Of a DNA stretch of 64,000 nt, positions 1 through 64,000 are shown in pieces. This stretch comes from a virus. The position numbers and the translations under genes were made by a program. The number at the start of each line of letters is the position of its first letter. Position 1 is the first letter of the stretch. The notes under the pieces are model-generated. The model ran no database searches. It saw only the letters and a list, made by a program, of their open reading frames with translations, and was not told the origin of the DNA. Location of the stretch: the IMG/VR virus record IMGVR_UViG_3300021963_000029, positions 62,001 to 126,000 of that record. One strand, given 5' to 3'.

Positions 1-1458
1 ATCATATTTTGTTAAGGCTAATCCATTGGAAAGAGCAAATCCCTGTTGTTTTGCTGATCTAACTCCATCATCAACAACGCTTACTCCAACTCCAGCATAA
101 ATTGAAATTGGAAGATTAAACTTTAAAGACTTAACAAATACATTATTATCAGTGTATCCAATGTTATCAATTTTTATAGGGTCTTCATCTACAGCATATA
201 AACTTTCTTCTGATTTAATAGAGGATAAAACATTATTAATCCTCATACTTACTACTTTATTTCTATCCCCATCTTCATAAGAATAAACTGAGTTTGTAGC
301 ATATATTAAAGTTTTTCTTGAAATCTCTCTTACTATGAGAGACTCATTTACTTCAGAAACACCTAAAAATTGATTGTTAGTTTTATCTTGATATTCATAT
401 GCAACATCATTAATATACAAGGTCCCTTTTTTAGGGAATCCTACAGTGCTATCTACAAAAATAGTATCAGATCCTGATGGTACATCCTCTACACAATAAG
501 TTTTAAATGTTGGGAAAAAAGTACCTGAGATTGATCCCTTTGGATTTAAATTATTTGAATATCCAGAAAAAATTCTAATCTTATAATAAGTTGTCCCTTT
601 TAATAAAAATGAATCAACCGCATAAATTGATCCAGTGGCAGGTTGGACATCTGAATTAAATGAGTCAGCATCTTGATAAAGTGTCTGTCCTTGTAATTTA
701 AAAGGATCTCCACTAATTAAATCGCAAATAAAAGTTTCGGTTACTACCCACTTATCATCAGAGGGAGTAAAACAAAATTCTCTTGGTTTAACAATATTAA
801 CCTTTTCATCATACAACACTTTAAATAAAATTTTGTATGATTCATCAGTTCCTTTTGATTGATAAAATGTTTTTGCTTTACTTAAGAAATTTTGAGGGTT
901 AATTTTTGAATCAAAATCTACTTCCTCAAACCCAGGAAGATACAAGGTTTTTTGTTTTTTAAAAAATTCAATCAAAAATAGATTGCTTAAATTGTTGACA
1001 ATATCCCCATCAGAGTGGTCTGCAGACTCTGTACTTGAAAAGACTAAGATTTCTGGGTTCTCTTCTCCTTGTAAGGAGTCAACCCCACTAAACCCTCTTA
1101 CACACCCAGTAAAAGAGTTTGTAGTTATACCTGTGTATGTAATAATCTCATCATTAATTTTAAGTAGACCATACTGTTTTGGCCAACCTTTAGTTGATTC
1201 TACATTTATGGTTTCATCTAAAAATTCTACATCAGCAGTTAATTTGGTTGAAGCAATTAAGTTGTTAGATTCAAAAGCAGAAAAATTCTTATACCCTGAA
1301 AGATTTTCAGAGAGATCTACTACACCTCCCTGAAATTCTTGAGAGCGATAATACTCTTTAAAAAATTCTCCTAAATTTGGATTATCTGCTAGAATAAATT
1401 CAGGGATTTGATTTTCAACAACATCACTGATTTTTACTAACTTCTGTTCTTCTATCAT
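1..1458 (-). CDS. Baseplate wedge-type structural protein, gp7-like (C-terminal part outside window)
   Basis: The frame is open for 486 codons and runs off the left edge, so only the N-terminal part is visible. It begins MIEEQKLVKISDVVENQIPEF. The start codon lies 1 nt after the gp6 stop, indicating translational coupling in the order gp25, gp6, this gene. The visible part is rich in Ser, Thr, Asn and aromatic residues, with short turns such as GFPKKGTLYIND, as expected of a beta-rich virion protein. In T4-like phages gp6 is followed by wedge genes gp7 and gp8, so a gp7 equivalent is the likeliest role. I cannot align it to T4 gp7 from memory, so the number is inferred from position. Confidence 0.7.
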   Translation of the reverse strand, partial: MIEEQKLVKISDVVENQIPEFILADNPNLGEFFKEYYRSQEFQGGVVDLSENLSGYKNFSAFESNNLIASTKLTADVEFLDETINVESTKGWPKQYGLLKINDEIITYTGITTNSFTGCVRGFSGVDSLQGEENPEILVFSSTESADHSDGDIVNNLSNLFLIEFFKKQKTLYLPGFEEVDFDSKINPQNFLSKAKTFYQSKGTDESYKILFKVLYDEKVNIVKPREFCFTPSDDKWVVTETFICDLISGDPFKLQGQTLYQDADSFNSDVQPATGSIYAVDSFLLKGTTYYKIRIFSGYSNNLNPKGSISGTFFPTFKTYCVEDVPSGSDTIFVDSTVGFPKKGTLYINDVAYEYQDKTNNQFLGVSEVNESLIVREISRKTLIYATNSVYSYEDGDRNKVVSMRINNVLSSIKSEESLYAVDEDPIKIDNIGYTDNNVFVKSLKFNLPISIYAGVGVSVVDDGVRSAKQQGFALSNGLALTKYD

Positions 1459-1459
1459 C

Positions 1460-3343
1460 TTAACTTCTTATCTTAGTTCCAGTGGGATAACTTGTTTCTG
1501 GGTCAAATCTGCTTCCTGAAGCATTTTCACCAGATGAGATTATATCTTTGATCATTGTAAACTTACTTTTACCTACATCCAACTTCAAATAAATTGATTT
1601 TTTAGCAATAACATCATTAGAGTATGGAGTTGCCTCTATCTCTACTATATTATTAGGCAAAGAAGTTTCTGATATAGTTATAGTATCTATATTGATTTCA
1701 CCAGTGATATAATCAACTGTGCCAATGTCTTGTTGTTCTGTTTTTTCTGTTTCTCCATCAATAGAAAATAGATACAACCTTCCAGTTTTTAAATCTGCAT
1801 TAGGAGTATCTGATAGATAAACCTCTTTTGTTAGTCCTCTAATTCTAAATCCAGTGCTTCTAATATTATACCCTGAAGGAGAAGCAAAAAATCTATTTTC
1901 ATAGCAAATTGTGTATTGGGTTGGTTCATTAATAATAACACCAACATTTCTTCTAATTAATACTTTTGTTATGTTGGAAGTGATAGAAGTATTTGTAGCA
2001 TCAATTAATCTAACTGACTTACTATACTTAAACCTCCCACCGAACTTGTTTAAATCTGTAGAGTCTGAATAAGTCTGCAGAGATTTAACTACTTGTGATT
2101 TTAGATCACTTACTGCACCAATAAAGTTTGAATTGTAGTAGATAGAAGATACTAGTTCTACATACAAAACATTAATGTCTACAAAGTTTGGTTGAATTCC
2201 TGCTATACTGTATTTTTTGAGAGAAGCAAGAATAAACTCTTTAGTTTGCTCTGACAAATAATCAGAATTTTTTGGTTTTGCTGCTATGAATACCTTACCA
2301 AACTGTGGTGGAGATAACTCTTCACCACCATATGCAGTTACTGACTCAATGTTTGGATAAATTGATGGTAATAATGCTTCATAATCTGCTGCTGTAACTG
2401 CTCTGTACTGGGTTGAGTACATTCTTGGAGCATAATACCTAATAGACTCTATTGATTGAATATCATCACCATTATTTGCTGCTTCTGTGGTAATAACAAC
2501 CCCAACACTAGATCCTAGATTGGACCCAGTATCAGATAAAACTGTACCAGAAAATACAAAATCAGAGGCACCATTGCCCTGCTTACCATTAGTTGTGATA
2601 TATGATACTAAAACTTGATTATTGTTGACTAATTTTTTACCAAAGATTCCATCTCCAAAGAAAATTTCATATTTCTCATCTGAGATTTCTTGCACTAAAA
2701 AGATTCTTGAGTTTGTATCAATGTTCAAAATATTATCAACAGGAACAAACTCTTGAGTTGTTGTTGACTGTATAGTATCTTTTACATTCACTCTAATTGT
2801 AGAAGTGTCTATAAATGGGTTTGGTAAGATATACTTTTGGTTTGGTTGAGAAGTATCAACTATAAACTCTTTGGTGAGTAGAGTACCCTCATAGATGTTA
2901 ACATCAAGGAATACTGCTTCTCCTTGACTAACACCAACTGTGATGTCTTCTGGGATTGAAAAAATATAACTTGTGTTATCTAAGTTACCAGTGCAAACAA
3001 TTCCTTTCTTTAAGGTTGCTGTTTTTACTGTTGAATTGATTCCAGTGATGTTAAAAGATATTTTTGCTGTTGCTGCTCTTCTTGATAGTGGAACATACCC
3101 TACATTCCTTGCTAAGGATACTACGTTCTCCCTTAAGGTGGCACTATCAATAAATGACTCATTAACCACCATGTTGGTGTTAAATGCAGTCAGGTAGGTA
3201 TTATAAGCAAGTACATCAATTAAGATTGAAAAGTTAGAACCTTCAAAATCAAAGTCAGTGAAGTTAGAGTTTGATCTTAAGTAATCTTTAATAGATGTTC
3301 TAATCTGATCAAAGTCTAGATTAGTGAATTGAGTAAATGCCAT
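1460..3343 (-). CDS. gp6: Baseplate wedge protein gp6 (J-like)
   Basis: A 627-residue protein similar in length to T4 gp6 (660). The N-terminus (TNLDFDQIRTSIKDYLRSN, then LIDVLAYNTYLTAFNTNM and VGYVPLSRRAATAKISF) is the characteristic gp6/baseplate J-like opening. gp6 dimers link adjacent wedges into the inner baseplate ring, and with gp25 and gp53 form the element that drives sheath contraction. It starts on the base that ends gp25 (1-nt overlap at 3343) and is followed directly by the gp7-like gene. The middle region (YYAPRMYSTQYRAVTAADYEALL) is also typical of J-like proteins. Transcription probably comes from the late promoter before gp25. Confidence 0.92.
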   Translation of the reverse strand: MAFTQFTNLDFDQIRTSIKDYLRSNSNFTDFDFEGSNFSILIDVLAYNTYLTAFNTNMVVNESFIDSATLRENVVSLARNVGYVPLSRRAATAKISFNITGINSTVKTATLKKGIVCTGNLDNTSYIFSIPEDITVGVSQGEAVFLDVNIYEGTLLTKEFIVDTSQPNQKYILPNPFIDTSTIRVNVKDTIQSTTTQEFVPVDNILNIDTNSRIFLVQEISDEKYEIFFGDGIFGKKLVNNNQVLVSYITTNGKQGNGASDFVFSGTVLSDTGSNLGSSVGVVITTEAANNGDDIQSIESIRYYAPRMYSTQYRAVTAADYEALLPSIYPNIESVTAYGGEELSPPQFGKVFIAAKPKNSDYLSEQTKEFILASLKKYSIAGIQPNFVDINVLYVELVSSIYYNSNFIGAVSDLKSQVVKSLQTYSDSTDLNKFGGRFKYSKSVRLIDATNTSITSNITKVLIRRNVGVIINEPTQYTICYENRFFASPSGYNIRSTGFRIRGLTKEVYLSDTPNADLKTGRLYLFSIDGETEKTEQQDIGTVDYITGEINIDTITISETSLPNNIVEIEATPYSNDVIAKKSIYLKLDVGKSKFTMIKDIISSGENASGSRFDPETSYPTGTKIRS

Positions 3344-3747
3344 TAGTATCTGGTTGGTTGTAATATGAATGTAACTAATTGTTGGGGAGCACTCAATCCA
3401 ACAATATCATAAATGATACTTACATCCATGGCATTATCATCTGGGAAAAGAGAAACTTCTACGTTTCTCAATCTAACTCTAGGTTCAAAGTTATTGATAA
3501 CTGTTTTGATTTCATCCTTTATGGGTTCTTCAACGCCAATGTCAGCAAGTTCAAAGAAATAATTTTCAACCTTAGAACCTAAAAGAGGATTAAAGAATCT
3601 CTCACCAACTCTAGTTCTCACTAGATTGATAACTGCCCTTTTAATAGCATCCTCGTTTGTTAATGAAATAATATCATTAGTAACTGGATTTCTCTTAAAA
3701 GACAGACTGATATCTTTAAATCCTCTTGAAACAGATTCTAAAGGCAC
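3343..3747 (-). CDS. gp25: Baseplate wedge protein gp25 (lysozyme-like fold)
   Basis: The 134 residues match the T4 gp25 size (132). Key segments are an N-terminal strand (RGFKDISLSFKRNPVTNDI), the helix with NEDAIKRAVINLVRTRVGERFFNPLLGS, and a C-terminal half with FEPRVRLRNVEV. The RxGERxFxPxxGS signature is that of the GPW/gp25 family. gp25 joins wedge to sheath initiator and is essential for baseplate assembly; despite its fold it is not a muralytic enzyme in T4. A late promoter ATAAATA lies 23-29 bp upstream of its ATG and overlaps the stop codon of the preceding gene. Confidence 0.93.
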   Translation of the reverse strand: MPLESVSRGFKDISLSFKRNPVTNDIISLTNEDAIKRAVINLVRTRVGERFFNPLLGSKVENYFFELADIGVEEPIKDEIKTVINNFEPRVRLRNVEVSLFPDDNAMDVSIIYDIVGLSAPQQLVTFILQPTRY

Positions 3748-3769
3748 TTTTAGATCTAATATTTACTTG

Positions 3770-3776
3770 TATTTAT
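3770..3776 (-). promoter_or_regulatory. T4-type late promoter before gp25
   Basis: ATAAATA on the minus strand, 23 bp before the gp25 start codon, the usual distance for a T4 late (gp55-dependent) -10 element. It overlaps the TAA stop codon of the upstream 78-aa gene. Confidence 0.7.
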
Positions 3777-4009
3777 TGTGGTTTTCCATAAATTGGTTCA
3801 GTGCCATACTCCCAATCATCATAATCTTCATCATTTCTAATTCTTTCATGCATTTCTGCTTGTTCTTTTAGATGATGGTCAATATGAACCTCTTCATGAG
3901 CAATTTCTTTAAGAATTTTTTGAGGTTGACCATAATCTGTCACTAATTTTGTGGTTCCCCACATCTGATGCATGTAATTTGGGTCTCTATCTACTGGTAA
4001 ATTTGCCAT
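3773..4009 (-). CDS. Conserved hypothetical protein, His/Glu/Asp-rich
   Basis: A 78-aa charged protein with a central helix containing EIAHEEVHIDHHLKEQAEMHERI and a Tyr/Asp-rich tail. The clustered histidines could bind metal, but I recognise no catalytic motif. AGGAAA lies about 5 nt before the ATG as a ribosome binding site. It sits immediately upstream of the gp25-gp6 operon, and its stop codon is inside the gp25 late promoter. Function unknown. Confidence 0.7.
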   Translation of the reverse strand: MANLPVDRDPNYMHQMWGTTKLVTDYGQPQKILKEIAHEEVHIDHHLKEQAEMHERIRNDEDYDDWEYGTEPIYGKPQ

Positions 4010-4039
4010 TTTTCCTAATTCTAAGTGAATTAGAACTTT

Positions 4040-4258
4040 TTACGGGGTTTCTATCCCGAAATTAGCAATATTTTCTCTATGAAAAGTTGAATTTTTTTGT
4101 ATTCTAATGTCGCAGTTCCTAAAAGTCCAACAGTACCCACCATTATCTAGGAAAACAACCCACTCAAGGTCATGTTCCTGTGATCTATCGATCAAAAAAA
4201 ATGCCCAGCCTGATCCTTTTGGGGTCAGAACTGGGATTTGTGGGTCAAGTTGGAGCAT
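4040..4258 (-). CDS. Conserved small hypothetical protein
   Basis: 72 aa, starting MLQLDPQIPVLTPKGSGWA and including LEWVVFLDNGGYCWTFRNCDIR. The fragment PKGxGxA...WVVFLDxxGxCWTFRNxD is one I associate with small proteins of T4-like cyanophages. I chose the ATG at 4258, which overlaps the upstream gene's TGA (TGATG), over a TTG one codon earlier. The protein is probably beta-rich. Function unknown. Confidence 0.72.
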   Translation of the reverse strand: MLQLDPQIPVLTPKGSGWAFFLIDRSQEHDLEWVVFLDNGGYCWTFRNCDIRIQKNSTFHRENIANFGIETP

Positions 4259-4401
4259 CAATGCCCTTGACCTCTGTAACGCTTCTTCCTGCCATTACGA
4301 GAGGTGGCAGAGAGGTTAGTATGCTGAGAACAACCCTGACGAGTCTTCTTGGGTTTGTGCTCAATGACAACTTTGTTTGTCAGTGAAGGACGCTTTGCCA
4401 T
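4258..4401 (-). CDS. Small highly basic protein
   Basis: 47 aa, with about a third Lys/Arg/His: MAKRPSLTNKVVIEHKPKKT, ending in GRKKRYRGQGH. The composition suggests nucleic-acid or acidic-protein binding. It ends with TGATG coupling to the next gene and starts 3 nt after the upstream stop codon, so it belongs to a tight four-gene unit (4040-5320). No domain is recognised. Confidence 0.7.
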   Translation of the reverse strand: MAKRPSLTNKVVIEHKPKKTRQGCSQHTNLSATSRNGRKKRYRGQGH

Positions 4402-4403
4402 AA

Positions 4404-4568
4404 TTAAATCTCCTGTGTTCTTTCAAATTCTACCACAATATCCTCTGGATGGGGAGCCCCTGTCTCATAAAATTGTTGAGACAGGTCATCCATTACATCA
4501 AACATCTCTTCTTCAGAAAGATCTTTATAGATCGCTCTTCCATTGCAAAGGATGCTGTACTTATCCAT
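4404..4568 (-). CDS. Small acidic hypothetical protein
   Basis: 54 aa, starting MDKYSILCNGRAIYKDLSEE and followed by a helix FDVMDDLSQQFYETGAPHPEDI. The NGxAIYKDLSEEE...GxPxPEDI pattern is typical of a small protein conserved in cyanophages. Its ATG overlaps the glycosyltransferase stop codon (TGATG), indicating coupled translation. Role unknown. Confidence 0.72.
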   Translation of the reverse strand: MDKYSILCNGRAIYKDLSEEEMFDVMDDLSQQFYETGAPHPEDIVVEFERTQEI

Positions 4569-5320
4569 CAGATAATCCTAGTCTTCTCGTGACCAACTCT
4601 AATTTGTGGATGACACCAAATGTCAAAACCACACTTTCTCTTAGCATCAAGACAGAATGAAACATCCTCTCCACACATGTCCTGAACCTCTCCAGAGTCA
4701 AAGACCTGCATTTGTGGAGCAAACCATGGATACTTCATTTCGGGGTGCTCAAAGACTCCCTTCTTGATGATAACCCAACCAAATCCAGTATAGTCTACAG
4801 TAAATGGTTTCTTTCTGTTGACAATGGTATCAACCATTTCATGATTCATGACTCCACCATTATTCTTGAAGTCATCTTCATCCAACCAATGTGCTACTGA
4901 AGTGGTTCTACCATCCTCTGTAGCATACCATCCACAGGCAATGTCCTTGTCCATGTCAAAGATTGCCCAGAAGGCATCTGTGTTGAATACAATGTCACTA
5001 TCAATCCAGAGTTGATAGTCATAATTTAGTTTACCTTGCCAGGGTTCTTGATCTGGTCCTGCAAGTACATTTGCCCCTAGGCATTTGCATCTTGCAAAGT
5101 TAACCATGGAAGAATAGTCTTGGGAGATCTGAATACTTGCTCCTGCCTGTACTAGATCAAAGCACAGTTGGACAAAGTTCTTCAGGAATGTATAGGATAC
5201 TCCTCTTCCTGGCAAACAAAATACAATAGTCTTTCCTCTAATCCTTTCTCTACACCTTTCAATATCAAAAAGTGGTTGTTGCTCTGGTTCTTTTGCTTTT
5301 ACAGTAAATCCTTTTGCCAT
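4568..5320 (-). CDS. GT-A-like glycosyltransferase
   Basis: 250 aa. The first strand is KTIVFCLPGRGVS. A DSD motif in YQLWIDSDIVF (about residues 102-112) fits the metal and nucleotide-sugar binding DxD of GT-A folds. Downstream elements are FGWVIIKKGVF, CGEDVSFC (about 216) and a C-terminal His/Glu/Lys segment near residue 244. Such proteins are common in T4-like cyanophages and may modify virion proteins or host surface glycans; donor and acceptor cannot be read from sequence. A late promoter at 5374 precedes it, consistent with late expression beside structural genes. Confidence 0.72.
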   Translation of the reverse strand: MAKGFTVKAKEPEQQPLFDIERCRERIRGKTIVFCLPGRGVSYTFLKNFVQLCFDLVQAGASIQISQDYSSMVNFARCKCLGANVLAGPDQEPWQGKLNYDYQLWIDSDIVFNTDAFWAIFDMDKDIACGWYATEDGRTTSVAHWLDEDDFKNNGGVMNHEMVDTIVNRKKPFTVDYTGFGWVIIKKGVFEHPEMKYPWFAPQMQVFDSGEVQDMCGEDVSFCLDAKRKCGFDIWCHPQIRVGHEKTRII

Positions 5321-5373
5321 AAAATTTTATTCAAGTTGCGATGACGTACGTATCAACTCAAATGATACTGCAC

Positions 5374-5380
5374 TATTTAT
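5374..5380 (-). promoter_or_regulatory. T4-type late promoter before the glycosyltransferase gene
   Basis: AATAAATA reads leftward 54 bp before the ATG of the 250-aa gene and overlaps the TAA stop codon of the upstream 59-aa gene. The spacing is longer than at the other late promoters here, leaving a leader of about 45 nt. Confidence 0.55.
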
Positions 5381-5556
5381 TTTAAGTCAATCCACTTGTT
5401 TCCAAGCAGATACCAATTCATAACTCTATGGAGGAAAAACGGTTTTTTCTTCTTCCACAAACAAAATAATCCTGGATCTTCTGGATCATAATTAATGCTC
5501 CAGTGTCCTACATATCCTGATTCTCTCTGAGAATTATAAAAATCTCCATCATTCAT
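5377..5556 (-). CDS. Small hypothetical protein rich in Trp, Tyr and Lys
   Basis: 59 aa starting MNDGDFYNSQRESGYVGHWS, with a basic KKKKPFF patch and a hydrophobic tail ending NKWIDLK. It overlaps the upstream 112-aa gene by 8 nt in another frame, a common arrangement in this genome. No family recognised. Confidence 0.65.
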   Translation of the reverse strand: MNDGDFYNSQRESGYVGHWSINYDPEDPGLFCLWKKKKPFFLHRVMNWYLLGNKWIDLK

Positions 5557-5887
5557 TGTTCTCTACATCCTCCATAAGTTCATCATAAGCTTCATTTAAA
5601 AATTTATCTATGTCATCTATTGGTACAGTCTTAACTTTACCAGTCCTAACATCTTCTGCCATTTGCATTAGATTTTCAAGGAATGCTTTAGGAAGAGTAT
5701 CATCTTCTCCTAGTTGTGACCAAAACCAATTATAACATTCTTCATAAGGATCATCATAGAACATGAGAGCATAATCCTTATAGTTGCCAGTCATCAAATC
5801 ACCCCAGATCCTAAAGGTTCCACGAATGTTTTGCCAACCAGTCATCCAACAGTGACCAATCCAATACTCAAACCAGTTCATTTTCAT
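5549..5887 (-). CDS. Hypothetical protein with Trp-rich N-terminus and acidic C-terminus
   Basis: 112 aa. The first 60 residues are aromatic (NWFEYWIGHCWMTGWQN; ECYNWFWSQLGED) and the last 40 are acidic and helical (DKFLNEAYDELMEDVENNE). Starts at 5887 or 5881 are possible. A TATCAT lies exactly 6 bp before the second ATG, the leaderless geometry of other early genes here, but no good -35 is visible. Function unknown. Confidence 0.65.
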   Translation of the reverse strand: MKMNWFEYWIGHCWMTGWQNIRGTFRIWGDLMTGNYKDYALMFYDDPYEECYNWFWSQLGEDDTLPKAFLENLMQMAEDVRTGKVKTVPIDDIDKFLNEAYDELMEDVENNE

Positions 5888-5906
5888 ATGATAGAGAGAT
5901 ACGGCG

Positions 5907-6056
5907 CTAGAACTTCTTTTTATAATTATACTCTAAGGTAATCTTTCTACTCTCATTGTACTTATCTGCAACATAAGAGAATGTACAGTCTGCCCCAAAA
6001 TGATTGGCAAGCACCTGAATAATTTCTTGGAATAATTTCTGATTGTCTTCTGTCAT
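5907..6056 (-). CDS. Small hypothetical protein
   Basis: 49 aa: an amphipathic helix (DNQKLFQEIIQVLANHF) followed by GADCTFSYVADKY and a basic YNYKKKF tail. It starts with ATGA overlap on the stop of the upstream gene and ends about 20 nt before the next. No family recognised. Confidence 0.65.
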   Translation of the reverse strand: MTEDNQKLFQEIIQVLANHFGADCTFSYVADKYNESRKITLEYNYKKKF

Positions 6057-6250
6057 TTAAACCCCTTTGTTTTTTTCTGAGGTGGATCAATTACTTCAAT
6101 GTGACTCAACATGTTCCCTGGTGTGCCCCACCAAGTCCTCTGAGCATCTTCATAGTTATCAAAGACCACTGACTCACCATTGAATGCTACTACCTTGTAG
6201 AAGTGCCTCAAATAGGGGTCAGAGGATGTTTGAGTAAATGTACTAGTCAT
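6053..6250 (-). CDS. Conserved small hypothetical protein
   Basis: 65 aa starting MTSTFTQTSSDPYLRHFYKV, with FDNYEDAQRTWWGTPG and a basic KKTKGFK tail. The pattern SDPYLRHFYKVVAFNG...NYEEAQxxWW is familiar from small cyanophage proteins. I chose the ATG at 6250 because it overlaps the upstream stop codon (ATGACTAG), the coupling seen throughout; an ATG at 6259 is in frame too. Confidence 0.7.
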   Translation of the reverse strand: MTSTFTQTSSDPYLRHFYKVVAFNGESVVFDNYEDAQRTWWGTPGNMLSHIEVIDPPQKKTKGFK

Positions 6251-6401
6251 CACAATCATTCACAATTAAAAACTCCTTTACCTGAAAATCAGTAGAAAAC
6301 CCTGCACTAATCATCTGGGATATACCAGTGAGTGTCTTCTCACATTCCGAGAGACTACCTTCACAAAACACCCTGTCTCTTGCAATCAACTTGTAGACCA
6401 T
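6243..6401 (-). CDS. Small hypothetical protein, first gene left of the putative origin
   Basis: 52 aa starting MVYKLIARDRVFCEGSLSEC, with SGFSTDFQVKEFLI and an acidic VNDCDD end. AGGG lies 7 nt before the ATG. It heads the 6401-5377 gene string. The leftward promoter at 6680-6708 would give it a leader of about 270 nt. No known domain. Confidence 0.65.
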   Translation of the reverse strand: MVYKLIARDRVFCEGSLSECEKTLTGISQMISAGFSTDFQVKEFLIVNDCDD

Positions 6402-6633
6402 TTTTACCCTGGGAAAATTTTTTTCTTATAATGGGACCCAAGTATATTTAATCCCTCCCACAGGCAAATTCCAATATAACTGAATTCATCCAAGGGGCTG
6501 GTCTCTGTCCCATACACATTCCTATAGAGCAACCTTACAGGACTTTTTTGACCCCAGAAAATTTTTTTAATCACTTGAAATAAAGCTCTTGTTTTCAAAG
6601 TTTTGTAGGTTAGGGTAGTTTGGATTTTTCGCA

Positions 6634-6651
6634 TTACCCCACAAGGGGTAA
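6634..6651. repeat. Perfect hairpin in the gene-free region
   Basis: TTACCCC-ACAA-GGGGTAA: 7-bp stem, 4-nt loop. No T-run follows on either strand, so it is not an obvious terminator. It lies about 20-40 nt into the transcript expected from the leftward promoter at 6680-6708. Confidence 0.6.
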
Positions 6652-6679
6652 CATAATAACACAAAACACCTGCTAATTC

Positions 6680-6708
6680 ACTATAACATACCCACTGCAT
6701 TTTGTCAA
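6680..6708 (-). promoter_or_regulatory. Consensus sigma70 promoter, leftward
   Basis: TTGACA, 17 bp, TATAGT on the minus strand, with predicted +1 near 6673. It would drive the 6401-5377 gene string after a leader of about 270 nt, or make origin RNA. Confidence 0.6.
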
Positions 6709-6757
6709 CCCCTGTATTCACTGAGACCCACACATCTCATCACTGTTTTACATTGTG

Positions 6758-6798
6758 TTTTCCACATGTTTTCCACAATTATTCACAAGTTTTCCACA
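6758..6798 (+). repeat. Four helically phased DnaA-box-like sites
   Basis: TTTTCCACA at 6758, 6769 and 6790 and TTATTCACA at 6779, all in the same orientation. Start-to-start spacing is 11, 10 and 11 bp, one helical turn each, so proteins would stack on one face of the DNA. Confidence 0.7.
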
Positions 6799-6867
6799 GG
6801 TATCTTATACTGAGTTTCACTGAGATTGTGTCACTCACTGGGATCTCACTGATTTACACTTAAGACC

Positions 6868-6876
6868 TGTGGAAAA
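6868..6876 (-). repeat. DnaA-box-like site, inverted
   Basis: TGTGGAAAA, the complement of TTTTCCACA, inside a CCTGTGGAAAACT context repeated at 7047. Confidence 0.6.
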
Positions 6877-6926
6877 CTATCACTGTCAAGGGGCAATGTG
6901 CCAGTTCTGAGTGTTCCTGGGGGGTG

Positions 6927-6955
6927 TTGACATTTCTGAGGGTTTGTGATACAAT
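6927..6955 (+). promoter_or_regulatory. Consensus sigma70 promoter, rightward, inside the box cluster
   Basis: TTGACA, 17 bp, TACAAT on the plus strand with an extended -10 (TGA before TACAAT); predicted +1 about 6962. No plus-strand gene follows: the first ATG gives only about 12 codons. The RNA would run through the second box cluster toward the AT-rich segment, as a T4-type origin primer transcript would. Confidence 0.55.
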
Positions 6956-7014
6956 GGGGGCCAAGATCACTAGACTCAGAGACATTTACTGACAATACAC
7001 TGAATTATACATAG

Positions 7015-7055
7015 TTTTCCACATTTTCCACAAAATAACACAAACCTGTGGAAAA
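7015..7055. repeat. Three DnaA-box-like sites
   Basis: TTTTCCACA at 7015 and 7024 (abutting, same orientation) and its complement at 7047-7055. Together with 6758-6876 this gives eight sites in 300 bp. Confidence 0.65.
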
Positions 7056-7121
7056 CTCAACTACATTTATTTTGACATTTATTTGATTTCCCTAACATTG
7101 TGCGGAATGAACATTTAGGGG

Positions 7122-7325
7122 TTAAATGTCTTTCAGCACATGCCTATAATCAATGGATTTGATACACCAACCTGATGCACATGTGATCTCTTCAACTAGA
7201 TCTTCATCATCATCTGCTTCATAGATTTCCCCAACATAGAGAGAGGTTAGATGATCTTTATCAAATGGAGTTAGTGTATCATCCCCATCAAAATCAAACT
7301 CAATGTATGTAATTTGGAATTGCAT
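7122..7325 (-). CDS. Conserved small acidic protein
   Basis: 67 aa, strongly acidic: FDFDGDDTLTPFDKDH, GEIYEADDDEDLVEEIT, then ASGWCIKSIDYRHVL. The YIEFDF...WEADDEEDLIEEIT-like arrangement recurs in T4-like cyanophages. Acidic DNA-mimic behaviour is possible but not shown. It ends the 8114-7122 gene string. A 7-bp hairpin (7111-7129) overlaps its stop codon. Confidence 0.7.
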   Translation of the reverse strand: MQFQITYIEFDFDGDDTLTPFDKDHLTSLYVGEIYEADDDEDLVEEITCASGWCIKSIDYRHVLKDI

Positions 7326-7326
7326 T

Positions 7327-7518
7327 TTATGCTTCTTGGATTAACTCAGGATAGTATTCTTCAATCTCACTTAGCAGTTCTTCATCACTATACATAGAGA
7401 GATTTTCTTCAAGTTGATCACCTACCAATCTCATCAGATCTTTGGTGCTCATGCTATCAATAATGCGATCAACATAAGATGAAACAAGTTGATCACGATT
7501 GGGGATTGGAATTGTCAT
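7327..7518 (-). CDS. Conserved small acidic helical protein
   Basis: 63 aa: NRDQLVSSYVDRIIDSM followed by SDEELLSEIEEYYPELIQEA. The REQLxxSYVDxIxDxM...LSDxELLxE pattern is conserved among cyanophage small proteins. It starts with an ATGA overlap on the upstream gene. Function unknown. Confidence 0.72.
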   Translation of the reverse strand: MTIPIPNRDQLVSSYVDRIIDSMSTKDLMRLVGDQLEENLSMYSDEELLSEIEEYYPELIQEA

Positions 7519-7643
7519 TTAGTTTGTTGGAGTTTGTTAATTGCAGTGGTGATAGATGTGGTCAGCATGATACAAACATCTTGATCACAGACAGCATACA
7601 CAGGTTGCTTAGTGTTGATGTCAAAAGTGTACTTAATGGTCAT
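7515..7643 (-). CDS. Small hypothetical protein
   Basis: 42 aa: MTIKYTFDINTKQPVYAVCD then a Thr-rich helix ending KLQQTK. It begins 5 nt after the upstream stop codon and overlaps the next start as ATGA. No family recognised. Confidence 0.6.
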   Translation of the reverse strand: MTIKYTFDINTKQPVYAVCDQDVCIMLTTSITTAINKLQQTK

Positions 7644-7648
7644 TTGAG

Positions 7649-7840
7649 TTAATTATACCAGTGTGCTAATTGTGCAATTTCAGAAGCAACCTCACAGAGA
7701 TTATCTTCTGTCAAAAAGTTTAGATGATGTTGGATGTCTTCATCAGGAACATAGAACAAATCACCATTGATTTCTTGTGCCATTTGATCAGCAAGATTGA
7801 GGCACTTATCTACAAGATTATTCAACTCAATTCTCCTCAC
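7649..7840 (-). CDS. Small hypothetical protein, GTG start
   Basis: 63 aa in the sequence MRRIELNNLVDKCLNLADQM...SEIAQLAHWYN. No in-frame ATG exists near the N-terminus. GTG at 7840 (inside the C-terminal coding region of the upstream gene) or TTG at 7852 are the options; I prefer GTG because the sequence after it is helical and continuous. Function unknown. Confidence 0.65.
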   Translation of the reverse strand: MRRIELNNLVDKCLNLADQMAQEINGDLFYVPDEDIQHHLNFLTEDNLCEVASEIAQLAHWYN

Positions 7841-8114
7841 TGTGGAAGTCAATCATCATCTCATTGATCTCATCATGGTTGATCAATTCATGATTCCAGG
7901 CAACACCATCATTGGTGGTCATTCTATCACAATTCTCCATGCACCTGATGAACTTATCATAGGGCATTTCATCATCATTTCTAAACTCTACACATGCAAC
8001 AGCAGTGTTATACAGAAACTGGTTGTTTTGCATCCACAGAGCAACATTCCAGGTTTCATAATTTGCCCAACCATTGTAAGTTTCTTGGGGCATTGCAGTG
8101 GTTTGATTTTTCAT
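7827..8114 (-). CDS. Small protein with GWxNYETWxVxLW motif
   Basis: 95 aa. NGWANYETWNVALWMQNN (about residues 14-31) is a motif found in many small proteins of phages and plasmids, often beside antirestriction genes; no biochemical role is established to my knowledge. The start is set by the promoter module: ATG at 8114 is the right half of CATACATGTATG and is 6 bp after TATCAT, so the mRNA should be leaderless. It precedes a string of five overlapping small genes. Confidence 0.78.
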   Translation of the reverse strand: MKNQTTAMPQETYNGWANYETWNVALWMQNNQFLYNTAVACVEFRNDDEMPYDKFIRCMENCDRMTTNDGVAWNHELINHDEINEMMIDFHSEEN

Positions 8115-8149
8115 ACATGTATGATAGCACAAAAAACCAGGAAAGTCAA
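8112..8149 (-). promoter_or_regulatory. Leaderless early promoter with CATACATGTATG palindrome
   Basis: Minus strand: TTGACT (8149-8144), 17-bp spacer, extended -10 TGC-TATCAT (8126-8121), 6 bp, then ATG of the 95-aa gene. The palindrome (8112-8123) overlaps the -10 and the start codon. Confidence 0.75.
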
Positions 8150-8157
8150 TAGGGGTT

Positions 8158-8179
8158 GTGCCAGTTCTTCAACTGGCAC
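8158..8179. repeat. Inter-gene hairpin, GTGCCAGTT type
   Basis: GTGCCAGTT-CTTC-AACTGGCAC: perfect 9-bp stem, 4-nt loop, between the stop codon at 8197 and the promoter at 8149. No T-run follows. It is the best-paired copy of a repeat found between about fourteen early gene pairs. Confidence 0.75.
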
Positions 8180-8196
8180 ATGATGTCATTTAGTGG

Positions 8197-8376
8197 TCAA
8201 AAATCAAAGTCATCAGCATAATCATTGTCCATGATGTAGGCATCATCAGGCACAGGAACTTGATCCTCTTGAGTATCTACAACTGCATCCAATACAGTGA
8301 GAAGATCCTCACCAGTTTGTGCTTTGGAGAGCATAACCATGGCAGCAGTTTTAGGCAGGTTCAGAGTAGCAGTCAT
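8197..8376 (-). CDS. Small acidic protein, paralogue of the 50-aa gene at 13572
   Basis: 59 aa: MTATLNLPKTAAMVMLSKAQ, then TGEDLLTVLDAVVD and an acidic Asp/Pro-rich tail. The MVMLSKAQTGEDLLTVLDAV core parallels MVAALRRGQNGNEILAILDAI of the gene at 13572-13724: a short helix, Gly turn and second helix. Likely a conserved small regulator or structural peptide; role unknown. Confidence 0.7.
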   Translation of the reverse strand: MTATLNLPKTAAMVMLSKAQTGEDLLTVLDAVVDTQEDQVPVPDDAYIMDNDYADDFDF

Positions 8377-8419
8377 GAGTGAAATTAAAGGGTTGAAAGT
8401 GTAAAGAAAGAAGGGTTAA

Positions 8420-8860
8420 TCAAAAGTTTTTGGTGAACACAAAACCATCATTGAAGGCAAAATCATAATACAAATTGCGTTCCCATGTGGCAGTCCAATC
8501 AATCACAACAGGCACATCATCCAGGTTGGTGATGTAATGCTCACTGACATATTGCTCAGCAAATTGTTCCTCACTGTCATACTCTCCAAAGTATGCATCA
8601 CAGAAGTTTGCAATGGCATCAATACCAAACTCATCTACAAAAGCATCCACTGCTTCATAAGAATACTCCTCACCATACTTCACATAATCTTCATAATAGG
8701 CAAGGAAGTTATCATTACCATAGACCTGAATGAACTCAATCATGTCACCTTCATAGAAGTTTTCTTCCTTGAGTTCATTGATCTTTTCTTGCACATCATC
8801 AGAGATGGTGATGATAATGTTGGTCATTTCAGTGGTTTGGTTGGTGTTTTGATTTTTCAT
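8420..8860 (-). CDS. ArdA-like antirestriction protein
   Basis: 146 aa with many Asp/Glu and few basic residues, as in DNA-mimic proteins. The central part (DAFVDEFGIDAIANFCDAYFGEYDSEEQFAEQYVSEH is the region, about residues 75-115) followed by IDWTATWERNLYYDF and a terminal VFTKNF matches the ArdA arrangement (xAYxGEYDSxExFAxE...D...DL...GHVFRN). ArdA binds type I restriction-modification enzymes by imitating bent B-DNA. The protein is shorter than plasmid ArdA (about 165) and would lack part of the N-terminal domain. Start set by the leaderless promoter at 8858-8895. Early expression fits a role protecting incoming DNA. Confidence 0.72.
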   Translation of the reverse strand: MKNQNTNQTTEMTNIIITISDDVQEKINELKEENFYEGDMIEFIQVYGNDNFLAYYEDYVKYGEEYSYEAVDAFVDEFGIDAIANFCDAYFGEYDSEEQFAEQYVSEHYITNLDDVPVVIDWTATWERNLYYDFAFNDGFVFTKNF

Positions 8861-8895
8861 ACATGTATGATAGCACAGATTCCTTGAAAAATCAA
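8858..8895 (-). promoter_or_regulatory. Leaderless early promoter with palindrome (ArdA-like gene)
   Basis: TTGATT (8895-8890), 17 bp, TGC-TATCAT (8872-8867), 6 bp, ATG at 8860; CATACATGTATG at 8858-8869. Confidence 0.75.
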
Positions 8896-8907
8896 GGGGT
8901 CTTGTGC

Positions 8908-8929
8908 CACTTTGTCAACTGGCACAGTC
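8908..8929. repeat. Inter-gene hairpin containing a stop codon
   Basis: Minus: GTGCCAGTT-GACA-AAGTGGCAC, 9-bp stem with one G.G mismatch. The TGA stop of the 68-aa gene is in the loop, so the last codons of that gene form the stem. Confidence 0.65.
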
Positions 8930-9121
8930 AACCTCAGTGATATATTGCTTCAGTGCTTCAATGTCATTTAGAACCATTTTTAGAGCAGATCTAGCATAAC
9001 CAGCAGCATAAGGATAACTCTTCTCATTGTCACTTACTGCCATCTCTGATTCAGAGATTGCCTTCTCACATGTGATAATGATTTTATTCAATTTAGACTC
9101 TACAATTTCATTCATTAACAT
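8915..9121 (-). CDS. Small helical hypothetical protein
   Basis: 68 aa, mostly alpha-helical (NEIVESKLNKIIITCEKAIS; AAGYARSALKMVLNDIEAL). ATG at 9121 overlaps the upstream gene, and a second ATG at 9115 is possible. The stop codon lies inside the inter-gene hairpin at 8908-8929. No family recognised. Confidence 0.65.
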   Translation of the reverse strand: MLMNEIVESKLNKIIITCEKAISESEMAVSDNEKSYPYAAGYARSALKMVLNDIEALKQYITEVDCAS

Positions 9122-9381
9122 GCACCATAGAAAGGATTACCAAGTTGAGGCAGGTTAGTGTTATCTTTGACAAACACATAACCATATGCCAACCTCTCAC
9201 GAATAGCAAGTGCTTTCTCTACTCTGTTGAGGTACTTTTTAGACATAGTTTCAATGCCTTTCCATTCTAATACCTGCAAACACCATTCTTTTGATACATC
9301 ACCAAATGGAGTTTTTACAGGGTAAAATGACACAATCATTGTGCCATCTTTGGATTGAATTGTGGGGAAGTCAGTTGTCAT
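9115..9381 (-). CDS. Hypothetical protein
   Basis: 88 aa: TTDFPTIQSKDGTMIVSFYP, VSKEWCLQVLEWKGIE, then KALAIRERLAYGYVFVKD. Mixed alpha/beta with no recognised motif. ATG at 9381 was chosen over TTG at 9387; it lies just beyond the upstream TGA. Middle gene of the unit promoted at 9587-9625. Confidence 0.65.
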   Translation of the reverse strand: MTTDFPTIQSKDGTMIVSFYPVKTPFGDVSKEWCLQVLEWKGIETMSKKYLNRVEKALAIRERLAYGYVFVKDNTNLPQLGNPFYGAC

Positions 9382-9383
9382 AA

Positions 9384-9590
9384 TCAAGCAGCAATAGCAG
9401 AGTACATGTTGATGGATTTGATTTCCATCAAAACATAATCATAATTCCAATTATGTTGCAAATCTTTTTTATATTGTTCAGCAGCAGATTTGCAGTCAAA
9501 CAGTTGCAGAGATTTGAAATCTTCACCCTCATAATCATGTCCACCAATGACAGAATACACTTGGGGTTGGTTGTTCATTTGTTTTTCCAT
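9384..9590 (-). CDS. Conserved small hypothetical protein
   Basis: 68 aa: YSVIGGHDYEGEDFKSLQLF then DCKSAAEQYKKDLQ. The VYSVIGGxDYEGEDFxSLQLFDCKSAAExY core recurs in cyanophages. The ATG is the right half of the palindrome and 6 bp after the -10, so it should be made from a leaderless mRNA. Confidence 0.74.
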   Translation of the reverse strand: MEKQMNNQPQVYSVIGGHDYEGEDFKSLQLFDCKSAAEQYKKDLQHNWNYDYVLMEIKSINMYSAIAA

Positions 9591-9625
9591 ACATGTATGG
9601 TAGCACAGAATCCCTAGAAAGTCAA
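9587..9625 (-). promoter_or_regulatory. Leaderless early promoter with extended palindrome
   Basis: TTGACT (9625-9620), 17 bp, TGC-TACCAT (9602-9597), 6 bp, ATG. The palindrome is the 14-bp CCATACATGTATGG: the C in the -10 is matched by a G after the start ATG, a paired change that preserves symmetry. Confidence 0.75.
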
Positions 9626-9712
9626 TGGAGTCTGTGCCACTTCATCAACTGGCACATCATTATACTTTTCCGCATCAGTTCCGTGATACATGTAGTAAAT
9701 TGTGTTGTTCAT
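9614..9712 (-). CDS. Possible very small ORF (doubtful)
   Basis: 32 codons beginning MNNTIYYMYHGTDAEKYNDV and reading through the inter-gene hairpin and the -35 of the next promoter. Several small genes here do end within this hairpin, so it may be real, but no ribosome binding site or homologue is recognised. Confidence 0.25.
   Translation of the reverse strand: MNNTIYYMYHGTDAEKYNDVPVDEVAQTPLTF
9633..9654. repeat. Inter-gene hairpin, GTGCCA type
   Basis: GTGCCACTT-CATC-AACTGGCAC, 9-bp stem with one mismatch, directly upstream of the -35 at 9625. Confidence 0.65.
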
Positions 9713-9767
9713 GGTTATCATCATCAGCATGATAGTTCTTGATAACATGAAGTGATTGATTAGAGGA

Positions 9768-10238
9768 TCATTGATCACCATAGTCTGCCCAGAAAGCATC
9801 ATTGTGGGAGGGACGAATGCAGTCAACACCATGATCACGAATCACAGCAGCATTGTAAGGAGAATCATCAACCCAGAATTGAATATCCCAGAAACGCTCA
9901 ATGTCCATGAGTTGTTGACCCTTACACTGTGAACCAGTTGCATCATCATCAGTGTTCTTCATGTAGAGTGCATCAAACTCTGGCAAATGTTGTTGCAACC
10001 AGTACCCAGTTCCCTCTGCATAAATGTCAGGACGTGCAGTGGCAATAACTAGATCAAAACCATGAGATTTGCAGTGCTTTGCAACATCAACAACAGCATC
10101 AATAGCAGGGAATTGATCACACTCATCAAAACCAGATTGTGAACCATGATGACACAGAGTTGCATCAAGATCAAAAACAACGCACTTAGGATTGGAGACG
10201 TTGTAGATAACTTTGGAAAAGGATTTGGTTTTTTGCAT
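9768..10238 (-). CDS. HAD-superfamily phosphatase (PseT 3'-phosphatase-like)
   Basis: 156 aa. Motif I is FDLDATL (nucleophile D23, acid/base D25), motif II IATARP (T67), and a late acidic pair in FWVDDSPYN (D124, D125). This is the HAD arrangement and resembles the phosphatase half of T4 polynucleotide kinase more than metabolite phosphatases; the kinase half is absent. Possible substrates are 3'-phosphates of cleaved RNA/DNA or nucleotides. The start is fixed by a perfect TTGACA-17-TATAAT promoter that puts +1 on the A of ATG 10238; the open frame extends 8 codons further upstream but into the promoter. Confidence 0.75.
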   Translation of the reverse strand: MQKTKSFSKVIYNVSNPKCVVFDLDATLCHHGSQSGFDECDQFPAIDAVVDVAKHCKSHGFDLVIATARPDIYAEGTGYWLQQHLPEFDALYMKNTDDDATGSQCKGQQLMDIERFWDIQFWVDDSPYNAAVIRDHGVDCIRPSHNDAFWADYGDQ

Positions 10239-10273
10239 GTGTGTATTATAGGGCATTTTCAAGGATTTGTCAA
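10236..10273 (-). promoter_or_regulatory. Perfect-consensus leaderless promoter (HAD gene)
   Basis: TTGACA (10273-10268), 17 bp, TATAAT (10250-10245), then ACACAC and ATG. Same geometry as the palindrome promoters, but the palindrome is absent (only CAT..ATG ends remain), suggesting an unregulated copy. Confidence 0.8.
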
Positions 10274-10287
10274 GTGTTTTGTGCCAC

Positions 10288-10309
10288 TAATACAAGTGGC
10301 ACATGGTAT
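10288..10309. repeat. Inter-gene hairpin, GTGCCAC type
   Basis: GTGCCAC-8 nt-GTGGCAC, perfect 7-bp stem between the 46-aa gene and the HAD promoter. Confidence 0.65.
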
Positions 10310-10311
10310 CA

Positions 10312-10452
10312 CTAATTGGACTCAAGTTGTTCTAGTTGTGCATTAAGTTGCTGTGCATGAGTTTGTACAATGTTGAGACCAAAATCTAGGATGGTAGCAA
10401 CACCACTAAAACCAACAGTAGCAACAATCAGACCAGCAAAAAAGGTTTTCAT
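10312..10452 (-). CDS. Small membrane protein
   Basis: 46 aa with one predicted membrane segment (FFAGLIVATVGFSGVATIL) then a polar Gln-rich tail. The ATG lies 2 nt after the upstream stop codon. Function unknown; small early membrane peptides are common in this region (10312, 12250, 12390, 14551, 20642, 21202, 22544). Confidence 0.65.
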   Translation of the reverse strand: MKTFFAGLIVATVGFSGVATILDFGLNIVQTHAQQLNAQLEQLESN

Positions 10453-10454
10453 AA

Positions 10455-10616
10455 TTATACAGAAGGGGTGACAGAAATCTCTTTAATGTTTAATCCACAA
10501 AGTTGATTGTAGACACGATTGAGGATCAATTTATCAGCAGTTTTTGCCTTGCTTTTCTCATGCCAGATGGTCACACATCCATCATAAGTTTCAACTCTGA
10601 CTCTGTAGTTTTTCAT
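10455..10616 (-). CDS. Small hypothetical protein
   Basis: 53 aa: NYRVRVETYDGCVTIWHEKS, then a helix KAKTADKLILNRVYNQLCGL. A beta-beta-alpha-beta outline is plausible. It follows the 79-aa gene by 6 nt. No family recognised. Confidence 0.65.
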   Translation of the reverse strand: MKNYRVRVETYDGCVTIWHEKSKAKTADKLILNRVYNQLCGLNIKEISVTPSV

Positions 10617-10622
10617 GATCAA

Positions 10623-10862
10623 TCAGTACAGAAGGGAGAAAGAACCACAGAACTTACGCACCCATTGTAGAGTGTCATAATGACTGCGAGGTTTAGACAT
10701 TACCATGCTCTTGTTAGTAACAGGATTGAGAGCAATAGCAACATATTTGTGGTCACATTCTTGCCATTCAGGAGTGATTTGCTGAATGAACATTTGATTT
10801 ACTTTACCTTCCTTCCAGTTGTTGACATAGTGGAAGACTTGAGTGGTTTCTTGACTTTTCAT
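10623..10862 (-). CDS. Hypothetical protein
   Basis: 79 aa: FHYVNNWKEGKVNQMFIQQI, HKYVAIALNPVTNKSMVMSK, ending WVRKFCGSFSLLY. The start is the ATG of the palindrome promoter at 10860-10897, so a leaderless transcript is expected. Function unknown. Confidence 0.68.
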   Translation of the reverse strand: MKSQETTQVFHYVNNWKEGKVNQMFIQQITPEWQECDHKYVAIALNPVTNKSMVMSKPRSHYDTLQWVRKFCGSFSLLY

Positions 10863-10897
10863 ACATGTATGATAGCATGGATTCCCCCAAAAATCAA
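10860..10897 (-). promoter_or_regulatory. Leaderless early promoter with palindrome
   Basis: TTGATT (10897-10892), 17 bp, TGC-TATCAT (10874-10869), 6 bp, ATG at 10862; CATACATGTATG at 10860-10871. Confidence 0.75.
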
Positions 10898-10906
10898 GGG
10901 GGTGTG

Positions 10907-10928
10907 TGCCACTTCATCAACTGGCACA
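10907..10928. repeat. Inter-gene hairpin, GTGCCA type
   Basis: GTGCCACTT-CATC-AACTGGCAC, identical to the copy at 9633-9654; lies between tRNA-Thr and the next promoter. Confidence 0.65.
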
Positions 10929-10962
10929 TGGTATCATTTATCTGCCACACATTTGTGGTAAA

Positions 10963-11036
10963 AGCTAGTGACAAGACTTGAACTTGCGACCTGAGCTTTA
11001 CAAAAGCCCTGCTCTATCCAACTGAGCTACACTAGC
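10963..11036 (-). tRNA. tRNA-Thr (UGU)
   Basis: A 74-nt cloverleaf with acceptor GCTAGTG/CACTAGC, D arm GCTC..GAGC, anticodon loop TTTGTAA on the stem GGGCT/AGCTC, and T loop TTCAAGT. CCA is not encoded. It reads ACA codons, common in this AT-rich genome. Confidence 0.93.
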
Positions 11037-11042
11037 AAAAAG

Positions 11043-11357
11043 TCATTCCTTGGATATATTTAGAAGCATCCAAATACCAAGGGCAAAGACTAAAAATAGA
11101 AGCACGTACTTCCATGCTGCAACTAGAATAAATGCAAGCATTGCAAGTAATACAAACCCACCATCAAATCCTGATGATGAACCAGAATCAGATTCATTAT
11201 CATCAGAACTGTATGAGTTGTCTACAACTGCCATGATACATTTACCACCAGTCATAGACTCTGCAAATGCAACTGCATCACTGTGAGTGTATGCTTCTAC
11301 TCTCACAGTTTGTAACCAATTAGATGGTGTTCTTACAGTACACTTCCACTCATTCAT
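11043..11357 (-). CDS. Membrane protein with two C-terminal transmembrane segments
   Basis: 104 aa. The N-terminal domain (WKCTVRTPSNWLQTVRVEAY, SDAVAFAESMTGGKCIMAVV) is about 50 aa, followed by a Ser/Gly/Asp linker and two hydrophobic stretches (FVLLAMLAFILVAAWKYVLL and FLVFALGIWMLL). It overlaps the exonuclease stop codon (ATGAATGA). Such linker-plus-hairpin proteins are seen in cyanophages; role unknown. Confidence 0.7.
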   Translation of the reverse strand: MNEWKCTVRTPSNWLQTVRVEAYTHSDAVAFAESMTGGKCIMAVVDNSYSSDDNESDSGSSSGFDGGFVLLAMLAFILVAAWKYVLLFLVFALGIWMLLNISKE

Positions 11358-12022
11358 TTGTTATTGTATTCCTGAATGTATTGCTTGAGAGTATCAACAT
11401 AATCAGCAGGATTCTTGACAAAAACTTGTGTTTCACCTGAATGACAAGAAATAAGAGTCACAATTTGTTCCACTTTATTGCCAGTCATTTCCTCATACAT
11501 CATAGCATAACCAGTCTCCTGCACAAAATAGTTTTGGATCTGATTCTCATGCTTTGGTTTAGAAGAACTCTTGAAGTCAATCACAGACAATTTACCATTG
11601 TATTCTGCAATGCAATCTACACGACCTGCAATACCAAGTTGTTCAGAATACAGAGCAGATTCCTGATAGTGAATGTTATCCACATCATCAAGGAGTGCCT
11701 TGAATTGATTAAACAATTTGAGAGCAACTTCATACTTCTCAGCATCATAATCTGCATCCACATTGTTGACATAATCTTCCACAAGTTTGTGGAACTTAGT
11801 ACCATTGTTTGATGCAAATTGACTGATTTGATTTGCAGTTTCTTCACCTACACGTTCTCTCCACTCTGCAATTACTTTCCTATTCTGATAGGAAGTAACT
11901 GTGGTGACAGAAGGCAACAGTTTGCCATTGACAACATAGCGACGTGAACCATCCACAGTTTCAGTGGGGATGTCTGCAAGAGCAGGAAGATTGAGGTGAT
12001 TGAACTTAGTTTTGGTTTGCAT
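11354..12022 (-). CDS. PD-(D/E)XK-family exonuclease
   Basis: 222 aa. Catalytic-type residues are H78 and E82 in FHKLVEDY, D136 in AGRVDCIAEYNGK, and D149-x-K151 in VIDFKSS, the order of the RecB/Cas4/MGME1-like nuclease family (G-x-x-D ... D-x-K). The N-terminal half (LPSVTTVTSYQN) resembles phage members of this family. Likely degrades or processes single-stranded DNA ends during phage replication, recombination or host DNA breakdown. ATG at 12022 was chosen over a TTG at 12043 that overlaps the previous stop codon. Confidence 0.8.
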   Translation of the reverse strand: MQTKTKFNHLNLPALADIPTETVDGSRRYVVNGKLLPSVTTVTSYQNRKVIAEWRERVGEETANQISQFASNNGTKFHKLVEDYVNNVDADYDAEKYEVALKLFNQFKALLDDVDNIHYQESALYSEQLGIAGRVDCIAEYNGKLSVIDFKSSSKPKHENQIQNYFVQETGYAMMYEEMTGNKVEQIVTLISCHSGETQVFVKNPADYVDTLKQYIQEYNNK

Positions 12023-12039
12023 AATAATGTTGTTGGTGA

Positions 12040-12189
12040 TCAAAGAAACTCAGCAATGTAATAGTCAACAGTAATTTCTAATTCTGCTGCTTTTGCTTCA
12101 AGTTCCATAGTATATTCTTCTGCCATTTGTTCATCAGCATGATCACAGAAGAGGTCAAGAGTGGATTGGTGCATAAACTTATCTTTCAT
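12040..12189 (-). CDS. Small acidic helical protein
   Basis: 49 aa: STLDLFCDHADEQMAEEYTM then EAKAAELEITVDYYIAEFL. The start (MKDKFMHQ) is set by the palindrome promoter. First gene of the unit that carries the exonuclease. Function unknown. Confidence 0.68.
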   Translation of the reverse strand: MKDKFMHQSTLDLFCDHADEQMAEEYTMELEAKAAELEITVDYYIAEFL

Positions 12190-12224
12190 ACATGTATGAT
12201 ACCACAGATTTACTAAAAAGTCAA
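12187..12224 (-). promoter_or_regulatory. Leaderless early promoter with palindrome (exonuclease unit)
   Basis: TTGACT (12224-12219), 17 bp, TGG-TATCAT (12201-12196), 6 bp, ATG at 12189; CATACATGTATG at 12187-12198. Confidence 0.75.
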
Positions 12225-12230
12225 GCATTA

Positions 12231-12253
12231 GTGGACAGTCCTACAAGTGTCAC
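12231..12253. repeat. Inter-gene hairpin, GACA type
   Basis: GTGGACAGT..AGTGTCAC, imperfect stem. It overlaps the stop codon of the 46-aa gene. Belongs to the second sequence subtype (GACAGT/ACTGTC). Confidence 0.55.
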
Positions 12254-12390
12254 ATGATGTAAGATTTGCGATCAAATCTGTGCTTATTGTACTCAATTTG
12301 TTGTAAATCTTGCTTCATCTTAATGTCTATAACTGCATGGAGAGTCATAGCAAAACTAAAGCAAATAATACAGAAAAGAATAGGTTTCAT
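12250..12390 (-). CDS. Small membrane or secreted protein
   Basis: 46 aa: hydrophobic N-terminus PILFCIICFSFAMTLHAVI then a polar, basic tail. TAATG coupling to the upstream 29-aa gene. Unknown function. Confidence 0.62.
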   Translation of the reverse strand: MKPILFCIICFSFAMTLHAVIDIKMKQDLQQIEYNKHRFDRKSYIM

Positions 12391-12479
12391 TAATCTTGAG
12401 GATTGTTATGATGAAGAGCATAGTTAAACACTAATGCAATAAATGCAAGGGCAAACCATGCACCAAAGAATGTGATCAT
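12390..12479 (-). CDS. Very small membrane peptide
   Basis: 29 aa, nearly all one membrane segment (ITFFGAWFALAFIALVFNYAL). ATGA overlap with the 139-aa gene and TAATG coupling to the next support translation despite the length. Confidence 0.58.
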   Translation of the reverse strand: MITFFGAWFALAFIALVFNYALHHNNPQD

Positions 12480-12895
12480 TTGTAGAGATAACCTCCTGCC
12501 CAATCTGCACGTTTGTACATCTCAACACGAGATTGTTCATCAAGCAAGTTATATCTTACACCATTCTTTGCAGGTGATTGCCAAGTGGCAGATTTGTACA
12601 CATCACCAGTATTCAGATCAACAAAAGCATGTGCACTTTTCTGACTACCATAACTGGTAACATGGATAATCTTGGCATACTTTTTACCTTTAGTGTAAAT
12701 GTAATTATCCACACCATCACCTTCACAGAGTTTATCAATGCACTGCTGGTGATAGTCTACATTCTCACCTTTAGCAATGTATTGTTGGTGACGTTGAATA
12801 GCAGAAGATTGATAGTTGGTGCGAAGAACCTGGCACATTTCTTCAATCTTATCAATAACTTTTTCAGTGGTCAAGTTGGTGTTTTGATTTTTCAT
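12476..12895 (-). CDS. Conserved hypothetical protein (HAFVDLNTGDVYK motif)
   Basis: 139 aa. The N-terminal 50 residues are helical (VIDKIEEMCQVLRTNYQSS). The C-terminal half KKYAKIIHV, SAHAFVDLNTGDVYKSATWQ, NLLDEQSR and ADWAGGYLY forms a compact beta-rich domain that I recognise as conserved in cyanophages and other large phages, without a known activity. Start set by the palindrome promoter; six residues (MKNQNT) are shared with the ArdA-like gene start, part of the repeated cassette. Confidence 0.75.
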   Translation of the reverse strand: MKNQNTNLTTEKVIDKIEEMCQVLRTNYQSSAIQRHQQYIAKGENVDYHQQCIDKLCEGDGVDNYIYTKGKKYAKIIHVTSYGSQKSAHAFVDLNTGDVYKSATWQSPAKNGVRYNLLDEQSRVEMYKRADWAGGYLYK

Positions 12896-12930
12896 ACATG
12901 TATGATAGCACAAGAATCAGCAAAAGTCAA
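12893..12930 (-). promoter_or_regulatory. Leaderless early promoter with palindrome
   Basis: TTGACT (12930-12925), 17 bp, TGC-TATCAT (12907-12902), 6 bp, ATG at 12895; CATACATGTATG at 12893-12904. Confidence 0.75.
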
Positions 12931-12936
12931 TAGGTC

Positions 12937-12959
12937 GTGGACAGTTCCACAACTGTCAC
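12937..12959. repeat. Inter-gene hairpin, GACAGTT type
   Basis: GACAGTT-CCAC-AACTGTC, perfect 7-bp stem flanked by GTG/CAC, overlapping the stop codon of the 53-aa gene. Confidence 0.65.
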
Positions 12960-13117
12960 ATCTTTACATTTTCTCTGCAATAAACAAACCTATTCCATTC
13001 TTCATTTGTGAAATTGTCACTTGCATAAGGTATGCCAACAACATAGGCACAAAACTTGTTGATTTCCTCAGACTTTTGAGAGGATGAGATAACAACAGAT
13101 GCAATTAGTTCAAGCAT
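12956..13117 (-). CDS. Small hypothetical protein
   Basis: 53 aa: MLELIASVVISSSQKSEEIN, then VGIPYASDNFTNEEWNRFVY. TAATG coupling with the upstream gene; stop codon inside the hairpin. No family recognised. Confidence 0.62.
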   Translation of the reverse strand: MLELIASVVISSSQKSEEINKFCAYVVGIPYASDNFTNEEWNRFVYCRENVKM

Positions 13118-13329
13118 TAGAATCTCTTGGGAATGTCACAATATGCTAGAGGATTATAGTCACCTGCATCACTAAATGATGCTGCTGTGTCATGAATCAC
13201 TTTTGCTCTATACAATAGATCCTCAAGATCCAGCATCAGTTGATTCAAATCATCATCAGTTTTACCCAGCAGAGCATCACTAATTCTCTCAAATGCTGCT
13301 GCTGTTTGTAGCGTGTGTTGGTGTATCAT
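13117..13329 (-). CDS. Conserved small helical protein
   Basis: 70 aa: MIHQHTLQTAAAFERISDAL, then DDDLNQLMLDLEDLLYRAKV. I chose ATG 13329 rather than the longer open frame because it overlaps the stop codon of a separate basic ORF (ATGA). The HTLxTAAAFERxSDALLGKTD start is familiar from cyanophage proteins of unknown role. Confidence 0.68.
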   Translation of the reverse strand: MIHQHTLQTAAAFERISDALLGKTDDDLNQLMLDLEDLLYRAKVIHDTAASFSDAGDYNPLAYCDIPKRF

Positions 13330-13451
13330 ACTACTTTGTATTTTGTCTTTATTGCTTTTAATACTTGTTTGCGTGCCTTTAGTTTGCCTTTGCAAGTGCC
13401 TTTGGTATTCTTTTGTTTTCCTGAGTTGTGCATCCAATTAGGTGTGTTCAT
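13326..13451 (-). CDS. Small very basic protein
   Basis: 41 aa: MNTPNWMHNSGKQKNTKGTC followed by a Lys/Arg-rich helix ending KTKYKVV. About 15 Lys/Arg residues. ATGA coupling to the next gene. Likely binds nucleic acid; unknown. Confidence 0.6.
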   Translation of the reverse strand: MNTPNWMHNSGKQKNTKGTCKGKLKARKQVLKAIKTKYKVV

Positions 13452-13467
13452 TGTTTTACAGTTAGAA

Positions 13468-13540
13468 CAGGCACAGAGGGACTCGAACCCCCACTCAACT
13501 GCTTAGAAGGCAGTGGCATTATCCATTATGCTATGTGCCC
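13468..13540 (-). tRNA. tRNA-Arg (UCU), copy 1
   Basis: A 73-nt cloverleaf with acceptor GGGCACA/TGTGCCT, D stem GCAT/ATGC, anticodon loop CTTCTAA on ACTGC/GCAGT, and T loop TTCGAGT. Reads AGA. A second tRNA-Arg with the same anticodon loop is at 24611. Confidence 0.92.
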
Positions 13541-13546
13541 AAATAA

Positions 13547-13569
13547 GGGGCAACAATGCCCCTATTTAT
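13547..13569 (-). promoter_or_regulatory. GGGGCA hairpin and ATAAATA just upstream of tRNA-Arg
   Basis: Minus strand: ATAAATA (13569-13563) then GGGGCA-TTGT-TGCCCC (13562-13547), 6 nt before the tRNA 5' end. The hairpin may end the upstream mRNA or guide tRNA processing; ATAAATA could be a late promoter for the tRNA. The same order occurs before tRNA-Ser. Confidence 0.5.
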
Positions 13570-13571
13570 TA

Positions 13572-13724
13572 TCAGAACTCTACAGGTTCAAGAGTAGGTT
13601 GAGCAACTGCACTTTGAGTGCTGGGAGCATCATTATCACCAGAAGTGATAGCATCAAGAATGGCAAGGATTTCATTACCATTTTGACCACGACGCAGAGC
13701 AGCAACCATCAGATCAGTAGACAT
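13572..13724 (-). CDS. Small protein, paralogue of the gene at 8197
   Basis: 50 aa: MSTDLMVAALRRGQNGNEIL, AILDAITSGD, then an Ala/Pro/Gln-rich tail. Shares the helix-Gly-helix layout with the 59-aa product at 8197-8376. Precedes tRNA-Arg; its stop codon is 3 nt before the ATAAATA element. Function unknown. Confidence 0.68.
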   Translation of the reverse strand: MSTDLMVAALRRGQNGNEILAILDAITSGDNDAPSTQSAVAQPTLEPVEF

Positions 13725-13785
13725 AATGAAGAAGGTGGTAAATGAACAAGAGTGTGTAACTTTAGGGCAAACACATTCCCATTAG

Positions 13786-13929
13786 TTAAGGAGTGAGAAT
13801 AATTTCTACATCTTTGATAACATCTTCATCAGGTAGATTGTAGAGAAATTGATAATAGTCCTCATAATCAACACCTAGGTAACTAGCAAAATCTTCTAAA
13901 TCATCATGCAATTTACAAGTGTCAATCAT
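13786..13929 (-). CDS. Small acidic protein, paralogue of the gene at 24787
   Basis: 47 aa: DDLEDFASYLGVDYEDYYQF, with an acidic helical C-terminus. The YLGVDYEDY core is repeated in the 46-aa product at 24787-24927 (AEYLGVDYEDYLEFL), so the two are duplicates 11 kb apart. TATGAT at 13955-13960 is a possible -10. Role unknown. Confidence 0.65.
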   Translation of the reverse strand: MIDTCKLHDDLEDFASYLGVDYEDYYQFLYNLPDEDVIKDVEIILTP

Positions 13930-13970
13930 GATCCCTCAACTGTTGATGTAATACATCATAGCACACAGAA

Positions 13971-14096
13971 TCAGATTTGGGGAGAACTGTGTGCCACTTT
14001 GATTGGTGTCACAGTCTGTGCTTTAAGAACCACAAATGGGTCTCCAATTAGTAGAATAGAGCACAGAAAAATTCCTTTCCAGAGTTTATTAGACAT
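13971..14096 (-). CDS. Small membrane or secreted peptide
   Basis: 41 aa with hydrophobic LWKGIFLCSILLIGDPFVVL after a short basic start, like a signal peptide. Its last residues (VTPIKVAHSSPQI) read through the inter-gene inverted repeat. The ATG overlaps the end of the 61-aa gene. Function unknown. Confidence 0.55.
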   Translation of the reverse strand: MSNKLWKGIFLCSILLIGDPFVVLKAQTVTPIKVAHSSPQI

Positions 14097-14274
14097 CATA
14101 CAACTTGTTGATACAAATCTGTTCTTTATACCAGGCATTGTCAGCATCACTATTCCATGAAATGCCTAGCATAAAATTATAGTGGTCTGCCCACAGATTG
14201 CAACTTGCCTCAAACCATTCAGCACTAGGTTTGCAGACAGAATAATCTTGAAAGTCCATTTTGATTTTTGTCAT
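14089..14274 (-). CDS. Small hypothetical protein
   Basis: 61 aa: MTKIKMDFQDYSVCKPSAEW, then NLWADHYNFMLGISWNSDAD and YKEQICINKLYDV. The ATG is exactly 6 bp after a TATACT box (14286-14281), the leaderless geometry. Function unknown. Confidence 0.65.
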   Translation of the reverse strand: MTKIKMDFQDYSVCKPSAEWFEASCNLWADHYNFMLGISWNSDADNAWYKEQICINKLYDV

Positions 14275-14286
14275 GAAGACAGTATA
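14272..14286 (-). promoter_or_regulatory. Leaderless-geometry -10 just after a terminator
   Basis: TGC-TATACT, 6 bp, ATG at 14274. The -35 position is occupied by the terminator stem and looks poor, so the extended -10 may carry the promoter. Confidence 0.5.
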
Positions 14287-14292
14287 GCATGA

Positions 14293-14321
14293 AAAAGGGC
14301 ACTGTGCTCATTTACAGTGCC
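14293..14321 (-). terminator. Rho-independent terminator
   Basis: Minus strand: GGCACTGT-8 nt-ACAGTGCC followed by CTTTTT; perfect 8-bp stem. It ends the transcript of the 14342-14676 genes just before the promoter of the 61-aa gene and shows that at least one inter-gene inverted repeat is a true terminator. Confidence 0.8.
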
Positions 14322-14341
14322 AGTTCTACAAGTGTCACATG

Positions 14342-14554
14342 TTATACATCAATCTCTGCTAGTTTCTTTTGGTTGCGCAGTTCAGTAATAATAGTTTGTA
14401 GTTCAATCATATCTTGCCTACAATCTTCTAGATCTTCACAAAGAATGTCATACTGATACTCTGACTTACACCTACGAATTTGCTTAGTCAGTTTATCATA
14501 CTTTTTCCTTACATCTTTGAGATCTTTCTCATACTCTTGGATAGTCTTATTCAT
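14342..14554 (-). CDS. Coiled-coil protein
   Basis: 70 aa with heptad-like KTIQEYEKDLKDVRKKYDKL, KSEYQYDILCEDLEDC and MIELQTIITELRNQKKL. Highly charged; probably an oligomer. ATGA overlap with the upstream membrane peptide. No catalytic motif. Confidence 0.68.
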   Translation of the reverse strand: MNKTIQEYEKDLKDVRKKYDKLTKQIRRCKSEYQYDILCEDLEDCRQDMIELQTIITELRNQKKLAEIDV

Positions 14555-14676
14555 TTGAGCAAACTAGAATTGAAGTAACGACGAAAAGCAGTGATAATGA
14601 TAATAAGAGTGCTAGACACACCAACCAAACCAAGGAAGGTAACAGCATCACCTGAAAATGTGTAACTTTGAGGCAT
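14551..14676 (-). CDS. Small membrane protein
   Basis: 41 aa with one membrane segment (AVTFLGLVGVSSTLIIIITA) then FRRYFNSSLLK, so the basic tail should stay in the cytoplasm. Downstream of the class B promoter at 14687-14726. Function unknown. Confidence 0.65.
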   Translation of the reverse strand: MPQSYTFSGDAVTFLGLVGVSSTLIIIITAFRRYFNSSLLK

Positions 14677-14686
14677 TTGTTTTTTG

Positions 14687-14726
14687 ATTACTCTGTAATG
14701 ATAGCAGATCTAGAGGTAAAAGTCAA
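14687..14726 (-). promoter_or_regulatory. Early promoter with ATTAC-N3-GTAAT inverted repeat (class B)
   Basis: TTGACT (14726-14721), 17 bp, TGC-TATCAT (14703-14698). ATTACAGAGTAAT (14699-14687) covers the -10/+1 region; the ATG is at 14676, so a short leader is made. Confidence 0.7.
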
Positions 14727-14735
14727 TGGATAGTG

Positions 14736-14758
14736 GACAGTTCTAGAAGTGTCCTATC
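14736..14758. repeat. Inter-gene inverted repeat, GACAGTT type
   Basis: GTGGACAGTTCTAGAAGTGTCC, an imperfect copy overlapping the end of the RlpA-like gene. Confidence 0.5.
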
Positions 14759-15056
14759 CTATAACTCTGTAGCACACAGTTGCATTACCTTTCTTCACTG
14801 ACTCAATATGTGCAAATGCAGCATAACTGAGGTCCAGATCAGCATGAGAGTATGGACCCCTATCATTGACACGAACCACAACTTGTTTTCCATTATCTTG
14901 ATTGGTTACTCTAATTTTAGTTCCCATCTTTAAGTATGGATGAGCAGCAGTCCACCTATAGGGATTCATTGTTTCACCATTTGCAGTCTTTTGATATGCA
15001 AATCCATCACCAACACCATAAAATGTGGCAATGCCACACATTAGAGCAGCAATCAT
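14754..15056 (-). CDS. RlpA-like double-psi beta-barrel protein
   Basis: 100 aa. ATFYGVGDGFAYQKTANGE, TAAHPYLKMGTKIRVTNQ, GKQVVVRVNDRGPY and DLDLSYAAFAHI follow the RlpA barrel core in order, including the RVNDRGPY signature and the Asp of the catalytic-type triad. RlpA proteins bind or cleave denuded peptidoglycan (septal lytic transglycosylases) in bacteria. The short hydrophobic start (MIAALMCGIA) could export it. A lysis or cell-wall role in the host is an inference; its place among early genes, not with holin/lysin, is unusual. Confidence 0.78.
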   Translation of the reverse strand: MIAALMCGIATFYGVGDGFAYQKTANGETMNPYRWTAAHPYLKMGTKIRVTNQDNGKQVVVRVNDRGPYSHADLDLSYAAFAHIESVKKGNATVCYRVIG

Positions 15057-15343
15057 TTAGACCAAAGACCTCGCTGAATCATATACTTTTTGATCTCAGT
15101 ATAAATGAACTGCTTGAGTTTGGGATCATCAGTCTTATCAAATGCTTGATACAGACGATTCAAATAATCATCAGGTTTGGTGACTTTGATAACTTCTGCT
15201 TTGGTCATTCCAAGACCAGAGATAGGCGAACCTGCTTTTGCTTTAGGACGACCAAAGTTACCAGTTACATTACCTTGGGTACGCAGTTTAGGTTTAATCT
15301 TGGAAAGATTAGAAGTTGCGAAGTTCATCTGTGTTTTATTCAT
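15053..15343 (-). CDS. Hypothetical basic protein
   Basis: 96 aa. Basic, flexible N-terminal half (NLSKIKPKLRTQGNVTGNFG, RPKAKAGSPISG) and a helical C-terminal half (DDYLNRLYQAFDK, FIYTEIKKYMIQRGLW). Start set by the palindrome promoter at 15341-15355. Stop codon overlaps the RlpA-like start (ATGA). Confidence 0.68.
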   Translation of the reverse strand: MNKTQMNFATSNLSKIKPKLRTQGNVTGNFGRPKAKAGSPISGLGMTKAEVIKVTKPDDYLNRLYQAFDKTDDPKLKQFIYTEIKKYMIQRGLWSK

Positions 15344-15378
15344 ACAAGTATGATAGCACACCAGGGGGAACAGTGGGG
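15341..15378 (-). promoter_or_regulatory. Leaderless early promoter, palindrome variant CATACTTGTATG
   Basis: TGC-TATCAT (15355-15350), 6 bp, ATG at 15343. Arms CATAC/GTATG are kept while the two central bases differ. No good -35 at 17 bp. Confidence 0.65.
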
Positions 15379-15380
15379 AT

Positions 15381-15593
15381 TTACTGTGCCAGTTTTTTAT
15401 GTGGCACAAGAGGTGGTTTGCTATTCTCCCTCTCAATATACTCTACAGTGCTGTGTAGTTTGTTATACAGGGCACTGAGGGATACTTTACCACTACCCTC
15501 CATAATCTTCTGTTCCTTTCTTGACAACAACTGTAGAGCACTCTTCAGTGCATCCAACTCATCAAGATTCAGTCTCACAAAATCTTCAGTCAT
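15381..15593 (-). CDS. Small hypothetical protein
   Basis: 70 aa: FVRLNLDELDALKSALQLLS, then KVSLSALYNKLHSTVEYIER. The last residues (LVPHKKLAQ) are encoded by the inter-gene hairpin. ATGA overlap with the upstream gene. Resembles small helical phage proteins of unknown role. Confidence 0.65.
   Translation of the reverse strand: MTEDFVRLNLDELDALKSALQLLSRKEQKIMEGSGKVSLSALYNKLHSTVEYIERENSKPPLVPHKKLAQ
15387..15408. repeat. Inter-gene hairpin, GTGCCA type, inside coding sequence
   Basis: GTGCCA-10 nt-TGGCAC formed by the last codons of the 70-aa gene. Confidence 0.6.
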
Positions 15594-15823
15594 TTCTTTT
15601 CAGGTTGAGGTTTAGGTTGAACTTTGGTAGGATCAGCATAGGGAACTCTGCCATCCTTTTCATACATTAGAATGTCATACTTAAACTTACACTCATGTGG
15701 GCGTTGATTGCACAGAATGAGTGTATCATTGACTGCTTTTTGTGTGCTAACAGAACCACTCACAGCACCACCAATCAACAAAGATAATGCTACAAATGAG
15801 AACATTTTGTAGTTTTCAATCAT
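15590..15823 (-). CDS. Single-pass membrane protein
   Basis: 77 aa. Membrane segment MFSFVALSLLIGGAVSGSVS (about residues 7-26), then a periplasm-like domain with two Cys (ILCNQRPHECKFK) and a Pro/Lys-rich tail. ATG 15823 overlaps the upstream stop codon; the TTG at 15838 is less likely. Function unknown. Confidence 0.66.
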   Translation of the reverse strand: MIENYKMFSFVALSLLIGGAVSGSVSTQKAVNDTLILCNQRPHECKFKYDILMYEKDGRVPYADPTKVQPKPQPEKK

Positions 15824-16026
15824 TTCACTATTCTCCAATGTGGGTCATTTACTTTATCAATCCAGAAGAAGTATTGTTTGTTAATAGATGCTAGAAACAT
15901 CTGATTGTCTGTCTCTTGTTCTACATGACAACCATGCAGTTTATCCATCACATTAGCAAACCTATTCTTTGCTTTGTTAGAAATAGGTTGAACATTCACC
16001 ATTTTACGTTTCACTTTAGTTTGCAT
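15820..16026 (-). CDS. Conserved hypothetical protein
   Basis: 68 aa with NKAKNRFANVMDKLHGCHVE then FLASINKQYFFWIDKVNDPH. This NRFANVMDxLHGCxVEQE...FLASINKQYFFW block is strongly conserved in T4-like cyanophages as I know them. TGATG coupling with the upstream gene. Function unknown. Confidence 0.75.
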   Translation of the reverse strand: MQTKVKRKMVNVQPISNKAKNRFANVMDKLHGCHVEQETDNQMFLASINKQYFFWIDKVNDPHWRIVK

Positions 16027-16424
16027 CAGTTAATACCACAATAGGACCACTTTGGTTGGTCTAATTCACTGTCTTCATAAGTGTAGAGAAACTCACAACC
16101 ACAGTCTTTAGCATACTTATACATTTGCTTGTGAGTCTTGAAGTGTTTAGGATAAACATCTTCATCACCTCTTTCATAATAATAAAGAGGTTGAGGTTCA
16201 CGAGTGTTGGTATAATTATCATCCTTGTAAGTTGATTCCCAAGTTGTATTAGTTTTGAGTGATGAAATGTCACCACCATCAATCAACTCAACAACTTTGG
16301 TGCGATCTTGATAATCTTCTTTGAGAATCTTGCCATTATTCTCAACATAACCATCCCAGTGACAATACACACCAGAATAGGTGTTATCTTTGTGCTTAAT
16401 TGAGATGAAACTGCGTGTTGCCAT
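16026..16424 (-). CDS. Conserved hypothetical protein (VYCHWDGY family)
   Basis: 132 aa. MATRSFISIKHKDNTYSGVY, CHWDGYVENNGKIL, VVELIDGGDISSL, and a C-terminal GCEFLYTYED. The SxYCHWDGYxExNG...L.GD.S pattern defines a small family in phages and bacteria with no established activity. ATG 16424 chosen because the upstream extension crosses poor sequence. Confidence 0.74.
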   Translation of the reverse strand: MATRSFISIKHKDNTYSGVYCHWDGYVENNGKILKEDYQDRTKVVELIDGGDISSLKTNTTWESTYKDDNYTNTREPQPLYYYERGDEDVYPKHFKTHKQMYKYAKDCGCEFLYTYEDSELDQPKWSYCGIN

Positions 16425-16444
16425 TGTTGTTAATAATAAAAAAA

Positions 16445-16597
16445 TCAGTCTTGAACAAGAATCCAATCTTCCATGTCAGTTTCTGTCATGGATTCCCAGT
16501 TATCCTCAAAGAGATCAAACATTGCTTCATTGGGGATGATACAATCAAACTCATCAATCTGAATGTCATCAAGAAATGCAGTGCTCATCTGTGTCAT
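16445..16597 (-). CDS. Small acidic protein
   Basis: 50 aa: MTQMSTAFLDDIQIDEFDCI, then MFDLFEDNWESMTETDMEDW. Very acidic, so a DNA-mimic or inhibitor role is conceivable. The second ATG (16588) is possible. A T-run follows the stop codon. Promoter at 16601-16629. Confidence 0.62.
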   Translation of the reverse strand: MTQMSTAFLDDIQIDEFDCIIPNEAMFDLFEDNWESMTETDMEDWILVQD

Positions 16598-16600
16598 TTG

Positions 16601-16629
16601 ATTACCTAGTAATCATAGCACACAGTCAA
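16601..16629 (-). promoter_or_regulatory. Class B palindrome with altered promoter spacing
   Basis: ATTACTAGGTAAT (16613-16601) overlaps TGC-TATGAT (16617-16612). TTGACT (16629-16624) is only 6 bp from this -10, which is 11 bp (one helical turn) less than in the other copies; with 17 bp the alternative -10 is GGTAAT. Confidence 0.5.
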
Positions 16630-16646
16630 GCATTTTGGAGATTTAC

Positions 16647-16670
16647 TGTGCCACTTCTACATGTGGCACA
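16647..16670. repeat. Inter-gene hairpin, GTGCCAC type
   Basis: TGTGCCAC-8 nt-GTGGCACA, perfect 8-bp stem between the 45-aa gene and the next promoter. Confidence 0.7.
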
Positions 16671-16673
16671 CAG

Positions 16674-16811
16674 TTATGCTTTTTTGCTTCTTTTTCTTGT
16701 AGTTCTTGGTGCTTCTTCTTTCACTTCAGCAACAGGTTCTTCCTTAACTTCTTCAACCTGTGGTGCTGGTTGTGGTGATGTTCTACTGATTAGTTCTAAG
16801 AATCTGCTCAT
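16674..16811 (-). CDS. Small protein with acidic middle and basic tail
   Basis: 45 aa: MSRFLELISRTSPQPAPQVE, VEEVKEEPVAEVKEEAP, then TTRKRSKKA. Low-complexity and charge-segregated, probably disordered. Related short MSRFLEL-type proteins occur in cyanophages. Function unknown. Confidence 0.65.
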   Translation of the reverse strand: MSRFLELISRTSPQPAPQVEEVKEEPVAEVKEEAPRTTRKRSKKA

Positions 16812-16843
16812 GATACTATGGCATCCTAAAACTATTTAGAAAA

Positions 16844-16914
16844 TGGAGGATACCAGAGTCGAACTGGTGATTGATGCTTGCAAAGCACCTGTTTTACCAC
16901 TAAACTAATCCCCC
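16844..16914 (-). tRNA. tRNA-Ala (UGC)
   Basis: A 71-nt cloverleaf with acceptor GGGGGAT/ATCCTCC, anticodon loop TTTGCAA on GGTGC/GCATC, and T loop TTCGACT. Only 4 nt separate it from tRNA-Leu. Confidence 0.92.
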
Positions 16915-16918
16915 TAGG

Positions 16919-17000
16919 TGCACATGAAAGGACTTGAACCTTCATGGATTGCTCCACTGGAACCTAAACCCAGCGCGTATACCAATTCCGCCACATGTGC
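16919..17000 (-). tRNA. tRNA-Leu (UAG)
   Basis: 82-nt class II tRNA: acceptor GCACATG/CATGTGC, anticodon loop TTTAGGT on CTGGG/TCCAG (one weak pair), long variable arm, T loop TTCAAGT. Confidence 0.92.
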
Positions 17001-17004
17001 ATGA

Positions 17005-17041
17005 CAGGGGTGATCAATCCCCTGACCTAAGATAACTTAGG
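17005..17041. repeat. Two adjacent hairpins upstream of tRNA-Leu
   Basis: CAGGGG-8 nt-CCCCTG (17005-17024), 4 nt before the tRNA 5' end, and CCTAAG-ATAA-CTTAGG (17026-17041). Likely processing or termination structures between tRNA-Asn and tRNA-Leu. Confidence 0.6.
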
Positions 17042-17078
17042 ATTTAGAGGAAGATCCAGACATTTCCAGAACTCCCAA

Positions 17079-17150
17079 CTCCCCCACCTGGACTCGAACC
17101 AGGAACACTTTGATTAACAGTCAAATACTCTACCATTGAGCTATAGGGGA
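17079..17150 (-). tRNA. tRNA-Asn (GUU)
   Basis: A 72-nt cloverleaf with acceptor TCCCCTA/TGGGGGA, D arm GCTC/GAGT, anticodon loop CTGTTAA on TTTGA/TCAAA, and T loop TTCGAGT. Confidence 0.93.
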
Positions 17151-17155
17151 CTGCT

Positions 17156-17284
17156 TTATTTTTTATCTAACAAATACTCAACTGTATTTGCAATGTCATT
17201 CATTGCATCCCTAAGATTTGGTTGACCTCCTGCTTCCATGTTCATGTCATTTGGATCAGTTAATGTCCATCTCCATAACTTCAT
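17156..17284 (-). CDS. Small hypothetical protein
   Basis: 42 aa: MKLWRWTLTDPNDMNMEAGG, then LRDAMNDIANTVEYLLDKK. TG-G-TATAAT lies exactly 6 bp before its ATG, so it probably has its own leaderless transcript that continues into tRNA-Asn (5 nt downstream). Function unknown. Confidence 0.62.
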   Translation of the reverse strand: MKLWRWTLTDPNDMNMEAGGQPNLRDAMNDIANTVEYLLDKK

Positions 17285-17296
17285 TTCACTATTATA
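17282..17296 (-). promoter_or_regulatory. Leaderless-geometry extended -10
   Basis: TGG-TATAAT (17296-17291), 6 bp, ATG at 17284. The -35 is poor (AACATG at 17 bp). Confidence 0.5.
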
Positions 17297-17303
17297 CCAC
17301 AGG

Positions 17304-17462
17304 TTAATCACCATGTTTGTATGACTCCAATTCTATCCAATTAAGAAGAGTTTGAAAGGAGTTAATTGCTGCTTGATTGCAATTATCTTTCTTAAGTCCT
17401 TCAATGTAATACTCAAGTGCTTCAATCACCATTTGGCGATCTTGCTTAGAAATCAAAGACAT
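17304..17462 (-). CDS. Small hypothetical protein
   Basis: 52 aa: KQDRQMVIEALEYYIEGLKK, then AINSFQTLLNWIELESYKH; two helices. A late-type ATAAATA is 25 bp upstream of the ATG. Lies between tRNA-Pro and tRNA-Asn. Function unknown. Confidence 0.62.
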   Translation of the reverse strand: MSLISKQDRQMVIEALEYYIEGLKKDNCNQAAINSFQTLLNWIELESYKHGD

Positions 17463-17481
17463 GATAATAACTTAATAGTTT

Positions 17482-17498
17482 GGAGATATTTATTCTCC
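17482..17498 (-). promoter_or_regulatory. Late promoter inside a hairpin, GGAGA-ATAAATA-TCTCC
   Basis: ATAAATA (17493-17487) forms the loop of a 5-bp GGAGA/TCTCC stem, 25 bp before the 52-aa gene and just 3' of tRNA-Pro. It could end the tRNA transcript and start a late one. Confidence 0.5.
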
Positions 17499-17500
17499 AA

Positions 17501-17575
17501 TCCAAGATGTAGGATTTGAACCTACGACCCCTGCTTCCCAAAAGCAGTGCTCTATCCAAACTGAGCTAATCCTGG
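17501..17575 (-). tRNA. tRNA-Pro (UGG)
   Basis: A 75-nt cloverleaf with acceptor CCAGGAT/ATCTTGG, anticodon loop TTTGGGA on CTGCT/AGCAG, and T loop TTCAAAT. Its 5' end abuts the CCA of tRNA-Val. Confidence 0.92.
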
Positions 17576-17650
17576 TGGTGGGAAATACAAGATTCGAACT
17601 TGTGACTGTCTCGGTGTAAACGAGAAACTCTACCACTGAGTTAATTTCCC
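17576..17650 (-). tRNA. tRNA-Val (UAC) with encoded CCA
   Basis: A 72-nt cloverleaf with acceptor GGGAAAT/ATTTCCC, anticodon loop TTTACAC on TCTCG/CGAGA, and T loop TTCGAAT. It is followed by CCA at 17578-17576, and tRNA-Pro begins on the next base. Confidence 0.92.
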
Positions 17651-17653
17651 AGG

Positions 17654-17672
17654 AGGGTGACAATGCCACCCT
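17654..17672. repeat. Hairpin just upstream of tRNA-Val
   Basis: AGGGTG-7 nt-CACCCT, 3 nt before the tRNA 5' end. Confidence 0.55.
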
Positions 17673-17751
17673 GTTACACTGTAAAGTATGAATCAGTACA
17701 GTGCCTTTTGCTACCGGCATTCTGGTTTATCTTTCCAGCGCAAAGTAGCAA

Positions 17752-17837
17752 AGGAAGGTCAGGGATTCGAACCCTGGGAGGCTACTAACCTCAATAGTTT
17801 TCAAGACTATCACCATAAACCACTCGGTCAACCTTCC
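17752..17837 (-). tRNA. tRNA-Ser (UGA)
   Basis: 86-nt class II tRNA: acceptor GGAAGGT/ACCTTCC, anticodon loop CTTGAAA on ATAGT/ACTAT, long variable arm, T loop TTCGAAT. Confidence 0.92.
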
Positions 17838-17844
17838 AATTATA

Positions 17845-17868
17845 AAGGGGATCTCTCCCCTTATTTAT
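17845..17868 (-). promoter_or_regulatory. GGGG/CCCC hairpin and ATAAATA upstream of tRNA-Ser
   Basis: Minus strand: ATAAATA (17868-17862) then AAGGGG-AGAGAT-CCCCTT (17862-17845) and TATAATT, 7 nt before the tRNA. With its T-rich tail it can terminate the upstream mRNA. Same order as before tRNA-Arg copy 1. Confidence 0.5.
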
Positions 17869-18098
17869 CACATCTCAACAGGAACAAGAACCTCATTCTT
17901 CTTGAGTTTAGCAATCAGTTTGCCTACACTTTCAGCAGTGCGAACTTGTTCCTCAACACTCACAGGATCTTTACAAGCAAAGACATAAGACTTATCAGGA
18001 TTGCTGTGATAAGTCACACCAACTTGCATTTCATCATAGTCAAAAGAAACTTGAGAAATAGCAGAAGATTCAACAGCAAGAATAGCAGTGACAGACAT
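17868..18098 (-). CDS. KTSC-like domain protein
   Basis: 76 aa. SAISQVSFDYDEMQVGVTYH, KSYVFACKDPVSVEEQVRTA, ESVGKLIAKLKKN follow the KTSC domain pattern (start strand, YD turn, xxYxFxxxP, AESxGKxI). KTSC domains occur alone or fused to ssDNA-binding or lysyl-tRNA synthetase-related proteins; their function is unclear. Promoted by the class B promoter at 18112-18151; followed by tRNA-Ser. Confidence 0.7.
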   Translation of the reverse strand: MSVTAILAVESSAISQVSFDYDEMQVGVTYHSNPDKSYVFACKDPVSVEEQVRTAESVGKLIAKLKKNEVLVPVEM

Positions 18099-18111
18099 GT
18101 GCTTTTGATTG

Positions 18112-18151
18112 ATTACTTTGTAATGATAACAGGTTTGGAGGGAAAAGTCAA
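18112..18151 (-). promoter_or_regulatory. Early promoter with ATTAC-N3-GTAAT inverted repeat (class B)
   Basis: TTGACT (18151-18146), 17 bp, TATCAT (18128-18123); ATTACAAAGTAAT at 18124-18112; ATG at 18098 after a leader of about 20 nt. Confidence 0.72.
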
Positions 18152-18159
18152 GAGGTTTG

Positions 18160-18181
18160 TGCCACTTACAGAAGTGTCACA
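18160..18181. repeat. Inter-gene hairpin with stop codon in the loop
   Basis: Minus: GTGACACTT-CTGT-AAGTGGCAC, 9-bp stem with one A.G mismatch; the TAA of the 44-aa gene sits at the loop. Confidence 0.65.
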
Positions 18182-18300
18182 CCACTCCACTCATTTTTAT
18201 ACACTAAAAGAACAGCATTACTATTTTCTGGATTAAATGTGAAATACTGTTCTGTAATACACACAATAGTTCCTACCATATTCTTGTAAGAAACTGACAT
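18166..18300 (-). CDS. Small hypothetical protein
   Basis: 44 aa: MSVSYKNMVGTIVCITEQYF, TFNPENSNAVLLVYKNEW. Related small proteins (GMxGxIVxxxxYYITFxPxGxNALLLIYRxxW) are found in cyanophages. Start at 18300, 7 nt after the upstream stop codon, was chosen; an earlier ATG at 18327 overlaps the upstream gene. Confidence 0.65.
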   Translation of the reverse strand: MSVSYKNMVGTIVCITEQYFTFNPENSNAVLLVYKNEWSGVTLL

Positions 18301-18307
18301 TTTTTCT

Positions 18308-18487
18308 TTAAATTTTGGGAGTGTCATCACATTTTCCTTCAAGAGATTTAACAAGCAATGCAGTGAATAGTTCCATTTTATCAGGATGTACAGTTGCTGG
18401 ATTATTGTTTATTGCATTTTTGAGTGCAACAAGTTCATTCCATTCATCATTAGAGAGGTCTGATTGTGTAGAACGTGAAAGAGTCAT
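18308..18487 (-). CDS. Small hypothetical protein
   Basis: 59 aa: MTLSRSTQSDLSNDEWNELV, ALKNAINNNPATVHPDKMEL, FTALLVKSLEGK. Helical. First gene of a two-gene unit that ends at the 18160 hairpin. No family recognised. Confidence 0.65.
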   Translation of the reverse strand: MTLSRSTQSDLSNDEWNELVALKNAINNNPATVHPDKMELFTALLVKSLEGKCDDTPKI

Positions 18488-18571
18488 AGTTTGCTTGATT
18501 TGTGATCATATCCTAACATACTATCTAGGATTTGACTGGTTTCTTAAGGTTATCTTTGGGATTGCTTTACA

Positions 18572-18928
18572 CTAGGTAATAAAGTTATCTAAGGCATCAA
18601 GATCATCTTTGAGTTCTTGTTCCTTTTTCTTATCATGATAATGAGACCACAAAGCATTGTGAACATCCATCAGATAATCTACCCAAAACCCAGCAGGATA
18701 GATTCCAAGTGCATCCATCAGACCACGATGTGAAGTTCCTTCCATTTCTGCTTTACACATAATGTAAGTAATTGCTTCTATCATATCAAGTTTATCTTCC
18801 TCAGATAACATATGATACTTTCCTACTGCACGTTGCCTGGATTCTTCTAATCCTTTCTGCATTTCTTTGTAGGAATCAGATTCCCACCATTCTTGTAATG
18901 ATTTACCCAAATGGTCCCCACTTGCCAC
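18572..18928 (-). CDS. Conserved helical protein (WWESDSYK family), GTG start
   Basis: 118 aa. LGKSLQEWWESDSYKEMQKG, LSEEDKLDMIEAITYIMCKA, EGTSHRGLMDALGIYPAGFW, DYLMDVHNALWSHYHDKK. This block is recognisable as a conserved cyanophage protein of unknown function. No ATG fits; GTG at 18928 lies within the C-terminal codons of the upstream gene. It is the last gene of a long overlapping string running from about 24600. Confidence 0.74.
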   Translation of the reverse strand: MASGDHLGKSLQEWWESDSYKEMQKGLEESRQRAVGKYHMLSEEDKLDMIEAITYIMCKAEMEGTSHRGLMDALGIYPAGFWVDYLMDVHNALWSHYHDKKKEQELKDDLDALDNFIT

Positions 18929-19121
18929 GATCTCCCTCCTTTCTGTTTTCTAGTTTATCTAGCAATTCATCAGTGCTAATAACACTATCAATTCTTTGGA
19001 TTAAGTCTGCAATCACTGACACAACCATAGGACGTTCAGTTCTAGAAGCATAAGCAAGTGCATTTCTTAGATTACTTTCTGCCTCTCTAAGTGACTCTTC
19101 AACTTGTTGTCCCAATGCCAT
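18903..19121 (-). CDS. Conserved small helical protein
   Basis: 72 aa: MALGQQVEESLREAESNLRN, ALAYASRTERPMVVSVIADL, LLDKLENRKEGD. GGAGG is 6 nt before ATG 19121, favouring it over 19127. Conserved in cyanophages as I recall; unknown role. Overlaps the genes on both sides. Confidence 0.72.
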   Translation of the reverse strand: MALGQQVEESLREAESNLRNALAYASRTERPMVVSVIADLIQRIDSVISTDELLDKLENRKEGDRGKWGPFG

Positions 19122-19278
19122 CTTCATCCTCCATTAACATACAATCAATACATGACTTGAGTTCTAACATATCCTCATAGGATAATCCTTCTAATGATAC
19201 CACATGTTGGTCAGTAAATGCAATGTTCAAATTGTACACTTCACCATCATATGTTCCACTTGTTTGTACTTTTAGCAT
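19099..19278 (-). CDS. Small acidic hypothetical protein
   Basis: 59 aa: MLKVQTSGTYDGEVYNLNIA, then LEGLSYEDMLELKSCIDCML. Starts inside the stop region of the 171-aa gene and overlaps the next start. Function unknown. Confidence 0.65.
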   Translation of the reverse strand: MLKVQTSGTYDGEVYNLNIAFTDQHVVSLEGLSYEDMLELKSCIDCMLMEDEDGIGTTS

Positions 19279-19787
19279 TGATCCATCTCAAGAGTTTCGT
19301 TTACTTTTTTAAGGGTATATGATCCATCTCCATTATCAATCCACTCAAGAACATCACCCTCTTTCCATCCAGTTTTTGCCATCAATTCATCTGGAAATGT
19401 GACTACACAATCATCACCATCTTCTTCTACAGGAAGAACCCAACTTTTCTTTTCTGCTGCATCACACATAGCATCAAGTTCTTCATCAGTATACTTCAGT
19501 GCTTCCATGTCACTGTGTCCCCAAGGTGGCATACAATCATCAATTTTCTTTTGAATTTCTTGTTTTTCTTTGACTACAGTTTCCTGCCAGGCAAGTTTGA
19601 ACTTATCATCAAACTCTGCAAGATAATACTGAAGAAATTCATCCACAGCATATATCAATTGTTCAACTTTATCATACTGATGTTCTTGAAGTCTATCTAT
19701 TGCACAATCAAGAATCTCACGTGCAGAACAAATCTTAGATGTTACTACATCAAGATCATTCATCACTGTCCACATTTTGCTAGGCAT
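19272..19787 (-). CDS. Two-domain protein with C-terminal AbrB/SpoVT-like motif
   Basis: 171 aa. Residues 1-105 are helical (NDLDVVTSKICSAREILDCA, VEQLIYAVDEFLQYYLAEF). The C-terminal 45 residues (DDCVVTFPDELMAKTGWKEG then DVLEWIDNGDGSYTLKKV) match the swapped-hairpin AbrB/SpoVT pattern V-x-xPxELxxxxGWxxGDxLxW. AbrB-type domains bind DNA, but as a fusion the role here is uncertain; a phage regulator is possible. Start at 19787, or 19775 (MWTVMND). Confidence 0.72.
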   Translation of the reverse strand: MPSKMWTVMNDLDVVTSKICSAREILDCAIDRLQEHQYDKVEQLIYAVDEFLQYYLAEFDDKFKLAWQETVVKEKQEIQKKIDDCMPPWGHSDMEALKYTDEELDAMCDAAEKKSWVLPVEEDGDDCVVTFPDELMAKTGWKEGDVLEWIDNGDGSYTLKKVNETLEMDQC

Positions 19788-19971
19788 CTTGTTCGTTCAA
19801 GTAAAGTTTGACTTGTTCCATGATCATAGCACGAACTTCCTCAGATGTCATGTCATTGAGGACACTCCATCTACTGTCACAAGGATCCCACTCTAGGGTA
19901 AATGTTCCATCATCATTCTCAATTACTTTGAGACCATCATCAGTCTCTGGGTTTTGGTTTGTTACACTCAT
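19780..19971 (-). CDS. Conserved small acidic protein
   Basis: 63 aa: TDDGLKVIENDDGTFTLEWD, then LNDMTSEEVRAMIMEQVKLY. The DGLxVxENxDGTFTLEWDxxDxxxSxLNxMTSEE block is conserved in cyanophages. Overlaps the zinc-ribbon gene upstream by 32 nt. Unknown role. Confidence 0.7.
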   Translation of the reverse strand: MSVTNQNPETDDGLKVIENDDGTFTLEWDPCDSRWSVLNDMTSEEVRAMIMEQVKLYLNEQDA

Positions 19972-20086
19972 TGCAATAATAAGAAAATCCTGATCTAAAG
20001 TATTTTACTATTTGATAATGTTCTTTATCAAGTGGTTTTTCTTCACCACATTTACTGCACGTCCTTCTTGTATTGTTTTCTAACAT
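19940..20086 (-). CDS. Small zinc-ribbon protein
   Basis: 48 aa with CSKCGEEKPL and, 22 residues later, CNECNKPK: a CxxC..CxxC site for one zinc. The arrangement resembles small HNH-associated ribbons and phage nucleic-acid-binding peptides. Starts MLENNTRRT at 20086; the last 32 nt overlap the next gene. Confidence 0.7.
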   Translation of the reverse strand: MLENNTRRTCSKCGEEKPLDKEHYQIVKYFRSGFSYYCNECNKPKPRD

Positions 20087-20231
20087 GCTTAAGTTCTTTG
20101 AGTTCCATTTTAATGTTTTTGTAAGCAGTGTCAGCATCTAGTTTCCCTCCCATTTCAAGTGCAATAATGATGTCAACTCTGGTGCCAAAGTGTGCTAATG
20201 CCTTTTCAAATGTGTCTAATTCTTCATACAT
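20052..20231 (-). CDS. Small helical protein
   Basis: 59 aa: MYEELDTFEKALAHFGTRVD, IIIALEMGGKLDADTAYKNI, then a basic helix KELKHVRKQYKKDVQ. Overlaps the genes on both sides. Function unknown. Confidence 0.66.
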   Translation of the reverse strand: MYEELDTFEKALAHFGTRVDIIIALEMGGKLDADTAYKNIKMELKELKHVRKQYKKDVQ

Positions 20232-20496
20232 CAAACTGTTCCTTCCATGGATTATTTGCAACTATATCTATGCGTCTGTCCACTGCTTCAATAGAATTAG
20301 AAAGTTCATAAAGTAGATTTGTTGTCTCTATGTTCTCCTCTTCTAGTTTCTTAATTCTATCCTCAAGTGTTCCCACATGTCTGGTCAGTTCTGCACACAA
20401 ACCAGCAAGAGAATACTGATCACCAGTCACTTGATCAATAGCATAATCCTTAGGAGTTTCATACTGAGATAACATTCTTTTAATCCAAATAAGCAT
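20224..20496 (-). CDS. Coiled-coil hypothetical protein
   Basis: 90 aa: MLIWIKRMLSQYETPKDYAI, DQYSLAGLCAELTRHVGTLE, then RIKKLEEENIETTNLLYELS. The central part is a likely coiled coil. TGATG coupling with the 49-aa gene before it. Unknown role. Confidence 0.68.
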   Translation of the reverse strand: MLIWIKRMLSQYETPKDYAIDQVTGDQYSLAGLCAELTRHVGTLEDRIKKLEEENIETTNLLYELSNSIEAVDRRIDIVANNPWKEQFDV

Positions 20497-20645
20497 CACA
20501 AAACTCCAACTTCTTTTAAATAATTTCTATATCTCATATATCTATTCCAATTTGGTTGCCCAGGTACATCTAATTGATAACAGATCTCACAATAACACAA
20601 CCATTCATACCATGGAGTAGTAGGATCTAGCACATGATAGTTCAT
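20496..20645 (-). CDS. Small Cys/Tyr/Trp-rich protein
   Basis: 49 aa: MNYHVLDPTTPWYEWLCYCE, ICYQLDVPGQPNWNRYMRYR. C-x-C-x-x-C spacing (CYCEIC) could bind metal. ATGA overlap with the membrane protein before it. Unknown role. Confidence 0.63.
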   Translation of the reverse strand: MNYHVLDPTTPWYEWLCYCEICYQLDVPGQPNWNRYMRYRNYLKEVGVL

Positions 20646-20893
20646 TCAAATGCTCCTGTTTTATTATACACCAGTGGCACAGTTGGTTGTGCCTCATGTA
20701 TTTCTACATACACTTTTGTTTCATCATTCCAGTGCCTTATGACCCCTGCACAAATAAAAAGATTAGTAATGAGATAAGTGAAGAATATAAAAGTACGTAT
20801 ACCAGCAATGTTGTCTGATTCTCTGTCATCTTTGCTTGCTTTTTCTCCTAGTGCTTTTGCCCACAATCTCCACACCGTTAGTCTTGACTTCAT
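20642..20893 (-). CDS. Conserved membrane protein
   Basis: 83 aa: basic start MKSRLTVWRLWAKALGEKAS, then membrane segment IRTFIFFTYLITNLFICAGV and RHWND. This WRLWAKALGEKASxDDxESDxIAxIRTFxFxTYLITNxFIxAGxIRHWND pattern is conserved in cyanophages. It overlaps the upstream gene by 68 nt. Function unknown. Confidence 0.72.
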   Translation of the reverse strand: MKSRLTVWRLWAKALGEKASKDDRESDNIAGIRTFIFFTYLITNLFICAGVIRHWNDETKVYVEIHEAQPTVPLVYNKTGAFE

Positions 20894-21032
20894 AATCCTT
20901 TGTTGTAAGTTTAGATCTGCTAATGTATTTCTCAAAATGTTCTACGCATTGAAACCAACAAGTCTTTTTATCTTTACCATCTTTGTGGATTAACTTGATG
21001 GGAAAACTTTCATAGGGAAAATCTTCACTCAT
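20826..21032 (-). CDS. Conserved small hypothetical protein
   Basis: 68 aa: SFPIKLIHKDGKDKKTCWFQ, CVEHFEKYISRSKLTTKDYE, and a basic tail RRKSKQR. The CWFQCxEHxEKYI motif is conserved. Its last 23 codons overlap the next gene in another frame. Confidence 0.68.
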   Translation of the reverse strand: MSEDFPYESFPIKLIHKDGKDKKTCWFQCVEHFEKYISRSKLTTKDYEVKTNGVEIVGKSTRRKSKQR

Positions 21033-21205
21033 CGCTCTTGTTCTCTATGTTGGGTATAATACCTATCAAATACAGCACTTATAATTTCCTCTGCTATTTT
21101 ATGATCCTTTCCATTAAAAGGCAACCCATGCACTTGATAATACTTCATTGCATGGTAGATCATTCTATATTGTTCAGTTGTAAATTTTACTGGGTCTTGA
21201 TTCAT
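21029..21205 (-). CDS. Small hypothetical protein
   Basis: 58 aa: MNQDPVKFTTEQYRMIYHAM, KYYQVHGLPFNGKDHKIAEE, IISAVFDRYYTQ. Helical; ATGA overlaps on both sides. Function unknown. Confidence 0.66.
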   Translation of the reverse strand: MNQDPVKFTTEQYRMIYHAMKYYQVHGLPFNGKDHKIAEEIISAVFDRYYTQHREQER

Positions 21206-21453
21206 TTTTCAAATACTGGACGAGTGTTATTACAATACAGGAAATATTTGTATTCTGCAAGTGGTCCATAATGCCATTGCAAAACATCACAACCTTTGTA
21301 AGTGTCTACCACAGTAAAATTGCTACTTGGTTTTTGTAGTTCTTTTTTTTCTTGTTCACTTAATGGGGAAAATACTATGTAAAACAAGGTGAGGAAAGAC
21401 ATCCCAACAACAGCACCAAGAAGAACTGCTCTAGCATAATCAATTTTACTCAT
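21202..21453 (-). CDS. Conserved membrane protein
   Basis: 83 aa with one membrane segment (ARAVLLGAVVGMSFLTLFYIV) and a conserved C-terminal domain VVDTYKGCDVLQWHYGPLAE, YKYFLYC. The YKGCDVxQWHYGPLAEYKYFLYC block recurs in cyanophage membrane proteins; two Cys could form a disulphide outside the membrane. Unknown role. Confidence 0.72.
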   Translation of the reverse strand: MSKIDYARAVLLGAVVGMSFLTLFYIVFSPLSEQEKKELQKPSSNFTVVDTYKGCDVLQWHYGPLAEYKYFLYCNNTRPVFEK

Positions 21454-21632
21454 ACTGTCTCATCAGAATAGTTTACCCAAAGATTATCCCCACCAATGTT
21501 TAAGTGAAATATTTGTCCATTATTGAGATAGATTCCCAACCACACTGCTCTACCCTGTTCCATTACTTCATAATGAACCATCTTCACATCCCAGTGCACA
21601 ATTTCATCTGGGTTCTTTACAAATTTGCTCAT
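21450..21632 (-). CDS. Conserved small hypothetical protein
   Basis: 60 aa: MSKFVKNPDEIVHWDVKMVH, YEVMEQGRAVWLGIYLNNGQ, then NIGGDNLWVNYSDET. Beta-rich. Heads the string 21632 to 18572 after a promoter-like sequence at 21657-21685. Function unknown. Confidence 0.68.
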   Translation of the reverse strand: MSKFVKNPDEIVHWDVKMVHYEVMEQGRAVWLGIYLNNGQIFHLNIGGDNLWVNYSDETV

Positions 21633-21656
21633 TTTAGTTGTTTTCCTGATAAATGG

Positions 21657-21685
21657 ATTTTATTGGGAATCGTGATATTATGCAA
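21657..21685 (-). promoter_or_regulatory. Probable sigma70 promoter
   Basis: TTGCAT (21685-21680), 17 bp, TAAAAT (21662-21657), overlapping the stop codon of the 149-aa gene and 25 bp before ATG 21632. Confidence 0.45.
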
Positions 21686-22127
21686 GACTTCTTAACACTT
21701 TACGAAGAAACTGAATAGAACCATAAAACTCTTGACCATCTTGACCACCAATCACAATCCAATCAATCTCTTCTAATGCTAACTGAATCTTTTGTTCTCT
21801 GGTAAGATCTTCAAAATCTTTCTCTGCAAATTCTTTCCTTTCAATAGCAGCAAGATGTTGGAATGCTTCTTTGTTTTCCTCTATAATGTTCTTGGCAATA
21901 TCTAGAACTTTCTGTTCTTTAGCAGCATCTAATACTTTCTGATAATCTTCTTCAGAAACTTGTGCTACAATTGCTTCTCGTTTTGCTGCTTCTTCAAGCA
22001 TTTCTTCATGTGTCATGAGTTGTCTGATCCTTTCTTTACCGTATTTCGTGAGTTCTTGTTTCTTGCTGCGAAGTTCTTGGACTTCTTCATCAGACAATCC
22101 AAGAACCCATGGCACGTCATTGTTCAT
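21678..22127 (-). CDS. Hypothetical helical protein
   Basis: 149 aa, mostly long charged helices: LSDEEVQELRSKKQELTKYG, EEMLEEAAKREAIVAQVSEE, then IDWIVIGGQDGQEFYGSIQF. AGGA is 6 nt before ATG 22127 inside the overlap with the upstream gene; ATGs at 22130 and 22139 are alternatives. No family recognised. Confidence 0.68.
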   Translation of the reverse strand: MNNDVPWVLGLSDEEVQELRSKKQELTKYGKERIRQLMTHEEMLEEAAKREAIVAQVSEEDYQKVLDAAKEQKVLDIAKNIIEENKEAFQHLAAIERKEFAEKDFEDLTREQKIQLALEEIDWIVIGGQDGQEFYGSIQFLRKVLRSLA

Positions 22128-22518
22128 CATCTTCCTCATCAGTCAGTACAGTTCCCATGACACCTTTTTTGATACGCTGCCAATCTTCTTCTGCTTTTTG
22201 CCAATCCTTAAACTTATCTTTCAAATCCTCTGCCAATGTAAGTTCAAACTCTTCAGCAACTTTACGCATATCTTCTTGTCTTCTCTCTTCACCAAATGCT
22301 ACACCACAAGCACCTTTCATGATGTTAATGTCATCATGTCCCATTGCACGAGCAACAGTTGCAAAGAATCTGAACAGTTGATAAACATTAATGTCTTCAG
22401 CAGGAATCTGAAAAGTATAATGCTCCTCAGGAAGCACTGTGTCATCAAAACCACTGCTATAATGGGTAGAAGTCCACTCAGTGTCAAACTGAACCTTGAG
22501 AGTTGCTTTGTAAGTCAT
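22117..22518 (-). CDS. Conserved hypothetical protein
   Basis: 133 aa: MTYKATLKVQFDTEWTSTHY, TVLPEEHYTFQIPAEDINVY, then FFATVARAMGHDDINIMKGA and a charged helical tail. The YKATxKVQFDTExTSTxYSSGFDxTVxPEEHY start is conserved among cyanophages. TATAAT (22548-22543) about 25 bp upstream is a likely promoter. Function unknown. Confidence 0.73.
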   Translation of the reverse strand: MTYKATLKVQFDTEWTSTHYSSGFDDTVLPEEHYTFQIPAEDINVYQLFRFFATVARAMGHDDINIMKGACGVAFGEERRQEDMRKVAEEFELTLAEDLKDKFKDWQKAEEDWQRIKKGVMGTVLTDEEDDEQ

Positions 22519-22542
22519 GAAGAGGGTTGATCAATATACTGT

Positions 22543-22548
22543 ATTATA
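22543..22548 (-). promoter_or_regulatory. Likely -10 element TATAAT
   Basis: TG-TATAAT reading leftward, 25 bp before the 133-aa gene; the -35 is unclear. Confidence 0.4.
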
Positions 22549-22801
22549 CACCATCAGAATCCTTTTGGGACAGTTCCTGTGACAGTTCCTTAACTGTCCT
22601 CATATACTTTCTCATCATCCACCATCTACCTATAGGAGAAGAGAGGATGACTGGATGAAATCTAATCATCCAGAACATCCTCTCTATGTTTAACTTTGCA
22701 CTTTTAGATAAAAGAACAATATATGCTGACACATTTGAATCTATTATCATCATTGTCACAATGACAACAAATACTGTAAACAATGTATAATAATAGATCA
22801 T
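22544..22801 (-). CDS. Conserved membrane protein
   Basis: 85 aa: membrane segment YYTLFTVFVVIVTMMIIDSN, then VSAYIVLLSKSAKLNIERMF, WMIRFHPVI and PIGRWWMMRKYMR. The NVxxYIVLLxxxxxxxxxRxxWxIRFHPxxxxxPIGRWWMMRKY block is conserved in cyanophages. An inverted repeat GACAGTT-CCTT-AACTGTC lies in its last codons (22577-22594). Unknown role. Confidence 0.73.
   Translation of the reverse strand: MIYYYTLFTVFVVIVTMMIIDSNVSAYIVLLSKSAKLNIERMFWMIRFHPVILSSPIGRWWMMRKYMRTVKELSQELSQKDSDGV
22577..22594. repeat. Inverted repeat of the inter-gene type within a gene end
   Basis: GACAGTT-CCTT-AACTGTC, perfect 7-bp stem, encoding residues near the C-terminus of the 85-aa membrane protein and preceding the next promoter. 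Confidence 0.6.
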
Positions 22802-22962
22802 GGCGTTTTCCTTAGAAAATTTAAGTAATCCAACAATTGCCTCTTAACTATATCTAATTCTTCCTCACATCCTTCTTTCTTTGCTCTACACCTAATTTCA
22901 TGATGAGCAGTATGAAGATCTTCTATCATAAGATCTATTGCTTTACTTTTTCCTGGGTTCAT
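22798..22962 (-). CDS. Small helical protein
   Basis: 54 aa: MNPGKSKAIDLMIEDLHTAH, HEIRCRAKKEGCEEELDIVK. Two charged helices. ATGA overlap with the membrane protein. Its start overlaps the upstream gene by 20 nt. Function unknown. Confidence 0.63.
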   Translation of the reverse strand: MNPGKSKAIDLMIEDLHTAHHEIRCRAKKEGCEEELDIVKRQLLDYLNFLRKTP

Positions 22963-23122
22963 CTTTCTTGATAGTTACTGGACAAGTTGGAACCAATGAA
23001 CGAAGTTCTGCAATTATTTCTGACTTTTGCTTTGGCGTTAGGTCAACCATAGATGCAACTCTATTGATTAACCCAACTGCTTGTGAGCAACTGATAATTG
23101 TAGAAAACATTAGAGGAACCAT
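22943..23122 (-). CDS. Small hypothetical protein
   Basis: 59 aa: MVPLMFSTIISCSQAVGLIN, RVASMVDLTPKQKSEIIAEL. GGAGG 5 nt before ATG is one of the strongest ribosome binding sites here. Located between the epimerase gene and the small helical gene. Function unknown. Confidence 0.64.
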   Translation of the reverse strand: MVPLMFSTIISCSQAVGLINRVASMVDLTPKQKSEIIAELRSLVPTCPVTIKKDEPRKK

Positions 23123-23148
23123 ACACCCTCCAAATGATACACTATCTA

Positions 23149-24177
23149 TCAGATTTTAATCCAGCGTTCATTCTCCAGTGTCCATTTTGTAACATCTGCA
23201 ATTCTTTCCCTTACAGATTTCTTAGGTTCCCATCCCATAACTCTCATTTTATCACCATCAAGTGCATACCTAAGATCATGCCCAGGTCTAGAAGAATGGA
23301 AATCAATTAACTCATAAATCAATACTTGATTTTGAGCATCTGCAATAATTTGTGCCAGTTCAAGATTGTTAAGCTCTTCGGATCCTACAATGTTAAACTT
23401 AGGACACTTTGCACCAGTCTCATCAGGCAGGAAATCACCCTGATAATTTAGAAGGAACAGGATTGCACTTGCTACATCTTCAGCATGGATGTAGTGCCTG
23501 GAACCAGGAATTGTGCAGGTAGAATCACTGTGAATAGTCACAGTTTCTTTATCCCTAATCTTCTTGATGCACATAGGAATGTACTTCTCTGGATGCTGAC
23601 GCTCTCCAAATACATTCATAGTATGAGTGATGTATATGGGCAGACTGTAGGTATTTTGATATGCTACAGCAAGTTCTTCACCACCTGCTTTAGTTGCACT
23701 ATATGGATTGGTAGAATTGTATCTATCATTCTCTTTATATTTGATTCCATTAGGTGCAGGACCAAATACTTCATCAGTGCTAAAGTAAATGAATCTTTCT
23801 AGGTTGTCTTTTTGAGTTCTTGCAAACTCAAGAATGTTGCAGGTTGCCACAACATTATCCATGACAAATTCCATTGGATATTCAATGCTGCGATCCACAT
23901 GTGATCCAGCAGCAAGGTGTAGAATATACTCTACTGGTCCAATCTCAGATCTAATCAAAGGATTAAGTTCTGCCTTAAGGTCATGAAATACAACCTTAAC
24001 ACGTTTACGTTCTTCAGCAGTGAAGTCAGACAGAATATCATTCAGTCTGTTCAGGTTGCCACTATAATCCAACCTATCTAAGGTTACAAGGTCCCAGTCA
24101 GTTTCCTTGAGAAGATAACCAATAAGGTGGTGCGCAATAAAACCTGCACCACCAGTAATAAGAGCTCTTTTTGTCAT
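23149..24177 (-). CDS. NAD-dependent sugar epimerase/dehydratase (RmlB-like)
   Basis: 342 aa extended SDR enzyme. Dinucleotide motif GGAGFI (residues 9-14), STDEV (133-137) and catalytic YSATK (Y159, K163), the order of dTDP-glucose 4,6-dehydratase and related UDP-sugar enzymes. SHVDRSI and RPGHDLRYA (substrate loop) favour RmlB-like dehydratases over GalE epimerases. It would provide a modified nucleotide sugar for host-surface or virion glycosylation, perhaps for the transferase at 4568. Length is typical. It overlaps the upstream 87-aa gene start (ATGA type). Confidence 0.85.
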   Translation of the reverse strand: MTKRALITGGAGFIAHHLIGYLLKETDWDLVTLDRLDYSGNLNRLNDILSDFTAEERKRVKVVFHDLKAELNPLIRSEIGPVEYILHLAAGSHVDRSIEYPMEFVMDNVVATCNILEFARTQKDNLERFIYFSTDEVFGPAPNGIKYKENDRYNSTNPYSATKAGGEELAVAYQNTYSLPIYITHTMNVFGERQHPEKYIPMCIKKIRDKETVTIHSDSTCTIPGSRHYIHAEDVASAILFLLNYQGDFLPDETGAKCPKFNIVGSEELNNLELAQIIADAQNQVLIYELIDFHSSRPGHDLRYALDGDKMRVMGWEPKKSVRERIADVTKWTLENERWIKI

Positions 24178-24437
24178 ACGAAATCAAGGTAGTAATCACT
24201 ATTATCTACTAAATCCCATGTTAAGTCAAGTTCTTCCAGATACTGAATTAACTCATTTTCATTGTCTGGAAGAACATCATCTTCCTCCAATGTAAAACAT
24301 GCTTCACACAATGCTGGACCATACTCAGGGGGATCATACAAAGTTTGTCCATATGTTTCTACAGCATCTTCAACAATAGCAGAAACATAGACAGTTTTAT
24401 CTTCAGATTGATGAATTGATTCAATGCTTTGGATCAT
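24174..24437 (-). CDS. Conserved small acidic protein
   Basis: 87 aa: VYVSAIVEDAVETYGQTLYD, PPEYGPALCEACFTLEEDDV, then LIQYLEELDLTWDLVDNSDY. Conserved PPEYGPALCEAxF-type segment with CxxC-like Cys spacing (C-E-A-C). ATGA overlaps both neighbours. Function unknown. Confidence 0.7.
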   Translation of the reverse strand: MIQSIESIHQSEDKTVYVSAIVEDAVETYGQTLYDPPEYGPALCEACFTLEEDDVLPDNENELIQYLEELDLTWDLVDNSDYYLDFV

Positions 24438-24595
24438 TTTCTTTTCATTTCTTTTTGAACAAACTTTTTAGCAGTCTCCATAGTATTATGAACAGAGATC
24501 TGCTGTCCATTATATATGGACATGAATTTTTTACCAAATGGGATAATTGCCCATTCTCTGGTTTTGCTCACCCATCCTAACTGATCTTCTTCCAT
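24434..24595 (-). CDS. Small hypothetical protein
   Basis: 53 aa: MEEDQLGWVSKTREWAIIPF, GKKFMSIYNGQQISVHNTME, then a basic helix TAKKFVQKEMKRK. Preceded by tRNA-Arg copy 2. Function unknown. Confidence 0.65.
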   Translation of the reverse strand: MEEDQLGWVSKTREWAIIPFGKKFMSIYNGQQISVHNTMETAKKFVQKEMKRK

Positions 24596-24610
24596 AGTCA
24601 AGTGCAACAA

Positions 24611-24684
24611 CGTTTCAGGAGGGACTTGAACCCCCGACCAACTGCTTAGAAGGCAGATGCTCTATCCAACTGAGCTACTGAAAC
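24611..24684 (-). tRNA. tRNA-Arg (UCU), copy 2
   Basis: A 74-nt cloverleaf with acceptor GTTTCAG/CTGAAAC, D arm GCTC/GAGC, anticodon loop CTTCTAA, and T loop TTCAAGT. The anticodon arm and following bases (CTGCCTTCTAAGCAGTTG) are identical to copy 1 at 13468, but the acceptor and D arm differ. Confidence 0.92.
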
Positions 24685-24686
24685 AT

Positions 24687-24759
24687 GTAGAGAGTGGTTG
24701 GATTCGAACCAACTACTGTGTAGCATTGTCTGCCTCCCTTGCCCTTTGGGTTCACTCTC
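24687..24759 (-). pseudogene. tRNA-Tyr-like gene lacking the anticodon arm
   Basis: Acceptor GAGAGTG/CACTCTC, D arm with CCC/GGG, GGCAGAC entering the anticodon stem, a small variable-type hairpin CTAC-ACA-GTAG, and an intact T arm GTTGG-TTCGAAT-CCAAC. No 5-bp stem with a 7-nt anticodon loop can be drawn. The layout matches class II tRNA-Tyr with about 13-15 nt deleted around the GUA anticodon. It lies 2 nt upstream of tRNA-Arg. Confidence 0.6.
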
Positions 24760-24760
24760 T

Positions 24761-24783
24761 GTGGGGCAACCTTCCACCCCTAC
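24761..24783. repeat. GGGG/CCCC hairpin upstream of the tRNA-Tyr remnant
   Basis: GTGGGG..CCACCCC region: a GGGG/CCCC (or GTGG/CCAC) stem directly 5' of the tRNA, as at other tRNA clusters. Confidence 0.5.
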
Positions 24784-24786
24784 ATA

Positions 24787-24927
24787 TTACCTTGAATAAT
24801 CATCAAAGTCAACATCAGGATGCAGAAACTCTAAGTAATCTTCGTAATCAACACCAAGATATTCTGCAAACTGACGCAACTCTTCAGTATGTTCTTTGGC
24901 AATAAGATCCTCTATGTTTTGAATCAT
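24787..24927 (-). CDS. Small acidic protein, paralogue of the gene at 13786
   Basis: 46 aa: MIQNIED,LIAKEHTEELRQF, then AEYLGVDYEDYLEFLHPDVD. Shares YLGVDYEDY with the 47-aa product at 13786-13929. A strong ribosome binding site (GAGGAGG) precedes the ATG. Followed by tRNAs. Function unknown. Confidence 0.67.
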   Translation of the reverse strand: MIQNIEDLIAKEHTEELRQFAEYLGVDYEDYLEFLHPDVDFDDYSR

Positions 24928-24936
24928 ACTACCTCC

Positions 24937-25071
24937 TCAATATCCATATCTAGAGATCATCTGATCCATTCTATCCTCTCTGTATTCATCTTCCTGTACG
25001 TCTTCTGTCTTATTTTCTTCTAGTTCCTCATAGATGGTATCACCATCTTTTTCTAGAAAAAGGGAAGGCAT
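24937..25071 (-). CDS. Small acidic protein
   Basis: 44 aa: MPSLFLEKDGDTIYEELEEN, KTEDVQEDEYREDRMDQMIS, RYGY. Mostly acidic helix. Last gene of the CobS-side transcript. Function unknown. Confidence 0.64.
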   Translation of the reverse strand: MPSLFLEKDGDTIYEELEENKTEDVQEDEYREDRMDQMISRYGY

Positions 25072-25105
25072 AGGAGTAATACTTGCGAGGGTTGTTGTAT
25101 ATATG

Positions 25106-25131
25106 CAGGAAAGGGATCACTCCCCTTCCTG
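25106..25131 (-). terminator. Long hairpin at the end of the CobS-like gene
   Basis: CAGGAAAGGG-6 nt-CCCCTTCCTG, about 10 bp with one mismatch, overlapping the stop codon. No T-run follows, so it may stabilise the mRNA end or attenuate rather than fully terminate. Confidence 0.5.
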
Positions 25132-26214
25132 TTGCTGAAATTCAGCATCAATCTTGTCATACAACTCCACAAAAGTGGACTTGGTTTCATCATCAAAGCG
25201 ATTCAAGCATACCTTGAGTGCTTTATCTTTTTTGCCAAAGATAGAGTATGCTTTCATGATATGAACAAGACGACGAGTGGAGACCACTTCATCAATACCA
25301 CCATCAGCAAAGGTCTTGCGAATAATCTCAGCCCAAGTGCACAGGTGTTTGATAAAATCAGTGTGCTCTCCAATCATAGGGATCTTAAGAGATTCTGCCA
25401 CTTTTGTCAAGATCTTTGTCTCAACAGTAATAGTAGGATACTCTTGCTCAAAGGTTACAGGGAAACGCTCAAGGAATGCCTCATTGAGAACATTGGTGCC
25501 AATAAAGCGACCATCATCAGATCCCTTACCTTTGGTGTTTGCAGTAGCAAACACATTGAATCCTGCTTTAGGTACAACATGCTTACCAATTTTCTTCAGG
25601 AAGACACCATTGCCTTCCAGAATTGACTGAAGACACATGATTTTATTGGAAGCAAGGTCAATCTCATCCAGAAGGAGGATTGCACCCCTTTCCATTGCCT
25701 CAACTACAGGACCATTGTGCCATACAGTTTCACCATTAACTAGACGAAAACCACCAATAAGATCATCTTCATCAGTCTCAATAGTGATGTTGACACGAAT
25801 CAACTCACGACCAAGTTGAGCACATGCTTGCTCAATTCCAAAGGTCTTACCATTACCAGAAAGACCAGTGATGAAAGAAGGATAGAACAAACCAGAAGAT
25901 ACAATCTTCTTAATATCACTAAAGTTACCAAAGCTGACGAAGGTAGCATCTTTCTTAGGGATGAGATTTTGCACAACAGAGGAAAGAGTTTGTACAGTAT
26001 CAGTACCCTCTGCAGCAGGTGAATTGTAAGTTTGCTCTAGTTCTTTCACTGTTACCTCAAGATTCCATTTACCACGACCAGTTTTGTATGATTGCAGATA
26101 CTTAGATGCAGTAGCATAAGAAGTATTCAGTTGAGTTGCCACAGACTTAACAGCAGTAGCATCAACTTCAGTGCCAAATTGGTCTTTCAATAGTGTGATA
26201 AGTTGTTCTTGCAT
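25117..26214 (-). CDS. cobS: CobS-like AAA+ ATPase
   Basis: 365 aa. Walker A GLSGNGKT (117-124), Walker B ILLLDEIDL (about 179-187), sensor 1 in NVFATANTKGKG, and arginine finger-type NEAFLERFPV. This MoxR-type AAA+ is the gene annotated cobS in cyanophages, after the ATPase subunit of aerobic cobaltochelatase. Host B12 synthesis is one proposed role; a phage-specific chaperone role with its VWA partner is equally possible. The N-terminal 80 residues (ATQLNTSYATASKYLQSYKT) form a small helix-turn-helix-like region. ATG 26214 chosen from the class B promoter; the longer open frame runs into it. Confidence 0.85.
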   Translation of the reverse strand: MQEQLITLLKDQFGTEVDATAVKSVATQLNTSYATASKYLQSYKTGRGKWNLEVTVKELEQTYNSPAAEGTDTVQTLSSVVQNLIPKKDATFVSFGNFSDIKKIVSSGLFYPSFITGLSGNGKTFGIEQACAQLGRELIRVNITIETDEDDLIGGFRLVNGETVWHNGPVVEAMERGAILLLDEIDLASNKIMCLQSILEGNGVFLKKIGKHVVPKAGFNVFATANTKGKGSDDGRFIGTNVLNEAFLERFPVTFEQEYPTITVETKILTKVAESLKIPMIGEHTDFIKHLCTWAEIIRKTFADGGIDEVVSTRRLVHIMKAYSIFGKKDKALKVCLNRFDDETKSTFVELYDKIDAEFQQQEGE

Positions 26215-26226
26215 GGTCTTGGGTTG

Positions 26227-26265
26227 ATTACTTTGTAATGATAGCATGGATTTGGGCAAAGTCAG
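26227..26265 (-). promoter_or_regulatory. Early promoter with ATTAC-N3-GTAAT inverted repeat (class B), before cobS
   Basis: CTGACT (26265-26260), 16 bp, TGC-TATCAT (26243-26238); ATTACAAAGTAAT at 26239-26227, identical to the copy at 18112-18124. ATG at 26214. Confidence 0.68.
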
Positions 26266-26296
26266 GGGCAGAGTGGACACTGCCCCAACTGGCACA

Positions 26297-28441
26297 TCAT
26301 GCAATCATGTCAACAAAAGAAGACAATAGTTTCTTGTTTGTCTTCTTTTTCTCCAACATCTTAGAGAATGCAGTTTTGATTTGTGCTTTAGAAGCATCTT
26401 CAGGCACAACAAACTCTTCCTCTTGAGAGAGTGAAGATGTAGGGATGACATTGAACTGATCATAACCAGTTCCAGTAAATGTAATGAACTGGTTCTTTTT
26501 GTACACAGACTTCACCTTCTCATAGTCACCATACTCTCTGCCATACCAATCATAGCAGGTCTTAAAGTCCCTGCTAGGAACAACTCTGAAGTTGACAAAG
26601 TTCACAGTAGGAAACTTATCCTTCAAAGTAGAGAGAAGTGCCTTGGAATACTGAGGGAAGTTGCCATAGTTGAAAGAAGAATAGATTCTACCATTCTTTC
26701 TGCTACGAATAGTGGTGCTGAAAGGTTTAGTCAGACCCACATATTCTTGACCAGCACCATTCTTTTTCTTGGTTGTGATTGCATTTACATAACCCTCACC
26801 ATCAGTCAGGAATACAACATTCACTTTCTGAAGTTTGTTCTTGCTCTGGAAGTCAGGAATCAAAGAATGCAGTGCAATCATGGTTTCACCCAGAGGAGAA
26901 CCAGACAACTCTAGATGATAAGGAACACTACCATTTCCCTTCTGGAAGGCATGACAAACTGCCCAGATATTCTTCATCTGTTCATCCAGTTCTTTAGTGC
27001 TAGTCTTGCTGCTAAAGAAATTGAGAAGTCTAAAAGAATTCTCAGGAGCAATAACACCATCTACTTTATTGTAGATAGCAGGATGATTTGGTTGAATGTC
27101 AACATAAGATTTGCATTCCACGGTGAAAGCATACACCTCAAAGGGAATGTTCACTTTCTTGCAGAACCAGATCAGGTTGTACATTTGCTTACAAGTATCC
27201 AGAATCCAGTTGCACATAGATCCTGACCAGTCAAGAATAAAGATCAGTCCATGATTCTTACCATCAGGGATGACAGAAACTTTCCTGAACAGATCTTCAT
27301 TATACTTGTAAGTATGCAGTTTGCTGGTATCAAGAATACCAGTCCTAGCAGTTGTAGCACGAGCATACTGATCTGCAGATTTCTTGCACTCAAACTCTTT
27401 GACAAGGTAAGAGACTTCTTTCTCTGCAGATTTCTTATACTTGATATAGTCAGACACAACTTCTTGATGCCATTCTTTCACCCAAAGAGATCCATCCTGA
27501 TAATGTTCCTTTGCCTTGGCATGGATGTAATCATTAGGAATGACTACATTCTCAAGAACCATCTCAGGCAGTTCCACATAGTTAGTTTCTTGACCATACT
27601 TGTTAGTCAAATCCTGTGCTTTCTCATCAAAAGATTGAGAAGTCTTAGATTCAAACTCACCATGTTCTTTGCTGGGTTCACGACCTCCACCACCAGAGAG
27701 TTCTTCCTGATCCATAGTGATAGGATTGTCACCTTGAGAATCTTGATCACTGGTAGAAGAATCCTCAGATTCTTGTTCCAAATCAGTGGAATCTTCTGAA
27801 GTATTTTGTTCAGAATTGTCAGGAAGATCTACTTCTTTCCCACTTTCCCCTTGATTTTGAACAATCTCAGGCATCTCAGAGAGTTTCTTACGCTTATAGT
27901 TAAGGAACTCTACAATCTCCTGAGAGATTTGCAGCACATCTTGGAAGGTTTCCAGTTGACTAATGCGAGTCACAAACTCATTCTCTTGGTCAGAGAAAGC
28001 AATGTTATGAAATGCACCAATTTTGTAGTACATGTTGATGCGATCAATAAAGGAGAGATCATCAAGATTCTCATCCTTTACTGAAAAGAAATCATCATTG
28101 TTCAGTTCATTATAACCATTATAGAAGGTTTTGGAAAGACCAGGATATTTTTTCTTCATCAGACGTTCTACACGAACATCCTCAATCACATTGACAAAAT
28201 CCTTAGGAACATCAGGATATTCCTCTCTCCAGTCAATGTTATCAGTAAAGAGTGCATGACCCACCTCATGACCTACAAGGAGGTCATAAACAGTCTCAGA
28301 TGCCTTATCCCACATAGGCAGAGTAAGCACCCTACGATCCACATCAAAGCAGGCAGTAGAGACTTTCTTATGCTCAACAATAAGGTTCTCTGTTGCCAGA
28401 CATTTGGCAAGAGATCCTTTAACTTCTAGGTTGACTGACAT
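26297..28441 (-). CDS. CobT-like protein: HExxH metalloprotease motif plus VWA domain
   Basis: 714 aa. Residues 1-170 include VGHEVGHALFT (HEVGH at 58-62) and further on VNVIEDVRVERLM, a zincin-like arrangement with a downstream E/D-rich helix. A Ser/Glu/Asp-rich low-complexity linker covers about 195-260. The C-terminal half is a von Willebrand A domain with MIDAS motif DWSGSM (about 404) and VVFLTDGEGY. CobT of cobaltochelatase and related MoxR partners have this acidic linker plus VWA layout; the N-terminal HExxH resembles phage proteins annotated as peptidases. MoxR-type ATPase/VWA pairs insert metals or remodel complexes. A cobalamin role is an inference. Confidence 0.82.
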   Translation of the reverse strand: MSVNLEVKGSLAKCLATENLIVEHKKVSTACFDVDRRVLTLPMWDKASETVYDLLVGHEVGHALFTDNIDWREEYPDVPKDFVNVIEDVRVERLMKKKYPGLSKTFYNGYNELNNDDFFSVKDENLDDLSFIDRINMYYKIGAFHNIAFSDQENEFVTRISQLETFQDVLQISQEIVEFLNYKRKKLSEMPEIVQNQGESGKEVDLPDNSEQNTSEDSTDLEQESEDSSTSDQDSQGDNPITMDQEELSGGGGREPSKEHGEFESKTSQSFDEKAQDLTNKYGQETNYVELPEMVLENVVIPNDYIHAKAKEHYQDGSLWVKEWHQEVVSDYIKYKKSAEKEVSYLVKEFECKKSADQYARATTARTGILDTSKLHTYKYNEDLFRKVSVIPDGKNHGLIFILDWSGSMCNWILDTCKQMYNLIWFCKKVNIPFEVYAFTVECKSYVDIQPNHPAIYNKVDGVIAPENSFRLLNFFSSKTSTKELDEQMKNIWAVCHAFQKGNGSVPYHLELSGSPLGETMIALHSLIPDFQSKNKLQKVNVVFLTDGEGYVNAITTKKKNGAGQEYVGLTKPFSTTIRSRKNGRIYSSFNYGNFPQYSKALLSTLKDKFPTVNFVNFRVVPSRDFKTCYDWYGREYGDYEKVKSVYKKNQFITFTGTGYDQFNVIPTSSLSQEEEFVVPEDASKAQIKTAFSKMLEKKKTNKKLLSSFVDMIA

Positions 28442-28473
28442 GTGTTTTCTTGACTGTCCTTACAGCATACCAT

Positions 28474-28502
28474 AAAAAAGGAGGGGCACCACCCCCTCCT
28501 AG
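28474..28502 (-). terminator. Strong rho-independent terminator
   Basis: Minus strand: GGAGGGGG-TGGTG-CCCCTCC then TTTTTT; 7-bp G:C stem. It ends the predicted small RNA and separates it from the CobT-like gene. Confidence 0.9.
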
Positions 28503-28571
28503 GACACTAAAATAACCGTCCACCACCAAAGACGGGTCTTGGGTCTCAGAGATACAAAGAACCCTCAAGAC
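28474..28571 (-). ncRNA. Predicted small RNA of about 98 nt
   Basis: A TTGACA-17-TATTAT promoter places +1 near 28571 and a strong terminator ends at 28474. No ORF is present. Folding by eye gives hairpin 1 (GTCTT+GGGT pairing with ACCC+AAGAC, two-base bulge), hairpin 2 CCGTC-10 nt-GACGG (28535-28516), and the terminator hairpin. The loop of hairpin 2 is GT-rich (TTTGGTGGTG). It lies between the late block and the cobT-like gene. Function unknown; it could act on phage or host mRNA. Confidence 0.65.
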
Positions 28572-28577
28572 TTTTAC

Positions 28578-28606
28578 ATAATAGCATGTGGTCTTGAGGG
28601 TGTCAA
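28578..28606 (-). promoter_or_regulatory. Near-consensus sigma70 promoter for the small RNA
   Basis: TTGACA (28606-28601), 17 bp, TGC-TATTAT (28583-28578). It sits inside an 11-bp inverted repeat (28561-28571 with 28591-28601), which could sequester or bind a regulator. Confidence 0.75.
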
Positions 28607-28650
28607 GTTGACAAGTTGTTAAACCATGAGTAGGATAACTCTGTCAGGGT

Positions 28651-29379
28651 TCAAGACATTTTATATTCAAATAAAACATTATCTTTAATAACATCAAAGA
28701 AAAATACTTGAGTTAATCTAGAATTTTCTACAGATTCTCCAAAAAACTTAGATGCAGTATGATAATGTTTACCTTCATAGATTATGCATCTATTATAAAC
28801 ATTTTCAACATAATCATGTAATTCCCAATTATTTTCATCTAGAGATTCTTTTGCAGAAACATCTTCCTCATACAATCCATGAAAAATTTGTTCTGTTTTC
28901 TTTCTTTTATAAAATCCAGTACCAGTTCCTTTTGGTGGATCTGGATGCAAGTAAATTACTGCAGCCCATTTATTCCCTTGATCAGAGTGTATCCAAGTTT
29001 TTGAATCTTTTGGTATATATTGAAAACATCCATTACTTGAGAATGGAGCATGTAAGTTGACTTGTAGATTATGTTCTTTTAATTTAGGTTTAGATGTTAA
29101 AAAATCAAATTCCCATAATGAAGGATCATCACATTCAACTGCACAAGTATGAATCCACTCAGATTCTTTAATTCTGTTATTAAAAATAGATTGAAATTTT
29201 TTTAAATTGTAAACACTATTTTCTATAGTTGTTCTACATCTAAATCCAGGATAAAATCCTGGAAAATCACCATTTTTATCAGAAAGTCCAGGGTATTCTT
29301 CTGCTTTAAAATTAGATAAGGCTAAATTTCTAATTTCATCTGGATTTTCATACCAGTTATCTACAATTTTATATGTCAT
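28651..29379 (-). CDS. 2-oxoglutarate/Fe(II) oxygenase-like protein
   Basis: 242 aa. WIHSDQGNKWAAVIYLHPD (about 129-147) supplies an H131-x-D133 pair and YEGKHYHTASKFFG (about 201) a distal His, the 2-His-1-carboxylate arrangement of 2OG oxygenases. GTGTGFYKRKK lies between. Such proteins are frequent in cyanophages; substrate unknown, proline hydroxylation of the collagen-like fibres encoded nearby is an attractive speculation. Separated from the late block by only 22 nt on its upstream side. Confidence 0.72.
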   Translation of the reverse strand: MTYKIVDNWYENPDEIRNLALSNFKAEEYPGLSDKNGDFPGFYPGFRCRTTIENSVYNLKKFQSIFNNRIKESEWIHTCAVECDDPSLWEFDFLTSKPKLKEHNLQVNLHAPFSSNGCFQYIPKDSKTWIHSDQGNKWAAVIYLHPDPPKGTGTGFYKRKKTEQIFHGLYEEDVSAKESLDENNWELHDYVENVYNRCIIYEGKHYHTASKFFGESVENSRLTQVFFFDVIKDNVLFEYKMS

Positions 29380-29401
29380 AATATAAAAATAATGTTAAAA
29401 A

Positions 29402-29776
29402 TTATGTTTTAGGAATATCTTGCTTTACTTGTGTAATTGATTGGAACCAATTTCCTTGATCTAAAGGTGTACCACTCTTAATATCATCATAAAGAAGTGC
29501 TAATTGAGATTCAATGGTTGGGTATGCCATGAATCTATCATACTTATATTTTTCTGCTTCCCAAGCATCTACTAATTCTTGTAATTTATTTCTTGCTGCT
29601 ATTTCAGTTGGAGGGGGAAGAGGATTTTCTTCCATCCACGTTAAGGTTCCCCAATCATAATCTTGAGTGTCAGGTTTCACTGCAATTGTAAATGCACATC
29701 CTGGCGCTAATAATACAATTGCCTCAGGAAGTTCAGGAAATGCTTTAAACTCTTTCCTAGCTTTTGTAATGGTCAT
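29402..29776 (-). CDS. Virion-associated hypothetical protein
   Basis: 124 aa: PEAIVLLAPGCAFTIAVKPD, LTWMEENPLPPPTEIAARNK, then YPTIESQLALLYDDIKSGTP and WFQSITQVKQDIPK. The YPxIExQLxxxYxD...W...I..VKxxxPK ending is common in proteins at the tail-fibre end of cyanophage late regions. A late promoter ATAAATA lies 27 bp upstream. Confidence 0.68.
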   Translation of the reverse strand: MTITKARKEFKAFPELPEAIVLLAPGCAFTIAVKPDTQDYDWGTLTWMEENPLPPPTEIAARNKLQELVDAWEAEKYKYDRFMAYPTIESQLALLYDDIKSGTPLDQGNWFQSITQVKQDIPKT

Positions 29777-29802
29777 AATTACTGAAAAATTTAATTTATC
29801 TT

Positions 29803-29809
29803 TATTTAT
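29803..29809 (-). promoter_or_regulatory. T4-type late promoter
   Basis: ATAAATA, 27 bp before the ATG of the 124-aa gene. Confidence 0.72.
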
Positions 29810-29815
29810 TATGAT

Positions 29816-30382
29816 TTAAGCGTATACTTCAAATAGCCAAGCATAAGATTTGAGAACTTCATAATATTGTTGTCCCCAACTATCAGTAGTGCGATTTATG
29901 TAATTTGTATAAGTTTGAGATGAGTGTCTTAAAGCAACAGCAATGTCAACTTCTTCTGTTGTATTTGCAACAAAAGAATATCTAATCACATGGTTTTGGG
30001 GAGTACTACTATAGTTTCCATCATAATATCCATTGGATATTCCAGAATAAAGTTGATTGCCATAAGTATTATTATATCCTTCTTCTCCAGAAGTTGTTGC
30101 CAATCCCCAAGAACCCAGGTTAGTTCTTTTGTGAATTAAAAACATTCCATCATGATGAATTTCTCCAGATATGCCCCACTCACAAATTATAATATTGCTG
30201 GTTCTTTTTGGCTTTATTCTTAAAGTTAAATCTTCAATCCTAGTCCCATTACCTGAGTTCTGACTTAATGTTGCATAAGATTGAGTTGATGTAGTAAAAT
30301 AAGAATCAACTATAGTTCCAGAAACTCCAGCTAAACTAAGTCCAGAAGTATTATTAACTGTATTTGTTCTTAGATAACTCAT
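29816..30382 (-). CDS. Tail-associated structural protein, paralogue 1 of 3
   Basis: 188 aa. N-terminus SYLRTNTVNNTSGLSLAGVS, middle IEDLTLRIKPKRTSNIIICE-type strands, C-terminal YEVLKSYAWLFEVYA. It shares order and segments with the two following genes (LRTN/VTN start, TLxIxPK, EI/EVY end), so the three are tandem paralogues. Beta-rich short appendage proteins are expected. A TATAAATT late element lies 25 bp upstream. Confidence 0.68.
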   Translation of the reverse strand: MSYLRTNTVNNTSGLSLAGVSGTIVDSYFTTSTQSYATLSQNSGNGTRIEDLTLRIKPKRTSNIIICEWGISGEIHHDGMFLIHKRTNLGSWGLATTSGEEGYNNTYGNQLYSGISNGYYDGNYSSTPQNHVIRYSFVANTTEEVDIAVALRHSSQTYTNYINRTTDSWGQQYYEVLKSYAWLFEVYA

Positions 30383-30406
30383 TTTAGTTAATTTCCCTTA
30401 TGTAAT

Positions 30407-30414
30407 AATTTATA
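30407..30414 (-). promoter_or_regulatory. Variant late promoter TATAAATT
   Basis: One base from the T4 TATAAATA, 25 bp before ATG 30382. Confidence 0.5.
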
Positions 30415-30421
30415 ATTAAAA

Positions 30422-31006
30422 TCATGTCCATCCATTATAAGATGAAATTTCATAAATTACCCCACAACTTACTCCATTTTCATAGTTAGCTTGTCCAGCA
30501 CCACTTACTGCTCTGTTTTGATAGAAAGTGGCTGATCCTGCCCCAGAGTCTCTAAAACTTATTTGATAACTTACATCTCCAGTTGTACCGATTCTTCCAA
30601 TATAAGAAAACTTTTTGCTACTTGGAGTGGTGCTATCATCACCATCATACCATGTTCCTTGATCTGCCATCCAATAAGTTGTACCACTAGCATTTCCTGT
30701 GCCACTGTTGCCAGTAAATGAAATGGGAGAACCATTTCTAAGAACTATAAACATACAGTTGGATGCTGCATTAGATTCTCCAGAAAGATACCAATTACAT
30801 AAAACCCAGTGATTTGGATTTTCTACATTATTTAATGTTAAAGATAATGGATGAATGTTTGTATTTTCATAGTAAGCTCTATAATCATAGACATAAGTGG
30901 TAATAGTATCCACTCTAGTATAATTAACCTGGATTATATTTCCTTGACTTGGAATAATTACTTGATCTGAAAGATTAGTAACATATTGGGTTTGTACTGT
31001 ACTCAT
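30422..31006 (-). CDS. Tail-associated structural protein, paralogue 2 of 3
   Basis: 194 aa. Starts MSTVQTQYVTNLSDQVIIPS, contains ADQGTWYDGDDSTTPSSKKF and ends TGVIYEISSYNGWT; the WYDGDxSTxP segment parallels YYDGNYSSTPQNH in paralogue 1 and FYDQDSDSTANKH in paralogue 3. Probably a virion appendage. Overlaps the previous gene's stop by 4 nt. Confidence 0.68.
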   Translation of the reverse strand: MSTVQTQYVTNLSDQVIIPSQGNIIQVNYTRVDTITTYVYDYRAYYENTNIHPLSLTLNNVENPNHWVLCNWYLSGESNAASNCMFIVLRNGSPISFTGNSGTGNASGTTYWMADQGTWYDGDDSTTPSSKKFSYIGRIGTTGDVSYQISFRDSGAGSATFYQNRAVSGAGQANYENGVSCGVIYEISSYNGWT

Positions 31007-31560
31007 GGCGCTATCTCGTAAATTACTCCAGTTGTGATTGAAACTTCTCTGTTGGTTTGACCAGGGCTATTAAGGCAAGCATTTAATCTTAAAGTTCTTG
31101 CTCCACCATCTGCTCCACCAAAAGCCAATGAATAATTTCTTGAAGCAGTGCTACCAGATATAGCTGAATAAATTATCCCATGTTTATTGGCAGTTGAGTC
31201 TGAGTCTTGATCATAGAATCCACTCCACCAACCAACCCAATTATTTAATGCAACTGAATTATTATATCCTTGTTCTCCAGCAGTTGAAATCACTGCCCCA
31301 TCTCTATAAATTCTCATGACAGTATTGTGATCATTAGGTTCCCCTACAAACTCCCATTGAATTATCAATCTACTAGATGAAGATTTAGGAGTAATAGTTA
31401 TCCTAGTTTGAGTAATCTCGGAAAAACTAGAAGCAGCACTTGTTAATGATGCCACCACATCATTTCTCAATCTTGCTACTTGGATTATAGATCCAGAGCT
31501 TTTTAATAAAGTATTACCATCTACAGGATTAACTATTTTATTTGTAACTAAAGTACTCAT
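31003..31560 (-). CDS. Tail-associated structural protein, paralogue 3 of 3
   Basis: 185 aa. Starts MSTLVTNKIVNPVDGNTLLK, contains ITQTRITITPKSSSSRLIIQ, WWSGFYDQDSDSTANKHGII, ends TTGVIYEIAP. Sequence order identical to the other two copies, so it is the first gene of a triplication. A CTAAATA element lies 14-20 bp before the ATG. Confidence 0.68.
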   Translation of the reverse strand: MSTLVTNKIVNPVDGNTLLKSSGSIIQVARLRNDVVASLTSAASSFSEITQTRITITPKSSSSRLIIQWEFVGEPNDHNTVMRIYRDGAVISTAGEQGYNNSVALNNWVGWWSGFYDQDSDSTANKHGIIYSAISGSTASRNYSLAFGGADGGARTLRLNACLNSPGQTNREVSITTGVIYEIAP

Positions 31561-31573
31561 GAGTTTTTAAAAA

Positions 31574-31580
31574 TATTTAG
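31574..31580 (-). promoter_or_regulatory. Possible late promoter CTAAATA
   Basis: One base off ATAAATA, 14 bp before ATG 31560 (short spacing) and overlapping the stop region of the 57-aa gene. Confidence 0.35.
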
Positions 31581-31582
31581 GA

Positions 31583-31756
31583 CTAAATTACTCTAAAAGT
31601 AACCCCAGAGTTGACAGTAAGAGTCACTCCATTATTTATGGTAAGTGGACCAATTGCTGCATAATTAGACCCTGAGGATAAAGTGGTATTACTTGTAACT
31701 TGTTGATCATTTTGTATAATGTTTGCTCCTCCACCAACGCCTATAGTTACTGCCAT
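31583..31756 (-). CDS. Small fibre-tip-type protein (single C-terminal motif)
   Basis: 57 aa: MAVTIGVGGGANIIQNDQQV, then SSGSNYAAIGPLTINNGVTL, TVNSGVTFRVI. The last 30 residues match the C-terminal end of the 907-aa fibre at 41493 ([20 protein letters not shown]), so this gene is the free-standing form of a motif that terminates cyanophage fibres. Likely forms part of a beta-helical trimer tip. Confidence 0.72.
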   Translation of the reverse strand: MAVTIGVGGGANIIQNDQQVTSNTTLSSGSNYAAIGPLTINNGVTLTVNSGVTFRVI

Positions 31757-32164
31757 TTAAACCTCCTGCGCATCTTTGTAGTACTCAGTTGTTTTTAAAT
31801 GATTGTATGCTTGGGTAAGAATAGAATCTGCACTGTCAGGATCAATAAAGAACATAATTTCATGAGCTACTCCTGGGGTAGCCACATGACCATCAATTTT
31901 AACATCAGTTGGAGACAATCCAATACCACCAATAGGTTTCATGCCATTGTCTCTAGCATCTTTAGAGGCAAAAACTTGAATACCAATTCTGCCAATGTAT
32001 CCTGCTTTCCAATAAACTTCAGGACCTCTATCTTCTGATGGTCTATCTACAGGATCTGGATAATCTTGCAATCTTTTTTCTGTTTTCACATCAACAATTA
32101 CATGATATGCATCATCAACTACATATCCAGTTCCAGGTAACTCAAAATCTCTTACCAGTGCCAT
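31757..32164 (-). CDS. Conserved virion-associated protein
   Basis: 135 aa: LVRDFELPGTGYVVDDAYHV, IVDVKTEKRLQDYPDPVDRP, IGRIGIQVFASKDARDNGMK, then VAHEIMFFIDPDSADSILTQ. Beta-rich, with the VxDAYHVIxxVxxEKRxxDxPDPxxxP segment seen in cyanophage proteins located next to S74 fibres. Overlaps the fibre gene stop by 1 nt. Role unknown. Confidence 0.68.
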   Translation of the reverse strand: MALVRDFELPGTGYVVDDAYHVIVDVKTEKRLQDYPDPVDRPSEDRGPEVYWKAGYIGRIGIQVFASKDARDNGMKPIGGIGLSPTDVKIDGHVATPGVAHEIMFFIDPDSADSILTQAYNHLKTTEYYKDAQEV

Positions 32165-34143
32165 TATTCTTCTAACCTCTGCTTGAGTTCTTCAATTTCT
32201 TTTCTCATAGTATTTATTACTTCATTCTGTTCTTTCATAGCCTCAATCAGCAGTGCTGTCAGGTTTCCATAAGAAACTGAATATTCATCAACATCTTCTG
32301 CATATCTGACAACTTCAGGTACAACTTGTTCAACTTCTTGTGCAATAACACCCATTTGTGTTTTGTTATAATCTTCATGATCTTCTTCGAGATCATTCCA
32401 AGTAAATGTTACTCCTCTTAAGGAAAGAACTTTGTCTAATGCTTTTTCTATGGTTACTATATTATTTTTTCTTCTTTCATCAGATGCTGCAGTAATTACC
32501 CCAGTAGAATAAATGTTTCCTGAACAATAAATTGCATAAGAAGATGATGTTGAGGATGTATTAACACCCCAAGAGGCGTTTCCATGAGAATAGTATAAAG
32601 CCCATCTACCAGTAGATTCATAATAGAATCCACCATTTGCAGATCCATCAAACATCACATGAGGTGTGTTTCCACCCTCATAAAAATGAATACCTCTCCA
32701 TCCATTTCTAGCTCCTCTAAGTGCAGTTCCTCCATAAGAACTTAAATCATTTGGATGAATATGCCAACCATTAGTGTCTGAATAGAACCCACTGCTATTA
32801 GTATACATCCAAGTATACTTGTAGAGGTAATTACTCCCACCATTAATTTGGAATACTAGAGATGAATGATCATAATCAGTCCAAAATCTATATCCTTGAT
32901 AAGTTGGGTTAGCACCAAAACTAAGTCCAGTATGATTGTTAATGGATACATCTGGAAATGGAGATGACCATGCTCCAGTTTCTTGGAAAATATCATAGGC
33001 ATAGGAACTATTAGAATATCCACTATTACCACCTGCAAATCTATTATTCAGAATAGAATAGGATAATTGAGTGCCATTCCAAGTTAAACCACTAGCACCA
33101 GCAGCAGATCCTCCATTATTGTATAAAATCTGAGTATTAGAACCACCAGTAGGTCCTGGGGCACCTTGTACACCTTGTGCACCTGTTGCTCCTTGTGCAC
33201 CAGATGCTCCTTGTGCGCCAGGAGATCCTGTAGAACCTTGAGCACCTATTGAACCTTGGAATCCTTGTGCACCTTGTGCACCTACAGATCCTTGTCTACC
33301 TTGTGCACCTTGAGCTCCTGGCGCTCCAGCATCTCCCTGTGCCCCTGCACCACCTGTTGCACCAGTGGCACCTTGAACCCCTTGTGCACCTTGGAAACCT
33401 TGTGCTCCTTGAACACCTGAAGCACCTTGAACTCCTTGTGCACCTGTTGCCCCAACACCTGTAGATCCTTGTACTCCTTGAGCACCTTGTACTCCTTGTG
33501 ATCCTGTATTACCTTGAGCACCTTGTGGTCCTGGTGATCCTTGAAATCCTTGTGCACCTTGAGCACCTGCTGATCCAGTTCCTCCAGTTCCTCCAGTAGC
33601 ACCCTGAACACCTTGTGCACCTTGTACACCTTGTGATCCTGTAGTTCCTTGAACTCCCTGAGCTCCTTGGAATCCTTGGAACCCTTGAGATCCTGTAGAT
33701 CCTTGTGGTCCTGCAGATCCTTGGGCACCAGCACTACCTTGAACCCCTTGGAATCCCTGTGATCCTTGAGATCCAGTTGCACCTTGTGCTCCTAAAGCTC
33801 CCTGAAATCCTTGTGATCCAGTAGATCCTTGAACTCCTTGGAATCCTTGTGCTCCTTGTCTTCCTTGGAATCCCTGAGCACCTTGAGCACCTAAAGCCCC
33901 TTGGAATCCTTGTGCACCTTGAACTCCTTGAGCACCTTGAACACCTTGAAATCCAGTAAATCCTGTGGCTCCTTGAACTCCTTGAGCCCCCTGAACACCT
34001 TGCAATGCAGCAGTTGTAATACTCTGCCAGGCAACTCTGCCATTTGCCCCACCAATAAGAAGTGAAGTTGCTGCTCCTACTTGATTAGTAGAATCATAAA
34101 CAGGTCCAGTAATTCTTATTACTTCTCTTCCGTTATATCCCAT
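32164..34143 (-). CDS. Collagen-like tail fibre with S74 chaperone domain
   Basis: 659 aa. Residues 1-47: short N-terminal head. Residues about 48-331: collagen-like G-x-x repeats of types [10 protein letters not shown] and GSTG. Middle 335-545: aromatic, receptor-type region (NRFAGGNSGYSNSSYAYDIF, FWTDYDHSSLVFQINGGSN). Residues about 551-659: Peptidase S74 intramolecular chaperone (SDERRKNNIVTIEKALDKVL, MGVIAQEVEQVVPEVVRYAE) with C-terminal coiled coil. S74 domains cleave themselves off after trimer folding; catalytic Ser and Lys are expected at the start (S-D-E-R-R-K). Host-range determinant likely. Confidence 0.85.
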   Translation of the reverse strand: MGYNGREVIRITGPVYDSTNQVGAATSLLIGGANGRVAWQSITTAALQGVQGAQGVQGATGFTGFQGVQGAQGVQGAQGFQGALGAQGAQGFQGRQGAQGFQGVQGSTGSQGFQGALGAQGATGSQGSQGFQGVQGSAGAQGSAGPQGSTGSQGFQGFQGAQGVQGTTGSQGVQGAQGVQGATGGTGGTGSAGAQGAQGFQGSPGPQGAQGNTGSQGVQGAQGVQGSTGVGATGAQGVQGASGVQGAQGFQGAQGVQGATGATGGAGAQGDAGAPGAQGAQGRQGSVGAQGAQGFQGSIGAQGSTGSPGAQGASGAQGATGAQGVQGAPGPTGGSNTQILYNNGGSAAGASGLTWNGTQLSYSILNNRFAGGNSGYSNSSYAYDIFQETGAWSSPFPDVSINNHTGLSFGANPTYQGYRFWTDYDHSSLVFQINGGSNYLYKYTWMYTNSSGFYSDTNGWHIHPNDLSSYGGTALRGARNGWRGIHFYEGGNTPHVMFDGSANGGFYYESTGRWALYYSHGNASWGVNTSSTSSSYAIYCSGNIYSTGVITAASDERRKNNIVTIEKALDKVLSLRGVTFTWNDLEEDHEDYNKTQMGVIAQEVEQVVPEVVRYAEDVDEYSVSYGNLTALLIEAMKEQNEVINTMRKEIEELKQRLEE

Positions 34144-34157
34144 TTACAGAACCTCTA

Positions 34158-34490
34158 TTATGTTTGTTCCAAAATACTTAATATCACATCCACAGAAGTA
34201 GATGCACTAGAAGTAACTTGAATTAAATCTCCAGTTTCTAATACAATTTTATTTCCAGTATTAAATTCAAATGATGTTCCTGTTGGAAGTTCAATCCCCT
34301 TTACAATGTAAACATCATTAGCACCAGCATCTGATTTGTTTAAAAATACATCAGCAGTTACTGTATTTGCAGTAGTATTTGCAATATTGAATCCAATTAA
34401 AATTGTACTAGTTGCTGCTGGAACAGTGTAAACTGTAGATGGAGAAGTTCCAACATTAGATTTTGTTTTACTTTTAAATGTATTTGCCAT
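34158..34490 (-). CDS. Small tail module protein, paralogue A
   Basis: 110 aa: FKSKTKSNVGTSPSTVYTVP, AATSTILIGFNIANTTANTV, then GNKIVLETGDLIQVTSSAST. Shares the pattern (GxSPxxVYxVPxxxxxxLIGxxIAN ... xLETGDxIxVxxxxxxxVDVxLSILE) with 36574-36915 and 44216-44599. Always encoded next to a large fibre/adhesin gene. Beta-rich. Confidence 0.7.
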   Translation of the reverse strand: MANTFKSKTKSNVGTSPSTVYTVPAATSTILIGFNIANTTANTVTADVFLNKSDAGANDVYIVKGIELPTGTSFEFNTGNKIVLETGDLIQVTSSASTSVDVILSILEQT

Positions 34491-34496
34491 CTTTTA

Positions 34497-36569
34497 TTAT
34501 CCTAGAGCTATTGCAAGAGCAACTGCATCATTATTTGCAGTAAAGAGGATGCTTGTTCCATTCACTCTAACATCTGTTGAGCTATTTATTACACCTCCAA
34601 CATCCAAGGTATATGCTGGGAATGCTGTATTGATTCCAACTGAAGTAATTCCACTTTGAGTGTAAGCAGTCAAGACAGTTCCACCAGTTCCAACATTTAA
34701 TCTATTAATGGTGGATATTCCAGATACTGATAGATCAAAAATTCTTTGTGCTTGCTTTACAGTAACAACTCCAACATTAACTTCTAAATTAGCAGAATCA
34801 AATGCAGCAATACCTTTTGTTACTGAAGTTGCTTGTACATGAGATTGAGAACTCAATCCCACAACTCTTCCATATTGATCAATTTGAACTACAGAGGTAA
34901 ATGTATCGGTTAATGCTCCAGGAGTTGTATATGATCCAATTACCTGTGCTAAATCTATATCATCAGAATTAATTACAATTCTTGTGCTACTAGCTGTCCC
35001 AACATTAAAATCAGTGCCACTATCATATAGACCCAATCCTGCATTTTTTTGAGTTGGAGATGAAATTTGTGTAAACTCTAATGCACTAGTGCCAACTCCA
35101 ATTGCATAAGCATCTTTTGTAATTAGAGCAAATCCTTTTGCTGCTTCTCTAACACCACCAATAACAAAAGCAAAGTCTCCAGTTTCAATTTCACCAGTAG
35201 CATCATAATCTGGGGCTCTTGTTAATTCAAATCCAGTAGCACCACTTCCAACCCTAGTAACTTCATAGAATCCATTATGTGCTGCATTAGTTTGATTTTT
35301 AATTAAAATTCTCTCTCCAAGAGACAATGCGGTTTGATCAATTGATGTTGTTCCAACACCTACACCATATATCTTTGCTCCTTCCCCACTTAAACCATTA
35401 TCATAAGCACCGCCTATATTTTGAGTAGATGCAATTGATACTGCTTTTTGCACTTGGATACCTTGTGCAAAAGCATCTACATAAGATTTTGATGTTAATT
35501 CTGTAATTTGGAGAGGAATTGTTTGATTTACATAAACTCTGTCTGCAGTAATATCACTAGAAACTCCAACATTTCCTTTTACCTCTAGAGTTTTTGATAT
35601 AACTGATGTATTAATGCCTAATTTATTTGCATTATCATCATAATAAACTTGAGCACCTCCAAAATACCCTCCATTATTATATTGAAGTTGTCCATCAGTT
35701 CCTGCGGGATTTGTTGCAATAGAAACAGCAACCCCAACTCCACTTCCATCATCATATGCAGTTACACCAACACCAATAAAGTTTAATGTGGTTACACTAC
35801 CTGCAATTGCTACTATAGTCCCTTCATCTTTAACTGTAATGCCATTAAAGTTATTAACTGTAGCAATAGGAACCCAATCAATTCCAGTTCCAGTTGAGAT
35901 TAAAACTTCATTCTGGTTTCCAGGTTCTGCATTTCTATCATAAAGAATTCCAGAAATAAAAGCATTAGAGATTGTAGAAACGCCAGATACATTTAGTGAT
36001 GCTATCTTGGCATTTGATAATGTACTTACTCCAGTATAGTTTAATGTAGATCCACTTATATTTGTTACTATACCAACACCAGTTCTTACTGTTGAGCTGT
36101 ATATGTCAGAATAACTTAAGATGCCTCCTTGGAGAGTTTGTATAGTGCTGATTCCAAGGAAACTGAGCCCATTTCCAGCTAAAACTCCTACATATCCACT
36201 TGTATAAGTTAAATCTATTCCACTTAAATATGTAACAACTCCAACTTGAGCATTAACTCCTGAAAAATTGCCTGAATTGTAAGATAAAGTGGTTCCACTA
36301 ATGGTAGTTACTACACCACTTTGAATATATCCATTACTTGCATGAAGTGCAGTAACTATTCCAAGTTGTGAAGTTAAATTGCCAACTAAAACTCTTGCAG
36401 TAGTAACACCACTTACAAGTTGATCTCCAAAAACATGAATATCAGATTGGGCAATTGTGGTGCCAATGCCAACTTTACCACTAACTTCTAAAACTGTGCT
36501 GGTATCATTAAACCCAGACAGTCCAACTTTAATATTACGTTTTCTTCCTGATAGAAACTCTTCTGGCAT
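34497..36569 (-). CDS. Large tail adhesin-type protein
   Basis: 690 aa. N-terminal KRNIKVGLSGFNDTSTVLEV, then many short strands with SGVST and VTxLSG turns, a GITVKDEGTIVAIAGSVTTL domain (near residue 235) shared with the 907-aa fibre, and a C-terminal TLDVGGVINSSTDVRVNGTS. Repetitive Gly/Thr/Ser/Val strands predict beta-helix. Located between small paralogues A and B. Confidence 0.72.
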   Translation of the reverse strand: MPEEFLSGRKRNIKVGLSGFNDTSTVLEVSGKVGIGTTIAQSDIHVFGDQLVSGVTTARVLVGNLTSQLGIVTALHASNGYIQSGVVTTISGTTLSYNSGNFSGVNAQVGVVTYLSGIDLTYTSGYVGVLAGNGLSFLGISTIQTLQGGILSYSDIYSSTVRTGVGIVTNISGSTLNYTGVSTLSNAKIASLNVSGVSTISNAFISGILYDRNAEPGNQNEVLISTGTGIDWVPIATVNNFNGITVKDEGTIVAIAGSVTTLNFIGVGVTAYDDGSGVGVAVSIATNPAGTDGQLQYNNGGYFGGAQVYYDDNANKLGINTSVISKTLEVKGNVGVSSDITADRVYVNQTIPLQITELTSKSYVDAFAQGIQVQKAVSIASTQNIGGAYDNGLSGEGAKIYGVGVGTTSIDQTALSLGERILIKNQTNAAHNGFYEVTRVGSGATGFELTRAPDYDATGEIETGDFAFVIGGVREAAKGFALITKDAYAIGVGTSALEFTQISSPTQKNAGLGLYDSGTDFNVGTASSTRIVINSDDIDLAQVIGSYTTPGALTDTFTSVVQIDQYGRVVGLSSQSHVQATSVTKGIAAFDSANLEVNVGVVTVKQAQRIFDLSVSGISTINRLNVGTGGTVLTAYTQSGITSVGINTAFPAYTLDVGGVINSSTDVRVNGTSILFTANNDAVALAIALG

Positions 36570-36573
36570 TTAA

Positions 36574-36915
36574 TTACCTCTTGGCACTTTCTAATACACT
36601 GAGGACTATTTCCATTGTACCATCAACACTGCCTTGAATTTTAAATACATCACCAGTTTCTAAAATTAATCTCCCACTTAAAAGATTTACAGAATCATTA
36701 GGAGGAACTGGAGTTTGTTTAACTAACCTAGCATCAACACTACTTCTGGAGTGTGCAGCTGTAACTGTTGGAACTGATGATCCTGTGCCAACATTGCTTA
36801 CCTGAGCAAGTAGGACAATAGAAGCAACACCAGTGGGGGCAGTATAAATTCCAACATTAGAAGTTGTAATATTATGCCTGATGGTTAAAAACTTATTAAG
36901 TGCTATCTGTGCCAT
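36574..36915 (-). CDS. Small tail module protein, paralogue B
   Basis: 113 aa: MAQIALNKFLTIRHNITTSN, VGIYTAPTGVASIVLLAQVS, then GRLILETGDVFKIQGSVDGT. Shares VGxYTxPxGxxSIVLxAQVxNxGxG and ILETGDxFKIQGSxxxTxxIVLSVLE-like ends with 44216-44599. Encoded directly after the 751-aa gene. Confidence 0.72.
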   Translation of the reverse strand: MAQIALNKFLTIRHNITTSNVGIYTAPTGVASIVLLAQVSNVGTGSSVPTVTAAHSRSSVDARLVKQTPVPPNDSVNLLSGRLILETGDVFKIQGSVDGTMEIVLSVLESAKR

Positions 36916-36916
36916 A

Positions 36917-39172
36917 TTATCCTAACTGATCTAGGGCAATAATTAAGGGTGTTACTGTATTTAGAAGACTCTGATCAAAGTCTCTACCTGTGATAGTTCC
37001 TGTAAATTGGTTCACAGCAACCCCATCACCAATTCTAAAGTTTCCTGCTTGATCTGTGCTTGTATAAACTACAAGTCCACCATCTCTAAACACCACTTCA
37101 TTTTCTTGAATAGTTACACCACCTAAAGCAGGTTTTGCTGTAAAGATATTTGTTCCTGCCCCTACATATTCAAATGAAATTGTAGTTGCAATTTGTAAAC
37201 TTTGTCTATTAAAATAAACTGTGGTCCCAGCACCAACTTCAAAATCTAATACAGTTTTTAATGTTACTGTGCTTACTCCTGCTGATGGCAAAGTGGCACT
37301 TTCCACATAGTAGTAAATTGGTTGAAGAACTGCTGTAGCTGAGGCACTTCCAGTTCCTGCAATAGAAACATTTGGAGGTGATTCAAATTCATACTGTGAT
37401 CCTGTTGCAATAACACTGATTCCAGTGATCTTTCCATCTGGGGAAACATCTGCTGCTGCTTCTGCTCTAATACCTGATGGTCCAGTAGGAGCATCTATTG
37501 TAATAACTGGGGGGGAGTTTGGATTATAATCCCCAATATCTCCTGGGTTATCAATAATAATGGAATCTAAGTTGTAATATAATTTTCCAAAATATAATGC
37601 TTGTCCATCATAAGGTCTATATGTTCCCACACCAGAAACAACCACAGTATCAGTTTCCTCTGCTGAAGTTGTAGTAATTTCTCCTGTCATTCTATAAACT
37701 GATCCAGAATCAGTTCCTCCAACTCCAATAGATACTAATCCTTTATTTCCAAATGAAGAGTTTGAGTTTGTAATGTCACATTGCCCACCATTTCCAGTGT
37801 AAATTGCAATATCATCACAAATAGTAAAGATAGAAACTAACTGTGCATATGCTCCATTTGTAATAGAAACTCCAATGCCCCCCTGATTGTATTGAGTAAA
37901 TGAATCAACTGACATTGTGCCAGTTACGCCAATATCATCTTGATCTCCAGGTTCAGCATGAAACCCATCTACTTTCATTCCAATACTATTTGCAATGAAA
38001 TTAGTACAGTTTCTAATGTAAGGTCCTTGAGTTATAGGACCAACACCTGGAGAAAAAGATGCATCATTGGGAGCAGTTGTACCTGCTCCACTATTTCCTG
38101 GGTAGGTAGTATTAATGCCAGCACCAAGGATACTTAATCCATTTTTAATAATAGAAGTTACAACACCAACACAAGAGTAAATTGCAGAAACTACATTAGC
38201 ACAATTATCTAAAGATACCCCAAACCCAGTTGATGGATCTGGTTGAATACTTAAATCTCTGACTTGAGTGTATTCATTCTGATAATTCCCTGTCCAAGGA
38301 ACATTATTAATACAAGATTTTGCTATCCCAGCAGCATAGTAAATAGCATCTATAGTTTCTGTTTTTACTCCAACAATGTGTTGTAGTGCACCTGCTTGTG
38401 TGTAATAAGATTTTCCTGCTCCAACACACTTGGAGTTTCCTCCTCTAGTTATGTCATGACATACTGCTTTAAAAATTGATTTAATGTCCTCAGCACATTG
38501 CCTTGAAGTAGAAAACCCCATAGAGAATGGAGTCATAGCTGAGGGGGATGAAAAATATACGCCACTAGTCAAAAATCCTACTGTTTCACTTGCAATATAA
38601 TCAAGATTCATCCTGATCATTCTTGCAGCATCAAAAAATCTATCTGATGCAACTCCTGATAGAGGTTGAAATGCTATAACAGCAGATCCATTAGTCATTC
38701 CAGGTCCAACAAAACTTAAATTTGTTACATGGACAGCATTATTGACATGAAATAAATCTTTATCAGTATTTTGGGGAGTTACTTGACAATTTCTAAGTTC
38801 AGTTCCCTGAACTACTACATTAGTAGGCAAGATTACTGGATTATTCTCTACATAATATCCAGGATATACTTTAATAGTATCTCCAGACAGTGCTATAGAT
38901 GCAGCAGCTCCAATAGTTGCTTTAGCATCATTCAAAGACAATCCAGTATTGAAATTATTGCCGTTCTTATTGACAAATATAGTTTTTCCTACTGATGATC
39001 CAGCACCAACTTCAATAACTCTTGTTCCTACTCCTACTCCACCTTGATCTTGTTTGATGAATAATTTTCCATCATAAAAGTTTACTGCAAGTTCTCCAGC
39101 TTGGAGTTGATCAATAGTAGGTTTTTTTGCAGGAACAGAAGATCTTCTTATCCTGATTTTAGGATCTGCCAT
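36917..39172 (-). CDS. Large tail protein, family of the 1490-aa and 1774-aa products
   Basis: 751 aa. N-terminal IRIRRSSVPAKKPTIDQLQA, GELAVNFYDGKLFIKQDQGG. Then a beta-helix-like FVNKNGNNFNTGLSLNDAKA segment, one copy of the MIRMNLDYIASETVGFLTSG helical repeat, the NQGGIGVSITNGAYAQLVSI block, and C-terminal STDQAGNFRIGDGVAVNQFT, VTPLIIALDQLG. The last two blocks are nearly repeated in the 1490-aa gene. Role: virion adhesin or fibre segment. Confidence 0.74.
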   Translation of the reverse strand: MADPKIRIRRSSVPAKKPTIDQLQAGELAVNFYDGKLFIKQDQGGVGVGTRVIEVGAGSSVGKTIFVNKNGNNFNTGLSLNDAKATIGAAASIALSGDTIKVYPGYYVENNPVILPTNVVVQGTELRNCQVTPQNTDKDLFHVNNAVHVTNLSFVGPGMTNGSAVIAFQPLSGVASDRFFDAARMIRMNLDYIASETVGFLTSGVYFSSPSAMTPFSMGFSTSRQCAEDIKSIFKAVCHDITRGGNSKCVGAGKSYYTQAGALQHIVGVKTETIDAIYYAAGIAKSCINNVPWTGNYQNEYTQVRDLSIQPDPSTGFGVSLDNCANVVSAIYSCVGVVTSIIKNGLSILGAGINTTYPGNSGAGTTAPNDASFSPGVGPITQGPYIRNCTNFIANSIGMKVDGFHAEPGDQDDIGVTGTMSVDSFTQYNQGGIGVSITNGAYAQLVSIFTICDDIAIYTGNGGQCDITNSNSSFGNKGLVSIGVGGTDSGSVYRMTGEITTTSAEETDTVVVSGVGTYRPYDGQALYFGKLYYNLDSIIIDNPGDIGDYNPNSPPVITIDAPTGPSGIRAEAAADVSPDGKITGISVIATGSQYEFESPPNVSIAGTGSASATAVLQPIYYYVESATLPSAGVSTVTLKTVLDFEVGAGTTVYFNRQSLQIATTISFEYVGAGTNIFTAKPALGGVTIQENEVVFRDGGLVVYTSTDQAGNFRIGDGVAVNQFTGTITGRDFDQSLLNTVTPLIIALDQLG

Positions 39173-39197
39173 ATATTGAAGTGGTATATACCTTGAT

Positions 39198-39213
39198 CCT
39201 GATATATATCAGG
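39198..39213. repeat. 16-bp perfect palindrome upstream of the 751-aa gene
   Basis: CCTGATATATATCAGG, 26 bp before ATG 39172, followed by a partial repeat (GTATATACC). Could be a regulatory site or an mRNA end structure. Confidence 0.55.
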
Positions 39214-39223
39214 TTTCTTTTAT

Positions 39224-39406
39224 TTAGTCGAAGGAATCTGACTCAGATTCTTCTTCCTCTTCTAATTTTTTTATTTTCTCAGTTAAATCTACAATCACAT
39301 TGTTCAACGCATTTAACTTTGCTTCATACACAATGTTTTGATTAATTAATTCTGCTACTTTTTTTTGATAAGATGCCAATAATGCATTATAATCAATATC
39401 AACCAC
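39224..39406 (-). CDS. Small coiled-coil protein
   Basis: 60 aa: YNALLASYQKKVAELINQNI, VYEAKLNALNNVIVDLTEKI, then EEEESESDSF. Three heptad-like helices ending in a poly-acidic tail, like T4-type small tail coiled-coil peptides encoded beside fibres. Its ATG overlaps the 465-aa gene stop. Unknown role. Confidence 0.68.
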   Translation of the reverse strand: MVDIDYNALLASYQKKVAELINQNIVYEAKLNALNNVIVDLTEKIKKLEEEEESESDSFD

Positions 39407-40803
39407 TAAAATGAGCCTCCATCTACTGTAATGTTATTTAAGAATCTTTCTGAACCAACACAAGAAACTAGTTGAGATTGTCCTGCACAATCATTTATCC
39501 AAAGATCTGCAATTTCTAAAGAACCATAAGAGTTAATAGTTAAAACACTACTAGTCTCTGATACATCTTTTGCTAGAACAATTCTTTGAGCACTGTCATC
39601 CCAGAAAACAGCAGCTTTCTTTGCAGTTCCTTGATACCAGTGCATTAAAAGACCAACATCAATATTTAAATCTGATGTTGGAGTTCCAAGAAGACCACCA
39701 CTATTTACAAGACCAACTTCAATCATGCTGTCTTCAACTTTCATTGTCTCAGCATTTACTTCAACTGTAGTTCCAAGAACATACAGATTTCCATTAACTG
39801 TTAAATCCTGAGAAGCATTAATATTGTTACTAAATGTAGATACTCCAGAAACTAAAAGACTTGTTTGAAGTCTTGTACTTCCACCAACATCAAGAGCATA
39901 AATGCCACCTAAAGCTGGATTATCTACAACTACTCCATTTTGGAATGTTGAAATACCAGTTGCTTTGAGTTGGGTTACTCTTGTAAACCCTTCAATATCT
40001 GCCCCATTATTAACATCTAAAAATCCACCTACTGTAGCACCAGCACTAACATTAAGGTTTTGTGTATAAATTCCTCTCCAATTTTTAGCAGTATCTCCAA
40101 GATCATATGCATTAGTAGTTGATGGTCCTACATTAGATGCGAACTCTCCTCCAATAATAATATCATCATTAGGACTATCTCCAATATTAATTGTTCCCCC
40201 TTCAAATCTAACTTCACCTACAAAAGTAGAAACGCCAGAAACTTTTAAGTTACCTCCAATATTAACGCTTTTCTCTACACCAATACCTCCTTCAACCACT
40301 AAAGATCCATTGTCTTTGGTTGTTGAATCTGTAATATCAGAAATATATGCAGAATTTGTAACAGTTACAAAACCTACAGTTAAATTATCAACATCTAAGT
40401 TTGTAAATTCATTGGACCAACTTAAAATTCCACCAGAATCAGATTTTAAAAATGCTCCATCAACCGGTGCTGCTGGAAATGTATACTGAACATTAGAATC
40501 TAAACTATTTGGAGAAGCAAGAGTGACATAATTTGTTCCACTAGAAGTTGCTTCTACTAAATTAACTCCAGATCCACTAAGACTTGTTTCTTTTGACCAA
40601 TATCTAGAAGATCCAAAAAATTTATTATCAGGAGCAGTAATTAATGCAGAAGTTATAGTATTAATTCCAAGGGTTATAGTTGCACCAGTCCCCACATAAA
40701 AGTCATACTTGTCAGTAGTAAACCCAGGTTCCCCTGCTTTCAGTGAGGTTATACCAATATTAGATGCAGGGCCTCTTTTTATTTGTAAAATAGCAGAAGC
40801 CAT
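39406..40803 (-). CDS. Tail fibre-type protein
   Basis: 465 aa. N-terminal ILQIKRGPASNIGITSLKAG, EPGFTTDKYDFYVGTGA, a likely attachment domain. Middle repeats of SGVSTF with VGxxxxxGGxxNIG strands. Residues 320-465: LGTTVEVNAETMKVEDSMIE, LLMHWYQGTAKKAAVFWDDS and LNNITVDGGSF. The same NITVDGGSF/NIDLDGGSF ending occurs in the next gene. Late promoter at 40823. Confidence 0.72.
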   Translation of the reverse strand: MASAILQIKRGPASNIGITSLKAGEPGFTTDKYDFYVGTGATITLGINTITSALITAPDNKFFGSSRYWSKETSLSGSGVNLVEATSSGTNYVTLASPNSLDSNVQYTFPAAPVDGAFLKSDSGGILSWSNEFTNLDVDNLTVGFVTVTNSAYISDITDSTTKDNGSLVVEGGIGVEKSVNIGGNLKVSGVSTFVGEVRFEGGTINIGDSPNDDIIIGGEFASNVGPSTTNAYDLGDTAKNWRGIYTQNLNVSAGATVGGFLDVNNGADIEGFTRVTQLKATGISTFQNGVVVDNPALGGIYALDVGGSTRLQTSLLVSGVSTFSNNINASQDLTVNGNLYVLGTTVEVNAETMKVEDSMIEVGLVNSGGLLGTPTSDLNIDVGLLMHWYQGTAKKAAVFWDDSAQRIVLAKDVSETSSVLTINSYGSLEIADLWINDCAGQSQLVSCVGSERFLNNITVDGGSF

Positions 40804-40822
40804 AGTTATTCCTTGTTTTTAT

Positions 40823-40829
40823 TATTTAT
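40823..40829 (-). promoter_or_regulatory. T4-type late promoter
   Basis: AATAAATA, 20 bp before the 465-aa gene ATG, between it and the 102-aa gene. Confidence 0.68.
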
Positions 40830-41137
40830 TAAAAGGACCCACCGTCCAAATCTATATTAGCAATTCTATTTGGGTCTGTGTCTAATGCATTAATAAATTG
40901 AACTGGCAAACCATCTCCAGCAGACGACATTGATTGTACTGTAGATGCTGCTGATACTAACACATCATCTGGATCTACAAATTGAAATTTCTGAGTTGAT
41001 GCATCATATGCTAAAAGGTAATTAAAAGATGTGCTTGTAATACCTGTTGGGTTTACATCAACTAAGTCTACTAATTTGTTGGCCACGTTAGATAAAACCT
41101 CTACTTCTGTGGTTGATGTTAGATTAACCTCTATCAT
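40829..41137 (-). CDS. Small tail protein ending in a DGGSF motif
   Basis: 102 aa: VLSNVANKLVDLVDVNPTGI, TSFNYLLAYDASTQKFQFVD, ending ANIDLDGGSF. The LLxYDxxTxKFxFVxPDDVL-type strand is common in cyanophage fibre proteins. Its stop codon overlaps the late promoter at 40823-40829. Confidence 0.7.
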   Translation of the reverse strand: MIEVNLTSTTEVEVLSNVANKLVDLVDVNPTGITSTSFNYLLAYDASTQKFQFVDPDDVLVSAASTVQSMSSAGDGLPVQFINALDTDPNRIANIDLDGGSF

Positions 41138-41471
41138 TAGAAGATGATCCTCTTACTAAAACATTTCCTTCTAATACTTTGGTTTTAATGTTAGTTGATG
41201 GAGTTATAGAAATCAAATCAAAAACATGTCTACCAATAGGCAATTCAGTGGTGACTGAATTATGCAATTCAAGTTTAACAATACCATCTGCAGCTGGAGA
41301 TAAAATAGTTGTACTAAATCCATACCCAACTGGAGAATTATAATGCTTTCTCATTACGCATGAGAAAGCATAACCAGTTAAATTGACAACAGAACCATCA
41401 GTTTTTATTTTTATAGCTGTAGAAAAATCAGTTCCTTTATCTATGATAAAATTTACTGCTGCTACTGCCAT
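41124..41471 (-). CDS. Small Ig-like/BppU-like tail protein
   Basis: 115 aa: VNFIIDKGTDFSTAIKIKTD, GSVVNLTGYAFSCVMRKHYN, LHNSVTTELPIGRHVFDLIS, TKVLEGNVLVRG. The IxKGxDFxxxIxLxDxxGxxxNLTGYxxxxxxRKxY...LP.GRYVFDLxxxxxxxxxKVLEGxxxVxxxxT pattern is that of phage baseplate/appendage proteins with a domain similar to BppU N-termini. It precedes the 102-aa gene with overlap. CTAAATA lies 19 bp upstream. Confidence 0.74.
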   Translation of the reverse strand: MAVAAVNFIIDKGTDFSTAIKIKTDGSVVNLTGYAFSCVMRKHYNSPVGYGFSTTILSPAADGIVKLELHNSVTTELPIGRHVFDLISITPSTNIKTKVLEGNVLVRGSSSNDRG

Positions 41472-41489
41472 TTTATATGCACTTTATTT

Positions 41490-41496
41490 TATTTAG
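41490..41496 (-). promoter_or_regulatory. Possible late promoter CTAAATA
   Basis: One base off ATAAATA, 19 bp before ATG 41471. Confidence 0.45.
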
Positions 41497-44216
41497 ATTA
41501 TCTTCCATTCTGCTCCACTAACCACTGTGACTGTAATTCCATTGTTAATTGTTATAGGTCCTATACTTGCCTCATTATAAGTAGTATTAACAGTATAATC
41601 ACTTGCCACAGTTGTAGAATTTCTAAAGAAAGGAACAGTTGTTAATGTTAAACTGCCAGCACAAGTTAATGGTCCACCAAAAGATAATTCTCCAGTTCCA
41701 GGATTGAATGCAAATGCAGTAGAACTTGTTCTAACTCTTGGGGTCGCATCTACACCTGCTTGACTGACAAATACTGGATAGTATGTGCCAGAAGATGTAG
41801 TGTTTGTTGCATTAACCACATTAGATGGTCCTGGAGCACCTTGGAATCCTTGGAAACCTTGAGGTCCTTGAGGTCCAATAGCACCTGTAGTTCCTTGAGT
41901 TCCATTTACACCTTGTACACCTTGAGCACCTTGAACACCTTGATACCCTTGGAAACCTTGTGGTCCTTGTGGTCCTCTTGGTCCTTGTGGTCCAATAGGA
42001 CCAGCAGTTCCTTGTGTTCCTGATGTGCCAGGAGATCCTTGAGCACCTTGAGGTCCTACAGGTCCTTGTGGTCCTTGAGCACCTTGTGATCCTTGTGGTC
42101 CCCTTTCTCCTTGAGGTCCAATTGGTCCTTGTGGACCTTGGAAACCTTGTGGACCTTGTACGCCTTGAGGACCTGTATTACCTTGAGGTCCATATGGTCC
42201 CTGAGGTCCTTGAGCACCTTGTGATCCTTGTGGTCCTGCATTACCTTGAGGTCCATATCCTTGAGGTCCAATAGCACCTTGGATGCCCTGATTGCCAGTT
42301 GTTCCTTGTGGTCCAATTGATCCCTGAGGTCCAATAAATCCTTGAGGACCTTGTACTCCTTGTGGTCCTCTATCACCAGTAAATCCTTGTGATCCTTGGG
42401 GACCTTGGAAACCTTGTGGTCCTTGAACTCCTTGTGGTCCTTGGAAACCTTGTGGTCCTCTAAATCCTTGTGGTCCTTGGAAACCTTGTGGGCCAGTAAT
42501 GTATCCAGCATCAACATAAGAACTTCCATTACAAACATATAAGTGACCATCTGCAGTTACGATATATGCATCTCCAACAGTAGTTCCATCGCAAGTTGGT
42601 AAAGCACCAACTGTTGGATATGTACCTTTAATGTTAATTGCAGTTCCTGGAGCTCCTTGTGGTCCTTGGAACCCCTGTGGTCCTTGAGGTCCAATAGGTC
42701 CTTGTGGACCTATTTCTCCTTGTGGACCATATCCCTGTGGACCTTGGAATCCTTGTGGTCCTCTAATGCCTTGAGGTCCTTGAGGTCCAAGATTTCCTTG
42801 TGGTCCTTGGAAACCTTGTGGTCCTTGTGGTCCTCTAAATCCTTGTGGACCTTGGAAACCTTGAGCACCTTGTGGTCCAAGTGCACCTTGTGGTCCAATT
42901 TCACCTTGAGGACCTTGGAAACCTTGTGATCCTTGTGGTCCTAAGTTTCCTTGGAAACCTTGTGGACCTTGAACACCTTGAGGTCCTTTTTGTCCAACTT
43001 CACCTGCTAAACCCTGTGATCCTTGTGGTCCTTGAACGCCCTGAGGTCCTTGGAAACCTTGTGGTCCTTGGAAACCTTGTGGTCCAATAAATCCTTGAGC
43101 ACCTTGAACTCCTTGGAAACCTTGTGATCCTTGTGGTCCTTGGAAACCTTGTGGTCCTTGGAAACCTTGTGGTCCTTGGAAACCTTGAGCACCTTGTGGT
43201 CCTTGGAAACCTTGGAAACCTTGGAATCCTTGTGGTCCTCTAACACCTTGAGGACCTATTTCTCCTTGAGGTCCAATATTTCCTTGAGGTCCTTGGAAAC
43301 CTTGTGGTCCAACACCCTGTGGTCCTTGGAAACCTTGAGGTCCCTGTACACCTTGAGGTCCTCTTTCTCCTTGTGGTCCAATAAATCCTTGAGCACCTTG
43401 AACTCCTTGGAAACCTTGTGGTCCTCTAGATCCTTGTGGTCCTTGGAAACCTTGTGGTCCTTGTGGTCCAATAGGTCCTTGTGGTCCTTGTGATCCTTGG
43501 GGTCCTCTAAATCCCTGTGCACCTTGGAATCCTTGGAAACCTTGAGGTCCTTGAGGTCCTAAACCACCAGCAACATTAGTCCAAGTAAATCCTGCTCCTG
43601 GACCTAATGAGGTTAAGACTTTTGGAAATGTTCCTACATCTCCTGCATAGTTAGCAAGATCTCCAGAAAATCTTACTGTGGTTACACCAATATCAACACC
43701 AACAGTTGGATTTGTGCTTCCAATACCTAATCTGTTAGTGCCGGGAATGAAAACTAAAGAATTTGGTTTAATATCAAAAGCAGTTACAACACCTGGAGCT
43801 CTTTGACTTGTAAACCCAATGTAATATAAATTAGAATCAGCAGGTTCATTTGCTTGAATTGAAGCAGTAATGATAACTGTTGCAATTCCAGCACCACCAG
43901 GAGGAACTGGAACAACAGTTACACCAGAACCAACAAAGTTAATTGTGGTAATAGAACCTGCAAGACCTACAATGGTCCCTTCATCTCTAACTGTAATACC
44001 TCTATCAATAACACCAGGAGGCAACTGTTGCCAATATCTTCTTCCTGGAGCAGTATCTACAGAAATAAGAATATATTGTTGTCCAATAGGAGGACTATCA
44101 CCAGGAGGATCCCCCAAATTAGGTTCAGCTTGATTTAACCCAAGATATTGATATCTATCAGCTGTTAATCTTTCTTGAGGGAGCTTTATAACCCTGCGAC
44201 TAAGATACTTTGCCAT
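41493..44216 (-). CDS. Very long collagen-like tail fibre
   Basis: 907 aa. Residues 1-60: attachment domain ([20 protein letters not shown]). 60-215: [20 protein letters not shown] domain shared with the 690-aa gene. About 219-525 and 575-795: collagen-like [10 protein letters not shown] repeats (roughly 175 triplets). Between them, a non-collagen insert of about 50 residues ([40 protein letters not shown]) resembling a small carbohydrate-binding fold. Residues 795-907: C-terminal region ending [20 protein letters not shown]. Gln at position Y of G-P-Q gives an uncharged helix. Confidence 0.85.
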
Positions 44217-44599
44217 TATTGATTAAGAGTCTCCAGGATGCTTACAGTATACTTGAGATGATTTGGTGTAGAAGTTGAGATTCCACTCATCACAATTGCA
44301 TCAGATTTTAATGCAGTTCTTTCTAAAACAAGTCTACCTTCAAGAAGAACAAGAGCATCATTTTCTGGAACTAAACCACCTTTGATTAATTCATTATAAT
44401 CTGTGCTAACCCCAGCCTGACTTCTATTTGTTCTCTTGTGTGAAAATGTTACTGTACCAATTCCACTTCCAGTATTAGCAACCTGAGCATATAGAACAAT
44501 GCTTGTGTAACCTGTTCTGGTAGTGTAGATTTCAGTATTTTCAGTAGTGCTGACAATGCCAGTTACTGTTTTGTATGTATTTAGTGGTTGTTGTGCCAT
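44216..44599 (-). CDS. Small tail module protein, paralogue C
   Basis: 127 aa: YKTVTGIVSTTENTEIYTTR, TGYTSIVLYAQVANTGSGIG, then EGRLVLERTALKSDAIVMSG and YTVSILETL. Same fold pattern as 36574-36915 (TxxxSIVLxAQVxNxGxG; GRLxLExxxxxxxxIxxSGxxxxxxxxxLSxLE). Encoded directly downstream of the 1490-aa gene. Confidence 0.72.
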   Translation of the reverse strand: MAQQPLNTYKTVTGIVSTTENTEIYTTRTGYTSIVLYAQVANTGSGIGTVTFSHKRTNRSQAGVSTDYNELIKGGLVPENDALVLLEGRLVLERTALKSDAIVMSGISTSTPNHLKYTVSILETLNQ

Positions 44600-44606
44600 C
44601 TAATTT

Positions 44607-47600
44607 TTAACCTCCTCCTAGGGCAATGATGAGCGGAGTTACTTCAGATTGAAGACTCTTACTGAATGCTGTTCCACTGATAGTACCAGTGTTTTGATTG
44701 ATTGTAATACCTTCACTAATTCTGAAGTTACCTCCTTGGTCTGTGCTGGTGAAAGGAACTCTTCCTCCTGCAGTGGTTACAATTTGATTTTCATCAATTG
44801 GAACTGCAGCCTTAGAGGGGATTGCATTCACAATGTCTGTACCTGTTCCTATATATTCAAATGTAATACCAGAAGCAATAATCTTACTTGCTTGGAAGAA
44901 GTTGACTGTTGCTCCTGCAGATACAGGATAAGTAATAAATTGATCAAAGGTTACTGTTGTAATGCCAGTAGGATCTACTGGAGTTGCTGCAACTACATTG
45001 AAGAATAAGTTCTCCATAACTGCAGTAGCAGTTGCAGTTGTTCCTACACCAGGACCAACAACAGGAGGAGGAGCAATTGTTACAGTTGGTGGGGCTAAGT
45101 AACCAGTTCCAGAAACAAGAATAGAAATGCTTCCAATGGTGCCATCTGGATTGACATCATCTTCAAAAATAGTGATTTCTGCTGGAATTGCATCATCACC
45201 CAATTCAGGAAGTCCAATTTGAACTTCTACAGGAGCACCAACTTCATATCCAAATCCTGGGTTGTCAATTCTTAATGAGTTGACAGTAAAGTACTGAGTT
45301 CCAATAAATGATACCTGACCATCATAAGGTCTTTGACCTCTTGGAAGTTGTCTTGCGGGAAGAGATCCAGTGCCAAGTCCAATAACACTAGTTACAATAC
45401 CAGCACTTGCTGTAATGATTCCAATGACAGCAGGACTATATCCATTTTTATTGACATCTTTGTACTGTGGAATGCTATTGATTCCACTCTGATATGATTT
45501 TGGAAGATTTAGGTTTTGGATAACATAAGTAGAGATTCCTGCCAGATATTGAATTGATTTAATCTCACCAGTTGCAACATATCCAGTGGTAAATCCTGTT
45601 GGTAGAGGAGTTGAGTCTCCTAAGTATGTGACACTGTAATCTGCAGCATCTCTATATGCTAATGCTGAATCAATAGCATTAATGTTTCCTTGTTGGATAA
45701 GATCAAGGGCAAAAGTCTCAACAAGAATTTTAGTATCTCTCTTACACTTATCTCTTCCTCCTCTTACCCCACCATAATCAAATGTTGTTCCTAGAGCACC
45801 ATAAGGTCCATCTGTACTGGTAACAAATCCAACAACTTCATTTGCTAAGAAATCAGCATTTGCTCTAAGAAGATCAATTGCATCATCATATGCTTGAGTT
45901 CTACCTGCTCCAACATTAAGAACTAGAGTATCAACATTATCACCTGTTGGGGTTACTGTAACAATACCAACATATTGGAGTGGAGTGGTTCCATTTGCCC
46001 ACAGACCATAGTTACCAAAGGAAGCATTACTGTTGTTCATGTCACAAACACCACCAGTGTCATTGTAAACAGCAATGTCACAGCAAATTGTGAATAATGA
46101 AACTAACTGAGCATATCCAAAGTTGGTAATTGAAACGCCAATACCACCTTGGTTGTATTGAGTATAGGCATCAAGAACCATGGACTTAAATCCACCAGCT
46201 CTGTTACCATCAATTCTCATTCCTACACTATTTGGAACAAAGTTTGTGCAGTTCTGAACATAAGGTGACTGCCAGTTTTGCTCTGTTCCATCTGCATATC
46301 CTAATCCTCTTGTTGGGAATGAGACCATTGCATGTGGGTTAGCAGGTCCTACAAATGATTGTTGTGCAATATAACAACCTCTTCTTACATGGTATAAGTC
46401 AGTTAATGCTCTAGTTGATACTAGAGTTCTTCTTAAATCTTCTCCAACAACAGCAACTCTTTCTGGAACTTGAATAGGACCATCTTCAACATATAGACCA
46501 GCAAAGATTTTAACTGTGTCTCCTGGTTGAGCTACTGAACATGCCTTCTTAATTGTTAAGAATGCTCCACCTGGGGTATCACCAACATTACTATCATTTC
46601 CATACTTAGCAACAAACCATTCATTACCTACTTTAGCTCCTGGTGGTTGCCAAGTTAATTCTCCAATTGGATTATTAATTTTTGGACCAGCCAATGGTCC
46701 ATCCTGAATAATTGTGGTAACAATACCAACACAAGAATGAATGGCAGAGTAAACATTTGCACATGCATTTGGATTAGTGTTGCTATCACCATCAGGAAGA
46801 AGTTCAGTATCAAAGAGTTGAGCAATACTTGCAATGCCAGTAATTGTTCTAGAAGCAGGAAGAGTGTCAGATCCAATAGCATTTGTGATAATTAAGAAGA
46901 ATGTTGCAATTGCTGATGCTTGGTCTGCACAATCTCCAGCAGTATAAACACCAGCAAGACCTGACTGATCCCCAATTACAGTGTTATCAATGTACTGAGT
47001 TTCTGCACTATACCCACTAATAGTAATTGCTTCATTACGCATGGCTTGGATTGCCATGTCTCTTGCTTGGTTAAAAGCAAATATAGATTCTGTTTCTTCC
47101 CCAGCAAGATAAGCATTGTTTACATAAATTTCTGCTGCATCATAAACTCTATCATTGCCACCAAATTCTAAGTTGAAACAAATTGCATCTAATACATCTT
47201 TGATATCATCAATGCATTCTTGGTTGCCACCAGGAACTGCAAATCCAGAGAAGTTGGCAAGCATTCTACCAACTGCAACTTCAGCAATTAGAGTTTTGTT
47301 TGCTCTAATTAGTCTAGCAGCATCAGCATAAGAACCATTTAATGGAGGAGTTTGATAAGACTTTGGAAGTCTTGAGTTATTAATTACATATCTTGCAAGG
47401 GTTGAAATGCTACTGAATCCAACAAGAGTTGCTTGCTTAACATATCCAGTGCTAAATCCAGTTGGGATAACAGCAGAATCATCAAGATATTGGAGAGTTA
47501 CCCCACTGTAATATGAAAGACCTGCACCTACAGACTTAGAGTTCCCTCCTTTAGAAATATCAAATGCAATAGCATCAATGATAAGACCAATATCTCTTCT

Positions 47601-49079
47601 ACACTTAGTTCTTCCAGTTGCTACCCCAACTTTACCATAATCAAAGTATGGACCATAATATCCAAAGGGACCATCAGTACTAGTAATAAATCCTACAATT
47701 TCATTAGCAATAAATTCTTTATTCCTTACCAGCATATTTGCTGCATCAAGGAATCTACCAGGAATATTATACTTAGATGAGAGGACTGAATATGCAAAAC
47801 CTACATTATTGTCTCCATCAACAACTTCTCCTCTAATTCTAATATCACCATCTACATCTAAAGTTCTAGTTGCAGTGTCTGTTCCAATACTAACTAAAGG
47901 TTCAATTGCTTTCTTAAAATCAGTACCAAAAGTTCCATATACATTTTCTGTGGTAAATCTAGTGGCTGTTAATATAGTTCCACCAACACCAACATCCAAA
48001 TTTCCAGTTGTTGTAATTCCATTAACTAAAAGGTTATCAATTACTGAAGTTACTACTCTTTCTGAAGTTATTGTTGCTATACCAATAGTAGCAATACCAG
48101 CATAAAGTCCAGTAATTGTTGCAAATCCAATATCTGCTCTGTATGCAGTTACTATGCCAATCCAGGCATCAGTTACTGTAGCAAATCCAATAGTTGCTAT
48201 ACCAGCAGTAAGACTGCTGATAGTTGCAATACCAACAGTAGTAATCCCTAAATTTGACTCAGTAATCGTTGCATACCCAACAATAGCAGTATCAATTCCA
48301 GCAGTACCAATAGTTGCAATGCCAATTGTTGAAAATCCTACACGCTCTGCAGTAATAGTTGCGAATCCAACAGTAGCAAACCCAATAACTGATGTAGTAA
48401 TTCCAGCAAACTCAATAGTTGCTATTCCTACTCTGGCAATTCCAATATCCGAATACTGAACTGTAGAAAATCCTACTAATTCTGTTGCAATTGATGCAAC
48501 ACCTACAGTACCAACCCCAATATCTGCAGTTAAAAGATTTGCAAATTCTACAGTAGATACTCCTACTATTTCATTTGCTACTGTAGCAAAACCAACAGTA
48601 GAAATTCCTACAGTCTCAAATGCTATTTGAGCTACCCCAATAGTTGCCAACCCAGTTACAGTGGCAGTCCTCATTGAGGTAAATCCAGATATTCTAGCAT
48701 TTTGAAGAATATCTAAATTATATTCAGGTACAGTTGAACCAATACCTACAGAACCTAGACCAGTAATTACTACTGATTCTGGAGCAAATACATTAACTTT
48801 AAATTTATTATCTCCAGGATCTTCATCAATACCAATTCCTTCAGTTACATATACTTTTCCATCAACATCAAGTTCAAATGCAGGATCTGCTACATTAACA
48901 CCTAGTCTATCTCCAACTTTTAATACTGTATCTACTGCCGCATCACCTAAAATATCTAATGTATAATCTGCTGAAGTTTTACCTATTGCAACTCTTTTAG
49001 TTGTAGCATCAGCAAACAGTGCTTGTGTTCCTACACCAAGACCAGTTCTGACTACAAAATAGTTCTCTTGTGATGGCAT
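44607..49079 (-). CDS. 1490-residue tail adhesin with repeats
   Basis: Residues about 130-370 are a run of short repeats (GFATVGFATIT, VGIATI) suited to a left-handed beta-helix. Residues 440-560, 587-680 and 1065-1190 are three copies of a ~110-residue helical repeat (DAANMLVRNKEFIANEIVGF; ARLIRANKTLIAEVAVGRML; DLLRANADFLANEVVGFVTS). Residues about 870-1060 include the NQGGIGVSITNFGYAQLVSL block and the C-terminus is STDQGGNFRISEGITINQNT, VTPLIIALGGG. Both latter blocks recur in the 751-aa gene. Likely a long virion fibre or whisker. Promoter TATAAATA 27 bp upstream. Confidence 0.78.
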   Translation of the reverse strand: MPSQENYFVVRTGLGVGTQALFADATTKRVAIGKTSADYTLDILGDAAVDTVLKVGDRLGVNVADPAFELDVDGKVYVTEGIGIDEDPGDNKFKVNVFAPESVVITGLGSVGIGSTVPEYNLDILQNARISGFTSMRTATVTGLATIGVAQIAFETVGISTVGFATVANEIVGVSTVEFANLLTADIGVGTVGVASIATELVGFSTVQYSDIGIARVGIATIEFAGITTSVIGFATVGFATITAERVGFSTIGIATIGTAGIDTAIVGYATITESNLGITTVGIATISSLTAGIATIGFATVTDAWIGIVTAYRADIGFATITGLYAGIATIGIATITSERVVTSVIDNLLVNGITTTGNLDVGVGGTILTATRFTTENVYGTFGTDFKKAIEPLVSIGTDTATRTLDVDGDIRIRGEVVDGDNNVGFAYSVLSSKYNIPGRFLDAANMLVRNKEFIANEIVGFITSTDGPFGYYGPYFDYGKVGVATGRTKCRRDIGLIIDAIAFDISKGGNSKSVGAGLSYYSGVTLQYLDDSAVIPTGFSTGYVKQATLVGFSSISTLARYVINNSRLPKSYQTPPLNGSYADAARLIRANKTLIAEVAVGRMLANFSGFAVPGGNQECIDDIKDVLDAICFNLEFGGNDRVYDAAEIYVNNAYLAGEETESIFAFNQARDMAIQAMRNEAITISGYSAETQYIDNTVIGDQSGLAGVYTAGDCADQASAIATFFLIITNAIGSDTLPASRTITGIASIAQLFDTELLPDGDSNTNPNACANVYSAIHSCVGIVTTIIQDGPLAGPKINNPIGELTWQPPGAKVGNEWFVAKYGNDSNVGDTPGGAFLTIKKACSVAQPGDTVKIFAGLYVEDGPIQVPERVAVVGEDLRRTLVSTRALTDLYHVRRGCYIAQQSFVGPANPHAMVSFPTRGLGYADGTEQNWQSPYVQNCTNFVPNSVGMRIDGNRAGGFKSMVLDAYTQYNQGGIGVSITNFGYAQLVSLFTICCDIAVYNDTGGVCDMNNSNASFGNYGLWANGTTPLQYVGIVTVTPTGDNVDTLVLNVGAGRTQAYDDAIDLLRANADFLANEVVGFVTSTDGPYGALGTTFDYGGVRGGRDKCKRDTKILVETFALDLIQQGNINAIDSALAYRDAADYSVTYLGDSTPLPTGFTTGYVATGEIKSIQYLAGISTYVIQNLNLPKSYQSGINSIPQYKDVNKNGYSPAVIGIITASAGIVTSVIGLGTGSLPARQLPRGQRPYDGQVSFIGTQYFTVNSLRIDNPGFGYEVGAPVEVQIGLPELGDDAIPAEITIFEDDVNPDGTIGSISILVSGTGYLAPPTVTIAPPPVVGPGVGTTATATAVMENLFFNVVAATPVDPTGITTVTFDQFITYPVSAGATVNFFQASKIIASGITFEYIGTGTDIVNAIPSKAAVPIDENQIVTTAGGRVPFTSTDQGGNFRISEGITINQNTGTISGTAFSKSLQSEVTPLIIALGGG

Positions 49080-49105
49080 TGGGTTCCACTATCCCCCTTT
49101 TGATT

Positions 49106-49113
49106 TATTTATA
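49106..49113 (-). promoter_or_regulatory. Perfect T4 late promoter TATAAATA
   Basis: Exact T4 late consensus, 27 bp before ATG 49079. Confidence 0.82.
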
Positions 49114-49119
49114 AAAAAA

Positions 49120-52100
49120 TCAAGAAGTCCTTTGAATAAAGGCTAATGCATAGTATGGAGGTAGATTTTGATCAGTTCCAGATGAACCTGTAGAATTTAC
49201 AGTTGGACTTGTATATGTTGGACTTCCACTTGATGAACTGAATGAAGCCCCAGTGAGAGCATTTGCACCACCAGATGATCTTCCAGCTTCAGATGTGTTA
49301 ACACTACCACTAGTTAAGAAAGTTCCAGTGACACTTCCACCAGATAAAGTATGCGTATGAGTGACAACTATTGCATCCTTAGTTCCACCTGATTTGGTAT
49401 TTACTCCTGTAATTGTGGTTCTACTATCTCCAGCAGAATCTTGGAATGCTCCAATGATAAATTTGTTTCTTAAATCTGGAGTTCCATTGGAACCATTACA
49501 CAAAGACCAACCAGTAGGAATTGTGGCAATAGAACCAGACCACATAATAATTCCACCAAGAGGAATTGAACCATATCCATTAATTGTGGATGGAGCACTA
49601 ACTGTCAAGTTGCCAGTGATATTAGTGCTGCCAGTTACTCCTAGATTATCAGTAATATTAACAGTTCCACCAGAAGAATTTAAATATAAGTTATTAGCAA
49701 CAGTGTCAATTGTTGTTGCTGAGGTTAAACCAACAGTTACATTGTCAATTCTAGCATCATTGCCTACAATTAAATCATCACCAATTCCAACACCACCAAC
49801 GACAACTACTGCTGCTAAACTAGTAGTAGTGGCAGGTTGATTATTTTCAAATGTAGTGATGCCTACAACATTAGCATCACCTTCCACTGTAAATCCCTGA
49901 ACAGTTACATTTGCTGTAGATGCATCTATGATATCATTTACAGTTAAATTGTTAACCTCTAAGGAATCTACTGTAGCTTCTTCACCTTCATTTTCAATTG
50001 GTGCACCAAAATCTGTTTGATTTCCTGTTACAGCATCAAATTTAGTTTTGCCTATAAAGAATTCTCCATTGCTGTTCATTCCTGTATAAACAACAACACC
50101 ACCTTTACTGGTGAGAGATTGAGATGTAGAAATTTCAGAATCAGTAAGAATTCTATCTTGGTTTGAAGGCATACCAGTAGAATAATTTCCTGGTCCAAAT
50201 CCAACATATTCAAATGTATGACCAGATGCTCTAATAATAGAATTTCTTCTTAGTTCAATTGGGAGAGCAGAAACTTTTTTAATTGAGGAACCTGAAGAAT
50301 GAGTTTCTATCTTAGTTGAGAAAATTCCTCTCTTAACATAAATTTCACCACCAGAAACTTTAGTGACAAGCATCATTTCATTGTCTATTTGGATTATATC
50401 ACCCTTTTGTAATCCATAAAGACTTGAGATCAAGAAATTAATAGTAGATGTAGTTATTGCTTGTTGAACACTTGCTTTATAACCACCATAAAGAGCAAAA
50501 CATCTTGTAGATAGGTTTTCATTTTCAGAATTAGTATCTTTTGCAATAGCAGAGAATCCATAAGAGTAAACTCTGTTTGCTGCACCAGCATTTCCCTTTA
50601 CTGTAAATGAAGTTATTCCAAGGACATTGTTCACTGTACAAATTCCAATAGAACCAGATCCAATCTGATCATCAAAAATTACTTTATTGCCAACTGCAAA
50701 TGAATGTGGTTGTTGAGTAATTATAGTTGTATTTCCTGAAATATTATTATAAACTGCCCCATCTGGAACAGTTTGAAGTTGATATGCAGGTCCTCCCCAA
50801 GTAATTACCCCTTGTTCTGGAGTTTCTGGTACACAACTATTATTATATACTGTTACAGTGTTTTTTGTTAGGCTCTTAATAATAAAAGTTCCATTATTAC
50901 CTTCATTTGCACACCCTAAGATTTGAATGGTATCAGAATCAGAAGAACTTGTATTAATTGATGCTACAACAACAGTTGCAGTATTTGAAGATCCTGGAAT
51001 TCCTCTAACTGTTAATGTGTCTCCTACAGTATACCCAGATCCAAAATTAGAAACCTCTACAGCAGTTACTGCATTTCCAGAAACAGTTACTGAGCAAGTT
51101 GCATCTGCTCCAGTTCCTCCACAAAGAGGAATGTCATAGTAAGTTCCATTTAAGAAGGCACTTCCACCACTACTAATAGTTAATCTAGTAATCCCTCCAA
51201 ATCCATGATCTCTTGATGTTGTGATTGTACAAATTCCAACACCAATTACATTATCTTGATATGTAGTTATTCCTGTAATTGATTTTGCTAGATTAAAATC
51301 TTTTAAGAAATATGCAACTGATTCTTTAGTAGTGCTCTTTTTAGTATCATTTAAATCAACTCTTCCAATTTCTTGTCTAGATGCTTTTGATATTGTTGCA
51401 TCTGGATCTGCAATAGGATTATCAAAATCTAAAGATGGATAAAGTCGTTCTATATTTTGAGATAATCTATAGTCACTGGTATTGAATGGTGATACTGATG
51501 GAGTATTTTTGAATGCATTTAAAGTAATATGATAAACACCATCTGAAATACCTTCTTGATATTGTGAAATAGTATCTACGCTATAAACTTGATAATCATT
51601 AGATACATTTACGTGGGTAAAGTAAGGAAGGTTATTTCTGTTTGCATCATAGATTGTGTATGGGGGAACTCTGTAGTTAGAAGTTTGTGCACAGTCTCTA
51701 ACTGTTAACCAAGATGTTGCAGTTGAAACACCAACATTAATTGTACCAGGATCTCTGGTTATGGTATATGTAAATCTCAATTCATTAACAACAGATGCTA
51801 CCGCAAATTCTCCATTGTATCCAGTTCCAGTTCCTAATCCAACTGGATTTGGCTCTGCAGAACTCTTTAAATTATAAATCTTAATTGGATCTCCAACTTG
51901 AAGACCATGAGGTTTGCTAGTTACAATAGTAACAGTACCGGAACTATACCAAGCATCTATGATTGCACCTTTATTTCTAATAGAACTAAGTTGATTTCCT
52001 GATCCAGAAATTAAGTCAGTGCTTTGTGCTTGGAATAAAACAGTATCTAGAATATTAGATGGTTTTTGGATAACAAATCCTGAAGAAATATCAGATGCTT

Positions 52101-54444
52101 GTGATGCTTCTTTTGGTACAACTACTCTGAGTCTGTAAGTTTTATCTTTGGGAGCTCTACTGTCTAATTTTCTCTTGACATAGCAACTTGGAGCAGACAC
52201 ATTTGCCAGTTGAGCAAAGAAAGTTGATGCCCCAGAACTAGTAGAATTGACTCCAATATACCAGTTTTGATTGGTTGAATCCCACTGGATTGGATGTCCT
52301 ATGTCACCAACATTTTTATCAGATACTTTACTTACAAACTTTAAGTTAGATACTCCTACTCCAACTTGGTTTTTTATATCTACAACATTACTATCAGTTA
52401 AAGAATTTGCTAGGTTTTCATATAATTTTATCCCAGTTCCTCCAGTCAATCTAATATTATATAATTTGTCAAACTCAATTCCATCAGGAAGAACCCCAGT
52501 TTTTGATACTATCTTTCCAGTTATTCCTGTTGAAATTCCTGATATATTACCTCCAGTAGAACCCAATCCAACTAAGGTGACAATATTGGTAACAGTATCT
52601 ATTGATGCTACATCATATTCCACCCCATATGGATCTTTAATGTCTATATTGTATTCAATATTTGCAGCTTTAAAATATAAAACATCACTTCTAGCTGCAC
52701 CAACTACAAATCCTCTAGTGTCATTTCTTGGAGGATTTAGAAGATCATTAAACCCACTGAGATAAAGTTTTGTGTTTTGATTGGAAGGAGCTAAAGTTAG
52801 AGTTTTTACTGCATCAATTTTTTCATACCTAATAATATTATCTTTGTCTAAAAATTCTTTTGGTTGAATAATATGGGTTACATAGGCATGATTGTCTTTG
52901 GCAAGAACATCTTTCTTAAACCCACTTGAGAATAATGCAATTTGGCCAAAGTTAGAGTTGGAGTTTGTAATAGATTGGTCTCCACCATTTGTAGTTACAA
53001 ACTGTTTTGCGTATCCAATACCAAAGATAGAAACACATTGAATAAATGCATCATTTGATGCCTTAATGTGGAAAGTTTCCCAAGATGGTCTGTATCTTGC
53101 CCTAGATGATTGGTGTAAAAACTTATCTACACCAAAATTAGTTTGAAATTTATATGATCCTGAAACTTCATCATATTCCGTAAATGCTCTATCATCTTTT
53201 TGTAGAGAAATCCCAGTAAACTGGGCAGTAACCATAGACTTAAATCCTTTTGCCTTAGATCCATCGGCATGAAGACCATTCATACCATAGACAGATTTTA
53301 AGCTGCAGTTAAAGATATATGGAGATGCTGATGCTACAGTATCAGAGATAACTTTAACAACTGCTCCAGTAACACTAGGATTCAGAGTTTGACTTGGAAC
53401 TGATGGAAGTAAATATGTAAACTCTGTTGCACTAGTTACTTGTGCAACAATAAAGTTTCCATTGTATTCTAGTTCAGATACTGGACCTTCTGATTGAGCT
53501 AGTCCAGATACTAAAATAGGAGTAAATGGAGATAAATTGTGAGGAGATGCAGTTTGAACAGTAATAACTGCAGTACCATTGATTCCATCTCCAGAAACTG
53601 CAGATGTAATAATAATAGAACCAGATCCTAGTTCTCCTACAATTCTATTTTCATCTACGTTTGGTTGGAAATTAAGATAACCATCTATGACATTTCTTCC
53701 AGACTGAGCACCAAATCCAAGACTTAATTTATAGTAGTAGTTATCTAGGTCTGTATGAGTAGTATCTACATTACCATAGAAAATGTTATTAGTATCATCT
53801 ACATACTCAAATGCAGTGAGTTTATGGTGAGAATAACTTGGAACTACTGTATTTGAACTATAATTGCTATATGCTTTACCTAATGGATCTGCATCAAAAA
53901 CAGTAAATCCATAGATATAGCAAGCACCAGTTAATTTAAAAATAGCACAAGGATCAATATTATCATCTATCGGATCTGGAACAAATCTTGGTCTAATTTT
54001 GGTTTTTCTAAGATCAGTAGCAACAATAGATGTGCCTTTAGGTACTATGACCCCACCATCAGCACTGTTGTAAATATACAATACGTTTGAGGGATCAGTT
54101 AAATCAAAATTAGTGGAAATGTTAAATTCAGTAATAGTTCTAATAGCACCATTAACATCTCTCAGTACATTAGAACTATCTACAAAAAATCCTGGTCTGT
54201 TATCAATAAAGTGAGTGCCAGGAGAAATTAAAATGGTTGTTTGATCAAATAGGTCATTATTAGTTCCAGGAACATACGCAAATCTAGCTGCTTCAAGTAA
54301 TGCCCTTTGGATAGTTTTAAAAGGTCTTAGTCTTGAATTTCCTCTATTTTCAATTGAGTCTGATGCATCTAATTCATTAGGATCAACATATAATGTATTA
54401 CCATTCAAATTTTTCAAAAAGTTCTCTAGTCTCGCTAAAGGCAT
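49120..54444 (-). CDS. Giant tail fibre with tail-collar domain
   Basis: 1774 aa, the longest gene. N-terminal ARLENFLKNLNGNTLYVDPN, ENRGNSRLRPFKTIQRALLE: a pectate-lyase-like beta-helix start. A VSIFGIGYAKQFVTTNGGDQ, SITNSNSNFGQIALFSSGFK block (about 480-520) relates it to the 751- and 1490-aa genes. Residues about 1628-1774 are a phage tail collar domain (LGGIIMWSGSIATIPTGWSL, CNGSNGTPDLRNKFIIGAF) that ends LPPYYALAFIQRTS, as in T4 gp12-type short tail fibres. Probably reaches from baseplate to host receptor. Confidence 0.8.
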   Translation of the reverse strand: MPLARLENFLKNLNGNTLYVDPNELDASDSIENRGNSRLRPFKTIQRALLEAARFAYVPGTNNDLFDQTTILISPGTHFIDNRPGFFVDSSNVLRDVNGAIRTITEFNISTNFDLTDPSNVLYIYNSADGGVIVPKGTSIVATDLRKTKIRPRFVPDPIDDNIDPCAIFKLTGACYIYGFTVFDADPLGKAYSNYSSNTVVPSYSHHKLTAFEYVDDTNNIFYGNVDTTHTDLDNYYYKLSLGFGAQSGRNVIDGYLNFQPNVDENRIVGELGSGSIIITSAVSGDGINGTAVITVQTASPHNLSPFTPILVSGLAQSEGPVSELEYNGNFIVAQVTSATEFTYLLPSVPSQTLNPSVTGAVVKVISDTVASASPYIFNCSLKSVYGMNGLHADGSKAKGFKSMVTAQFTGISLQKDDRAFTEYDEVSGSYKFQTNFGVDKFLHQSSRARYRPSWETFHIKASNDAFIQCVSIFGIGYAKQFVTTNGGDQSITNSNSNFGQIALFSSGFKKDVLAKDNHAYVTHIIQPKEFLDKDNIIRYEKIDAVKTLTLAPSNQNTKLYLSGFNDLLNPPRNDTRGFVVGAARSDVLYFKAANIEYNIDIKDPYGVEYDVASIDTVTNIVTLVGLGSTGGNISGISTGITGKIVSKTGVLPDGIEFDKLYNIRLTGGTGIKLYENLANSLTDSNVVDIKNQVGVGVSNLKFVSKVSDKNVGDIGHPIQWDSTNQNWYIGVNSTSSGASTFFAQLANVSAPSCYVKRKLDSRAPKDKTYRLRVVVPKEASQASDISSGFVIQKPSNILDTVLFQAQSTDLISGSGNQLSSIRNKGAIIDAWYSSGTVTIVTSKPHGLQVGDPIKIYNLKSSAEPNPVGLGTGTGYNGEFAVASVVNELRFTYTITRDPGTINVGVSTATSWLTVRDCAQTSNYRVPPYTIYDANRNNLPYFTHVNVSNDYQVYSVDTISQYQEGISDGVYHITLNAFKNTPSVSPFNTSDYRLSQNIERLYPSLDFDNPIADPDATISKASRQEIGRVDLNDTKKSTTKESVAYFLKDFNLAKSITGITTYQDNVIGVGICTITTSRDHGFGGITRLTISSGGSAFLNGTYYDIPLCGGTGADATCSVTVSGNAVTAVEVSNFGSGYTVGDTLTVRGIPGSSNTATVVVASINTSSSDSDTIQILGCANEGNNGTFIIKSLTKNTVTVYNNSCVPETPEQGVITWGGPAYQLQTVPDGAVYNNISGNTTIITQQPHSFAVGNKVIFDDQIGSGSIGICTVNNVLGITSFTVKGNAGAANRVYSYGFSAIAKDTNSENENLSTRCFALYGGYKASVQQAITTSTINFLISSLYGLQKGDIIQIDNEMMLVTKVSGGEIYVKRGIFSTKIETHSSGSSIKKVSALPIELRRNSIIRASGHTFEYVGFGPGNYSTGMPSNQDRILTDSEISTSQSLTSKGGVVVYTGMNSNGEFFIGKTKFDAVTGNQTDFGAPIENEGEEATVDSLEVNNLTVNDIIDASTANVTVQGFTVEGDANVVGITTFENNQPATTTSLAAVVVVGGVGIGDDLIVGNDARIDNVTVGLTSATTIDTVANNLYLNSSGGTVNITDNLGVTGSTNITGNLTVSAPSTINGYGSIPLGGIIMWSGSIATIPTGWSLCNGSNGTPDLRNKFIIGAFQDSAGDSRTTITGVNTKSGGTKDAIVVTHTHTLSGGSVTGTFLTSGSVNTSEAGRSSGGANALTGASFSSSSGSPTYTSPTVNSTGSSGTDQNLPPYYALAFIQRTS

Positions 54445-54475
54445 TAGAGTATCCTTGCTATATTTTCTTCTGTCT

Positions 54476-54482
54476 TATTTAT
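54476..54482 (-). promoter_or_regulatory. Late promoter, leftward member of a divergent pair
   Basis: ATAAATA, 32 bp before ATG 54444. Only 2 bp separate it from the rightward copy at 54485. Confidence 0.7.
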
Positions 54483-54484
54483 CA

Positions 54485-54491
54485 ATAAATA
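54485..54491 (+). promoter_or_regulatory. Late promoter, rightward member of a divergent pair
   Basis: ATAAATA on the plus strand, 24 bp before ATG 54515. Forms TATTTAT-CA-ATAAATA, a palindrome. Confidence 0.72.
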
Positions 54492-54514
54492 CCATTACCA
54501 ATCTTTTGTAATTT

Positions 54515-55294
54515 ATGGCAATTAGCACTAGCACTGAGGCTTTGATATCTTTATACCAACAAAAAGTAGAGTCAGATACTGAACAAATTACGCAGGTAAC
54601 TTATACAGAAAATGGGTTTACTACTCAGTTAGCTAATGGAGATCAATTTAAACTATATGGAATTCAAGAAACTTTAGATTATTTTGATGCTCCCATAGAA
54701 AAATTAGATACAAGAATAATTGAATTAAACTCCCAAATTGTTGGTCTTCAAAATACAATAATCAATGTAGGGCAATCTGCAAATACTTGTGGATGTGGAG
54801 GTGCCATTGGATTTGGTAGCACAGGAGTTCCATTTTTTATAGGAGTTAATACAACCACTGTATATGCAGATACTTTAACTTATAGGGGTTATTCATATAC
54901 TTCACCAAATCCATTTTCTGCCATTAATGGAACTCTCTCCTCTGGAAATGTTGGAGTTGGTACTGAAGATTTAACAGGTCAATCTTCACTTGGTGTCTAT
55001 TATGGTGATGTTGGTGTTGCTAGAACAACTCTGCCAGTAGCATCTTGTCCAACAGTTACAAGTTGTTCTGGATATGCAACATCAATCACAAATCTTACAA
55101 CTCAGGTAACTTCTCTCCAAACTCAAAGAAATGACTTAATTGTTAAAGTCAATTATTTGAAGAAAGAAAGGTCTAGATTCCAAATTAGAAAATATGGGTT
55201 TGATAGGCAAAAAGAGGAATTGAATGCAGAGATTGCAACAAGCAATGCTATTCTAAGTTTCTTCCAAGACCCAGCAAATGAAGAATGGTTATAA
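54515..55294 (+). CDS. Virion-associated protein, the only plus-strand gene
   Basis: 259 aa: AISTSTEALISLYQQKVESD, NGDQFKLYGIQETLDYFDAP, helix LDTRIIELNSQIVGLQNTII, Gly/Cys CGCGGAIGFGS, then a beta region and a C-terminal coiled coil (VNYLKKERSRFQIRKYGFDR, QKEELNAEIATSNAILSFF). Its own late promoter and terminator (55305-55329) frame it. It resembles cyanophage proteins encoded beside the large fibre. Being opposite to all others suggests an inversion or insertion. Role unknown; coiled coils suggest an oligomer. Confidence 0.75.
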   Translation: MAISTSTEALISLYQQKVESDTEQITQVTYTENGFTTQLANGDQFKLYGIQETLDYFDAPIEKLDTRIIELNSQIVGLQNTIINVGQSANTCGCGGAIGFGSTGVPFFIGVNTTTVYADTLTYRGYSYTSPNPFSAINGTLSSGNVGVGTEDLTGQSSLGVYYGDVGVARTTLPVASCPTVTSCSGYATSITNLTTQVTSLQTQRNDLIVKVNYLKKERSRFQIRKYGFDRQKEELNAEIATSNAILSFFQDPANEEWL

Positions 55295-55304
55295 AAACCC
55301 TACA

Positions 55305-55329
55305 GGCAATTTTTTGCCAGAATTTTTTT
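55305..55329 (+). terminator. Rho-independent terminator
   Basis: GGCAA-TTTT-TTGCC then AGAATTTTTTT, 10 nt after the stop codon of the plus-strand gene. The reverse strand also has TTTTT nearby, so it may stop the leftward tRNA transcript too. Confidence 0.75.
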
Positions 55330-55364
55330 CGCCCCTTTTTTGGAATTAAAGGTCAATTTTGAAA

Positions 55365-55448
55365 TAGGAGTGGGGAGACTTGAACTCCCACGACCTTAAG
55401 GTCAACAGATTTTAAGTCTGGTGTGTCTACCGATTCCACCACACTCCC
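55365..55448 (-). tRNA. tRNA-Leu (UAA)
   Basis: 84-nt class II tRNA: acceptor GGGAGTG/CACTCCT, anticodon loop CTTAAAA on CAGA/TCTG, long variable arm, T loop TTCAAGT. Not linked to the other tRNAs. Confidence 0.92.
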
Positions 55449-55519
55449 AAGTGAGGACTTACCCAGCCTCAGGTTTCCCTTCACAGGCACGGTGCCTCTG
55501 CACTTCCTTCACACCTCAA
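55449..55519 (-). ncRNA. Structured leader between promoter and tRNA-Leu
   Basis: About 65 nt of transcript before the tRNA: AGGCA-CCG-TGCCT and TGAGG-10 nt-CCTCA hairpins. No ORF. It may guide tRNA processing or be a small RNA released with it. Confidence 0.4.
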
Positions 55520-55520
55520 C

Positions 55521-55549
55521 AGTATAGAACAAACACTCTATCCTGTCAA
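55521..55549 (-). promoter_or_regulatory. Consensus promoter for tRNA-Leu
   Basis: TTGACA (55549-55544), 17 bp, TATACT (55526-55521). The TGA of the TTGACA box is the stop codon of the 56-aa gene. Confidence 0.75.
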
Positions 55550-55716
55550 CCCTCATAAGCAAGTTCACCCTTTAGTTCAGCAACCTTAGCAGTTGCAAAA
55601 CACTCAACACAAGTCCAGAAAGTTTCTCCACTTACCATATTTTCCTCACAAAAATGGGAAGCAACATCTTCAAGGATGCCATTGAGTTCATTGAGTTGGG
55701 TGCGATCAATCTGCAT
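55546..55716 (-). CDS. Small Cys-containing protein
   Basis: 56 aa: MQIDRTQLNELNGILEDVAS, HFCEENMVSGETFWTCVECF, ATAKVAELKGEL. C..C..C (FCEEN...TCVEC) could bind zinc. A hairpin GATAGGT..ACCTATC directly precedes the ATG. Early promoter TTGCAG-17-TATGAT lies inside the end of the S74 fibre gene. Function unknown. Confidence 0.65.
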   Translation of the reverse strand: MQIDRTQLNELNGILEDVASHFCEENMVSGETFWTCVECFATAKVAELKGELAYEG

Positions 55717-55743
55717 GATAGGTAGGGGTCTTGCTTACCTATC
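55717..55743. repeat. Hairpin touching the start codon
   Basis: Minus strand: GATAGGT-13 nt-ACCTATC-ATG; 7-bp stem ending on the base before the start codon, likely to affect translation initiation. Confidence 0.55.
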
Positions 55744-55747
55744 CATC

Positions 55748-55776
55748 ATAGCACTAGGAACAGCACTCTGCAAGTT
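55748..55776 (-). promoter_or_regulatory. Probable early promoter
   Basis: TTGCAG, 17 bp, TGC-TATGAT, overlapping the stop codon of the 232-aa gene; drives the 56-aa gene. Confidence 0.5.
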
Positions 55777-56452
55777 TGGTGGACAGTTCAGCAACTGTCT
55801 GCTTTAGATCTTCTATTTGCTTTTGTTGTTCTTTGACTGCTTCTACTAAAGCTGCTGTTATATGGGGATAATTTAAAACTTTAGTTCCTTCTGAATTTAC
55901 CTTTACTAAATCAGAAAAAACTTCTTCAACTTCTTGGGCAATAAATCCAATTTCATGCCATCCATAATCAACTCTATCATATTCTACTCCTTTTAATTTT
56001 AAAACTTTTTCCAATGATTTTTCAAGTGGTTTAATATTTGTCTTTAGTTTAATGTCTGATGGACTCAATTGTACTGGAGTTCCATTTTGAGTCAATCCCC
56101 CAATAATATCCAACTGTCCAAAGAACTTTCCTTGAGGAGATGCTGCATTCCAAGTGGGAGTTCCTTCAAACTTTTTGATGATAGCATCTGCTTTGACACC
56201 AAGGTCTCCCTTCAATCCAAAAGATGTACTAGCACCAAACTTTAAGTGAGATCCAAAAGCATTGGAAAGACCAAATGCATTATGAGCACCAATTTGATTA
56301 GTCAATCCATTTAAATTGTTGACTCCAAAAGATTGTAGAGCAAATGGTTTTGTTGGGTCTAAAGATTGCCATGCTTCAATGGTTGCTGTAGCAGGAGCAG
56401 CAGCAAGACCTGCTTGTATACCTTCTGTTTCTATTGAATTAATGTATGCCAT
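55754..56452 (-). CDS. Short tail fibre with S74 chaperone domain
   Basis: 232 aa. Residues 1-125: short Ala/Gly-rich shaft (FGVNNLNGLTNQIGAHNAFG; LKFGASTSFGLKGDLG). Residues about 130-232: S74 domain (SPSDIKLKTNIKPLEKSLEK, VLKLKGVEYDRV, IGFIAQEVEEVFSDLVKVNS, ITAALVEAVKEQQKQIEDLK). The fibre part is minimal, so this may be a scaffold or small spike. An inverted repeat GACAGTT-CAGC-AACTGTC lies in the last codons. Follows the gp5 beta-helix gene with 1-nt overlap. Confidence 0.8.
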   Translation of the reverse strand: MAYINSIETEGIQAGLAAAPATATIEAWQSLDPTKPFALQSFGVNNLNGLTNQIGAHNAFGLSNAFGSHLKFGASTSFGLKGDLGVKADAIIKKFEGTPTWNAASPQGKFFGQLDIIGGLTQNGTPVQLSPSDIKLKTNIKPLEKSLEKVLKLKGVEYDRVDYGWHEIGFIAQEVEEVFSDLVKVNSEGTKVLNYPHITAALVEAVKEQQKQIEDLKQTVAELSTKLAECCS

Positions 56453-57159
56453 TATAGACCTCCAAATACTACTGTTTCTATTAACTTATCTACAAACTCA
56501 CCTAAACTAGTTGGGATTAGTGCAGACTTGGGTTCAATAATTGTAACTCCACCAGTTCCTTTCATATAGATTGGTCCTTTTGATGCTAAGATTAATTTAT
56601 TTCTAGCACCAATAGCAACATTAGCTGCATTAATTCTTACACTATCCCCAGCTTCAATAATTATATTCTGAGCAGATCTGAATACAAATGCTTCATCTGC
56701 AGCAGTAGATTCAAATCTAATTTCTCTTGCTGCTAAAGTTAAGATGCCATTACCAGCATCTATTCTTAAATTTTTCCCAGTACTCTTGATGTTTAATCCA
56801 TCTTTTGCATTACTATCAATGTTATCAGCAATGTCACATGGGTTGCTATGTAATTCAAACCCACCATCCTTGAATAGTTTTAGATGAGCACCAGATGTTG
56901 AGTGAAGTTCACACTGTCTTAGTCTTCCTTTTTCTGTTGACTCACCAATGAAAAGAGTTCCATTTTGAGGATCACATAAAACATATCCTGATTTTTCTTC
57001 CTCTTCTGGTTTCTTAGGAGTTTCTGACTTGGGTTGCTTTGAAGTATCAGTAGTTCCTACTGCCTTATCTAAAGCAGTGGGTTTTGTATCATACCTGGGA
57101 TCATAATTAGCTCTTGCATTTATATCCCTATCTCTAGGACTAATCTGTCTGGTTGCCAT
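56452..57159 (-). CDS. gp5 C-terminal-type beta-helix structural protein
   Basis: 235 aa. Disordered Lys/Glu/Pro N-terminus (1-55), then DPQNGTLFIGESTEKGRLRQ, HSTSGAHLKLFKDGGFELHS, IKSTGKNLRIDAGNGILTLA, IIIEAGDSVRINAANVAIGA, KGPIYMKGTGGVTIIEP. Regular strand-turn repeats match the triple-stranded beta-helix of the T4 gp5 needle. Here the hub (57159) and needle are separate genes. Overlaps gp5 hub start by 1 nt. Confidence 0.75.
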   Translation of the reverse strand: MATRQISPRDRDINARANYDPRYDTKPTALDKAVGTTDTSKQPKSETPKKPEEEEKSGYVLCDPQNGTLFIGESTEKGRLRQCELHSTSGAHLKLFKDGGFELHSNPCDIADNIDSNAKDGLNIKSTGKNLRIDAGNGILTLAAREIRFESTAADEAFVFRSAQNIIIEAGDSVRINAANVAIGARNKLILASKGPIYMKGTGGVTIIEPKSALIPTSLGEFVDKLIETVVFGGL

Positions 57160-59165
57160 TATCTATCAGCACAAAGAATTACTTTTTGAATTGGTCTTCT
57201 GTCTTCTGGAAGTTGACCAATCTCTACAAATTTAAGAACTGGTAACAGTATAGCACCTGATCCTGAATCTGTATTTATTACCAGTTTAGGAACAGTTCTG
57301 ATGATACCTCCATTGACTATTTTAGTATCAATTATTCTACCATCAGGATCAACAACAGGGTAAATTTCTACACCAGTATCACAATAGAGATTGTAAATTA
57401 GATCTTCCTCTCTATATCCAACTCCAGTGTTGATAATGATTACATCAGAAATATATGCAGTGTATTCTGTTCCATCATCTCCAACTGGATTTGTAGTGCA
57501 AGCATCACCTTCAGGAGAAACATATCCCATACCATTGCTATCCATGTAGACACTATCAATCTTCCCATCTTTAAGAATGACATTACCTCTAGCACCACCT
57601 CCAGTATTACATGCATCTTCAAAGGTAACATAAGGAGCAGTAGTATAATTTGCACCAGGATCCTTGATGTTTACTCCCATGATTTGACCAAGAACATCCA
57701 CAACAACTGCACCTGATCCACCACCTCCACCAAAACCACCAAAGAAAGTTACCTTTGGCAATCCACAGTTAAGAGTTGTGCCATCACAAGTTGCATAAGC
57801 AGCAAACTGTTCTTTAGTTAATCCTAGTTCAGCAAGAACATTATCACTTGGGGCACCTCCACTGTTTTGACCCAACCAACTTGCAAATTGTTTCTTGCCA
57901 TCAGAGAATAGATTTCTTACTCCTTGAGCTGGTGAATAACTTAGTACCTTTTGGAAATTAACTGATCCTTTTGGAACATATCCCTTATTCATTTCATAAT
58001 CAAATTCTTCCTTACACTTTGCATCTTCACATGAGAAGAAAGAAAGAATTGTTTTTGCATAATTAATTGCCTTAGAAATGATCCCACTAACTTGTCCAAT
58101 TCCCTGCCCTAAGACTGAAGTTAGTTCTTGAATTGCAGGACCAATTGCTTTGCTGATTTCATTTCCAATGGTCTGCATCATGCTTCCAATGAATGACTCA
58201 ACTGCACAAAGAGGAATTGCTACAACCTTTCCTACCATTTGTGCAAGGAAATCAAAGACAAAAGAAGAAATTTTCTTAAGGATATTTTGGAAAGTACACC
58301 AAATACCATCTACAATTTTATCAGTTGCTAATTTCTTTGCAAGAATAGCATCCTTTGGTAATAGTTTTTCTATTATATTTTTTAGACCTTGATAGATCTG
58401 TTCTATAATAAAGTCTCTGGTCAGTTTAGTAAAATCTGCAAGTCCATCAGCAATAGCAGTGGTAGTTTCCTGAATTAATTCAGGAATATTTTGTATGAAA
58501 TTTAGTGTTGGATTTACATAGATGTTAATATAGTTTTGAGCAGTATTCAAATAGTAGATAAACTTTCTAAGTGCTTGTGCAATCTTAGAAACTTTATCAG
58601 TTCCAGTTTTACATGCAGAAACAGTTTGTACTACTGGTGCTGTTCCTGGTGCTGCTGCTGCTTGTTTTTGAGACTCCTTATTATCTGCAGTTCTTCCAGT
58701 TGATAGTGGAATACCAGAGTCTTTTGGTTTAGTGCCATCAGCAGGTTTACTGGATGGATTAACTATCTGCTCTCCAGGTTTAAATGGTTTAAACCCATTT
58801 GTACCTAGGTCAAAAGTGTTTGGATGTTCAATGGATGCACCAGAGAATAATGCACCAATGATGACAGGTTGTTGCCCATCATCACCATCCATAAAGAATC
58901 CAACCACTGCTTCAGATCCTCTTGGGTTGAAGCTAGCACCAGATCCTCCTTCACCTGAACCAAAGTTCAAAGGAACTAGAACATGTGCCCAAGGTAGATC
59001 CTCATCCTTAACTACACTTGAAGAATCAGGATGATGACCTATGATTCTAACCTTTGCCCTATATCCATTCTCAGTATTCTTGTACTTGGTAACTATACCA
59101 ACAAACCATCTAAAGGAATCTCTTCCAATGAAATTAGGATTAATTAGGGATTGTTCTATTAGCAT
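57159..59165 (-). CDS. gp5: Baseplate hub protein gp5 (OB-fold)
   Basis: 668 aa. N-terminal OB-fold FVGIVTKYKNTENGYRAKVR, IIGHHPDSSSVVKDEDLPWA, LNFGSGEGGSGASFNPRGSE, PVIIGALFSG is the gp5/VgrG OB domain. Residues 200-430 contain hydrophobic helices, 440-668 beta strands with repeated Gly-rich turns (GFGGGGGSGAVVVDVLGQIM). It lacks an obvious lysozyme domain, so muralytic activity may lie with the M23 and lytic transglycosylase genes upstream. Its beta-helix continuation is the next gene. Confidence 0.82.
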   Translation of the reverse strand: MLIEQSLINPNFIGRDSFRWFVGIVTKYKNTENGYRAKVRIIGHHPDSSSVVKDEDLPWAHVLVPLNFGSGEGGSGASFNPRGSEAVVGFFMDGDDGQQPVIIGALFSGASIEHPNTFDLGTNGFKPFKPGEQIVNPSSKPADGTKPKDSGIPLSTGRTADNKESQKQAAAAPGTAPVVQTVSACKTGTDKVSKIAQALRKFIYYLNTAQNYINIYVNPTLNFIQNIPELIQETTTAIADGLADFTKLTRDFIIEQIYQGLKNIIEKLLPKDAILAKKLATDKIVDGIWCTFQNILKKISSFVFDFLAQMVGKVVAIPLCAVESFIGSMMQTIGNEISKAIGPAIQELTSVLGQGIGQVSGIISKAINYAKTILSFFSCEDAKCKEEFDYEMNKGYVPKGSVNFQKVLSYSPAQGVRNLFSDGKKQFASWLGQNSGGAPSDNVLAELGLTKEQFAAYATCDGTTLNCGLPKVTFFGGFGGGGGSGAVVVDVLGQIMGVNIKDPGANYTTAPYVTFEDACNTGGGARGNVILKDGKIDSVYMDSNGMGYVSPEGDACTTNPVGDDGTEYTAYISDVIIINTGVGYREEDLIYNLYCDTGVEIYPVVDPDGRIIDTKIVNGGIIRTVPKLVINTDSGSGAILLPVLKFVEIGQLPEDRRPIQKVILCADR

Positions 59166-59383
59166 CAGTCGTCGTACATCCTACACTCTAGTGCATTTGG
59201 ATTTTCATCGCAGAATAATTCAAGAGGAGATGGATCATGCTCATCATCTGGATGATTTGATGCATAAGATTCTAAAGATTCCAATTCATTTTCAATGTGT
59301 CTTCTTCTTTGGGAAGAAATCATTGGGTCAGAAAGTTCTGACTTATCTTTTTCTATGTGATCTTTGATGTTTTTAAATGTCAT
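59165..59383 (-). CDS. Small acidic helical protein
   Basis: 72 aa: MTFKNIKDHIEKDKSELSDP, RRRHIENELESLESYASNHP, DDEHDPSPLELFCDENPNAL. Between gp5 and the gp27-like hub gene with overlaps on both sides, so probably a hub-assembly partner. Unknown role. Confidence 0.66.
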   Translation of the reverse strand: MTFKNIKDHIEKDKSELSDPMISSQRRRHIENELESLESYASNHPDDEHDPSPLELFCDENPNALECRMYDD

Positions 59384-60654
59384 TTTGCTACTCCATAAGA
59401 GTCTCTTACTAGTTCTAATCCAGTGAGACCTTTATCAGTGAAAGAATGCTTTAGTTTACTTATAATATATTTACCAGATTTGCTTTCGTCTTTTAAACCT
59501 TGTTCATCAGTATTCTTTGTAATTTTTCCAAAGTCAAGATTGATAACATCTCCCACTGTTAACCCCAAGTTTAGGGGTATAGTTATATTTAACGACTGAC
59601 TAAACAATAAATTGTATCTTGACACACCTTGTGCCTGATATTCCATTCTTTTATCTGGTGCTTCTAACTTACCAGTTTTATCCATCTGTCCATTGTCAAG
59701 CATTCTAACCATTAATCTTGAAGGACTATCTTGTAATCCTTTTGGTATTTCTGGAGAATTATCTTTATCAGAAGAATGATTCATGATCTCATAACTGTCT
59801 GATAACTTATAAACATTAGAATAAAATTTTCTAGTGTTAGTATCAAAGAAATAGTTTACACTAGAGTACATCCCTATTCTTAAATTGTCTAAAATGTTTA
59901 CATTCTTATTAAAAACAGGTGGAGAAGTAATCTTGAAATTTAATTTAGGATCAGCAGGTGCTGCTGTTATTTCTTTGTAAAAATATGTTTCCTTTGCTGG
60001 TCTATTAGAATCAAACAAAGAATCTACACTCTTAAAGTTGTATCCATCTTTGTTCTCAAAAAATAAAAATCCTGCAGTACCTTGTGTATTTCCTGACTTT
60101 CCTCTTTCTACTTGTGGTATTCCTTTAGGACATAACCATCCCAACACAGTGAATGGTTTCCTTGCATTGGACATGAAAGAATATTTGTTTATGGTCTTTT
60201 CTATATTGCTGCTATTATATCTTGTTGTCTTTAACTCATCTTTTAAAATTTTAGATACTGTATTATCTAATGTATTATCATATCTCTTAAACAATCTAGA
60301 TGTTTCATTGACAAACACTTCACTTGGAACTAAATCTAAGGTGAATAATTCTTTTGTAGATTCTGTCGTAGAGTTTCCAATATTATAAACATAATAGATG
60401 TTATCTGATTCATCAAAAGTCAATCTTAATTTAGTTGCATCTTGCTCAATAACTAATCTTACTATCTCTCCCCCTCTCAGTTTTAATTTGGAAAGGATGC
60501 CACCAGTGTTAATTACTGCCAAAGAAAAATATGTAACTGGAGATGTAATACTCTCAGTATATTCCATAGAAGAAATTGATTGAGATATATCAATAAATCC
60601 TTCCCCAGTTCCTATGGAACATTCTATAATTTTGTAATTAAAATATGATGCCAT
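59380..60654 (-). CDS. Baseplate hub protein, gp27-like
   Basis: 424 aa. FNYKIIECSIGTGEGFIDIS, SISSMEYTESITSPVTYFSL, AVINTGGILSKLKLRGGEIV, then KPFTVLGWLCPKG and SKSGKYIISKLKHSFTDKGL. The tandem tail-hub (gp27/pvc8-type) barrel pattern with the final KYLISxLxHxFT motif is typical. gp27 forms the trimer that holds gp5. Gene order 27-like, small, gp5, needle is consistent. Confidence 0.78.
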   Translation of the reverse strand: MASYFNYKIIECSIGTGEGFIDISQSISSMEYTESITSPVTYFSLAVINTGGILSKLKLRGGEIVRLVIEQDATKLRLTFDESDNIYYVYNIGNSTTESTKELFTLDLVPSEVFVNETSRLFKRYDNTLDNTVSKILKDELKTTRYNSSNIEKTINKYSFMSNARKPFTVLGWLCPKGIPQVERGKSGNTQGTAGFLFFENKDGYNFKSVDSLFDSNRPAKETYFYKEITAAPADPKLNFKITSPPVFNKNVNILDNLRIGMYSSVNYFFDTNTRKFYSNVYKLSDSYEIMNHSSDKDNSPEIPKGLQDSPSRLMVRMLDNGQMDKTGKLEAPDKRMEYQAQGVSRYNLLFSQSLNITIPLNLGLTVGDVINLDFGKITKNTDEQGLKDESKSGKYIISKLKHSFTDKGLTGLELVRDSYGVAK

Positions 60655-62606
60655 TAACCTAAAGAGTTATAGTAGAGTTTTTTCAATAACATTTTATCTG
60701 CATCACTTTGAATATTTAGAGATGGTGACCCACCTGAAGAAACATATTGAATCTGTGGTGGCATGACAGGAATTGGAACTTGAACAGTTTGTGGTGGTAA
60801 TTCTGACATAGCCATTGTATAACTTTTTGATTTTACCAAGATTGATTGTAAAAGAGGAACATCAACATTCTTTAGGGGATCTCCTCCACTTGCAGTAAAA
60901 TTATTATCTAAGGGGATAACAGCTTCTGTGCCATGCAAAAATTCAAAGTAACCAGACTTTGGACCTACTGATATGCCACCTTCATTCTTTCCTTCTTTCG
61001 CTCTTTCAATAGAAAGAGGAGATGAAATTCTATTTTTAACACCTCTAACTACTGGAAGAGGATCAGTTGGAGTTTTTCCATCAGGATAAACCTCAAAGTG
61101 TAGGTGTGTATTGCCACCATCTGGATACAAAGTAGCTATTTGTTGTCCACCATAAACTACTTGCCCAACTGAAACACTAGGAACAACATGAACATATCTT
61201 GTTACTAGTCCACCACCATGATCTATTTCAACAACTCCTCTATATCCATTATTAGCTGCCTTAATTACTTTTCCTGTTTTATATGCAGCAACTGCAGCTT
61301 CTAGTGGTCCACTCCAATGAGTCATATCTAATCCAGCATGAGATCTACTTCCTCCATCTCTTGATGCTCCAAAACCTTGACTTGCACTGACCCTTCCTTG
61401 AGTTCCAACATCGCCTCCAGGTAAAGGCATAAAAGTATCACCAGAAATTGGACCATCATATGCTCCTCCTGGGGGAATATTAGGTGCTGCCATTGGAGCA
61501 CCTTCATTATATGGGTCAGAAGTGCTAACTGCTCCAGTAAAATTTAAAGCAAATCTTTCAAATTTAACCAATGCTTTTTCATAACTTACAAGAGTTTTTC
61601 CAAAAGTTAAATTACCACTTCCTTCTACTAATGCCTTCTGTTTTTCTGTTTGTGTTTTTAGTTTATCTTTGTTTTTATTTTTATTTTTTTCTTCTTCTGC
61701 AGCACTAACCCCAAGTAAATCTCTAGTAAGGTTAGTTAAATCTAATGCAAATGATGCAATGGATGCCAGTCCTGCAAGTGGAAGACCTATGCCTGTTGCT
61801 GCAGATCCAGCAGCAAAAGCATCTAAAGCAGCACCAGTCCCTGCTATTGCAGCACCAGTCTGATCTCCTGCCTGTGCTCTAAATGCAGCATCAGCAGCAC
61901 CAACAACTGCACCAACACCAGGAATAATTGAAGCACCAAATTTTCCAAATGCTTTTGCTGTTCTTCCTCCTTGAGTTGCAGTTTGAACTGCATTTCCTCC
62001 TTGTCTTGATCTTTTAAGAGCATCATTACCAAATCTTTTTTTAAAAGAATCATCACCATATCTAGATCTATATCTTTCCTGTGCGCCAGTAGATACTCTT
62101 CTTCCAGTAGCATCAAATCCTCTTCTAACTTTTGGTCCTTTATTGAAAAAAGCATCTCCTGCCATTCCTAACAACCCAGGACCTAATAATGCTGCAGCAG
62201 CAACCATTCCTGGTGACAATGCACCAAGGAAGTCTCCCTGCATTAATTTGTCTACTGAATTAAATGCTGCCAGTGCACCAAGTGATTTTAAAAAATCATC
62301 TGATGCTCCTGCAGTAAAAAAAGTCCCTTTAAACTTAGGTAAAGTTATTCCTTTTGGTTTTTGTTTTTGCTTTTTCCTATACTTATTGTCATTTTCTTTT
62401 TGGATAGAATCTAATCTTTTTTTGTATCTGTTTAAAACAGACAGTTGAGTTTTTCTTTGATATATTCCATTCTCAAAAGTTTTTCTTAGAGCAATAGAAG
62501 TCTTTTTAGTTTTGGTAGAAACTTTAACTAAAGGACTAATTGTAGTTACTTTAGCAACTACTGTTGGGGTTTCTTTTGGTTTTGCTAGTAAAGTTTGTGC
62601 GTCCAT
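60654..62606 (-). CDS. Tail protein with M23 peptidase domain
   Basis: 650 aa. N-terminal Lys/Arg-rich region, a membrane-active-type Gly/Ala-rich segment (LGPGLLGMAGDAFF; IVGAADAAFRAQAGDQTGAA-like), then M23 endopeptidase: RSHAGLDMTH (H and D metal ligands, about 422-430) and THLHFEVYPDG (H-x-H, about 500-505). M23 enzymes cleave peptide cross-links in peptidoglycan, so this is a likely penetration device carried on the tail hub. The C-terminal tail (IPVMPPQIQYVSSGG) has a membrane/hub-binding look. Confidence 0.82.
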   Translation of the reverse strand: MDAQTLLAKPKETPTVVAKVTTISPLVKVSTKTKKTSIALRKTFENGIYQRKTQLSVLNRYKKRLDSIQKENDNKYRKKQKQKPKGITLPKFKGTFFTAGASDDFLKSLGALAAFNSVDKLMQGDFLGALSPGMVAAAALLGPGLLGMAGDAFFNKGPKVRRGFDATGRRVSTGAQERYRSRYGDDSFKKRFGNDALKRSRQGGNAVQTATQGGRTAKAFGKFGASIIPGVGAVVGAADAAFRAQAGDQTGAAIAGTGAALDAFAAGSAATGIGLPLAGLASIASFALDLTNLTRDLLGVSAAEEEKNKNKNKDKLKTQTEKQKALVEGSGNLTFGKTLVSYEKALVKFERFALNFTGAVSTSDPYNEGAPMAAPNIPPGGAYDGPISGDTFMPLPGGDVGTQGRVSASQGFGASRDGGSRSHAGLDMTHWSGPLEAAVAAYKTGKVIKAANNGYRGVVEIDHGGGLVTRYVHVVPSVSVGQVVYGGQQIATLYPDGGNTHLHFEVYPDGKTPTDPLPVVRGVKNRISSPLSIERAKEGKNEGGISVGPKSGYFEFLHGTEAVIPLDNNFTASGGDPLKNVDVPLLQSILVKSKSYTMAMSELPPQTVQVPIPVMPPQIQYVSSGGSPSLNIQSDADKMLLKKLYYNSLG

Positions 62607-62609
62607 TTA

Positions 62610-64000
62610 TTATCCAATAGCTCCAAGTATTCCCATCTGAGTTTCATAACTATACATATCAGATCTGTTGCTTGCACTAACACTTGCCAAAGCAGAACTC
62701 CCTGCTGGGTTAGCAGAACCAAGACCATCTGCTCCTGCCATTTGAGGAACTGGGATCACAGCAACTCTAGGTCCTGACCCTGCACTAGAAGATAATTGTC
62801 TTCCTTGTGGTCTTGCTGGTTGTGCTGGAGGGGCAGGTTGAGCAGGAGGAGGTGGAGCAGATCTTGCACCTAAACTTCTTCTACCTTCTTGTAAATCTCC
62901 TTGAGTGACTTTAGAATTAGTAGTCCAAGCAGACCATCCTGAACCTCTCAATACTTTTAAAGCTGCCTGAGCATTAGTCACTGGATCCTTTAGTTGCTCA
63001 TAATTTGTAATTCCAAATTCTTGCATTCTTGCTGGTCCAAGTCTTCCTATCATATTAATTTGCCACAGACCATATGAATTGTCAGATCCTCCTCTGAGAT
63101 AACTATCATTGTGAGCACCAGCTCTACCACCAGATTCATACTTTGCAATAGCAGCTAATCTTACTGCTTCCTCATCAGTAGCTCCAACTTTTTTAGCAAG
63201 ATCTACAAGTTGTGCATTATTAAATTGAGGACCAGTGACAGTACCTCTCATTGATGGATCCATGTTAACTTCACCTGTTCCAATAGGAGGATTAGGTGTT
63301 TGTTGTGCACCTGCTCCTCCTCCACCGCCTCCACCACCCCCACGATCTTTCTTAGTTAGAAGTAGTTCTACTGCCTTTTCAAATTTTTCATTTAAAGTTT
63401 GAAACTTTTTAAGATCAGTTTGTGTTATAGTTCCTATTGCATCTGAAGTTAATGCTTTTTGCTCTGCAGTAACCTCTTCAAGTCTTGTTTGTGAGGCATC
63501 AACTTCTCCTTCTTCTCCTTGTGATGCTGCAAAAGCACCACCCAAAGCAAGAGCACCAGTGCCAAGTGCTGCCATCTTACCAAACTTACCTATACCAATA
63601 CCAGGACCTCTTGACATTCCTCCAGGGACTCTTGGTGTTCTAGCACCAAACATATTTTTACCAAATCCTTTGAGCAGACTTTTTAATACTGCTCCAGCAA
63701 CCATTGCTCCTATCTGAGGTAGGAAAGTAATTCCTATACCCATAAAGGATTTAAAAACTTGTCCCCAGTCTCCTCTAACTAAAGCATCTAATAAATTAAA
63801 TGCTGCTAATGATCTAATGGCACCACCAACTCCAGAAAAGAAATTACCAACAAATGGTTTTATAATATCTTTTAATTCTTTTTTATTATCTCCAAGATCT
63901 TTTCTTGGAAGTTTTCTTCCTCTATTTGCTACTCTCTTTCTATAGTCTTCTATTTCTTTTTTATTAGTTTCTTTAGTTTGCTTATAGTCTTCTTCTATTA
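62610..64000 (-). CDS. Tail-associated lytic transglycosylase (partial, N-terminus beyond window)
   Basis: The frame is open to the right window edge, so the ATG at 63743 is internal, not the start. The visible part begins with charged helices (KKEIEDYRKRVANRGRKLPR) and a membrane-type segment (IGITFLPQIGAMVAGAVL). Around 62950-63250 it has the lysozyme/SLT fold: AAIAKYESGGRAGAHN (catalytic Glu in KYESGG), GGSDNSYGLWQINM and MQEFGITNYEQLKDPVTNAQ. Such enzymes cut glycan strands. Followed 4 bp later by the M23 gene, giving two complementary wall-cutting proteins on one tail. Confidence 0.8.
   Translation of the reverse strand, partial: IEEDYKQTKETNKKEIEDYRKRVANRGRKLPRKDLGDNKKELKDIIKPFVGNFFSGVGGAIRSLAAFNLLDALVRGDWGQVFKSFMGIGITFLPQIGAMVAGAVLKSLLKGFGKNMFGARTPRVPGGMSRGPGIGIGKFGKMAALGTGALALGGAFAASQGEEGEVDASQTRLEEVTAEQKALTSDAIGTITQTDLKKFQTLNEKFEKAVELLLTKKDRGGGGGGGGGAGAQQTPNPPIGTGEVNMDPSMRGTVTGPQFNNAQLVDLAKKVGATDEEAVRLAAIAKYESGGRAGAHNDSYLRGGSDNSYGLWQINMIGRLGPARMQEFGITNYEQLKDPVTNAQAALKVLRGSGWSAWTTNSKVTQGDLQEGRRSLGARSAPPPPAQPAPPAQPARPQGRQLSSSAGSGPRVAVIPVPQMAGADGLGSANPAGSSALASVSASNRSDMYSYETQMGILGAIG

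Follow-up and report, generated by a model that had tools for sequence, protein, structure and literature searches.

Clustered host-type DnaA boxes upstream of gp25 in T4-like cyanophages: a candidate replication origin

Described DnaA-box loci and T4 origins

The origins of P1 (oriR) and pSC101 have DnaA boxes of the host beside AT-rich DNA, together with iterons and an initiator protein of their own. The E. coli loci datA and DARS, which have IHF/Fis sites and are concerned with nucleotide exchange, regulate DnaA from chromosomal positions. The element described here lies in a window of 64 kb, the whole stretch of DNA that was analysed, which corresponds to bases 62,001-126,000 of a 180,814-bp IMG/VR virus record. 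It resembles P1 oriR and pSC101 in belonging to a mobile replicon and in having DnaA boxes beside AT-rich DNA, but the element showed no iteron array of another kind; it resembles datA and DARS as a non-coding cluster of DnaA boxes away from oriC that could alter the availability of DnaA, but those loci, unlike the phage element, are chromosomal.

The origins of T4, oriF (ori uvsY) and oriG, are of the R-loop type, and the review of T4 replication that describes these starts never mentions DnaA (PMC3016281). Annotation places T4 oriF next to gene 25, at the 3' side of that gene, and the uvsY transcript serves as its primer. The cyanophage element has in common with the T4 origins a T4-like phage genome, a promoter whose transcript would run into the element, and a location near gene 25, but it is 5' of gp25; positional equivalence with oriF was dropped because the two are on opposite sides of gene 25/gp25. 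The contrast with T4 that a preliminary description of this DNA had drawn is upheld by the lack of any such box cluster near T4 gene 25.

S. elongatus, Anabaena and most cyanobacteria have the 9-mer TTTTCCACA as their DnaA box; domain IV of Cyanothece DnaA binds it and protects it in a footprint, with better binding to a perfect pair of boxes separated by 2 nt than to an imperfect pair set wider apart (PMC4674748). The oriC regions by dnaN in Cyanothece, Anabaena and S. elongatus (PMC4674748) share with the phage element the 9-mer itself, the presence of several boxes within a short non-coding region, the direct and inverted order, and pairs spaced by 2 nt, the spacing of the perfect Cyanothece pair being that of phage boxes 6758 and 6769. 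The phage element differs in that neither dnaN nor dnaA is next to it, its neighbours being phage genes, in having no DnaA-trios in the orientation of the basal unwinding system (BUS), in having a convergent pair with a 14-15-bp gap, and in having more perfect boxes than picocyanobacterial oriCs. No match to a phage-encoded DnaA was found in the record. T4-like cyanophages abound in sunlit water, and no open-access report was found that places or explains the start of their replication: the open-access full text searched (subscription papers and preprints were outside its scope) held no report of DnaA boxes or of a mapped origin in these phages, and the closest-looking matches were unrelated to either.

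The box cluster and its non-coding core

The element and its bordering genes have the following features.

1460-3343: gp6, phrog_219, left of the element
3343..3747, minus strand: gp25 baseplate wedge gene, phrog_261 (E 2.3e-47), the syntenic landmark
6404..6634, minus strand: probable small gene, 76 aa, ATG at 6634, stop-free in about 10 relatives, with P_L just upstream
6680..6708, minus strand: P_L, sigma70-like TTGACA-17-TATAGT with extended -10 (TG), 11 of 12 consensus positions
6758..6766, plus strand: DnaA box 1, TTTTCCACA
6769..6777, plus strand: DnaA box 2, TTTTCCACA, 2 nt past box 1
6779..6787, plus strand: degenerate box, TTATTCACA
6790..6798, plus strand: DnaA box 3, TTTTCCACA
6868..6876, minus strand: DnaA box 4, TTTTCCACA, inverted
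6927..6955, plus strand: P_R, sigma70-like TTGACA-17-TACAAT with extended -10 (TG), 11 of 12 consensus positions
6956..6972, plus strand: presumed P_R transcript start, GGGGGCCAAGATCAC, conserved
7015..7023, plus strand: DnaA box 5, TTTTCCACA, variable in position among relatives
7024..7032, plus strand: DnaA box 6, TTTTCCACA, left half of the convergent pair, 14-bp gap
7047..7055, minus strand: DnaA box 7, TTTTCCACA, inverted, right half of the convergent pair
7056..7096, no strand: AT-rich flank, candidate unwinding stretch, 75% AT
7122..7325, minus strand: gene of a conserved 67-aa protein, phrog_2460, function unassigned, bordering the element

The box cluster in this cyanophage is real. 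The eight 9-mers claimed in the preliminary description, seven copies of TTTTCCACA and one of TTATTCACA, were all recovered in 6758-7055, and the claimed spacings of 11, 10 and 11 agree with the start-to-start distances of the first four boxes. All seven copies of TTTTCCACA in the window fall within these 298 bp, and the record as a whole has eight, the sole copy outside the cluster being at record position 33,495. Dinucleotide shuffling of the whole window gave a mean of 1.74 copies and never reached seven in 100 shuffles, and the count in the 720-bp region (6402-7121) never exceeded two in 20,000 Markov resamples. The enrichment is limited to the exact 9-mer and its clustering and does not extend to the degenerate consensus TTWTNCACA, which is not enriched window-wide (14 occurrences against 12.4 expected). 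From left to right the element consists of P_L, a left array (6758-6798) whose three perfect boxes and one degenerate box all face the same way, the inverted box at 6868, P_R, GGCCAAGATCAC, the boxes at 7015, 7024 and 7047, and the AT-rich flank.

The 720-bp stretch had first been called gene-free, which holds for approximately 6635-7121 but fails for 6404-6634, where a gene with a putative 76-aa product is probably located: the predicted proteins have 58-87% amino acid identity across about 10 relatives, and in several pairs the differences favour codon position 3. Because this ORF is conserved and has a near-consensus promoter upstream, the non-coding core is placed from about 6635 to 7121, about 487 bp, which is shorter than the stretch first described. 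A perfect inverted repeat (TTACCCC-TTGT-GGGGTAA, 6618-6651) is situated right where the 76-aa ORF presumably starts, and is possibly a site of translational control. No intrinsic terminator was found in 6300-7200, and no known RNA family in 6000-7400. The neighbourhood is T4-like, with gp25 and gp6 to the left, and the element is upstream of gp25 at a distance of about 3.0-3.3 kb. A homologue of the 67-aa protein also borders the box cluster of phage DSL-LC03, on the opposite side.

Recurrence among phages and comparison with host oriC

The layout of the element is repeated in about 14 IMG/VR relatives. Among 11 distinct sequences, the boxes at 6769, 6790, 6868 and 7047 have an identity of 1.0 against a background of 0.64; pairwise identity is 0.82 for the box at 6758 and 0.53 for the degenerate box, which is not kept. 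The 21-22-bp distance between the neighbours of the degenerate box is kept, though the box itself is lost in many relatives.

At least two exact boxes are upstream of gp25 in eight of the 20 isolates checked (DSL-LC03, S-SZBM1, S-RIM4, S-WAM1, S-PM2, Syn9, Syn19 and S-RIM8), a proportion that is not a frequency, as the isolates were chosen partly by similarity; isolate clusters were recognized by comparing genome-wide counts of the 9-mer with gp25 positions. The element is at 52.57 kb in Syn9, 41.7 kb in S-RIM8 and 19.2 kb in S-PM2. A box pair is present at locus L030 too. One box is found beside the conserved promoter in S-PRM1 (in which gp25 was not found with the query used), S-8S56 and S-SCSM1, and the promoter is kept with no exact box nearby in S-CAM9, S-SCSM2R and Sf-FS3. 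The S-RIM8 form of the element matched 210 cyanophage records by blastn, compared with at least 434 cyanophage records that have a gp6 match. In six isolates (P-SSM2, P-HM1, S-RSM4, P-SSM4, S-SSM7 and S-SRM01), as in T4, no significant cluster is seen upstream of gp25 even when one mismatch is allowed; thus, the cluster is not needed by all T4-like cyanophages. The search of the same locus in relatives that the preliminary description had proposed found the boxes not absent but present, among close relatives as well as in many distant T4-like cyanophages. Clusters in the same place in so many related viruses suggest that host DnaA is borrowed or soaked up, unlike in T4.

In the viral collection, scans for two close direct boxes and for the convergent arrangement AGTTTTCCACA-N6-36-TGTGGAAAACT gave at least 120 matches each. 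A T4-like cyanophage protein is encoded in 180 of the 247 metagenomic viral loci fetched, a minority of which came from two short motif scans and the rest from box pairs. All 100 distinct convergent pairs (from 116 loci with gp25 or gp6) are 1.6-9.6 kb upstream of gp25. After deduplication, the spacing of box pairs in viral contigs is periodic at 10.2-10.8 bp, with preferred convergent gaps of 4, 14-15, 25-26, 36 and 47 and preferred direct distances of 11-12, 21-22, 32, 42 and 52; the 14-bp gap of the pair 7024/7047 is the commonest. Rayleigh R values are 0.77 for a period of 10.7 bp and 0.65 for one of 10.2 bp, or 0.63 and 0.53 without the largest peak; they are descriptive only because the contigs are related and not independent. 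With flanks oriented by gp25, 38 pairs have the higher AT content on one particular side and 11 on the other; an earlier profile oriented by AT content itself was discarded as evidence. In many T4-like cyanophages (S-RIM8 L274:5705-5830, Syn9 L273:5566-5700, S-RIM4 L142:6018-6130) a motif, GTAGTCTTAGCACGTTTCC, is found about 70-80 bp past the box pair; it is diverged in S-PM2 (L275:5232-5350) and has no obvious copy in the lineage of the window.

When bacterial genomes were scanned for three close boxes, many cyanobacteria were recovered along with other bacteria, and the boxes adjoin dnaN in five of the six cyanobacteria checked. In genomes of picocyanobacterial size, taken as picocyanobacteria by inference from size and from dnaN as first gene, the region upstream of dnaN has boxes that are spaced or degenerate, with CTACTACTACTA, which is the DnaA-trio signature of the BUS, after them (PMC8287927). 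A strict trio scan found CTACTACTA runs in five of seven host oriC stretches, and none in BUS orientation 0-16 bp past a box in the window, seven relatives or seven isolate elements. Nine genomes of picocyanobacterial size have no convergent close pair, and a direct one is present in one of the nine, away from dnaN. Mimicry of oriC in the strict sense was rejected, as the phage element has no DnaA-trios in BUS orientation. Because it has many perfect boxes but no trios, the phage element is outside the BUS-type oriC family, though it could work as a DnaA assembly site. There is good support for regarding the phage 9-mers as host-type DnaA boxes: they match the bound cyanobacterial box exactly, are conserved box by box and are helically phased.

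Seven genomes of picocyanobacterial size have in common one convergent TTTTCCACA pair, 44-45 bp apart and away from dnaN (loci L474, L476, L477 and L480 in host-size genomes G220, G286, G246 and G007), and five of such genomes have common boxes about 270-290 bp apart. These shared boxes are possible chromosomal DnaA-regulating sites.

The origin reading and its alternatives

The preferred reading, given slightly better than an even chance, is that 6635-7121 is a host-DnaA assembly site and most likely the start of early, DnaA-dependent phage replication. It is supported by the perfect boxes, their conservation one by one, their helical phasing, their single place in the genome and the recurrence of the same site upstream of gp25; site identity, clustering, conservation, phasing, synteny and the linked promoters are established at the sequence level. 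The origin claimed in the preliminary description is plausible to that extent, but a GC-skew switch and DnaA-trios are absent and several T4-like cyanophages lack the cluster. The skew is monotonic over the whole record with no turning point, which is a weak test given the one-sided gene orientation. The divergent promoters around the left array, which also fit a regulatory role, count against an origin.

Host DnaA would bind the left array and the convergent pair 7024-7055, and DnaA together with transcription from P_R entering the pair would open the neighbouring AT-rich DNA, whereupon the phage helicase and its loader would take over (a gp59/gp41 handover), and later rounds of replication would be driven by recombination in the fashion of T4. 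Only the opening step would be borrowed from the host, because the record has a DnaB-like helicase/ATPase (record 5.4-6.0 kb) and a gp59-like loader (record 133 kb). Perfect boxes without trios would imply that DnaA is captured by affinity and that the layout of host oriC is not copied. The AT content of 75% (7057-7096) is matched by about 7% of the 40-bp stretches of the window and is unremarkable alone; relatives also have an AT-rich flank next to the pair, and that of the window is mirrored relative to gp25 in comparison with other lineages.

The wider proposal, for which the chances are considered even, is that many T4-like cyanophages start replication at a conserved site upstream of gp25, where host DnaA would be captured by perfect, helically phased, convergent, trio-less boxes, an origin type unlike both the R-loop origins of T4 and host oriC, with more perfect boxes than the host. 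If host DnaA is used, phage replication would be tied to the level of the host initiator, to light and to the cell cycle, and the same act could shut off host replication. Because the site recurs upstream of gp25, the question is directly testable in laboratory phages (Syn9, S-RIM8 and S-PM2).

Both near-consensus promoters are conserved and directed away from the left array: P_L leftward, to the 76-aa ORF and gp25, and P_R, as predicted from its consensus, rightward into the stretch with the convergent pair (7015-7096). The P_L hexamers TGTCAA and ACTATA are retained in the alignment of relatives; P_R with its presumed start has a mean identity of 0.91 against the background of 0.64 in 11 relatives, and its core is retained in distant cyanophages including S-PRM1 and S-SCSM2R. 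These promoters would suit DnaA acting as a transcription factor, with boxes between and beside strong early promoters setting early phage transcription, particularly as P_R and its start are conserved as well as the boxes and survive before a protein gene in phages that have lost most boxes. This explanation is nevertheless unlikely: no box overlaps a -35 or -10 element, the nearest being about 50 bp off; about 230 bp separate the promoter from the pair in phages of the S-RIM8 type; and regulation alone does not require a recurring site upstream of gp25.

Titration would make the cluster a decoy for host DnaA, which would halt initiation in the host and free nucleotides. The boxes of the host would be outnumbered by a few phage copies, because the phage genome brings eight perfect boxes versus about 15-25 in each of eight host-size genomes (a count like that of the reversed control pattern), and the phage boxes are perfect versus the degenerate boxes in picocyanobacterial oriC. 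However, a decoy requires no fixed map position, no convergent gap of 14-15 bp and no AT-rich flank, and many relatives have just two or three boxes, all of which makes titration rather improbable. The origin, promoter-control and titration readings are not mutually exclusive.

Recognition of the 9-mer by another protein that shares the DnaA box sequence, such as a phage regulator or a recombination or packaging factor, would explain why convergent pairs form perfect inverted repeats, as the sites of dimeric regulators do, and why picocyanobacterial oriCs have few perfect TTTTCCACA, but is very doubtful given that the 9-mer is exactly identical to the host DnaA box, that direct and inverted pairs at many helical spacings resemble DnaA arrays and not dimeric operators, and that the scan for three close boxes in bacteria led to cyanobacteria and to dnaN.

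Several further observations concern P_R and the region to its right. The predicted folding of the P_R transcript is only slightly better than that of shuffled sequences (z -1.7). An inverted GTGAT...ATCAC over the P_R -10 and start (window 6956-6972; S-PRM1 L001:3440) is kept in distant phages and looks like a putative operator. A promoter-like cassette precedes small genes in 8085-15411, where a 47-66-bp unit with TTCATACATGTATGATAGCACA is present in six to seven copies and a 27-bp near-palindrome, TGTGCCACTT...AACTGGCACA, in seven; since a half-palindrome, TGTGCCAGTTCT, precedes P_R at about 6900, P_R and the cassette may be members of one early-promoter family. The window has ten tRNA genes (10963-17837, 24610 and 55364), eight of them amid the region of small genes right of the element. 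GC-rich islands with 9/18-bp repeats are located at 33161-34010 and 41493-44216, the latter coding for a 907-aa collagen-like (GPQGxQG) protein that is probably a tail fibre.
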